Source of the DNA: Nitrospirae bacterium CG2_30_70_394
Lineage (GTDB): Bacteria; CG2-30-53-67; CG2-30-70-394
Reading direction: 5' to 3'
Length of the DNA: 33,827 bases
NCBI GenBank assembly: GCA_001873295.1
Contig: MNYW01000013.1
Span: 1-33,827, forward strand
Shown: piece by piece, positions 1-33,827 of the stretch
Layout of the letters: each line of letters starts with the position of its first letter
Numbering within the stretch: position 1 is the stretch's first letter
Position numbers and translations under genes: made by a program
Notes under the pieces: model-generated
What the model saw: only the letters and a program-made list of their open reading frames with translations
Told to the model about the DNA's origin: nothing
The model's database searches: none

Positions 1-23
1 GCGGGGAGCCGGCCGCTCCCCGC
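1..23. repeat. perfect inverted repeat at window edge
   Basis: Nine-base arms (GCGGGGAGC and GCTCCCCGC) are separated by a 5-base loop. No T-tract follows on either strand, so it is not a typical intrinsic terminator. No gene can be supported in bases 1-120, so its context is unknown. Confidence 0.5.
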
Positions 24-120
24 GGCCTGGCGTTGCCCGCCGCCGGCGCTGCCCCGCCGGCGGAGTGCGCGCTGCTGGCGCCGCCCGGACGTGGCATCCC
101 AGCGCGCCCGGACCGCGGGA

Positions 121-1608
121 TCATCCCAGCCCGTACAGCGCCCCCACCTTCGCCTCTAACGACTCCAGCAGGGGGCGCTCGGAGAGCGGCTGGCCGGTGA
201 TCGACTGGATCAGCTCCGCCTGGGTCAGGCGGCTGCCGGCGCGGTGGACTCGGTCGCGCAGCCAGCCGCGCAGGGGGGCGAGCTCGCCCGCGGCAATCTG
301 CCCCTCCAGCCCCGCCACCTGCTCCCGCGCCGCGCCGTAGAGCTGCGCGGCGACCAGGTTGCCGAGGGCGTAGGTAGGGAAGTAGCCGAAGTCGCTCGTC
401 CAGTGGACGTCCTGCAAACAGCCATCGCGATCGTTTGGGACCTCGATCCCGAGCCAGCGCTCCATCGCCGCGCGCCACGCCGCTGGTAGCTCCGCCACCT
501 CCAGCTCCCCGGCGATCAGCCGCCGCTCCAGCTCCCAGCGCAGGCAGATGTGGAGGTTGTAGTGGAGCTCGTCCGCCTCGGTGCGGATCAAGCCGGGGGT
601 GACCACGTTCAGCGCCCGGTAGACCGCCTCCGCCGTCACCGCCCCGAAGCGCTCGGGAAAGACCGCCCGGAGCTCGCCGAGGAGCCACGCCGCGCCGGGA
701 AGCGACCGCCCCACCTGGTTCTCCCACAACCGCGACTGCGACTCGTGCAACCCCATGGAGAGCGGCTGACCCACTGGCAGGTCGGCGAGGTCCGGGTCGA
801 GCCCCTGCTCGTAGAGGCCGTGGCCCGCCTCGTGGAGGATCGAACCGATCCCCTCGCGCAAATCCGCGCGCCGCAAGCGGGTGGTGAGGCGCACATCGCC
901 GAGGGAACCGGAGGAGAAGGGGTGCGGCGCCGCGTCGAGCCGCCCGCCGTCAAGGTCAAACCCCATGGCCACCACCAGCCGGTGGGCCAGGCGCCACTGG
1001 CCGGCCTCGGGGAAATCGCCCTGCAGCACCGCCGGGGAGAGCTGCACCGGCGCCGCCGCCACCCGCCGGGTGAGGCGAACGAGCCCCTCGGCCAAGGGCG
1101 GCAAGAGGCACTCGAGGGTCGCCGGGTCGAGCCCCGGTTCGTACTCCTCCAACAGCCCGGCGTACGGATCGCCACCGCCGGCGAGGCAGCGGCCGCGCGC
1201 TTGCGCGAGGGCCACCACCCGCTCCAGGTGGGGGGCGAAGCGGGCGAAGTCGTCCGCCTGGCGGGCCGCCCGCCACGCCTCCCACGCCGCCGCCGCGGCG
1301 CGGGCGTAGTCGGTGGCCAGGCGCTCGGGCACCGCCGCGGCGCGCCGCTGGCGCCACGCCATCAGCTCCAGGTTGCGTCGCGCAAGCGGGGTCAGCACCT
1401 CCGCCCGCGCCGCCTCGATCCACCCCGCCACCCGCGGGTCGGTGAGGCGCTGGTGGCGCAGGCCGGCGAGCGCCGCGAGCTGCTCAGCGCGCCGGGCGTG
1501 GCCCTTGGCGGGCAGATAGGTCTGCTGGTCCCACCCCAGCAGCTCCGCCACCCCGCCGAGGTGGTGGTGTTCGCGGAACCGGTCACAAAGCTGATCGTAG
1601 GCGCGCAT
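121..1608 (-). CDS. M32 family metallocarboxypeptidase (carboxypeptidase Taq-like)
   Basis: The 495-residue product is a cytoplasmic zinc carboxypeptidase that, by family, removes C-terminal amino acids from peptides. The zinc site is visible: HEAGH at residues 259-263 (HEXXH) and the third ligand glutamate at E289 in the M32 signature HESQSRLWEN. Length agrees with the roughly 500-residue family norm and the protein is all-helical in character with no signal peptide. I chose the ATG at 1608 because GGAG lies six bases upstream and the protein then begins like the family (AYDQL); a frame-open extension to 1710 has an unnatural Arg/Pro/Ser composition. It stands alone, transcribed away from the hipBA-like pair. 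No promoter could be assigned. Confidence 0.93.
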   Translation of the reverse strand: MRAYDQLCDRFREHHHLGGVAELLGWDQQTYLPAKGHARRAEQLAALAGLRHQRLTDPRVAGWIEAARAEVLTPLARRNLELMAWRQRRAAAVPERLATDYARAAAAAWEAWRAARQADDFARFAPHLERVVALAQARGRCLAGGGDPYAGLLEEYEPGLDPATLECLLPPLAEGLVRLTRRVAAAPVQLSPAVLQGDFPEAGQWRLAHRLVVAMGFDLDGGRLDAAPHPFSSGSLGDVRLTTRLRRADLREGIGSILHEAGHGLYEQGLDPDLADLPVGQPLSMGLHESQSRLWENQVGRSLPGAAWLLGELRAVFPERFGAVTAEAVYRALNVVTPGLIRTEADELHYNLHICLRWELERRLIAGELEVAELPAAWRAAMERWLGIEVPNDRDGCLQDVHWTSDFGYFPTYALGNLVAAQLYGAAREQVAGLEGQIAAGELAPLRGWLRDRVHRAGSRLTQAELIQSITGQPLSERPLLESLEAKVGALYGLG

Positions 1609-1849
1609 CGCTCGCTCCGAAGGGTGCGGCTGGAGTGTGGGCGCGGGCGGGCGGCGCGGCGAGGGGGTGGGAGAACTGGATCGAGCACAACGAAAAACTA
1701 CAGGCCACACCGGCTTGAACGGTTCGCCCTAACGGTCCATCTCGACCCTCGCCAACCGCCCGTGGGAGGGCAGGCCGCGCGGAACCGCGGAGGGGGGGTG
1801 ACCGCGCCTGCGGGGCCCCGCCCGCGCCGCGACCGTTAGGCAGGGGGGC

Positions 1850-1947
1850 GTGGAGGGGGGAGGCTCGTCCCGCGCACGGCCCCGACGTGAGCACGGACGT
1901 GTGGGCGGCGGTGGAGGGGGGAGGCTCGTCCCGCGCACGGCCCCGAC
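1850..1947. repeat. 37-bp perfect tandem direct repeat in a gene-free stretch
   Basis: Bases 1850-1886 are repeated exactly at 1911-1947 (period 61). Each copy starts GTGGAGGGGGG and ends GGCCCCGAC; the 24 bases between are not repeated. The gene-free stretch 1609-2111 otherwise shows only an inverted repeat at 2031-2077. No protein of natural composition is encoded there on either strand. Confidence 0.8.
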
Positions 1948-2030
1948 CCACCGCGGCGGGAGCCGGCGCCGCGGAGCTAGGGCAAGCGCTCTCCGCGCCT
2001 CTGCTCGAGCCCCCCCTTCCAGCCCCATTG

Positions 2031-2077
2031 CCCGATCGGTTCGCCCCGCGCCACCTGCAGCGCCGCGACCGATCGGG
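2031..2077. repeat. 10-bp perfect inverted repeat downstream of hipA-like gene
   Basis: CCCGATCGGT at 2031-2040 pairs with ACCGATCGGG at 2068-2077 across a 27-base loop. It lies 34 bases beyond the hipA-like stop codon. It could act as a 3' hairpin for that transcript, but there is no T-tract and the loop is long; each arm is itself palindromic around CGATCG. Confidence 0.45.
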
Positions 2078-2111
2078 AGCCAGTCCGACCGACTCGGAGG
2101 GCAGGGGGCGA

Positions 2112-3497
2112 TCACGCCGCCGGCGCCAGTTGCGCACGCACCTCGCGGGCGATCGCCTGCAACCGTTGCTTGTTCGCCTCCGGCAGGCGGGTGAGGGCGG
2201 CGATCCGCTCCGGGTAGTCGGCGGTGGCGGTGAGGGCGCTAGCGAGGAGGGCGGCCTGCTCGTCGCGGCGGATTCCGAGGGCGGCGGCGAAACGCGCCAC
2301 CGCCGCGGCCAGCCCCACCGGCCGCTCCTGGCCGGCGACCTGCTGGCCGTAGTCGCCGAACGGCAAGGGGGTGAGGAGGTCGTGGAGGGAGTAGGCACGC
2401 ATCGGGGTCGGGTCGTAGACCGGCGAGAAGCGCGCCCCGCCGCCCGCCCCACGATCGCCGCCGAGGAGGGCGAGGTTGTCCAGGTGGAGGTCGCCGTTGC
2501 CGGTGAGCAGGGCCATCACCAGGCGCAGAAAGAGGTGGCGCTTGGCCTCCCGCGGGTCGTCCACCAGGGTGAGGCGCGGGGTGTCGAGGGCGCGGCCAAT
2601 CCGCTCCAGGCTGCCGTCGTACGGGGTGGCGATGTCGCGGGCACCGCCGGCGAGGAGGGTGAACCAGCTCTCCAACGGGATGGGGTTGCCGGCCAAGTCA
2701 CGATCAAACCGCTCGACCGCCAACGCCGGCAGGCCGGCGACCTCCGCCACCCAGAAGCGCGGCACCGCGAAGCCGGCGTCGCGGTGGACCGCCAGGGCCA
2801 TCGCCTCCAGCTCCACCAGCCCCGGGTAGACCACGGTGCGCTCCAGCTTGAGGACCACCTCGATCCGCTCGCCCGTGGCCGCCCCCCGGCTGGGCATCGC
2901 CACCTCGCCGCTCCACCCCCCCTGCGGGATCGCCACAAGCAGCTTCGGCACCGCGCCGCCCACGGTCGGGGTCGGCCCGAGGAGATGGAGCAACGGCGCG
3001 GCGTCCGCGTCGAGCCACGCCACCAGGTCGCGCAAGGTCGCCCCCATCCGCGGCCCCACCTCCACCAGCGGGGCGGGGCGCGTCTCCGCGTACCAGGCCG
3101 CGGCCGCCGCGTCGTCGGCGAAGCAGTCCACGTGGCCGATCCCCCCATGGCCGGCAAGGAGCAACAGCGCCCACTCCTCCGCAAAGCCGGGGGCGGGCGT
3201 GACGCCGCGGGCACGCAGGGCGGCGAGGAGCAGGTGGCGCAAAAAGGCGTGGCGGCCGGCCGGCGGGAGGAGCGCCTGGAATCTAGGGTGGAGCCGCCCG
3301 GCGCGCCGGTAGACCACCGGCCGGAGCCCGAAGAGGCGCGGCGGGTAGAGGAGGGAGAGGCCAGGCAGGTGGGCGTCGACGAAGGGCTCGGTGTACTGGA
3401 AACGCGCCTCCGTGTCGCTCACGTAGAGGGAGCCCATCCGCACCGGCGTGCCCCCCGCCCGGGTCCAGACGACTGCCAGGTGGTCCTGTTCCGCCAT
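2112..3497 (-). CDS. hipA: HipA-type serine/threonine kinase toxin
   Basis: This 461-residue protein matches the HipA kinase family, whose E. coli member phosphorylates glutamyl-tRNA synthetase and induces growth arrest. Visible kinase elements are the ATP-binding lysine in VVLKLE (K217), the conserved block ALAVERFDR (259-266), the catalytic loop GNGDLHLDN with D336 and N341, and the metal-binding aspartate in SPVYDP (D362). The N-terminal ~100 residues correspond to the HipA N-subdomain. Length is close to the usual 430-450. The ATG at 3497 is 11 bases past the stop of the HTH gene, so the two are almost surely cotranscribed and coupled; a GTG at 3503 is an alternative start. All catalytic residues are present, so it appears active. 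Its cellular target cannot be read from sequence. Confidence 0.9.
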   Translation of the reverse strand: MAEQDHLAVVWTRAGGTPVRMGSLYVSDTEARFQYTEPFVDAHLPGLSLLYPPRLFGLRPVVYRRAGRLHPRFQALLPPAGRHAFLRHLLLAALRARGVTPAPGFAEEWALLLLAGHGGIGHVDCFADDAAAAAWYAETRPAPLVEVGPRMGATLRDLVAWLDADAAPLLHLLGPTPTVGGAVPKLLVAIPQGGWSGEVAMPSRGAATGERIEVVLKLERTVVYPGLVELEAMALAVHRDAGFAVPRFWVAEVAGLPALAVERFDRDLAGNPIPLESWFTLLAGGARDIATPYDGSLERIGRALDTPRLTLVDDPREAKRHLFLRLVMALLTGNGDLHLDNLALLGGDRGAGGGARFSPVYDPTPMRAYSLHDLLTPLPFGDYGQQVAGQERPVGLAAAVARFAAALGIRRDEQAALLASALTATADYPERIAALTRLPEANKQRLQAIAREVRAQLAPAA

Positions 3498-3508
3498 GGT
3501 CACCGGCC

Positions 3509-3760
3509 TCAGAAGAGCTCACCCCGCTCCACGTCTGCCAGCAGGGCGTCGTCGGGGAGCAGGGCGATGTGCAGCCCCACCGCCGCGGCGAGGCGGTCGA
3601 GGGTGGCCAGCGACGCGTCGCCCTGGCGCTTCAGGCGGCTGATGGTAAAGGGGGAGAGCCCGGCGCGCGCCGCCAACTGGCGCTGGTCGAGACCGCGGGC
3701 CTGGGCCGCCGCGAGGATCTCCTCGAGGAGGCGTGCCGGCGTGGGGGAGGGGGTGGCCAT
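3509..3760 (-). CDS. hipB: HipB-like XRE-family antitoxin and autorepressor
   Basis: This 83-residue protein carries a compact helix-turn-helix: the segment around residues 18-60 contains DQRQLAARAGLSPFTISRLK, a classical XRE/Cro pattern. Together with the adjacent downstream hipA-like gene it forms a type II toxin-antitoxin pair; HipB proteins bind operator palindromes and neutralise HipA. An in-frame TTG at 3787 would add nine residues, but it lies almost at the predicted transcription start and inside an operator copy, so the ATG at 3760 is preferred. Regulation is visible: a -35/-10 promoter at 3798-3826 overlaps one copy of a 16-bp palindrome and a second copy lies just downstream of the -10. 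The operator assignment to this protein is inferred from position. Confidence 0.88.
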   Translation of the reverse strand: MATPSPTPARLLEEILAAAQARGLDQRQLAARAGLSPFTISRLKRQGDASLATLDRLAAAVGLHIALLPDDALLADVERGELF

Positions 3761-3797
3761 GGGGGAGAGGATTGCTGGGTAACGCAAGGATCAGGCA

Positions 3798-3826
3798 AAT
3801 ATAGGACAACTTGCTAGATAGCGCAA
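3798..3826 (-). promoter_or_regulatory. sigma-70-type promoter for the hipBA-like operon
   Basis: On the minus strand a TTGCGC -35 box (3821-3826) is separated by exactly 17 bases from a TATATT -10 box (3798-3803). The start point would fall near 3790, leaving about 30 bases of leader before the ATG at 3760. The -35 is embedded in an operator copy. Confidence 0.7.
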
Positions 3827-3849
3827 TCACAGAACGCTCTGTAGATGCG

Positions 3850-3878
3850 TTGCAGAGCATCTGTAGGGTAGTTATAGG
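3850..3878 (+). promoter_or_regulatory. divergent sigma-70-type promoter toward the thioredoxin-like gene
   Basis: TTGCAG at 3850-3855 and TATAGG at 3873-3878 are separated by 17 bases. The -35 overlaps the weak operator copy (3845-3860) and the strong copy 3885-3900 covers the expected start point. It would produce a leader of roughly 130 bases ahead of the ATG at 4020. Confidence 0.5.
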
Positions 3879-4019
3879 AGATTCTTGCGCTACACAGCAA
3901 TCCTTGGAGGATCTGGACCCGGCTGGGCCACCCCCTCCGCCACCCGGCCCCGGTCGCTTCCTCAGCCCCGGGTCTGTGGTAGAGTGCACGCCGTTTTCCC
4001 TTCGGAGATCTTTCCCTCC

Positions 4020-4439
4020 ATGTCATCCCATCCCCACTTTCCCGAGTTCCACGGCCTCCCCTGGCACACCAGCCTCCAGGAGGGGATGCGGGCGGCCGCA
4101 CGCGAAGAAAAACTCCTCTTCGTGGAGTTGAGCCGCCCCACCTGCGCGAGCTGCCGCAACCTGTTCGAGGAGCTCCTCCCGGATCCCGACTGCGCCTCGC
4201 TCCTGAAGGAGTCGTTCATCTGCGTCTCCATCCCGAGCCACAACCCCGACCCGCAGATTATGGAGATCGGCGCCGCCCATATGCCCTTCGCCTCCATGCT
4301 GCCAGTCTGCTTCTACCTGACCGCCGACGGCGACTTCCTCCATGGCTCCACCGGCCGGCTGGACAAGCAGGTCCTGATCGCCGACATCCGCCACGCGAAG
4401 AATGAGGCGGCGCGCCTCGCGGGGGCGGCCGGGGGATGA
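4020..4439 (+). CDS. thioredoxin-fold protein with CASC motif
   Basis: The 139-residue protein has a thioredoxin-like fold of the thioredoxin_7/DUF255-like kind. The segment LLFVELSRPTCASC (about residues 34-47) places a CXXC pair after the first beta strand, as in thiol-disulfide oxidoreductases. No signal peptide is seen, so a cytoplasmic role is likely. The frame is open upstream to 3885, but the upstream residues are Arg/Pro-rich and unnatural; the ATG at 4020 gives a family-like start. It is followed 15 bases later by the aldo/keto reductase gene, suggesting one transcript. It is transcribed divergently from hipBA and appears to share that control region. Substrate is unknown. Confidence 0.75.
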   Translation: MSSHPHFPEFHGLPWHTSLQEGMRAAAREEKLLFVELSRPTCASCRNLFEELLPDPDCASLLKESFICVSIPSHNPDPQIMEIGAAHMPFASMLPVCFYLTADGDFLHGSTGRLDKQVLIADIRHAKNEAARLAGAAGG

Positions 4440-4454
4440 CCCGCCGCCGCACCT

Positions 4455-6014
4455 ATGGCGGCTGATCGGCCTTTCCTCGCCGGCCGGGCAACGCCCGCGG
4501 GGTGCGCGCGTCTGGTCGAGCGGCGCCGCGCCGCGGACCCCACCCTCGATTCGACCGCCTACCGGAGCCTCGGCGCCAGCGGCCTCACCTGTTCGAAGAT
4601 CGGCTTCGGCGGCTACCGCCTGGTGGCCGGCGACTGGCACCATCAGCGCGCCTTGGTCGCGGCCCTGGCCGAGGGGTGCAACCTCTTCGACACCGCCGCC
4701 AACTACGGCGACGGCGCCAGCGAGCGGATGATCGGCGCCACCCTCGCCGCGGCGATCGGGGCCGGGCAACTCGCCCGCGACGAGGTGATCTTGGTCACCA
4801 AGGCAGGCTATCTGCAGGGGGGGCTCCTCGCCGAGGTCAAGCGGCGCACCGGCGCGCTGGAGCCGCCCACCGGGGTCGTCGCGGTCGCCGATGGGTGTTG
4901 GTACAGCCTCGATCCCGACCACCTCGCCTTCTCCCTCGCTACCTCCCTCGACCGCCTCGGGGTCGAGGCGGTGGACCTCTTCCTCCTCCACAACCCGGAG
5001 GTCTACCTCACCCACCACCAGGGCAGCCGACCCGCCGCGGTGGTGGCGGCCGCGCTCGACGACCTGCTTGAAGCGGCCTTCGCGTTTTGCGAACAACAGG
5101 TCGCGGCCGGCCGGATCTCCGCCTACGGCGTCTCCTCCAACACCCTCGCCGCGGCGGTGGATGACCCCTCCCACCTCGACCTTTCCCGCCTGGCGGCGGC
5201 GGCGGCGCGGGCGGCTTTGGCCACCGCCAACGGCCTCTCTCACTTCCACCTCGTCCAGCTTCCCTACAACCTCCTGGAGGCGGAGGCGGCGACCCGCGCC
5301 AACACAGAGGTCGAAGGCAAGACTCTGCCGGTCCTGGCCGCGGCCGCCCGTCTTGGCCTGGCGGTGGTCACCCACCGGCCGCTCAACGCCCTGCCCGCCG
5401 CCGGCGGTCTGATCCGCCTCGCCACCTCCGACCCGGAGGTGGAGCGCGACCCCGAGCTCGCCCTGGAGGAAACCCTGGCGGCGGTAGCCGCGGCGGAGGC
5501 GGCGCTTGACACCCTCCTCGCGGAGAGCGGCAGCGACGAACGGTTCGCCGGCGGCCACCTCCTCTCCCTCGCCCGCGACCTCCCTGCCGCGGTCAGTGCC
5601 ATCCACAACGCCGGCCAGTGGGAGCAGATCGCGCGCCAGGTGGTCCTACCCAACGTCCAGAAGATGGCCCGCTTCCTGCACCACAACCTCAACGGCCAAG
5701 CGGGCTGGCAGGCGGTGCTCGATCACTACCTGCAGGCGGTCCAGGCGCTGTTGGGACGGGTAGAAGAGGCGGTGGTGGCGCGCTCCCTGGCGCGCAACGA
5801 GATGCTGCGCGAGCGGCTGGCGGCGAGGATCGGGGCACACGGCGAGGCGATGAGCCTGGCGCAGATCGCCCTCGCCTTTGCCACCTCCACCCCAGGGGTG
5901 ACCGCCACCCTGTGCGGCATGCGCCAGGTCGCCTACGTCACCGACGCCTGCGCCCTGTTGGCCGAGCCGCCCCTCGCCGACCCCCTCGCCCTCGCCGCGG
6001 CCGCGGTGCAATAG
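4455..6014 (+). CDS. aldo/keto reductase with large C-terminal extension
   Basis: The N-terminal half is a clear aldo/keto reductase TIM barrel: start block YRSLGASGLTCSKIGFGGYR (36-55), catalytic tetrad D79 (LFDTA), Y84 (NYG), K116 (LVTKAGY) and H179 (LLHNPE). These enzymes use NADPH to reduce carbonyls. At 519 residues it is much longer than the usual 300-350; the extra length includes a helical region around residues 340-470, before a last segment (SLAQIALAFATSTPGVTATLCGMRQ) that closes the barrel. It therefore looks like a large insertion rather than a simple tail. No strong ribosome-binding site is visible before the ATG at 4455. It follows the thioredoxin-like gene by 15 bases. The substrate cannot be predicted. 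Confidence 0.85.
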   Translation: MAADRPFLAGRATPAGCARLVERRRAADPTLDSTAYRSLGASGLTCSKIGFGGYRLVAGDWHHQRALVAALAEGCNLFDTAANYGDGASERMIGATLAAAIGAGQLARDEVILVTKAGYLQGGLLAEVKRRTGALEPPTGVVAVADGCWYSLDPDHLAFSLATSLDRLGVEAVDLFLLHNPEVYLTHHQGSRPAAVVAAALDDLLEAAFAFCEQQVAAGRISAYGVSSNTLAAAVDDPSHLDLSRLAAAAARAALATANGLSHFHLVQLPYNLLEAEAATRANTEVEGKTLPVLAAAARLGLAVVTHRPLNALPAAGGLIRLATSDPEVERDPELALEETLAAVAAAEAALDTLLAESGSDERFAGGHLLSLARDLPAAVSAIHNAGQWEQIARQVVLPNVQKMARFLHHNLNGQAGWQAVLDHYLQAVQALLGRVEEAVVARSLARNEMLRERLAARIGAHGEAMSLAQIALAFATSTPGVTATLCGMRQVAYVTDACALLAEPPLADPLALAAAAVQ

Positions 6015-6032
6015 GCCCCGGCTCGCGGCCGG

Positions 6033-6671
6033 TCACTTGCGCCGCGCGCGCGCCAGGGCCTCCTCGACCAATGCCCGGCGACCCGCATCCGCCACCGGCC
6101 GGCCCAGACGGGGCGGCGCGCCAAGGGCACGCTCCAGGTACGGGATGGCGTCCGCGTAGCGGCGGCGGCGGAGCAGCCAGTCCGCGTAGAAATAGTTCGG
6201 GTCGATGTGGTCGGGGTGCAACTCGAGGGCGCGCTTCAGGTACCGCTCTGCCTCTTGCTTGTCACCGAAGCCGACGGGCCACCCGGGCGCCTGGGTGTAG
6301 AGGGCGCCGAGGGTGACGTAGATGTCGCCGTCGAGGGCGGTCGGGTCGATCTTTTCGGCGGCGAGCAAGAGCCGGCGCGCCTCCTTGGCGAGCTTCAGCG
6401 CCTCCAGTCCACCCGTGGCGCCCGCCTCGCTCGCCCGGACCACCCCCTCCCAAATCAGGGGTTCGGCACGGTTCGGGTAGCGCTCGGCGAGGGCGTGGGT
6501 GTCGGCGGCCAGGGCGTCGAAGCTGGCGGCCCGCCCGTCGGGTGGCTGCTGGTAGGCCACCTGCGCCCACCGCTGCTGCAAGTGGAGGATCTCCGCGGCA
6601 AGGTCATCGGCCACCGCGGTTGCGGCGCCGAGGAGGAGGGCGAGGGGCAAGGCGAGAAGGGGGCGCATCAT
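6033..6671 (-). CDS. exported TPR-repeat protein (TatT-like)
   Basis: This 212-residue protein opens with a signal peptide (MMRPLLALPLALLLGAATAVA) and then contains helical TPR-like units, including AERYLKRALELHPDHIDPNY and a preceding unit ending AAEKIDPTALDGD. The arrangement, with IWEGVVRAS and the LGALYTQAPGWPVGFGD segment, resembles periplasmic TPR proteins of the TRAP-associated TatT type, although no TRAP transporter gene is in the window. Two adjacent ATG codons (6671 and 6668) are possible starts. It converges on the aldo/keto reductase gene, 18 bases away. A decayed second copy of part of this gene is found about 150 bases upstream, so the gene was once duplicated. Specific function is unknown. 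Confidence 0.72.
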   Translation of the reverse strand: MMRPLLALPLALLLGAATAVADDLAAEILHLQQRWAQVAYQQPPDGRAASFDALAADTHALAERYPNRAEPLIWEGVVRASEAGATGGLEALKLAKEARRLLLAAEKIDPTALDGDIYVTLGALYTQAPGWPVGFGDKQEAERYLKRALELHPDHIDPNYFYADWLLRRRRYADAIPYLERALGAPPRLGRPVADAGRRALVEEALARARRK

Positions 6672-6825
6672 CCGGCGAGCGTCGCATCGCCCCAACGCGC
6701 CTGTCCACCCGGGGGGTGGCCGCCCGCGGACCGGGACGGCGGATGGGAGCCCGCAGCCACGCCCGCCGGCGCGCCGCGGGCGCGCAGCGCGGCCCCTTGC
6801 CCCTGCCGAAGGTCGCCCCCACCAC

Positions 6826-6950
6826 CCCCTCCCCAATGTGCGGCTTGGCATGGTCCGGCTAGTGCTCGGCGCCGGCGGGGGTCTCCACGGCCACGGCGTC
6901 GAAGGCATCGGCCCGGGCCGCAATCACCCGCAGCCGCGCCCGCCGGCGCG
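6826..6950 (-). pseudogene. decayed partial duplicate of the TPR gene
   Basis: The minus-strand reading DAFDAVAVETPAGAEH, stop, PDHAKPHIGEGVVGA aligns with the intact neighbour's SFDALAADTHALAERYPNRAEPLIWEGVVRA. Over about 100 bases the DNA looks roughly three-quarters identical by eye. A TAG (6859-6861) stands where the intact gene has a Tyr codon, and similarity fades beyond the GVV motif, so it cannot encode a full protein. The fragment ends two bases before the stop codon of the small gene at 6952. Confidence 0.65.
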
Positions 6951-6951
6951 C

Positions 6952-7104
6952 TCAGTGGTGGCTCTTCGAGATCACCCGGAACATCTTCAAGTTGATCACC
7001 ACAAAGCGCCACGCCTGGTAGAGGAAGTTGGTGCGCCAGAAGCGGGTGGCGCGGGTGGGCATGGGGGGAAAATACGCCTGCTGGTACGGCTTGCGGGTCT
7101 CCAT
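6952..7104 (-). CDS. 50-residue conserved small protein, copy 1
   Basis: This short gene encodes a 50-residue basic, aromatic-rich protein beginning METRKPYQQAYFPP and ending SKSHH. It is 36/50 identical to the product of 7363-7515, which supports both as real genes: differences are conservative and length is identical. The middle (TRFWRTNFLYQAWRFVVINL) looks like an amphipathic or membrane-peripheral helix; there is no signal peptide and no cysteine. GGGAG lies upstream of the ATG. It is the last gene of the leftward series SQR-like flavoprotein, small protein 2, small protein 1, though 258 bases and a putative terminator separate it from copy 2. I do not recognise a named family. Confidence 0.75.
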   Translation of the reverse strand: METRKPYQQAYFPPMPTRATRFWRTNFLYQAWRFVVINLKMFRVISKSHH

Positions 7105-7299
7105 GGTGGACTCCCGGGATGGCGATACGCGGCACGAAGGGGCCGCTATTCTTCGCCAGAGCCGCAACCGCAAGGTGTGATTCAACGCGCTGTCACTGAT
7201 GTCGCTTCTAGCAACACCTGTGGATCCAACATTGCCGCGCTCATCGACGCCTTGTTTCGCCAGCACGCCGGCACTGCCACGGCGGCCGACACAAACCAA

Positions 7300-7329
7300 G
7301 GGGGCGGGCCGCTTGCGCAACCCGCCCCC
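7300..7329 (-). terminator. probable intrinsic terminator between the two small genes
   Basis: On the minus strand a 9-bp GC stem (GGGGGCGGG with CCCGCCCCC on opposite arms, 7300-7308 and 7321-7329) with a 12-base loop is followed by TTGGTTTGTG. The stem is strong but the T-tract is weak, so termination may be partial. Confidence 0.5.
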
Positions 7330-7362
7330 CGACCGCTGATCCCAAGAGGGAGGGAATCGGGA

Positions 7363-7515
7363 TCAGTGATGGCTGGCGCGGATCACCCGAACCATCTTCA
7401 TGTTGATCCGCAGAAGGCGCCATGCCTGCCACAGGAGGTTGGTCCTCCAAAAGCGCGTGGTTGCGGTGGGCACAGGGGGAAAGTAGCCCTGCTGATAAGG
7501 TTTACGATTCTCCAT
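7363..7515 (-). CDS. 50-residue conserved small protein, copy 2
   Basis: This gene encodes a 50-residue protein beginning MENRKPYQQGYFPP and ending RASHH, paralogous to the product of 6952-7104 (72 percent identical). Invariant blocks are RKPYQQ, YFPP, TRFWRTN, QAWR and the C-terminal SHH. An excellent AAGGAG ribosome-binding site lies six bases before the ATG. The gene starts 42 bases after the stop of the SQR-like flavoprotein gene and is probably cotranscribed with it from the sigma-54-type promoter at 9081-9094. The first codons are less GC-rich than the surroundings. The helix-like central part suggests it may dock on a membrane or on the flavoprotein, but this is inference; no function is known to me. 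Confidence 0.82.
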   Translation of the reverse strand: MENRKPYQQGYFPPVPTATTRFWRTNLLWQAWRLLRINMKMVRVIRASHH

Positions 7516-7557
7516 AACGATCTCCTTGACGGTTACGTTTGTCGCGCTGGTTTCGTC

Positions 7558-9015
7558 CTACTCGGGGATCATGCTCCAGCCGAACCGCTGCCGCGCCTTG
7601 TACAGGAACATCACGTGCAGGATGTACTTGATCCAGTGGCCGGCGAGGCCGAGCTCCCCGAACGTGAGGTTGAGGTCGCGGCCGTACTCCGGGTACTTCT
7701 CGAAGTCGGGGACGATGGGAAAGACGGTCATCGAGGCGGCGGTGCCGGTGAACAAACCGGCCCCGGCGGAGGCGACGCAGGCGGCGCCCATCTCCGCCAT
7801 CGACGCGGTGTGGGTCGCCGCGGTGGCGCCGCGGGTGAGCATGTCGCGGATCGACGCGACCACCGCCTTGCCGATCATCGCCGACGGCATGCCGGTGCGC
7901 GGCGGGGTGGGGAAGATGGGGGTGCCGTTGACGCTCTTCATCGGCTTGGAAACCGGGTGGGGCGGGGCAAAGGCGATGCCCGCGGCGAAGAGGTTCGGGT
8001 AGTGGGGGTTCTGGTAGGTGCGCGGCCAGTCGGCCGCCTTCCACTCCTCGTAAGGCTTCGCCTGGTAGGCGCCATCCACCCACATGAAGCCGGCCGGGTT
8101 GAACAGCCGCTCGGTGATCTCCCCCCCCTTCCGGTCGTACGCCTTCAGCCCCACCCCGGCGAAGGGCGGGATGAGCATGGCAAAGTCGAAGTCGAGCTCG
8201 TGGTTCTCGCCATCGAGGGTCTCGTAGTGGACCTTCGTGGGCTCCACCGCGGTGGTGTGGGCGCGCAGGTGCCAGTTCACCCCGCGCTCGGCGAGCAACG
8301 ACTCGGTGAAGACCTTCGAGTGGGTGATGTAGCCGCCGCGCTTCAGGTGCATGCCGCCCATCCCGAAGTCGCCCGCCTCGTACTCGTTGGAGAGCCAGTG
8401 GAGGGTCGCCTTGTCGCGCACCCCGCGCCTTTTGAGCTCGTGCTCGATGTTGAACAGGTACTCGAAGGCCGCCCCCTGGCAGGTGCACAGGCCGTGGCCG
8501 GTGCCGATCACGAAGTTCTGGTGCTCGCCGCGCGCCATCCGCTGGATCGACTCCTCGAAGGCGGTGGCCGCCGCCGCCGCGTGGCCGTAGGTGCACACGG
8601 AGAGCGAGTTCTTCTCCGGCCCAAGCCCCTCGGTGGCGCCGAAGTTCAGCTTCGGCCCGGTGGCATTCACCAGGTAGTCGTAGGCGACCTCCTCCCGCTC
8701 GCCGCTGCGCGCCGCCTCCGTGTACTCCACGGTGACGTACGGCTGGCCGCCCTGCGCCCCCCCCTCCGGGTGAATCGACACCGCCCGCGCTTGGCGGAAG
8801 TCGATCCCCGCCTTGCGGTAGATCGGGGCGAGCTCGACCACCACCTGCTCCACCGCCATCCGGCCGACGCCGACCCAGATGTTCGACGGAATCCAGTTGT
8901 ACTTCGAGTTCGGACTGACGACGACCACCTCGTGGTTCTTGCCGAGCCAAAGCTGGGCAAACGACGCGGCGGTATGGCCGGCAACGCCGGCCCCGAGGAT
9001 CACGACACGGGCCAT
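7558..9015 (-). CDS. sulfide:quinone oxidoreductase-like FAD flavoprotein
   Basis: The 485-residue protein belongs to the SQR/flavocytochrome c sulfide dehydrogenase branch of the disulfide oxidoreductases. The FAD-binding GAGVAG is at residues 8-13 and a second nucleotide-fold region ends in VNATGP (116-121). Cysteines at 141 (SVCTYG), 177 and 179 (GLCTCQG) and 413 (GAACVAS) fall in the three regions where SQRs carry their sulfide-oxidising cysteines. The C-terminal segment HWIKYILHVMFLYKA (460-474) resembles the amphipathic membrane-anchoring end of SQRs. Family members pass electrons from sulfide to quinone at the membrane; the real substrate here is not proven. The ATG at 9015 has GGAGG upstream. 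A -24/-12 promoter precedes it and a divergent sigma-54 activator gene is adjacent. Confidence 0.82.
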   Translation of the reverse strand: MARVVILGAGVAGHTAASFAQLWLGKNHEVVVVSPNSKYNWIPSNIWVGVGRMAVEQVVVELAPIYRKAGIDFRQARAVSIHPEGGAQGGQPYVTVEYTEAARSGEREEVAYDYLVNATGPKLNFGATEGLGPEKNSLSVCTYGHAAAAATAFEESIQRMARGEHQNFVIGTGHGLCTCQGAAFEYLFNIEHELKRRGVRDKATLHWLSNEYEAGDFGMGGMHLKRGGYITHSKVFTESLLAERGVNWHLRAHTTAVEPTKVHYETLDGENHELDFDFAMLIPPFAGVGLKAYDRKGGEITERLFNPAGFMWVDGAYQAKPYEEWKAADWPRTYQNPHYPNLFAAGIAFAPPHPVSKPMKSVNGTPIFPTPPRTGMPSAMIGKAVVASIRDMLTRGATAATHTASMAEMGAACVASAGAGLFTGTAASMTVFPIVPDFEKYPEYGRDLNLTFGELGLAGHWIKYILHVMFLYKARQRFGWSMIPE

Positions 9016-9080
9016 GGAACACCTCCAGGGGTGAGTGAGGAAAAACGGTGTGACCCGCTGCGGGCCGCGCCCCCCCCTAA

Positions 9081-9094
9081 GCAAGGGGTGTGCC
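9081..9094 (-). promoter_or_regulatory. sigma-54 (-24/-12) promoter of the SQR-like operon
   Basis: The minus strand reads GGCAC, A, CCCC, TTGC, followed by T. This matches the sigma-54 consensus with exact spacing between the GG and GC elements. The start point would be near 9069, about 54 bases before the ATG at 9015. The adjacent gene encodes a sigma-54-dependent activator, which strongly supports the assignment. Confidence 0.8.
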
Positions 9095-9198
9095 GGTTGC
9101 GCGAAAGCGCCCCACCGATCGGCGCAAACCCAGCCGCGCCGCGCCTTCGCGGCCGAGCGCACACACGCGCCACGGCGCGGTTGTGGCCACCGGGGGGC

Positions 9199-9240
9199 GC
9201 CAGCCTGGCAGGGCTGGCACACGTTTGAGCCAGCGTGGCA
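9199..9240. promoter_or_regulatory. probable upstream activator sites for the sigma-54 regulator
   Basis: A perfect palindrome GCCAGCCTGGC (9199-9209) is followed by a second inverted repeat, GCTGGC at 9213-9218 and GCCAGC at 9229-9234 separated by ten bases. TGGCA recurs at 9206, 9215, 9236 and 9251. These sites lie 105-160 bases upstream of the -24/-12 element, the usual place for enhancer-binding protein sites, and just in front of the activator's own gene. Confidence 0.55.
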
Positions 9241-9358
9241 GCGGTGCGGGTGGCAGGGAGGCCGCCCGCCCCACCCCCGGCGGCCGCGCTTTCCCGCACA
9301 GGGGGAGTAGTGATAATGGCCACGGGCGCCGAACGGTTGGCGCGGCCGAACCTCGACC

Positions 9359-10732
<1,374 letters not shown>

Positions 10733-10930
10733 CGCAAGGTCCGCGCCTAAGCCGTGGGTGGCCACGGTCCTGGAGAACGGGCGAACCCTGCGCCTCACCC
10801 GCCACGGTTTGCGGCGGAGGAGGGGGCGGAGGCGGCCGGTGGGTGGCGCCTCCCTGGGAGTGGACCCGCATTCAGGGGCGGGCCGTGCTTCCCGACCCGC
10901 AACCCCATCCGCGCCCGCACCCTCGTGGCT

Positions 10931-10961
10931 GCCGCCGATCGACCAAGTCCGACAGGCTCCT
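10931..10961. repeat. dispersed 31-bp repeat, copy A
   Basis: This 31-base sequence (core GACCAAGTCCGACAGGCTCCT) matches the reverse complement of 19133-19163 at 27 of 31 positions. This copy abuts the stop codon of the cytochrome gene. The rest of the 10733-10959 gap shows nothing recognisable. Confidence 0.6.
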
Positions 10962-11472
10962 AGTGGTGGTGGTCATGCGGCGCGGCGCTGGGACCCGGGG
11001 AGCGCTGGCCGGCAAAACGGTCATGGCAGGCGACGCAGCCCTCGGTGAGCTTGTAGAAATAGAAGACCGCCACCTCACCGTTGCCGGTCTCGGCAGCGCG
11101 GGCGAGCCTCCCGGCCCGCTGGTGAAACACCTGGTCCATCTCCAGGAAGTCGGGCGGCAAGAGGCGGTGCAACTCATCGACCTGCGCCTCGCTGAGCCCC
11201 TGGCGCAGGACGTAGCTCGCCTCGATCTGCTTGGCGATCTGCGCCGCCCGCGGCCACTGGCCCGCGGCGATCACCGCCACCAGCTCCTGCATCCCCGCCT
11301 GAATCGCCCCCATCTCACGCTGCAGGAGCGAGCGCAGGTCGGGGGACAGGGCGACCGGGCCGCCCGTGGAGGGGGCGGTGCGGTGCACGCCGTCCTCCTC
11401 CTCGGCGTCCGCCACGACCGGCCCGCACAGCGCCAGGCAGCCAACCATCAACACCACGCCGCGGATCCACAT
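10960..11472 (-). CDS. exported cytochrome c' -like (class II) heme protein
   Basis: The 170-residue precursor begins with a signal peptide (WIRGVVLMVGCLALCGPVVADA) and has its single heme-binding motif CVACH at residues 146-150, near the C-terminus, as in class II four-helix-bundle cytochromes c'. The rest is helical. These are periplasmic heme proteins involved in electron transfer or gas binding. The C-terminus ends in a histidine-rich tail (HDHHH), which is unusual and could bind metal. The ATG at 11472 has AGGAG eight bases upstream; an open extension to 11547 does not resemble a signal sequence. It is downstream of the dihydrolipoamide dehydrogenase gene on the same strand, with a 114-base gap, and may have its own promoter. 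Confidence 0.8.
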   Translation of the reverse strand: MWIRGVVLMVGCLALCGPVVADAEEEDGVHRTAPSTGGPVALSPDLRSLLQREMGAIQAGMQELVAVIAAGQWPRAAQIAKQIEASYVLRQGLSEAQVDELHRLLPPDFLEMDQVFHQRAGRLARAAETGNGEVAVFYFYKLTEGCVACHDRFAGQRSPGPSAAPHDHHH

Positions 11473-11586
11473 CGGTTCACTCCTGGTTGCAACCCGCCGG
11501 TCGGAGGGGAGAAAGCGAACCTCCCACACCGGCTCCGCGTGGGACAAGTCGCCGGGGGTGGGGGCGGCGGCGGAGCGCGGCGCGCC

Positions 11587-12960
11587 TCACCGCTCGGGGG
11601 GGAGGTGGGTGGTGGCGCCGGTGAACAGGGCGGCCCCCTCCATCACCGTCTCCGCGAGGGTGGGGTGGGGGTGGCAGGTGGCGGCGATCTCTTCGGCGGT
11701 GGCGTGGAGGGTGAGGGCGAGGGTGAGCTCGGCGATCAGCTCGCCAGCGTGCGCGCCGGCGATCCCACCGCCGGCCAGATGGCCTGCCGCATCCCAAACG
11801 AGGCGGGTGAGACCGGTGGCGTCGCCGAGGGTGGCTCCACGCCCCGAGGCCGACCACGGGAAGTGGGTCACCCGACCCTTCGGCGGTGGCTGCTGGGCGC
11901 CGACCCAGGCGATCTCGGGACGGGTGTAGACCACCGCCGGGATCGGCGCCCCAGGCGGGGTGGGGGCGCCGCCGATCGCCGCCACCGCCACCTGTGCCTG
12001 GTGGCTCGCCCGGTGGGCCAGCAACGGCGGGCCGGTGAGGTCGCCGATCGCGAACAAGGTGGGCTCGCGCGTGCGGCCGGTGGCGTCGGTCTTGACGAAG
12101 CCGGCCGCGTCGAGGGCCACGGTGGTGGTGTCGAGGCCAAGCAGATCGCTGTTCGGCCGCCTCCCCGTGGCGACGAGGATGCGGTCCACCTCCACCGTCG
12201 CCGCCCCCGCGCCGGTCAAAACCACCTGCAGGCCACCGGCCACCTCCCGGACCGCAGCGACGCGCGTCGCCGTGTGGAGCGCCCCAAACTGGCGGCGGCA
12301 GGCGCGCGCCAAGGGCGCGACCAGCTCCCCCTCCACCCCCGGGAGGAGCTGTCCCTCCTGCTCCACCAAGATCACCCGGCTGCCGAGGGCGGCGTAGGCC
12401 CCGCCAAGTTCCAGCCCCACGGCGCCCGCCCCCACCACCAGCAGGCGCGGCCAGATCTGCTCCAAGGCCAAGGCCGCTTGCGCGTCCATCGTCCCGGGGG
12501 CGCCGGCGAGGGGCGGCGGCGCGGTCGCACGGGAGCCGGCGGCGAGGATGGCGTGGTGAAAGCGGATTCGCTCTTCCCCTCCCGCACCGGCGACCACCGC
12601 CTCGTTAGCGGAGAGGAGGCGCGCCGTACCCACCAGCCGGCGGACGTGGCGGGCCTGGGCGAGGGAGGCAAGGCCGCGCGCCATCCGCCCCACCACCCCC
12701 TCCTTCCAGGCGCGCAGGCGGTCGAGGTCGATCGCCGGCTCCCCAAACTCGATCCCCATGCGCCGCGCCCCACGCCCCTGCTCCACCACCTCGGCGGCGG
12801 CGAGCAGCGCCTTCGACGGGATGCACCCCTCGTGCAAGCAGACGCCGCCGGGCAGGGGCCGGAGATCGACGAGGACCACCTCCATCCCGCGATCGGCGGC
12901 GGCGAAGGCGGCGGTGTAGCCGCCCGGCCCCCCCCCGATGATCAACAGCTCCGTCTCCAT
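11587..12960 (-). CDS. lpd: dihydrolipoamide dehydrogenase-like flavoprotein
   Basis: This 457-residue enzyme has the full set of lipoamide dehydrogenase features: FAD-binding GGGPGG near residues 9-14, redox-active disulfide GGVCLHEGCIPSK with C41 and C46, NAD-binding GAGAVG, the second FAD block FAIGDLTG, and the catalytic His-Glu pair in HPHPTLAE (H432, E437). It should oxidise dihydrolipoamide with NAD. The ATG at 12960 is preceded by GGGAG five bases away. No E1 or E2 oxo-acid dehydrogenase gene is present, so it is a stand-alone copy. In sulfur oxidisers, stand-alone Lpd homologues can serve lipoate-binding proteins of the sHdr pathway; that is only a possibility here because no sHdr gene is in the window. 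Confidence 0.9.
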   Translation of the reverse strand: METELLIIGGGPGGYTAAFAAADRGMEVVLVDLRPLPGGVCLHEGCIPSKALLAAAEVVEQGRGARRMGIEFGEPAIDLDRLRAWKEGVVGRMARGLASLAQARHVRRLVGTARLLSANEAVVAGAGGEERIRFHHAILAAGSRATAPPPLAGAPGTMDAQAALALEQIWPRLLVVGAGAVGLELGGAYAALGSRVILVEQEGQLLPGVEGELVAPLARACRRQFGALHTATRVAAVREVAGGLQVVLTGAGAATVEVDRILVATGRRPNSDLLGLDTTTVALDAAGFVKTDATGRTREPTLFAIGDLTGPPLLAHRASHQAQVAVAAIGGAPTPPGAPIPAVVYTRPEIAWVGAQQPPPKGRVTHFPWSASGRGATLGDATGLTRLVWDAAGHLAGGGIAGAHAGELIAELTLALTLHATAEEIAATCHPHPTLAETVMEGAALFTGATTHLPPER

Positions 12961-13367
12961 GCGCGCTCCCGTCACCCCTCCCTCGGCCAGCCATGATGCC
13001 ACGCAGGCAGCCGCGCCGCAGGGCAGCGCTCGACCGCAAAGAGGCGAACCGATCCCCGATCGCCGCCCCGACGCCGCCGCCGCGCCCACGCCGCGCGCCG
13101 CCGCACCCGCCCGGCGGACCACCGAGCCTGCCGCCTTCCACGGCGGTGGAGAGGCCAAGGCGTGGGGTTCGACCGCTCCCTTGGGCCCATTCAGCCCCGG
13201 GTGGCGAGGGAGGCGCCGCGGGGGGGTGGATCGCCGTCCGGTGGGACCGTCCTTTGCCGCGCTGCGCTCGGGAGGGTCGCACCGGCGCGCGACCGGGGAC
13301 GAGCCGCCAAGCCGCCGCGGGTCGCTACCGCCCCGGGGCGAGGGGCGCGACCCCGCTCGACCCGCCC
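12961..13367. other. 407-bp gene-free stretch upstream of lpd
   Basis: Reading frames here are open only because of high GC; their products are Arg/Pro/Ala strings with no natural composition. No recognisable promoter, hairpin with a T-tract or RNA gene was seen. It separates the batD-batE fusion stop from the lpd start. Confidence 0.5.
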
Positions 13368-15941
13368 TCACCGGCCGGTGGCGACCTCCGCCACCGCCAC
13401 CGCCGGCAGCCACCCCACCAGCCGCTCGCCGAGGCGAATCCGCAGCCAGTCGCCCTGCCGGGCGAGGCGGGTGGCGGGGGCGCCGGCGTGGAGGGTGAAT
13501 ACCTCCGGGAAGGTCTCGCCCGGACCGCTGTGGGCGACCTGCTCGGTGGCGAGGCAGATTGCCAGGGGGAAGGTGGCGCGCTGGTGGTGGGCGAGGGCGA
13601 GGAGGGAGGCAACGGTGGTGAACGCGACGAGCAGGCCGACGAGCGCGAGGATCCAGCCGTCGCGCGCGTCGCGCGGCCGGCGCTGGGCGAGGCCGACAAC
13701 CACCGCGAGCGCCCACCACGCCGCCACCCCCGCCGCCGCGAGGGGCGTTTCGTGGGTGGCGAGCCAGCTCAGGCGCGGGACCTCCGTGGCCTGCACCTGG
13801 TCCACCGCGGCGAGCCGCGCCACCTCCAGGTTCGCGGTTGCGTCGGCGAGGGTGGGGTCGAGGTAGCGCGCCCGCTCCCAGTGGTAGATCGCCCTGCCGA
13901 GGTCGCCGGCTTGGTAGGCGGCGCAGCCGGCGTTGTAGTGGCGGGGTGCGCTCTCCCCTGCGGCGAGCAAATCCTCGTAGGTGCGCAAAGCGAGGCCGTA
14001 ATCACCCGCCACGTACGCCTCCCGCGCCGCGGCGATCTGGCCCGCGGGCTCGTTTGCGGCGGTGGCCAGGGTGGCGGCGGCGACCAGAGCGCAGAGGAGG
14101 GCGGCCGGCCGCCCACCGCCGGTCCCGCCAACGGTGAGCGTGGCGATTGCGGAGCGCGCAGCACTGGCGAGGCTGGCGACGTCGCCGCCGCCCGGGGCAA
14201 AGGCGGCGGCATCCAAGCGGTCGAGGAGGGTGGCCACCGCCGCGATCGCCGGCGCCGGCTGGCCGGCAGCGGCCAGCGCCGCGCTGAGTTGGTCACGCAT
14301 GAGCCCGCCCACCCCCCTCCCCACGATCGCCGCGAGGGCCACCTCCACCAGGGTGCGCACCGTGGCGAGGTCGGGGGCGCCCTCCAGGCGGCCTGCGGCG
14401 TCGCGCAGCGCGGCGCGGCGCGCCGCCGCAGGCCGCCGGTGGCTGGCGCGGCGCCGCACCAGGGCGAGGATCCCGGCGCCTCCAAAGAAAAGCGGCGGCG
14501 CGGCCACCGCCGCCCAAAAGGCGGGGCGCTCCACCCACGGCGGTGCACCCCCCACGGCCAGGGCGGCGTCGCCGGCGAGGTAGTGGATCTCCTGGCGCAA
14601 GAGGGTGACCGCGCGCGGCCCCAACGAAATCCCGCCGCTTCCCCCTTGGGCGGCGGCGGCCACGTGCAGCGAAAAGGGGTCCAGCGTTGCGGTGACGTAC
14701 GCGCCGGTGGCCGGGTCGAACCAGGCGGGGAGCGGCGGCGGGAGGGTGAAGTCACCCGCCTGGCGCGGAACCACCAGGGTGGTGAAGGTGCATTCCCCGG
14801 TGGCGCCATCGGCGGTGGGTTTGAGCTGGCAGTCGCGGTCGGTGTCAAAGCTCTCTAGCCCCTCGGGCAGCTCCGGCAAGGGGAGCTTCAGGGCCCGGAA
14901 GTTGCCGGTGCCGCGCACCCGCACCACCCAGCGCACCGGCTCGCCAACGCGGGTCGTGGCCGGGTCGAGGCTGGCCTCGGCGGTGAACCTCCCCACCGCG
15001 CCGGTAAAGGTGGCGGGACGGTCCGCCGCGGGGGGCTCAACAACGTGCAGGGTGACCGGCGCGCTGGCCACGGTCTGGGTGGCGGCTGGCTCCATGAGCA
15101 TGGCAAAGGGGGCGTTGCCACGCCCCGGGGTGCGATGGCGTACCGCCACCGCGACCGCGGGCAGGGTCAACTCCCCGGCCCGGTTGGGGGTGATGAGGCG
15201 TGACAGCAGGAGGGCCCGGCCGTAGCGCCTCCCCCGCGCCTCCACCTCCTCCAGGGTGAGTACCTTCGGGGAGACGAGCTCCTCCACCCAACAGTCCGGG
15301 AAGTCGGGCGGGGTGGCGAAGTCGAGGCTGATCACCGACAGGCGGGTGTAGAGGTAGAGGCTCACCACCACCGGCTCGCCCACCACCACCTCCCCCTTGG
15401 CGAGGGTGAGCTCCAAAAAGAGCGGCACCGCCGCCTCCCCCGCGGGGGGATCCGCCGGCACGGGGGTCGCCCGGGCGGATGGCGGGGCGGGAGCGGCGCC
15501 ACCCCCAGCCTCGACGACGGTGATCGCAATCGGCTGGCTCGCCAGCCTCTCGCCCTGGGAGTCCACGGTCAGGGCAGGGATCGTCAGCCTCCCGGCACGC
15601 ACCGGCCGCAGGACGTAGAGGAGGGTGGTGGCGGTGGTCGCACGACCGTTGTTGAACTCGAGGGTGCGGCCGGTGGAGCGCGCCGTCACCTCGAAGTCGT
15701 CGCCGAAGTCAAAGGCCAGCTCCGGCGACCACCCCATCCCCTCGGCGCGGAAGCCCACCCGAAGCTGGAGTTGCTCGCCGAGGCTGAGGGTATCGCGATC
15801 GACCTCGGCGGTGAGGGCCGCCGCGACCGCCGCCCGGGCGGGCAGGAGGGCGAGGAGGAGGAGGGCACCGACCACCCAGCGCCGCCCGCGGTGGCGCGGC
15901 CACGGCGGCCGCGAAGGAACCCAGCTCCGACCCGCACCCAT
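13368..15941 (-). CDS. batD: BatD-BatE fusion protein (aerotolerance operon)
   Basis: The 857-residue envelope protein joins two Bat components. After a signal/anchor segment (WVVGALLLLALLPARAAVA, about 22-40) comes BatD: repeated beta-rich domains with GEQLQLRVGF and TLLYVLRPVRAGRLTIP. The C-terminal ~230 residues are BatE-like: TPR units (YNAGCAAYQAGDLGRAIYHW), two membrane helices and a final SH3-like domain (GDWLRIRLGERLVGWLP). Bat proteins, usually encoded with MoxR and DUF58 proteins, are linked to envelope stress and oxygen tolerance. ATG codons at 15953 and 15941 are both possible. It belongs with batB and batC, but a rightward vapBC module separates them; moxR and the DUF58 gene are not in the window. 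Confidence 0.82.
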   Translation of the reverse strand: MGAGRSWVPSRPPWPRHRGRRWVVGALLLLALLPARAAVAAALTAEVDRDTLSLGEQLQLRVGFRAEGMGWSPELAFDFGDDFEVTARSTGRTLEFNNGRATTATTLLYVLRPVRAGRLTIPALTVDSQGERLASQPIAITVVEAGGGAAPAPPSARATPVPADPPAGEAAVPLFLELTLAKGEVVVGEPVVVSLYLYTRLSVISLDFATPPDFPDCWVEELVSPKVLTLEEVEARGRRYGRALLLSRLITPNRAGELTLPAVAVAVRHRTPGRGNAPFAMLMEPAATQTVASAPVTLHVVEPPAADRPATFTGAVGRFTAEASLDPATTRVGEPVRWVVRVRGTGNFRALKLPLPELPEGLESFDTDRDCQLKPTADGATGECTFTTLVVPRQAGDFTLPPPLPAWFDPATGAYVTATLDPFSLHVAAAAQGGSGGISLGPRAVTLLRQEIHYLAGDAALAVGGAPPWVERPAFWAAVAAPPLFFGGAGILALVRRRASHRRPAAARRAALRDAAGRLEGAPDLATVRTLVEVALAAIVGRGVGGLMRDQLSAALAAAGQPAPAIAAVATLLDRLDAAAFAPGGGDVASLASAARSAIATLTVGGTGGGRPAALLCALVAAATLATAANEPAGQIAAAREAYVAGDYGLALRTYEDLLAAGESAPRHYNAGCAAYQAGDLGRAIYHWERARYLDPTLADATANLEVARLAAVDQVQATEVPRLSWLATHETPLAAAGVAAWWALAVVVGLAQRRPRDARDGWILALVGLLVAFTTVASLLALAHHQRATFPLAICLATEQVAHSGPGETFPEVFTLHAGAPATRLARQGDWLRIRLGERLVGWLPAVAVAEVATGR

Positions 15942-16023
15942 GGCGCCCAACATGGCCACCGGCGCGCCGCCGAGCAAGGGGGCCGAGCGGCCACGGTGAG
16001 GCAACCACGCGCCGGCGGATCGG

Positions 16024-16045
16024 GCGGGCGGGTTCGCCGGCGGCC
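16024..16045. repeat. 22-bp direct repeat flanking the vapBC module (left copy)
   Basis: Bases 16024-16045 match 16994-17015 with one mismatch (centre GGGTTCGCCGG versus GGGTTCACCGG). The two copies bracket 948 bases holding vapBC and its operator. High GC content lowers the significance of such a match. Confidence 0.5.
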
Positions 16046-16150
16046 ACGTGCGCCAGCCTTGGAGCGGGAGAGGGATGGTGCCCCGCCGCAACAAGCGGTC
16101 ACCCTGAAGCTCCCGGTTGGATGGGCGTGGCAGGGGCTACGCGGTATCCT

Positions 16151-16198
16151 CGGTTCAACCGCCGCGAATGGGTTCAACCCGAAGACACGGAGTTCAAC
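16151..16198 (+). promoter_or_regulatory. three-iteron operator upstream of vapB
   Basis: GTTCAAC occurs at 16153, 16172 and 16192, spaced 19 and 20 bases, i.e. about two helical turns. The first two are centred in perfect palindromes CGGTTCAACCG (16151-16161) and GGGTTCAACCC (16170-16180). The third overlaps the spacer between the GGAG ribosome-binding site and the ATG of vapB. A TATCCT resembling a -10 box at 16145-16150 lies just upstream, but no good -35 is seen. Confidence 0.65.
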
Positions 16199-16435
16199 AT
16201 GGCCACGGTCAAGACCTCGGGCAAGGGGCAGGTGGTTTTGCCAAAGATGGCGCGTGACCGCCTGGGGATCCTCCCGGGAAGCCTGGTGGAGGTGACCGTC
16301 GTGGGGGATCACCTGGAGATCCGCCCGCTGCCCGCGGATCCCATCACCGCCTTGCGCGGCACCCTCTCGGCGAAGACCTCGCTCGCCAAGGGGCTCATCG
16401 AGGACCACCGACGCGAGGTGAAGCGCGGTGGGTGA
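16199..16435 (+). CDS. vapB: VapB-type antitoxin of the AbrB/SpoVT family
   Basis: This 78-residue protein opens with the swapped-hairpin AbrB fold: TVKTSGKGQVVLPKMARDRL followed by GILPGSLVEVTVVGDHLEIRP. The C-terminal tail (about 50-78) would wrap the toxin. The ATG has GGAG six bases upstream. It overlaps the next gene by eight bases, the usual antitoxin-first arrangement. AbrB-type antitoxins repress their own operon; three regularly spaced GTTCAAC repeats immediately upstream, one reaching the start codon, are the likely binding sites. Confidence 0.88.
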   Translation: MATVKTSGKGQVVLPKMARDRLGILPGSLVEVTVVGDHLEIRPLPADPITALRGTLSAKTSLAKGLIEDHRREVKRGG

Positions 16436-16835
16436 GAGCCGCGCCTACGTGGTCGACGCCTGCGTCCTCCTGCGCTTCCTGCAAGGCGAGCGGGGGGCAG
16501 AGCGAGTCGCGAGGGTGCTGCGCTCGGCCGCCAGCGCGGGGGAGCGCCTGGGGCTCCATATCATCAACCTGGGTGAGGTGGTCTACACGGTGGGGAAACA
16601 CCTCGGGTGGGAGGTCGCCGAGAAGACCCGCACCGAGATCGGCCTCCTGCCTCTGGAGGTCGTGGGATGGTCCGACTCCCTCTTCTGGCACGCGGTGGCG
16701 CTCAAGGCGCACCACGCCATGTCGTACGGGGACTGCTTCGCCGCCGCCCTCGCCATCGAGCGCGGCGCGACCCTGTTGACCAGCGACCCCGAGTTCAAGG
16801 CGGTCGCCTCCCTGGTGGCGGTGGAGCGGCTGTAG
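16428..16835 (+). CDS. vapC: VapC-type PIN-domain ribonuclease toxin
   Basis: The 135-residue protein is a PIN-domain nuclease. All acidic active-site residues can be placed: D10 (VVDACVLL), E50 (INLGEVVY), D102 (SYGDCFAAALA) and D120 (TSDPEF). VapC toxins cut tRNA or rRNA with magnesium. The start is a GTG at 16428, inside the end of vapB, so translation is coupled. The pair lies on the plus strand between batC and batD, which read the other way. The toxin seems intact; its RNA target is unknown. Confidence 0.88.
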   Translation: MGESRAYVVDACVLLRFLQGERGAERVARVLRSAASAGERLGLHIINLGEVVYTVGKHLGWEVAEKTRTEIGLLPLEVVGWSDSLFWHAVALKAHHAMSYGDCFAAALAIERGATLLTSDPEFKAVASLVAVERL

Positions 16836-16993
16836 GGGGGCTCCCGCGATTCCAACCGGGGCCGCGCGGCCGCCCCTTCCGCCCCTCCGAGGGGTGGCGG
16901 TGGCCGGCGGATCGGCTCCGCGGGGGGGTACCGGGTGGTGCGCGCACAACGTGCTCCACCCTCCACGCGGGCGACGGACGCCGCGGCCGCGCG

Positions 16994-17015
16994 GCGGGCG
17001 GGTTCACCGGCGGCC
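16994..17015. repeat. 22-bp direct repeat flanking the vapBC module (right copy)
   Basis: Partner of 16024-16045, same orientation, one mismatch. It lies 44 bases beyond the batC stop codon, between that gene and vapC. Confidence 0.5.
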
Positions 17016-17059
17016 TGTGCCACCGGGAAGCGGCGGCGGCGCACCCGCGCCCGGCAAGC

Positions 17060-17989
17060 TCACCAGTCCTGCGCCCGCCGCCGCGGCGCCACCGGCACGA
17101 GGCGGGCGCGGACCTGGCGCTGGACCTCGCCCTCTTGGCGCTGGAGGTCGTCAAGGAGCTGGTTGGCCGAATCGGCGGTCCTCGCCCCGGCCGGCTCGCC
17201 CGCGCCGCCGTCTGGCCGGGGGGCGGCCGGGGCCGGGGCGGCCACGCCGGGGGGACCGGGTTCGTCCCGCCCTCCCGGCTGCCCCTGCGCCCCTGACTCG
17301 CCTCCCCCAGGCTCCGGCGGGGGCGGCGCGCCCGCCGGACCGGCAGGCGGCGACGCAGCCGCCCCCGGGTCGGCCGCAGGCGGCGCGGGCGGCGTCTCCC
17401 CCTGGACCTTCCCCGCCTGCTCCTCGCCCTTGCCGTCCGGCGACTCGGGGGGGGGCTCCGCCTGCGGCTGCCCCGCGTCGCCCTTCTCCCCCGCCTCGCC
17501 TTGCGGGGGCGGCTTCTGCCCCTCCTCCTCCTTCTTCTGCGCCTCTTTTTTCTCCTGCGCCTCCTGCAGCCGCTGGCGGGCGAGCTCCAGGTTCGCCTTA
17601 GCATCTTGCCGCGTGGGGTCGGCCCGCAGGGCGGCCTCGAAGGCCTGGACCGCCTCCCCCCATCGCTCCTCGGCGAGGTAGGTGGTGCCGACGTTGTACG
17701 CGATGGCGGCGCGCAGGGGTTCGCCCCCGGCGGTGAGGGCCGCCTGGAGGTGGTCGCGAGCCGCCGCCGGATCGCCCGCCTGCGCCTCGGCAAGGCCGAG
17801 GTCAAAGAGGATCTCCGGCCGCCCCGGGGCGCGCGCCAGGGCGCGCTGGTAGGCGGCCACCGCCTCCTTCGCCTTGCCCTCTTGCAGGGCCAGGTTGCCC
17901 GCGGCCACCAGCCCACGGGTGGTGGTGAAGGCGAGGGCGGTGGCGGCGAGGAGGAGCCCCGCCGCGCGCGCCGCGCTCCCGCTCCTCAT
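17060..17989 (-). CDS. batC: BatC-type TPR protein
   Basis: This 309-residue protein has an N-terminal hydrophobic segment (about 8-25) and TPR repeats: AVAAYQRALARAPGRPEILF and WGEAVQAFEAALRADPTRQD, ending ANLELARQRLQEAQEKKEAQ (about residues 30-155). A long low-complexity Pro/Gly/Glu/Ala-rich stretch (roughly 156-265) follows, then a short charged helix (LLDDLQRQEGEVQRQVRARL). It matches the BatC pattern of a membrane-anchored TPR protein with a charged tail. Its ATG overlaps the batB stop in an ATGA junction and has GGGAGG upstream, so it is translationally coupled to batB. It acts with BatB and BatD in the periplasm or inner membrane. Confidence 0.82.
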   Translation of the reverse strand: MRSGSAARAAGLLLAATALAFTTTRGLVAAGNLALQEGKAKEAVAAYQRALARAPGRPEILFDLGLAEAQAGDPAAARDHLQAALTAGGEPLRAAIAYNVGTTYLAEERWGEAVQAFEAALRADPTRQDAKANLELARQRLQEAQEKKEAQKKEEEGQKPPPQGEAGEKGDAGQPQAEPPPESPDGKGEEQAGKVQGETPPAPPAADPGAAASPPAGPAGAPPPPEPGGGESGAQGQPGGRDEPGPPGVAAPAPAAPRPDGGAGEPAGARTADSANQLLDDLQRQEGEVQRQVRARLVPVAPRRRAQDW

Positions 17990-18999
17990 GGCCGCCCCTC
18001 CCGCCGCCGCCCTTCGGGCCAGGCCGCATCGAGGAGGAGGAGGGCGAAGGCAGGAAGGAGGAAGAGGTGGTAGCGCTCTTGGCGCTGCACCGTGACCCGG
18101 GCGGTGCGTTCGGCGCGCGCCAAATCCGCCATCTGCGCCACCACCTCGCCCATCTCCGGGTCGCCCGGGGTGGCCTGGAAGTAGGCGCCACCGGTCTCCA
18201 CCGCCAGACGGGCGAGGTCGTCGGGGACCAGGCGGGTGAGGATCACCGCGCCGCGCCGGTCCTTCTTGTACCCCTCCAGGGTGTTGTTCGCGCCGCGCAG
18301 GGGGATCGGCGCCCCGCCCGGGGTCCCCATGCCGACGGTGTAGACCCGGACCCCCGCCCCCTTCGCCGCGGCGATCGCCCGCTCGACGCTCCCGTCGTGG
18401 CCCTCGCCGTCGGAGAGCAGGAGGATCACGTGCGCCCCCTCGCCGCCCGTCTTGAGGGCGGCAAGGGCGGTGGTGATGGCGTTGCCGAGGTCGGTCCCCT
18501 GGCTCTCGAACATGGCGGGGTCGAGGAGGTCGAGGAACATGCGCGCGGCGCCGTAGTCGACGGTGAGGGGGCACTGGAGAAAGGCGGTCCCGGCGAAGGC
18601 GACGATACCGACGCGATCGCCCGTGAGGCGCGCGAGGAGCCGCTCCACCGCGTGCTTGGCGCGCGCCAGGCGCGACGGCTTGAGGTCCTCGGCGAGCATC
18701 GAGGTGGAGCAGTCGACGCAGACCAGCAAATCGAGACCGCGAAGGGTCACCTCCTCCACCTGTTCGCCCCACTGCGGGCGGGCGAGGGCAACGATCAGCA
18801 GGGCGAGAGAGACGAACAGCACGAAACCACGCAGCCGCCGCCTAAGCGGCAGGGCGACCACCCCCAGGGCGGCGCCGCGCCCCACGTCGATTAGCCGCGC
18901 CAACCGCCGCCGCCGCGCCTGGTGGCTAGCCAGCAAGAGGAGGGCGACGAGGGCCAACAGGGCCAGGCCGTAGAGGCGCTGCGGATTCCCAAACACCAT
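17986..18999 (-). CDS. batB: BatB-type von Willebrand factor A membrane protein
   Basis: The 337-residue protein has two N-terminal membrane helices (about 9-25 and 57-74), a VWA domain and a C-terminal helix (YHLFLLPAFALLLLDAAW). The metal-ion-dependent adhesion site is intact: DCSTS (D96, S98, S100), GTD (T169) and SDGEG (D197). This is the standard BatA/BatB arrangement. The ATG at 18999 is preferred over a GTG at 19053 because the protein then begins directly before the first helix. Only one such VWA gene is present; the usual batA, DUF58 and moxR genes are not found upstream within the window, where a repeat-bearing gene-free stretch intervenes, so the operon is incomplete or split. Confidence 0.88.
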   Translation of the reverse strand: MVFGNPQRLYGLALLALVALLLLASHQARRRRLARLIDVGRGAALGVVALPLRRRLRGFVLFVSLALLIVALARPQWGEQVEEVTLRGLDLLVCVDCSTSMLAEDLKPSRLARAKHAVERLLARLTGDRVGIVAFAGTAFLQCPLTVDYGAARMFLDLLDPAMFESQGTDLGNAITTALAALKTGGEGAHVILLLSDGEGHDGSVERAIAAAKGAGVRVYTVGMGTPGGAPIPLRGANNTLEGYKKDRRGAVILTRLVPDDLARLAVETGGAYFQATPGDPEMGEVVAQMADLARAERTARVTVQRQERYHLFLLPAFALLLLDAAWPEGRRREGRP

Positions 19000-19132
19000 T
19001 GCCAAAGTTTCACCCCGCGAGCGGGGGAGGACCAAGGGGGTGGACCCCACCACCCACCGGTTCTGGGGTCAGTCCTGCAAACACGCAAATTGCCAACTTG
19101 GCCACGGCTCACCGCGGTCCGCGCCGTCCACG

Positions 19133-19163
19133 AGGAGTCTGTCGAACTTGGTCAATCGTCGGC
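19133..19163. repeat. dispersed 31-bp repeat, copy B
   Basis: The reverse complement (core GACCAAGTTCGACAGACTCCT) matches 10931-10961 at 27 of 31 positions. Both copies lie at gene ends or in gene-free DNA, as expected of an interspersed element or a transposon relic. Confidence 0.6.
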
Positions 19164-19242
19164 CAAGAAGCGGCGGGCTTGCGTCCGGAGGGGGCGTTGT
19201 TCGTAGCGCTACGCGGGCCGAGGAAACGCAAAACGGGGCGAT

Positions 19243-19355
19243 CCGGGCGGCGAGCCGCACGCGGTGGTCGATCGCGACCATGTCATGGATAAAACTCAAG
19301 GCAGATGTTCCGCGGCCGGGCGGCGAGCCGCACGCGGTGGTCGATCGCGACCATG
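19243..19355. repeat. 40-bp perfect direct repeat with two internal palindromes
   Basis: Bases 19243-19282 recur exactly at 19316-19355, with 33 unrelated bases between. Each copy contains GCGGCGAGCCGC and GGTCGATCGCGACC, two short hairpins like those of REP-type elements. It lies just downstream of the helicase gene. Confidence 0.8.
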
Positions 19356-19387
19356 CCCGCCAGGCTCCTAAGGCCGCGCGGGCGCCT

Positions 19388-21781
19388 TCACTCGGCGAGG
19401 TCGGCCGGGACCACGGGCGGCCTGAGCAGGCGGTGGCGTAGGCGCGCTACCGGGTCGCGAAAGGCGGGGTCGAGGCGCGGCAGGCCACCGGCCAGGTCGG
19501 CAAGCTGCTGCAGGGCGCGCACCAGGTCGCCCTCCATCACCCCGCCGGCGACCAAGTCAGCGGCAACCACCCCCCACGGTTCGCCGGCAAGCCAGCGGCG
19601 GGCGAGCTCGCCCGCCGGCCAGGCGTAGCCGCCGAAGCGCTGGTGGCCGCCGTGCAGGCGGCGGTAGCGCGAACACAGCTCCGGCGGATAGAGGGCGAGG
19701 AGCTCGGCCGGCACCTCGCTAAGCTCCGCCTCCCACCGCTCACCAGCCAGCGCCCCAAGGAGGACAATCTTGGTGTCGAGGTTCGCCGGGGTGAGGCGGC
19801 CGGTGGCGATGCGGCGGGCCAGGTAGAGGGAGCCGTAGGTGCCACCGAAGCAGGCGGCATCGCGGCCCAGGGGGGTGAGGCGGCCACCGGCGTCGCAGAA
19901 GTGGTGGGTCTGGAGGTGGGTGATCGCGCGCGTCAACGGACCGGCCACCGGGTGGTTGCGCTGGCGGTGGTCCGCGTCGGCGCACGCCTGTTGCAAGGGA
20001 CAGCGGGTGCACGGGTGGCGGGTGAGGTCGCTCTCCATCTTCGCCAGGCGGCCGGAGCGGGCCTGGCGGATCTCCTCCACCACCGCCCGCGCCTCCCGGT
20101 GGTCCAGCTCTAGGCGACGGCGCTCGCGCTCTAGGTGGCCACGCTGCCGGTGGCCGCCAGAGGTGAGGCGACGCAGGTCGATCTCCGCCTCGCGCAGGCG
20201 GTGGAGCCAGGTGCGCCGCTCGCGCACCAGGCCGGCGAGGCGCTGTTGGTCGCGCACCAGGGTGCGGTGGGCCAGACGGGTGGCGAAGCCGAGGCAGCGC
20301 GGATCGGCGGGGAAGCGGAACCAGTTCGCGGCCTCCACCACCGGCCGGGACGGCGCGAGCGGCGGGAGGGGCTCGCCCCACCCCTCGCCCTGGAAACGAG
20401 CGAGACCGTTCTCCAGCAGATCGCGCAGGGGGGCGGCGCCGCCGGTGGCGGCGAGCAGCGCCACCACCTGGTCGAGGTCGGCGGTGGTGGTCACCGCGGA
20501 GCGCAGGGCCTCGCGCTGGAAGGCAACCGCCCCCGGGTGCCACGGGACCACCGAGTAGCCGACCCGCTCCTTGCCGCGCCGGCCGGCGCGGCCAAGCATC
20601 TGGATCAGCTCGGCGTCGGAGAAGGGTTGGACGCCGTCGCTACCGGGGCGGGTGCGGCTCGCCACCACCACCGTGCGCACGGAAAAGTCGATCCCCATGG
20701 CGAGCGTCGTGGTGCCAACGATGAAGCGCAACAGCCCCCCCTTGCCGAGCCGCTCCACCGCCTCCTTCTCCGCCGGCACGAGGGCCGCCGAGTGGTAGCC
20801 GACCCCCTTGGTGGCCATGAGGCGGACGAGCCAGGGGCTGAGGAAGGCGCGGTCGGGGAGGTCGCGGAGGAGCGCGTCGATCTCTTGCGCCGCCTCACGG
20901 TCCAGGGATGGCAGGCGGGCGGCGATCGCCTCGGCGAGGGCCCGCGCCGCCTTGCGCGTCCCGGCCATCACCAGACAGGGGCAGAGGGATTGGCGAAAGA
21001 GGTCGAGGTAGTCGAGGTCTGGTGGCGCCGGGGGGAGGCCATGGCGGCGGCGCGCCGCGGCCACCTCCGCCTCGGCGGTGATCTCCACCAGCCCCGCCTC
21101 GCTGGCGCTGAGCTGGACAAGCTCCACCGGCCGGGTGGCGTCGCGGATCACGGAGGCCTGGGCGCGGCCGGCCGCGGCGAGCCAGGCGGCGATCTCGTCG
21201 CTGTTGCTGACGCTCGCGGAGAGCAAGAGGAGCTGGATGTTCGCCCGCGCGGCGAGGAGCAGGGCGGTCTCGTAGCTGAGCCCCCGGTCGTGGTCGGAGA
21301 CCATCCCGTACTCGTCCACCACCGCCAGGGACCAGCGGGTGTCGCCGGCAGCCAGCAAGTTGCGCCAGCTCTCCAGGGTCGCCACAAGGAGCGGGGCGTC
21401 GAGGCGCAGCTTCACGTCGCCGGTGTGGATCCCCACCTGGCCCTCACCGAAGCGGGCCACGAAGTCGCGCAGCTTGTCATTCGCCAACGCCTTCAACGGC
21501 ACCGTGTAGCAACAGCGGCCACCGGCTTCGAGCCACCCCCGAATCGCCTCCTGGGCCGGCCACGTCTTGCCGGCGCCGGTGGGGGCATCGACCACCACGT
21601 GGTGGCCGGCGGCAAGCTCCGCCACCACCCGCGCCTGCCACGGGTCGGCGACCACTGCCGCGCCCGTCGGGATCGGCGGCCCGCCATGCACCAAGCGCGG
21701 CCGCACCTCCTCCACGAACGCGGCGGGAAGCGGTTTGGCCGCGCGCCGAAGGGGGGGCGCACCGCCCTCGGCCGGCGCCAC
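19388..21781 (-). CDS. Ski2/Mtr4-like DExH-box helicase
   Basis: This 797-residue protein is a superfamily 2 helicase. Visible motifs are Walker A APTGAGKT, motif Ia TVPLKALANDKL, motif II VVDEYG (DExH position reads DEYG), motif III LLSASVS, motif IV-V FIVGTTTLAMGIDF and motif VI QMLGRAGRRG. A region near the middle of the C-terminal half carries four cysteines (HPCTRCPLQQAC and a later FCDAGG), possibly a metal site. The GTG start shares its G with the TAG stop of the preceding gene, giving tight coupling; the open frame to 22498 upstream overlaps that gene and is not used. Such helicases act on RNA or structured nucleic acids; the precise role here is unknown. Confidence 0.85.
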   Translation of the reverse strand: MAPAEGGAPPLRRAAKPLPAAFVEEVRPRLVHGGPPIPTGAAVVADPWQARVVAELAAGHHVVVDAPTGAGKTWPAQEAIRGWLEAGGRCCYTVPLKALANDKLRDFVARFGEGQVGIHTGDVKLRLDAPLLVATLESWRNLLAAGDTRWSLAVVDEYGMVSDHDRGLSYETALLLAARANIQLLLLSASVSNSDEIAAWLAAAGRAQASVIRDATRPVELVQLSASEAGLVEITAEAEVAAARRRHGLPPAPPDLDYLDLFRQSLCPCLVMAGTRKAARALAEAIAARLPSLDREAAQEIDALLRDLPDRAFLSPWLVRLMATKGVGYHSAALVPAEKEAVERLGKGGLLRFIVGTTTLAMGIDFSVRTVVVASRTRPGSDGVQPFSDAELIQMLGRAGRRGKERVGYSVVPWHPGAVAFQREALRSAVTTTADLDQVVALLAATGGAAPLRDLLENGLARFQGEGWGEPLPPLAPSRPVVEAANWFRFPADPRCLGFATRLAHRTLVRDQQRLAGLVRERRTWLHRLREAEIDLRRLTSGGHRQRGHLERERRRLELDHREARAVVEEIRQARSGRLAKMESDLTRHPCTRCPLQQACADADHRQRNHPVAGPLTRAITHLQTHHFCDAGGRLTPLGRDAACFGGTYGSLYLARRIATGRLTPANLDTKIVLLGALAGERWEAELSEVPAELLALYPPELCSRYRRLHGGHQRFGGYAWPAGELARRWLAGEPWGVVAADLVAGGVMEGDLVRALQQLADLAGGLPRLDPAFRDPVARLRHRLLRPPVVPADLAE

Positions 21782-22170
21782 TACTCGGGCCCTTTGCACC
21801 ACTGCTCGTACTCGGCGGCAAACAGGGCCTCGATCTGCTCCACCACCTCCTGGCGGTCGTGGCCGGCCACGTGGTGGCGCATCATCAGCTCGGCGGCGCG
21901 GCCGAGGAGCTTGTCTCCCGAGAGCATCGGGTAGCCGCGCTTCATCCGCTTGAGGGTGTGGACCGGCAGCTCGCCCTCCGGGCGCGGCGCGACGTTCGCC
22001 ACCTGCGGCGGCGCGGCGGCCACCTCCCCCCCGGCGGTGGCCTCGCCGGCGCGGCGCTCGTTGTCGTGGATCAGGAAGCGCGCGAAGGCGACGACCATGC
22101 GCCGCTGCTCCTCGGTGAGCTGGCGCAGGAGGAGATCGAGGGGCGACGTGGGCGGGGTCGGGAAGAGCAT
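21781..22170 (-). CDS. conserved-looking hypothetical protein coupled to helicase
   Basis: A 129-residue soluble protein that I do not recognise. It begins LTEEQRRMVVAFARFLIHDN (about 18-37), a helix, continues with an Ala/Pro linker, and ends in a mostly helical part with YPMLSGDKLLGRAAELMM and EVVEQIEALFAAEYEQW. It contains one cysteine and no membrane segment. Its stop codon overlaps the GTG of the helicase by one base (TAGTG), so the two products are likely made together and may interact. No clear ribosome-binding site is seen before the ATG at 22170. Confidence 0.6.
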   Translation of the reverse strand: MLFPTPPTSPLDLLLRQLTEEQRRMVVAFARFLIHDNERRAGEATAGGEVAAAPPQVANVAPRPEGELPVHTLKRMKRGYPMLSGDKLLGRAAELMMRHHVAGHDRQEVVEQIEALFAAEYEQWCKGPE

Positions 22171-22626
22171 GGCCGGGAGTATTCCACACCTCGCCCACCA
22201 CCGCCGACGCCGCAGCTTTCACCTCGGGGGTCAGGCGGACCCCGTGGCTATCTCCCCTACCCGGTGACCCCAAGGTGTATCGCCGGTCGCCACGCCTTGC
22301 CCACGCGTGGAGGGTGCGCACTCGCGCGGGCCACTGGGGAGGGGAGGCCAAGAAGCGCGTGGGTGCGGGCCCGACTTCGTGTGGACCCCAGGGTTGCGGG
22401 GCGCGATCGCCTGGCCCCCCCACCGTTCCCTTGCTCCGCCGTGCGTCGCTGCCGGACGATGGGGCGCTGGCGCATAGCCACGGCAGGCAGTACAGCATGG
22501 GCCGGACCCTCCGCCGATAGAGTGGATCGGTCGGCCGGCGCGCCTCCGGCGGCCGGCGCGCCCGGGTGCTGGGCTGGGTGAAGAGGTAGGTAACTTCGTG
22601 CTGAGCGTTTTCGGAGACCGATTCGC
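22171..22626. other. divergent control region between the helicase operon and cstA
   Basis: No gene is supported. It holds a small hairpin (GGGGTC at 22227-22232 with GACCCC at 22238-22243) and a 12-bp direct repeat GGCCGGCGCGCC at 22533-22544 and 22551-22562. GGAG ten bases before the ATG at 22627 is the likely ribosome-binding site for cstA. No convincing -35/-10 pair was found. Confidence 0.45.
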
Positions 22627-24423
22627 ATGAACGTTCTGATTCCGCTGCTGGCAGGTTTGGGCCTGCTGTTCGTCGCCGCCAAGACCTATCCGTTCTATCT
22701 CTCCCGCAAGCTCGGGGTGGATGACCACAACGTGACCCCCGCCTACCGCATGCAGGACGGGCGCGACTACGTGCCGACCCGGACGCACGTCGTGTTCGCG
22801 CACCACTTCAGCGTGATCGCCGGCGCGGGCCCCATCGTCGGCCCGACCCTCGCCCTCGCGTACGGCTGGGCGCCGGCGTGGCTCTGGATCGTTGTCGGCT
22901 GTGTCCTGTTCGGCGCCGTGCATGACATGACCTCGATGTTTGTGTCGATGCGCGAAGAGGGTAGGTCGATCGCCGATATGGCGCGTCGCAGTCTCGGTGG
23001 GTGGGGCTACATGTTCTTTCTGGCGTTCCTCATCATGATTCTCACCCTGATCAACGCGATCTTTTTGAACCTGTCGTGCAAGGCTTTGACCGCGGCCTAT
23101 CCCGCGTCCCTGCTGAAGCTGGAGGAGGGCAGCCACATCCTCACCACGTTCGTGAAAGACGGCGTGCTGATGGGCCGCATTGGCGGCATCGCGACCACCT
23201 CAGTGTTCGTCATCACGGCGTTCGCGCCGCTGATCGGCTGGCTTGTGCACAAGCGTCACTGGCCCACCGGACTCCTTTATGTGATTGCCACCGTGACGTG
23301 CGTAACAAGCATTCTGGTTGGCTTCAAGTTCCCGATCCTGCTCACGGAAGGGACGTGGCGCTACGTGATGTCGATCTACGTGTTCATCGCCTGCTGGTTC
23401 CCCGTGTGGCTGATTCTCCAGCCGCGCGATTTTGTGAACGTGCAGCTCCTCTACGGCGGTCTGCTCCTGATGTTCGTCGGGGTGATCCTGTACGGCTGCC
23501 AGGGCAACACGCTTCACGCCGCGTTTGCCCTGGTCGGTGAAGGCCAGACACTCACCGGCCCGATCTGGCCGTTCTTGTTCATCACCGTCGCGTGCGGCGC
23601 GATCAGTGGGTTCCACAGCCTCGCGGCGACCGGCACGACGGTGAAGCAGATCGGCAGGGAATCCGAAGTCCGGCGGGTGGGCTACAACGCCATGATCCTC
23701 GAAGGCGTGCTCGCCCTCCTCGCCCTGTTGCTGACCGCCAGCGCCCTGCCGCGCGTGGAGTACATGAACATCGTCTTTCCGGCGAATCACGACGGCAACC
23801 CGATCCTCGCGTTCTCGATCGCCATGGGCTACATGCTGAACAACGTCGCTGCCATCCCGGTCGCGCTCGGCTCGGTGCTCGGCATCCTCGTGCTGGAGGG
23901 GTTTGTCGTGACGACCCTCGACACCTCCATCCGCCTTTGCCGGTACATGTTCGAGGAGTTCTGGGTCTTCCTCTTTCAGGACCGGCGCATCGGTTTGCTG
24001 AAAAACCCGTTCGTGAATACCGCCTTGGCCGTCGCCCTCATGCTCTTCTTCGCCTTGAACTCGACCATCATGTCGGCGTGGAAAATCTTCGGCGCGGGCA
24101 ACCAGTTGATCGCCGCGTTGGCCATGACCGTGGTGACCGTCTGGCTGCTCCAGCGCGGGCGCTCCTTCTGGTTCACGATCATCCCGGCGCTCCTGATGAC
24201 GATCACCACCTTTGCGACGCTGATCACCTCGATCAAAAAGAACCTCGCGCCGGTGGGGAGCGAGCAGCTCATCGTTCCGGGACAGGGGCCGCTGACGGCG
24301 GCGTCCGCGTTGCTCCTCGTGCTGGCGGTCGGGGTGATCTTCGTCTCGGCGAAGAGGTTCGGCGAAGGCTACCTGGCGCAGCGGCTGGCGGCGTCCAGCG
24401 TCCAAGGTGACCCTGGGCTCTAG
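22627..24423 (+). CDS. cstA: CstA-family carbon starvation protein / peptide or pyruvate transporter
   Basis: The 598-residue protein is almost wholly hydrophobic with about 15 membrane helices. Family hallmarks are the N-terminal DDHNVTPAYRMQDGRDYVPT and VVFAHHFSVIAGAGPIVGP (about 33-74), and the internal GAISGFHSLAATGTTVKQI. CstA proteins take up peptides or pyruvate when carbon is short, driven by an ion gradient. Length is shorter than E. coli CstA (about 700) and agrees with the shorter bacterial branch. The gene is clearly less GC-rich than its neighbours (two sampled 60-base lines gave 53 and 55 percent) and uses more T-ending codons, which suggests recent acquisition. No yjiX/ybdD-like small gene follows. 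Confidence 0.92.
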   Translation: MNVLIPLLAGLGLLFVAAKTYPFYLSRKLGVDDHNVTPAYRMQDGRDYVPTRTHVVFAHHFSVIAGAGPIVGPTLALAYGWAPAWLWIVVGCVLFGAVHDMTSMFVSMREEGRSIADMARRSLGGWGYMFFLAFLIMILTLINAIFLNLSCKALTAAYPASLLKLEEGSHILTTFVKDGVLMGRIGGIATTSVFVITAFAPLIGWLVHKRHWPTGLLYVIATVTCVTSILVGFKFPILLTEGTWRYVMSIYVFIACWFPVWLILQPRDFVNVQLLYGGLLLMFVGVILYGCQGNTLHAAFALVGEGQTLTGPIWPFLFITVACGAISGFHSLAATGTTVKQIGRESEVRRVGYNAMILEGVLALLALLLTASALPRVEYMNIVFPANHDGNPILAFSIAMGYMLNNVAAIPVALGSVLGILVLEGFVVTTLDTSIRLCRYMFEEFWVFLFQDRRIGLLKNPFVNTALAVALMLFFALNSTIMSAWKIFGAGNQLIAALAMTVVTVWLLQRGRSFWFTIIPALLMTITTFATLITSIKKNLAPVGSEQLIVPGQGPLTAASALLLVLAVGVIFVSAKRFGEGYLAQRLAASSVQGDPGL

Positions 24424-24757
24424 GCCCGGGGCTGCTCCAATCGGGCACCGAGGAGCCATCGACAAGACCACGGGCTTTCTGGCGCGCCGATCTCTGCCAT
24501 CGCGGCCGCGATGGTTTCAACCCGGCGCGCGGCTCCGCCCAAGCGTAGGGACCACGACCCGGAGCGGCCCGACTCCGCCGCGGTCGACGCCGTCCACGAC
24601 AACCCCGCGGCCGGCCCACCGAAGTGGCGGGGCGACGCCATGGCGAAGCGGCTCGACCGATGGCGGGCCGCCCCGTGACCCTGCCGTTCGGCCGCATCCG
24701 CCGGCTGGCGCTCGACCTGCCCGCCGCCGCGGGGTCAGGCGCCGTCGCCCTCGGCCC
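24424..24757. other. gene-free stretch after cstA
   Basis: GC content returns to the background level here. The cstA frame stays open for 85 codons after its TAG (24421-24423), to a TGA at 24676, and contains an ATG at 24511 that would give 55 residues. There is no ribosome-binding site, so I do not call it a gene. A short hairpin surrounds the cstA stop codon. Confidence 0.4.
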
Positions 24758-26065
24758 TCATCCATCCACCGCCTCGATCTCGAAGTGCAGGCGGGCGTGG
24801 GCGGCGCGCAGGGTGGCCTCCACCGCCGCCGGGGTTGGGCCGCGGGCGAAGAGGAAGCCGAGATAGCGGTCCCCCTCGGGCAGGGGAACCAGGCGGTGGC
24901 CAATCGGCACGGTGATCGCCACCTCGGCGACGTTCGGTAGGCCGCGCGCCTGCTCCACCCCCGCGACCGCCACCAGGCGGCCGCCGTGGGGGATGGGAAC
25001 CATCATCACCCCGGCGGGGGGAAGCTGGGCGGGGACCGCCGCGGCGCCGCCGCCGAGGGCGTGGCGGAGGACCACCTCTTCCAACGTGATCCCCGCGGCG
25101 AGGCGGATGGTCCGGCCGCACAGGCCGCCGATGGTGCGCGGCGCAACCTCCACCACGTGGCAGGCGCCCGCAGCGGGGATCCGGATCTCGATGTGGACCG
25201 GCCCCTCCACCAGGCCAAGGCCGTCGCACGCCGCCGCCGCGGTGCGCCAAATCTCAACCTGGGTCGCCGGGGCCAGGCGCGACGGGGTGACGTAGAGGGT
25301 CTCCTCGAAGTAGGGGCCGTCGAGGGGGTCGGGCTTGTCGAACAGGCAGATGGGGTGGAGGTGGCCGGCCACCAGCAGCCCCTCCACCGCCACCTCGACG
25401 CCGGTGATGAACCCCTCGGCAAGGAGGGTCTCGTCCACCTGCCCGCGCCGCTCGTGCGCCACCGCGGTGAGGATCCGGCCGATCCGCTCGCCGGCGGCGA
25501 CGAAGGCGGCGACGGTGTCCGCGCGGATCACCCCGCGGCTGCCGCCCAGATCGCGCGGCTTGAGGACGCACGGGTAGTCCACCGCCGCCGCCGCCGTGGC
25601 GAGCTCACGCCGCCACGCCACCAGCCGGCAGGGCGGCTGGGGCAGCCCCGCCGCGGCGAGCAACCGCCGGGTGGTGAGCTTGTCGCGCGCCGCCGCCACC
25701 GCCGCCACCGGGTTGGCGCGCAAGTGGAGCAGCTCGGCGGCGCGTGCCGCCGGGATCATCGTGTCGTCATCCAGCCCCACCACCGCGCGCACCGGATAGT
25801 GGGCGTGGAAGGCAACGATCGCGCGCGCCGTCGCCTCCCCATCCGCCAGCGGCAGGGTGAGCGTCGCCCCGGGGGCGAGGCCGGCCAGGGCGGTGGGGGT
25901 ATCCGAGCCGACGGTGACCTCCACCCCGAGGCCGTCGGCCGCCGCCAGCAAGTCGGCGGTGCGATAAGAGTGGCTGCTGAGGAGAAGGAGCAGGCGCGGC
26001 CGGCCGGCGCGGCCGCCGCTGGCGGCGAGCGCCTCGATCTGGGCGGGCGAGAGGTCGATGGCCAT
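24758..26065 (-). CDS. ATP-grasp ligase of unknown substrate
   Basis: The 435-residue protein has the biotin-carboxylase-like ATP-grasp layout: an N-terminal Rossmann-like preATP domain with VVGLDDDTMIPAARAAELL (95-113), then DKLTTRRLLAAAGLP (128-142), the ATP lid lysine and glycine loop VLKPRDLGGSRGV (167-179), the hinge acid in LLAEGFITGVEVAVEGLL (214-231), and magnesium ligands E293 and E306 with R310 (VVEVAPRTIGG). Such enzymes join a carboxylate to an amine through an acyl phosphate; relatives include L-amino-acid ligases. The substrate cannot be inferred because it stands alone, divergent from the sensor kinase gene. The ATG at 26065 was chosen because upstream residues are unnatural. 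Confidence 0.85.
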   Translation of the reverse strand: MAIDLSPAQIEALAASGGRAGRPRLLLLLSSHSYRTADLLAAADGLGVEVTVGSDTPTALAGLAPGATLTLPLADGEATARAIVAFHAHYPVRAVVGLDDDTMIPAARAAELLHLRANPVAAVAAARDKLTTRRLLAAAGLPQPPCRLVAWRRELATAAAAVDYPCVLKPRDLGGSRGVIRADTVAAFVAAGERIGRILTAVAHERRGQVDETLLAEGFITGVEVAVEGLLVAGHLHPICLFDKPDPLDGPYFEETLYVTPSRLAPATQVEIWRTAAAACDGLGLVEGPVHIEIRIPAAGACHVVEVAPRTIGGLCGRTIRLAAGITLEEVVLRHALGGGAAAVPAQLPPAGVMMVPIPHGGRLVAVAGVEQARGLPNVAEVAITVPIGHRLVPLPEGDRYLGFLFARGPTPAAVEATLRAAHARLHFEIEAVDG

Positions 26066-26354
26066 GGGCTGGGAGGTCGAACGAGGAGGCGGCGAGGATA
26101 GCGCCTGGACCGCGCCTACGCCCTGCCGGGCGCGCTCCCCCGCCGGGGGTAGGCGGCGGCCCGTGGTTCCCGCCGCCGGTGCACCGGCCACCGCGGCTGG
26201 GGGCGGTGCGCCGCTCTGGCGTGCGACCCGCGCGGCCCGTCCTCACCCCACCCTGCGCGCCACCCCCTCCCCGAGAAAGAGGCGCTTACCGCGGCCGTTT
26301 GTCTTGCCACCGCACTTCGGGCATGAACGGACCGATCGTTGTTGCGGAGGCGCG

Positions 26355-28472
26355 ATGCCCTTCATTCACCCCAGCCGGTCGCAGACCACCGTGGCCACCC
26401 TCCTCGCCGCGGCGCTCGCCGCGACCGGCCTGCTCCTCGACCTCACCACACCGAACGGCGAGGCGGGCGGCGGGGTCTACGTGGCGCTGGTGATCCCCGC
26501 GTTGTGGCTGCCGTGGCGCGCCGCCCCGGTCGTCCTGGCGACCCTCGGGACGCTCCTCATCGGGGTGGGCTACCTCCCCCACGCCGCCGCCCCCAGCGCG
26601 TGGCTCGCCCTCCCCAGCCGCGGCCTGGTAGTGGCCACCGTGTGGATCGTGGCGGTGGCGATCGGCCAGTACCGCCGGGCGGTGATCCGCGCCAGCCGGG
26701 TTGGCCACCTGCGCGCCTTGATCGACGCCACCGCCGACGGGGTGATCATGATCGACGGCCGCGGCACGGTGCAGGAGCTGAACCGCGCCTGCGAACAGCT
26801 CTTTGGCTACCCCGCCGCCGAGGTGGTCGGCCACAACGTTGCCATGCTCATGCCGTCGCCCTACCGCGAGGAACACGACGGCTACCTGGCGCGCTACCGG
26901 GCGACCGGCGAGCGGCGGGTGATCGGCCGCGGCCGGACGGTGGTGGGACGGCGCAAGGACGGCTCCACCTTCCCGGTGCAGTTGGCGGTCGGCGAGGCGC
27001 GCCACGCGGGCGAGGCGATCTTCGTGGGCACGGTGCGGGATCTCACCGAGCGCGAGGTCACCGCCCACACCCTGCGCGAGGCGAAGGAGGCCGCGGAGGC
27101 GGCGAACCGGGCGAAGTCCCAGTTCCTCGCCAACATGACCCACGAGCTGCGCACGCCGCTTAACGCGATCCTCGGCTACGCCCAGATCATGGACCACGAC
27201 GCGACCGTCCCCGCCGCCCACCGGCGCGCGGTGCGAGCGATCCTGAACGCCGGCAACCACCTCATGGAGCTGATCAACGAGATCCTCGACCTGTCCAAGA
27301 TCGAGGCCGGCGCGATGGAGCTCCACCCCTCGGACTTCTCGGTGGCGGAGCTAGTGGAGGGGCTCGCGGACCTCTTTGAGGGGCGGTGCGCGGAAAAGGG
27401 GATTGGCTGGCGGGTGGAGAACCGCGTCGCCGGCGCGGGGGTGGTGCGCGGCGACCGCGGCAAGCTGCGCCAGGTGCTGATCAACTTCCTCGGCAACGCG
27501 GTGAAGTTCACCGACCGCGGCGAGGTGGTCCTGCGCGTCGGCCGCGACGGTGACTCGGACGCCGTGCACTTCGCGGTGGAAGACAGCGGGGCGGGGATCG
27601 CGCCGGCGGCGCGGGCGGCGATCTTCGAGCCGTTCATCCAGGCGGAGGCGGGACGCGACAAGGGCGGCACCGGCCTCGGCCTGGCGATCGCCAAGCACCA
27701 GGTCGAGATCATGGGCGGGCGGCTGGAGCTCGACACCGAGGTGGGGCGGGGAAGTTGCTTCACCTTCTCCCTCCCCCTGCCGCGCGCGGTGGCGGCAACC
27801 GGCGGCGACCCGCCCGCGGCGCGGGTGGTGGGGCTCGCCCCCGGCTGCACGATGGACGCGGTGGTGGCGGACGACGTGGCGGACAATCGGGAGATCCTGT
27901 CGCAGATGCTCACCACCCTTGGGGTGAGCGTGCGCACCGCGACGGATGGGCGCGCCGCCCTGGCCCTGGTGGCCGAGCGGCGGCCGGACATCTGCTTCCT
28001 CGACATCCGGATGGTGGGCATGGGCGGGGTGGAGGCGCTGGCGGCGATTCGCGCCGGCTCCAACACGACGGTGTGCGTGGCGGTCACCGCCGCCGGGTTG
28101 GTCCACGAGAGCGAGGCGTTGCGCGCCGCCGGTTTCGACGAGGTGATCCGCAAGCCATTTCACTTCGAGCAGATCTACGCCTGCCTTGCCCGCCACCTGG
28201 GCGCCCGCTTTCGCTACGCGGACGACCTCGCGCCCGGCGCAGCGGCGGAGGTTGCCTTCGATCCCGCCGCCCTCTCCCTCGCCGCACCCCTCTACGACCG
28301 CCTGCAGGCGGCGGCGCGGCTCAACGCCTTCACCGAGGTGGAGGCGCTGCTGGCCGAGGTGGCGGCGACCTCCGCCGCGGGTTCGGCCCTCGCCAGCCAC
28401 CTGCGGACCCTCCTCGATCGCTACGACAGCGACGCCCTCCTCGCCACCCTTTCGCGAGTAACCCATGACTGA
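26355..28472 (+). CDS. FixL-like heme-PAS hybrid sensor histidine kinase
   Basis: This 705-residue membrane kinase has hydrophobic N-terminal helices (about 12-30, 41-72 and 88-104), a PAS domain (118-232), a DHp helix with HELRTPLN (H263), an ATPase domain (N-box near 377-384, GTGLGLAIAKHQ near 438-449) and a receiver domain with phospho-acceptor D550 (CFLDIRM) and conserved RKPF. The PAS domain closely follows rhizobial FixL: H174 in REEHDGYLARY corresponds to the proximal heme histidine, R180 to Arg206 and R194 (GRGRTVVGRRKDG) to Arg220 of Bradyrhizobium FixL, with the same 20-residue spacing. It should sense oxygen or another diatomic gas. ATG 26355 has GGAGG upstream. It overlaps the next gene by eight bases. 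Confidence 0.9.
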   Translation: MPFIHPSRSQTTVATLLAAALAATGLLLDLTTPNGEAGGGVYVALVIPALWLPWRAAPVVLATLGTLLIGVGYLPHAAAPSAWLALPSRGLVVATVWIVAVAIGQYRRAVIRASRVGHLRALIDATADGVIMIDGRGTVQELNRACEQLFGYPAAEVVGHNVAMLMPSPYREEHDGYLARYRATGERRVIGRGRTVVGRRKDGSTFPVQLAVGEARHAGEAIFVGTVRDLTEREVTAHTLREAKEAAEAANRAKSQFLANMTHELRTPLNAILGYAQIMDHDATVPAAHRRAVRAILNAGNHLMELINEILDLSKIEAGAMELHPSDFSVAELVEGLADLFEGRCAEKGIGWRVENRVAGAGVVRGDRGKLRQVLINFLGNAVKFTDRGEVVLRVGRDGDSDAVHFAVEDSGAGIAPAARAAIFEPFIQAEAGRDKGGTGLGLAIAKHQVEIMGGRLELDTEVGRGSCFTFSLPLPRAVAATGGDPPAARVVGLAPGCTMDAVVADDVADNREILSQMLTTLGVSVRTATDGRAALALVAERRPDICFLDIRMVGMGGVEALAAIRAGSNTTVCVAVTAAGLVHESEALRAAGFDEVIRKPFHFEQIYACLARHLGARFRYADDLAPGAAAEVAFDPAALSLAAPLYDRLQAAARLNAFTEVEALLAEVAATSAAGSALASHLRTLLDRYDSDALLATLSRVTHD

Positions 28473-29631
28473 GACCCCTGCCACGGCGCGCTCGGGCGCC
28501 AAGATCCTCCTCGTCGACGACACCCCGGCGAACCTCGATCTGCTGCGCGACATCCTCGCGCCGGCGGGCTACCGGATCTTCTTCGCCACCAGCGGCGAGC
28601 AGGCGGTGCGGGTGGCCACCGAGGCGCGCCCCGACCTGATCCTCCTGGACGTGAACATGCCGCAGATGGACGGCTTTATGACCTGTACCCGCCTCAAGCA
28701 GGTGGCGGAGGTGGCGGAGATCCCGGTGATCTTTGTCACCGCGCGCACCGACGTGGAGGACCTCGCGCGCGGCTTCGCGGTGGGCAGCGTCGACTACATC
28801 ACCAAGCCGATCAAACCGCCGGAGGTGGAGGCACGGGTGCGCACCCACTTGCGGATCCAGGGGCTGATCGCAGAGCTGCGCGAGCTTTCCGCCACCAAGG
28901 ATCGCTTCTTCTCCATCGTCGCCAAGGAGCTCTCCCCCGCGGTCGCCGCCCTCGCCGAGGCGGGGCAGACCCTTGCCGCGGCCACCGCCCACGACCACCC
29001 GACCCCGGAGCCGGGCGCGCTGTTGGCGGTCACCACCGGTGCCGAGTCGGTCCTCACCCTCGTGGAGAACCTCCTCGAGTGGCCGCGGGTGGGGCGGGGC
29101 CAGAAGCTCGACCTGTACGCCAGCCCGGTGACCGACGCGACCCTCGCGAGTTTCGCCGCCGGCCTACCGGAGCTGCGCTTCCTCTCCCTCGCCGATACCC
29201 GGGTGACCGACGCCGGGCTGGCGCACGTGGCGCGCCTCACCGGCCTGCACGAGCTCCACCTCGACAACACCCCGATTAGCGACGCCGGGGTGGCGCAGCT
29301 CGCGCCGCTCACCGACCTGCGCATCCTCGATCTGAAGGGGACGCGGGTGACCGACTCGGGGCTGGCGATCGTGCGCCGCCTCCCCCACCTCCAGGCCCTC
29401 TACCTCACCCGCGCCCCGATCACCGACGCCGGCCTGGCCCACGTGGCGACCCTGGCGGAGCTGCGCACCCTGATCCTCTGGGACACCCCGATCACCGACG
29501 CGGGGCTCCTCCACCTTGCCCACCTTGCCCGCCTCACCGAGCTGATCCTGTGGAACACCCGGGTCACCGACGCGGGCGTCGCCGCCCTCGCCACGGCCCT
29601 GCCGGCGTGCGACATCAGCGCCCACATATAA
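28465..29631 (+). CDS. receiver / pseudo-DHp / leucine-rich-repeat protein
   Basis: The 388-residue protein joins three parts. Residues 12-130 are a response-regulator receiver with D18-D19, phospho-acceptor D62 (LLDVNMP), T92 and K114. Residues about 144-210 resemble a histidine-kinase DHp domain (ATKDRFFSIVAKELSP ... VENLLEWPRVGRG), but lysine K154 stands where the phosphorylated histidine should be, and no ATPase domain follows. Instead residues 215-388 form seven leucine-rich repeats of 24 residues with TDAGL turns at 222, 247, 271, 295, 319, 343 and 367. It is the likely partner of the preceding kinase (eight-base overlap). Phosphorylation may control dimerisation and LRR-mediated binding to an unknown partner. 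I know of no named family with this layout. Confidence 0.85.
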   Translation: MTETPATARSGAKILLVDDTPANLDLLRDILAPAGYRIFFATSGEQAVRVATEARPDLILLDVNMPQMDGFMTCTRLKQVAEVAEIPVIFVTARTDVEDLARGFAVGSVDYITKPIKPPEVEARVRTHLRIQGLIAELRELSATKDRFFSIVAKELSPAVAALAEAGQTLAAATAHDHPTPEPGALLAVTTGAESVLTLVENLLEWPRVGRGQKLDLYASPVTDATLASFAAGLPELRFLSLADTRVTDAGLAHVARLTGLHELHLDNTPISDAGVAQLAPLTDLRILDLKGTRVTDSGLAIVRRLPHLQALYLTRAPITDAGLAHVATLAELRTLILWDTPITDAGLLHLAHLARLTELILWNTRVTDAGVAALATALPACDISAHI

Positions 29632-29816
29632 GGGGTCAGGCCTTTACTTTATACTCCCGGTCCAACGCCGGACTCTGAGGCGCCACGGCGGAAGATGGTT
29701 CGTCGAGCGGGCCGCGAAGGGACGCGCATGGGCGCGAAGCGGGGAGGGGAAGCAGGCGAGGAAGGCGCTGGAGAAGGGCGAAAAGGGCGGGTGGCGCGCG
29801 CGGCGGCCGCGGCGGG

Positions 29817-32279
29817 TTAGCGCCTCTTCTTCGCCGCCCTCTTCTTCGCCCCGCGGCGCGGCCGCGGCGCAAAGGCGATCGCCGCCACCTCCTCGTAGGT
29901 GGCGGCGAAGTGGACCGTGAGGCCGTCTTTGATGTAGTCGGGGAGCTCCTCCACGTCGCCTTGGTTCGCCTCCGGGAGGATGAGCTCGTGGATCCGCACC
30001 CGGCGGGCGGCAATCACCTTCTCGCGGATGCCGCCCACCGGTAGGACCTGGCCGGTGAGGGTGAGCTCGCCGGTCATCGCCAACGGCCGGTCGATCTTCT
30101 GGCCGCGCGCCAAAGAGACCAGGGCGGTGGCCATGGTCACCCCGGCGGAGGGACCGTCCTTCGGCGTCGCCCCCTCGGGGACGTGAAGGTGGAGGAAGGC
30201 GCGGTCGAAGTAGGCAGGCTCCAAACCGAGGGACTCGGCGTGGCCGACCACGTAGCTGTAGGCGATGGCGGCGGACTCCTGCATCACCTCGCCGAGCTTG
30301 CCGGTGAGCTTGAAGCCGCGCTGCTTGGTGTGGACCCGCGCCGCCTCGACGTCGAGGGTGACGCCGCCGAGCGGCGTCCACGCCAGGCCGGTGACCACGC
30401 CGACGCCACGCTGCGGCGCCGTGGCGCTAAAGCGCGGCTTGCCCAGGTACGGCTCCAGACCACCGGCCACGATACGGATCGGCGGCTTGGCGCCGCCGGT
30501 CAGGGCGACCACCGCCTTGCGACCAATACGGCCGAGCTGCTTCTCCAGGGCGCGCACCCCCGCCTCACGCGCGTAGCCGTCGATTAGCTCCTTGAGCGCC
30601 GCGCTCGAGATCTGCAAATCGGACCGCTTCAGGCCGACCTTCTCCAGGGTGCGCGGCCACAGGTGGTGGTTGGCGATCGCCACCTTCTCGCGGGTGATGT
30701 AGCCGGGCAGGTGGATCACCTCCATCCGGTCCAAGAGCGGCGCCGGGATCGTGTCGAGCTGGTTGGCGGTGCAGATAAAAAGCACCTGGGAGAGGTCGAA
30801 GCGGAGGTCGAGGTAGTGGTCGAGGAAGTCGCGGTTCTGCTCCGGGTCGAGGACCTCCAAGAGGGCGGAGGCGGGGTCGCCCTGGAAGCTCGCCCCGACC
30901 TTGTCGATCTCGTCGAGGACGATCACCGGGTTGGCCACCGCCACCTCCTTGAGGGCGTGGATGACCTTGCCGGGCATGGCGCCGATGTAGGTGCGGCGGT
31001 GGCCCTTGATCTCCGCCTCGTCGCGCATCCCGCCGAGGGAGAAGCGGTACATCTTGCGCCCCACCGCCGCGGCGATGGAGCGGCCGATGGAGGTCTTGCC
31101 CACCCCGGGCGGCCCCACCAGCAAGAGGATCGAGCCGGCGATCTCCCCCTTGCGGGCACCCACCGCGAGGAGCTCGAGGATCCGCTCCTTCACGTCGTCG
31201 AGGCCGTCGTGGTCGCGGTCGAGGATGGCGCGCGCCTCCTTGAGGTCGAAGCGGTCAACCGAGGTCTGCCCCCACGGGAGCTGGGTGAGCCAGTCAAGGT
31301 AGTTGCGGGTGACCGCGTACTCGGGCGAGCCGACGTCGAGGACCGCGAGTTTGTCCATCTCCTCGTCCACCCTCCCCTGCGCCTGCGCCCCCAGGGTGAG
31401 GGTCTCGAGCCGCTTGCGGAACCGCTCCAGCTCGGCGGTCTTGTCGTCCTTGGAGAGGCCCAGCTCCTTCTGGATCTCCTTGAGCTGCTCCTTGAGGAAG
31501 AAGCGGCGCTGCTGGTCGGTCATCCGCTCCTGCACCGAGTCGCGGATCTTGGCGTGCAGCTTCGCCACCTCCAGCTCCTTCTTCAGGAGGGTGAGGACCC
31601 GCTCCATGCGCGCGATCAGGGGGAAGGTCTCGAGGACCGCCTGCAGCTCCTCCTTGGTGGCGGTGGTGATGGCGGCGGCAAAGTCGGCGAACGGCCCGGG
31701 CTCACCCAGGCCGAAGCGGCTGAGGAAGAGCTTCAGCTCCTCGCTGTAGACCGGGTTGAGGGGGATCAGCTCCTTAAGGGTGGTGGAGATCGCCATGCCG
31801 TAGGCGCGCAGCTCCTCGTCGCTGCCGGTGACGATCTCCGGGTACTCGACCCGCGCCACCCACGGCAGCTCGGTGGAGAGCCACTCGACGATCCGGAACC
31901 GCTCGATCCCCTGGGCGATGAAGCGGATGATCCCCTGGCGCTGGCCCGGCTCGTGGACCCGCACCAGGCAGCCGACCCCGTAGGTCGCTTCGGTGGAGAG
32001 GGGGTCGCTCTCCGCGCCGCGGGCGAGGAGCAGGCCGGCCATCTGGTGGCCGCTCTCCCCGATCGCCTCGATCGTCTTCAACCACCGCTCACCGTCGAGG
32101 AGCACCGGCATCCCCTGGCCCGGGAAGAAGGGGCGCTCCCACACCGGGAGGATGTGCAGAAGCGCGGGCCGGACGTCGCTGTGGCGCACAATCTCGGTGG
32201 AGGCGGCGCCCCCGCCAGCCGCCGCGTCGCCCGGACCACCTCCCTCGCCCTGCTCCTCCTTCGCTTCCTCGCTCGCCAT
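29817..32279 (-). CDS. lon: ATP-dependent protease Lon
   Basis: The 820-residue protein is a complete LonA protease: N-terminal substrate-binding domain, coiled-coil region, AAA+ module with Walker A GPPGVGKTS (K395) and Walker B VIVLDEIDKV, and the proteolytic domain with catalytic S711 (KDGPSAGVTMA) and K754 (GGIREKVIAARR), spaced 43 residues as in E. coli. It degrades damaged and regulatory proteins, which includes antitoxins in known systems, so it may act on the HipB-like and VapB-like proteins of this window (inference). The ATG at 32279 has GGAG seven bases upstream. The N-terminus has an extra acidic/Gly-rich stretch of about 30 residues and the C-terminus ends in a basic tail (RPRRGAKKRAAKKRR). 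Confidence 0.96.
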   Translation of the reverse strand: MASEEAKEEQGEGGGPGDAAAGGGAASTEIVRHSDVRPALLHILPVWERPFFPGQGMPVLLDGERWLKTIEAIGESGHQMAGLLLARGAESDPLSTEATYGVGCLVRVHEPGQRQGIIRFIAQGIERFRIVEWLSTELPWVARVEYPEIVTGSDEELRAYGMAISTTLKELIPLNPVYSEELKLFLSRFGLGEPGPFADFAAAITTATKEELQAVLETFPLIARMERVLTLLKKELEVAKLHAKIRDSVQERMTDQQRRFFLKEQLKEIQKELGLSKDDKTAELERFRKRLETLTLGAQAQGRVDEEMDKLAVLDVGSPEYAVTRNYLDWLTQLPWGQTSVDRFDLKEARAILDRDHDGLDDVKERILELLAVGARKGEIAGSILLLVGPPGVGKTSIGRSIAAAVGRKMYRFSLGGMRDEAEIKGHRRTYIGAMPGKVIHALKEVAVANPVIVLDEIDKVGASFQGDPASALLEVLDPEQNRDFLDHYLDLRFDLSQVLFICTANQLDTIPAPLLDRMEVIHLPGYITREKVAIANHHLWPRTLEKVGLKRSDLQISSAALKELIDGYAREAGVRALEKQLGRIGRKAVVALTGGAKPPIRIVAGGLEPYLGKPRFSATAPQRGVGVVTGLAWTPLGGVTLDVEAARVHTKQRGFKLTGKLGEVMQESAAIAYSYVVGHAESLGLEPAYFDRAFLHLHVPEGATPKDGPSAGVTMATALVSLARGQKIDRPLAMTGELTLTGQVLPVGGIREKVIAARRVRIHELILPEANQGDVEELPDYIKDGLTVHFAATYEEVAAIAFAPRPRRGAKKRAAKKRR

Positions 32280-32630
32280 GGGTCGTCTCCGCCTGCGCTG
32301 GGGGGTGAAGCTCCAGGATGGCAACGCGGCCGCCCCGCCGCCACCCCGCTACCCACAATCACCGTGGGGGGCGCGCCACCGGCCGGCGGCCAGCACACGG
32401 GCGGGGGAGCGCCGGCGACGCCGCTTCGCCGGCGACTTCTCTTGGCCGACTGCCCAAGCCAAGGCGCGGCCGGCCCACCACGCGGCGGTTGGACGGGCCA
32501 CGCTCTTGACCCACACGACCGGGCGGGTGGCGGTGCGGCCTCACCGACCCTGCCCCGCACGACCCACTCCGCCCCACCCGCTGCAGCGGGTGGCGGGGAT
32601 CGCACCGTCACGCCCCCGGCCCGCACCAGC
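32280..32630. other. gene-free stretch upstream of lon
   Basis: No protein of natural composition is encoded. It contains a perfect palindrome (32574-32593) and a 10-bp direct repeat CGCCGGCGAC at 32410-32419 and 32427-32436. The lon promoter should lie here but no clear -35/-10 or heat-shock-type boxes were found. Confidence 0.45.
32574..32593. repeat. 20-bp perfect palindrome
   Basis: CCACCCGCTG is followed directly by its complement CAGCGGGTGG. It lies 38 bases beyond the stop codon of the small disrupted gene on the minus strand and could form a 3' hairpin or bind a dimeric protein. There is no T-tract. Confidence 0.55.
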
Positions 32631-32772
32631 TCAGTCGCCTCCCGGCCTTGGCGTATACCGCTGGCACAGGCGGCGGTCACCAAGCCACGCCTCCAGCTTG
32701 TCCAGCCAGCCGGTCCGCCGCCGCCTGGCGGCAGCGGGGTTCGAGGGCGGGGTCGACACAGCGCCGCCACAT
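32631..32772 (-). pseudogene. small Cys-containing gene apparently frameshifted by a 4-nt duplication
   Basis: From an ATG at 32772 (AGGA eight bases upstream) the reading starts MWRRCVDPALEPRCRQAAAD, then meets a doubled CTGG (plus-strand CCAG at 32702-32705 and 32706-32709). With one copy removed, the frame continues RLDKLEAWLGDRRLCQRY and stops at 32631, giving a coherent 45-residue basic protein with three cysteines. As sequenced, the frame ends early after 31 residues. It follows the DsrP/NrfD gene by 58 bases on the same strand. It may be a recent pseudogene, a sequencing error, or two chance frames. An alternative GTG start gives 42 residues in the second frame without any frameshift. 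I do not recognise the family. Confidence 0.38.
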
Positions 32773-32830
32773 CGTGGAGTTCCTGCTGGCCGCCGGCGAG
32801 CCACTTGCGGGCGGGCGGCCGCCCCCGCCC

Positions 32831-33827
32831 CTACGCCGCCTGCGGCCGGACCGCCAGCTCCTGCTCGCGCACGGCGAGGGCGATCTTGAACCCGAGGGTG
32901 AGGACAAGCAGGCCGATCGCCCAGACGCCGGCGGCAATCGTCAGCTCCGGGGGGGTGGGCCAGTACTCCACCACCCGCTCCAGGGGGTTGGGGACGAAGC
33001 CGGCGACGATCAGGCCAAACCCCTTCTCCAGCATCAGGGAGAGGAAGAGGCAGACGCAGGCGATCACCAGGGTGACCGGGTGGTTGCGGCTGCGGGACGG
33101 CACCAGCAGCACCACCGAGACCACCCCCAGGATCACCGAGAGGCGCATGAAGGGGACCAGGAGGGTGTCTTCGCCAAGCCCCATGAAGAGGTAGACGAAG
33201 GGGGTCATGTGGCCCGGGATCTGGCTGTAGAAGGCGGTGAAGACCTCCAAGACGAGGAAGAAGAGGTTGGTCACCATGGCGTAGGCGATGATCTTCGCGA
33301 GCGTCTGGAGGGTGCGCTCACCCGGATCGAAGCGGCTCACCCGCCGCACGATGAAGAGGCAGAGGATGAGAAAGGCGGGGCCGGCGGCGAAGGCGGAGGC
33401 GAGGAAGCGCGGCGCCAGGATCGCGGTCAGCCAGTAGTCACGGCCGGGCAGGCCGGCGTAGAGGAAGGCGGTGACCGTGTGGATGGAGATCGCCCACGGG
33501 ATGGAGAGATAGATCAAGGGATTGAGCCAGCGCGGGTGGTGATCGCCGCGAGCCTGGTAGTAGAGGCTCACGGTGCTGATCACAAAATTGAGGAGGAAGT
33601 AGCCGGTGAGGACCGTGGCGTCCCAAAAGAGGATCGAGTTGGGGCGCGGGTGGAGGACGACGTACAAGACCCGTTGCGGCATCCCCATGTCCGCCATGAT
33701 GAAGAGGATGCACATGGTGACCGCGGCGACCGCCAGGATCTCCCCGAAGACCACCACCTTGCCAAAGGTCTGGTAGTCGTGGAGGTAGAAGGGGATCACC
33801 AGCATCACCGCCGAGGCGGCGACGCCG
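32831..33827 (-). CDS. DsrP/NrfD-family membrane subunit (5' end outside window)
   Basis: The visible 331 residues form at least eight membrane helices of the NrfD/PsrC superfamily, which exchange electrons with quinones in the membrane as part of multi-subunit redox complexes. The C-terminal part (EKGFGLIVAGFVPNPLERVVEYWPT) resembles DsrP of the DsrMKJOP complex and its relatives, which favours a sulfur-metabolism role. The frame is open to the window edge without a start, so the N-terminus and the partner iron-sulfur subunits lie beyond 33827. The stop codon is the TAG at 32831-32833. Polysulfide reductase or alternative complex III subunits remain possible. Confidence 0.75.
   Translation of the reverse strand, partial: GVAASAVMLVIPFYLHDYQTFGKVVVFGEILAVAAVTMCILFIMADMGMPQRVLYVVLHPRPNSILFWDATVLTGYFLLNFVISTVSLYYQARGDHHPRWLNPLIYLSIPWAISIHTVTAFLYAGLPGRDYWLTAILAPRFLASAFAAGPAFLILCLFIVRRVSRFDPGERTLQTLAKIIAYAMVTNLFFLVLEVFTAFYSQIPGHMTPFVYLFMGLGEDTLLVPFMRLSVILGVVSVVLLVPSRSRNHPVTLVIACVCLFLSLMLEKGFGLIVAGFVPNPLERVVEYWPTPPELTIAAGVWAIGLLVLTLGFKIALAVREQELAVRPQAA

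Follow-up and report, generated by a model that had tools for sequence, protein, structure and literature searches.

A receiver protein with a histidine-less DHp-like hairpin and leucine-rich repeats, encoded beside a FixL-like hybrid kinase in a Nitrospirae bacterium

One gene in the genome of Nitrospirae bacterium CG2_30_70_394, contained in the 33,827-nucleotide stretch of contig MNYW01000013.1 analysed here (the whole stretch is hereafter designated the window), raises the question of what a two-component receiver may control when it is followed by a kinase-like helical hairpin without a phospho-histidine and by leucine-rich repeats (LRRs) where an ATPase domain is expected. The features of its product (hereafter designated the REC-LRR protein) and of the hybrid kinase encoded upstream are collected in Table 1.

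Table 1 Features of the hybrid kinase and REC-LRR genes in the window (positions are those of the whole stretch).
Feature	Position	Strand	Basis
Hybrid histidine kinase: hydrophobic N-terminal segments, FixL-like PAS, HisKA, HATPase, REC, helical tail	26355..28472	+	Pfam, PDB matches, sister orthologue
FixL-type PAS	26706..27041	+	PDB 1d06 E 5e-38, 1dp6 E 2e-35
8-base kinase / REC-LRR overlap	28465..28472	+	ORF coordinates; same-place overlap in L011
REC / pseudo-DHp / LRR protein, 388 aa	28465..29631	+	ORF ATG to TAA; Pfam; AlphaFold2; sister orthologue
Receiver domain, aa 12-131, phospho-acceptor Asp62	28498..28857	+	Pfam PF00072; residue alignment
DHp-like helical hairpin, aa 132-211, prolonging the last receiver helix	28858..29097	+	profile; alignment; AlphaFold2
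Lys154 codon AAG, place of phospho-histidine	28924..28926	+	alignments; sister also Lys
Seven leucine-rich repeats, aa 212-380	29098..29604	+	Pfam; repeat reading; AlphaFold2
C-terminal end, aa 381-388	29605..29628	+	alignments

The Pfam receiver match (PF00072, E 2.3e-29) covers residues 14–125, and the active-site residues of response regulators are present, Asp18, Asp19, Asp62, and Lys114 being invariant and Thr92 almost so in a 10-sequence alignment. LRR_4 (E 4.5e-16) and LRR_6 (E 4.7e-12) both exceeded their curated cut-offs. No Pfam match to HATPase_c was obtained in the protein, a search for N-box and G-box motifs was also empty, and no helix–turn–helix (HTH) family, which together with a receiver would mark a FixJ-type regulator, was among its Pfam matches. 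An AlphaFold2 model (single chain, 14-row alignment; mean pLDDT 88, pTM 0.65) arranged the chain as the receiver, one helix running from the receiver into the hairpin (residues 118–174), a second helix (183–204), and an LRR solenoid; the block means of pLDDT in the hairpin were 67–79, the lowest confidence of the model, the N-terminus excepted. In Foldseek comparisons, the front of the model resembled receivers and the rear FBXL17 and ribonuclease inhibitor. Thus, the replacement of the ATPase domain by LRRs, as read in a preliminary description made from the sequence, was confirmed.

The DHp-like part of the protein gave no Pfam HisKA match. Against a profile of 10 REC-kinases from which the window protein had been left out, it scored 44.4 bits, the best of 1000 shuffled sequences (898 of which were reported at all) reaching 4.8; the columns of the profile had been defined in an alignment with the window protein present. 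This score and an alignment running through the hairpin indicate homology to HisKA/DHp domains. In a first alignment of 29 loci with matching receivers, the sister orthologue described below among them, 12 rows combined a HisKA-type hairpin with an N- or G-box motif. As L079 and L081 yield the same frame, these rows represent 11 distinct proteins; the remaining rows had GGDEF or other outputs and were uninformative on the histidine. A second alignment combined these 11 with 13 further loci from the search of another LRR-rich phylum (24 in total). At the phosphorylation site, all 18 homologues chosen for a kinase hairpin plus an N- or G-box motif have His; Lys takes its place in the window protein and in the sister (AHD to AKE). 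Of the remaining six, five are proteins with other outputs, and the His of L172 stands in another context that lacks these motifs. Pfam, applied to two of the REC-kinases, gave REC, HisKA, and HATPase_c for L083 and REC and HisKA for L097 (first 258 residues given). The loss of the phospho-histidine at residue 154, previously noticed in the window protein, therefore extends to both species. Leu138, Lys145, Ile151, Leu163, Leu199, Leu203, Trp206, and Gly212, judged invariant among the window protein, its sister, and eight active-type kinases, are retained in the hairpin, in contrast to the His. Judged by its receiver, the protein is a response regulator and, by its repeats, an LRR protein; tested for the phospho-histidine and a HATPase domain and found to have neither, it is not a histidine kinase.

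A full-length relative in the same genus was found on contig JAJRSX010000025.1 of bacterium isolate Dive96_bin1.162 (L011/L020), 86% identical over 388 residues (hereafter designated the sister). Nei–Gojobori dN/dS ratios between the two were 0.23 for the receiver, 0.59 for the linker and DHp-like part, 0.34 for the LRRs, and 0.37 for the whole gene, at a dS of 0.25; apart from the first ten residues, of which only 4 are identical, constraint is weakest in the linker and hairpin. The ATG of the sister's REC-LRR gene lies within the end of the same kinase gene, whose final ~74 codons are found there, and the rest of that kinase, 77% identical, terminates another contig in a C-rich run; we infer a complete pair across the contig break. 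A frameshift fusion of two genes, raised as a possibility in the preliminary description, is ruled out by a frame that is open in two species, under purifying selection, and overlapped by the same kinase gene.

The repeat region comprises a degenerate first repeat of 25 residues (212–236) and six repeats at exact 24-residue spacing (237–380), in agreement with the seven counted initially. The protein thus carries tandem LRRs, their solenoid fold being a prediction. Codons with an amino-acid change occurred at 3 of 30 exposed positions on the concave face versus 12 of 48 on the convex one (Fisher p 0.14; position classes taken from general LRR structure). The first five regular repeats, with no change at 25 exposed concave positions, give an impression of conservation, all three changes being in the last repeat, but over the whole face this is a trend short of significance. 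The closest planctomycete-type LRR proteins, which have TDAGL repeats, are 45–55% identical over the repeats, and the ALPxCDIS run at residues 378–385 recurs in several of them. Within the window genome, the REC-LRR gene is the sole place of LRR_4 (PF12799), and a search with the LRR query agreed. These sequences suggest that the repeats may have been taken up from a planctomycete-type donor.

How widespread the REC-LRR architecture may be was assessed by whole-protein searches of 392 genomes of the phylum of L015 (a planctomycete by title), 386 spread relatives, and 77 genomes of another LRR-rich phylum, together with 7 and 2 genomes of two small phyla and the seven locus genomes, these sets partly overlapping. 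Full-length matches came from the window genome and the sister only (the latter twice, as G001 and G110), with cut-offs of 1e-34, 1e-36, and 1e-40 in the three large searches, which a diverged REC-LRR protein could escape, and with four candidates per genome fully scored in the first two and up to 24 in the third. Six genomes of the same class contained no match to the DHp-LRR part (0/6 at E 0.001). Our own profiles detected 69 LRR frames (65 once contained fragments were dropped) and 107 receiver frames on 162 loci, and both coincided only in the REC-LRR gene and its sister. The other 67 LRR frames (63 after the same reduction) had no receiver, some frames being cut by locus ends beyond which a receiver would escape; in this respect, the planctomycete-type proteins differ from the REC-LRR protein, whose repeats and C-terminal run are otherwise like theirs. 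Thus, REC-LRR proteins were found in two species of one genus, in what is a sample and not a census, and the rarity initially claimed agrees with the lack of a further example in the genomes and loci searched. None was found in the open-access literature either, which does not establish absence from print: passages of papers dealing with LRRs on Ser/Thr kinases, Roco proteins, or immune proteins contain no REC-LRR protein (PMC4316618, PMC2229662, PMC1262709, PMC8195603, PMC4053784), there is likewise none in a passage of PMC5847659, and the sought terms are also absent from PMC4558063.

The further assertion that such a switch has no standard place in two-component systems was too strong, in view of what passages of two papers describe. 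Archaeal response regulators of the AF_1472 type, consisting of REC, PAS/GAF, and HisKA without HATPase, are expected to dimerise and bind proteins (PMC5847659); they share with the REC-LRR protein a receiver and a HisKA-type dimerisation part without an ATPase domain, and the words leucine, LRR, and repeats are absent from the main text of that paper. DivL is a well-studied pseudo-histidine kinase with Tyr in place of the His, so that both proteins have a DHp domain without phospho-histidine as a non-catalytic signalling part; it differs from the REC-LRR protein in its PAS and CA domains and in having Tyr where the latter has Lys, and LRRs are not mentioned in the passages on it (PMC4211667). 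Collectively, pseudo-kinases and REC-HisKA regulators were already known, and what is new is the LRR output, of which no other instance was found.

Because minus-strand genes, an ATP-grasp ligase and Lon, lie on both sides, the hybrid kinase and REC-LRR genes form a two-gene unit, and the eight-base overlap between them noted previously is indeed present. The kinase frame is open over 26058–28472, with ATG 26355 as the likely start. Three or four hydrophobic segments, of which two overlap each other, were counted in its product, and Pfam gave the HisKA, HATPase, and receiver domains of a hybrid kinase. In the PAS domain, a His (codon 26874–26876) and an Arg (codon 26934–26936), both kept in the sister, align with the proximal haem ligand and the distal oxygen-binding residue of FixL, respectively. 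The name "FixL-like" given in the preliminary description is therefore apt for the PAS domain, as the PDB match to 1d06 shows; the whole protein differs from FixL in being a hybrid kinase and scored 202.7 bits against the NCBIfam FixL model, far short of the cut-off of 850. The kinase is a probable oxygen sensor; the proposed link from gas sensing to protein interaction is based on the strong FixL PAS match, with the phosphotransfer and the LRR partner being putative. FixJ, the partner of FixL, is a regulator composed of a receiver and an HTH DNA-binding domain. The window system has in common with FixL–FixJ the FixL-type PAS with the aligned His and Arg and the hydrophobic segments, whereas its kinase, a hybrid, itself contains a receiver and the partner carries LRRs, not the DNA-binding domain of FixJ.

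The kinase receiver is followed by a tail of 74 residues (28248–28469, + strand) without a Pfam name or an obvious HPt histidine motif. Clearly similar tails were found in the kinases of L163, L164, L169, L174, and L175, all of the phylum of G012 (scores 84–101; 0/300 shuffles as good). Among the other seven kinases encoded upstream of REC-kinases, that of L084 was similar (49, 0/300) and that of L094 borderline (2/300), and those of L083, L085, L087, L088, and L097 were not above shuffles. Hybrid kinases that precede REC-kinases in the G012 phylum thus end in the same tail, which may represent a module, so far without a name, of this kinase pair.

Approximately residues 12–213 of the REC-LRR protein match REC-HisKA-HATPase kinases of other phyla with 36–45% identity, a range given by the rows of the spread-relative search that extend to the hairpin end. 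In 12 of the 18 homologues, the REC-kinase gene is located ≤350 nt downstream, on the same strand, of a frame scoring >120 against the window hybrid kinase, the order thus being the same as in the window (for example, in L083, L087, L094, L164, and L174); the REC-LRR protein differs from these kinases by Lys for His and by seven LRRs in place of HATPase. Pfam analysis of all 12 upstream frames, which are incomplete, being truncated at the locus end or by the frame, with the first Met guessed as the start, gave HisKA, HATPase, and REC in nine, HATPase and REC in two, and REC only in one (L084). On the basis of this gene order, the upstream domains, and the kinase tail shared with some of them, the window genes seem to represent a recurring hybrid-kinase/REC-kinase pair with a remodelled second member. 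Homology to kinases that uniformly have the His, combined with the kinase-first order, suggests a descent in which the second kinase of the pair would have lost catalysis and gained planctomycete-type repeats.

The reading that we favour, and consider probable on balance, is that the REC-LRR protein is a dimeric adaptor whose binding of other proteins is controlled by phosphorylation under a putative oxygen sensor, since this best fits the intact receiver, the conserved non-catalytic hairpin, the one continuous helix, and the regular solenoid. A former REC-histidine kinase would thereby have been turned into a response regulator. With its FixL-type PAS, the membrane hybrid kinase would sense oxygen or a different haem ligand, and phosphate would reach Asp62 of the REC-LRR receiver, either directly or over the kinase's own receiver and an HPt protein; with that receiver present, a straight transfer to the REC-LRR protein may not take place. 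Phosphorylation would then change the dimer face of the receiver, and the continuous helix and the retained DHp hairpin would relay this change to two paired LRR solenoids, making them bind or release a target protein. The predicted resemblance of the LRR part to the protein-binding LRRs of FBXL17 and ribonuclease inhibitor is consistent with the adaptor, as are the purifying selection between the two species, the recurrent gene order in 12 of the 18 homologues, and the adjoining FixL-PAS hybrid kinase gene, which overlaps with its 3' end in both species. Occurrence in two species of a single genus, the weak constraint and low model confidence of the hairpin, the kinase's own receiver, and the non-significant concave-face test count against it. 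Should the mechanism hold, a FixL-type sensor would govern contacts between proteins rather than transcription, and an LRR domain under receiver control would offer a practical means of switching binding when required. A two-component cascade may change its output when its second kinase is stripped of catalysis, keeps the hairpin as a transmission rod, and gains a protein-recognition domain of a type common in another lineage.

The signal might instead flow in reverse, with the LRRs as a protein-sensing input and the receiver and pseudo-DHp regulating the hybrid kinase through its DHp domain or receiver, as DivL does for CckA. DivL likewise has a His-less DHp domain with the fold kept, and the two window genes overlap; nevertheless, DivL keeps its ATPase domain and has PAS domains (PMC4211667), and a receiver with its active site whole is a better fit for a phosphorylated target. 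We regard reversed flow as unlikely. The constraint on the receiver, the strongest of the three domains (dN/dS 0.23 vs 0.34 and 0.59), would also be expected if the protein served the hybrid kinase as a phosphate sink or for feedback, with the receiver doing the work and the LRRs only anchoring or stabilising it; however, the LRR domain too is under purifying selection with all repeats kept, which makes a sink rather improbable.

It is highly improbable that the gene is a decaying, functionless relic in which remnants of LRRs became joined by chance to a defective REC-kinase. Its occurrence in one genus and the relaxed DHp-like part (dN/dS 0.59) would suit such a relic, but the frame is open with the same overlap in both species, the receiver and LRR ratios are well below 1, the repeats are regular, and the C-terminal run is shared with other proteins. 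A further idea, in which the LRR solenoid is an oxygen-controlled substrate adaptor that feeds targets to the adjacent Lon and is switched by the FixL-type kinase via the receiver, arises from the F-box LRR substrate receptors among the closest folds and from the tail-to-tail Lon gene, and is very much a long shot; if true, FBXL-type recognition would have a bacterial equivalent in these two genes. RssB and CpdR are response-regulator adaptors of proteolysis acting with ClpXP, in which the receiver controls protein binding, not DNA binding. They are not known to have LRRs or a DHp part, and the link to proteolysis in the window is Lon as the next gene only.

No known RNA element was found at Rfam gathering scores across the whole window, and no promoter or terminator patterns were found at 25900–30100, a result of little weight at such GC content. 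The Lon protease gene (Pfam) occupies 29817–32324 (− strand), tail-to-tail with the REC-LRR gene. On the sister contig (L011/L099), a Lon-like frame recognised by eye also follows the REC-LRR gene, from 3184 onward on the minus strand, preceded by extra sequence that includes a short frame (L011:2757–3161) reading like a putative PIN-domain toxin. Elsewhere in the window, a CstA carbon starvation protein is encoded at 22627–24423 (+; Pfam E 1.5e-127), and a sigma-54 activator with a PAS domain at 9359–10732 (+). Long frames without a Pfam match that overlap the latter (10171–12996, +; 9077–10798, −) are probably spurious and GC-driven. A BatD-like protein (13368–16094, −) and a TPR protein (17060–18772, −), encoded on the same strand, may belong to a Bat-type cluster.
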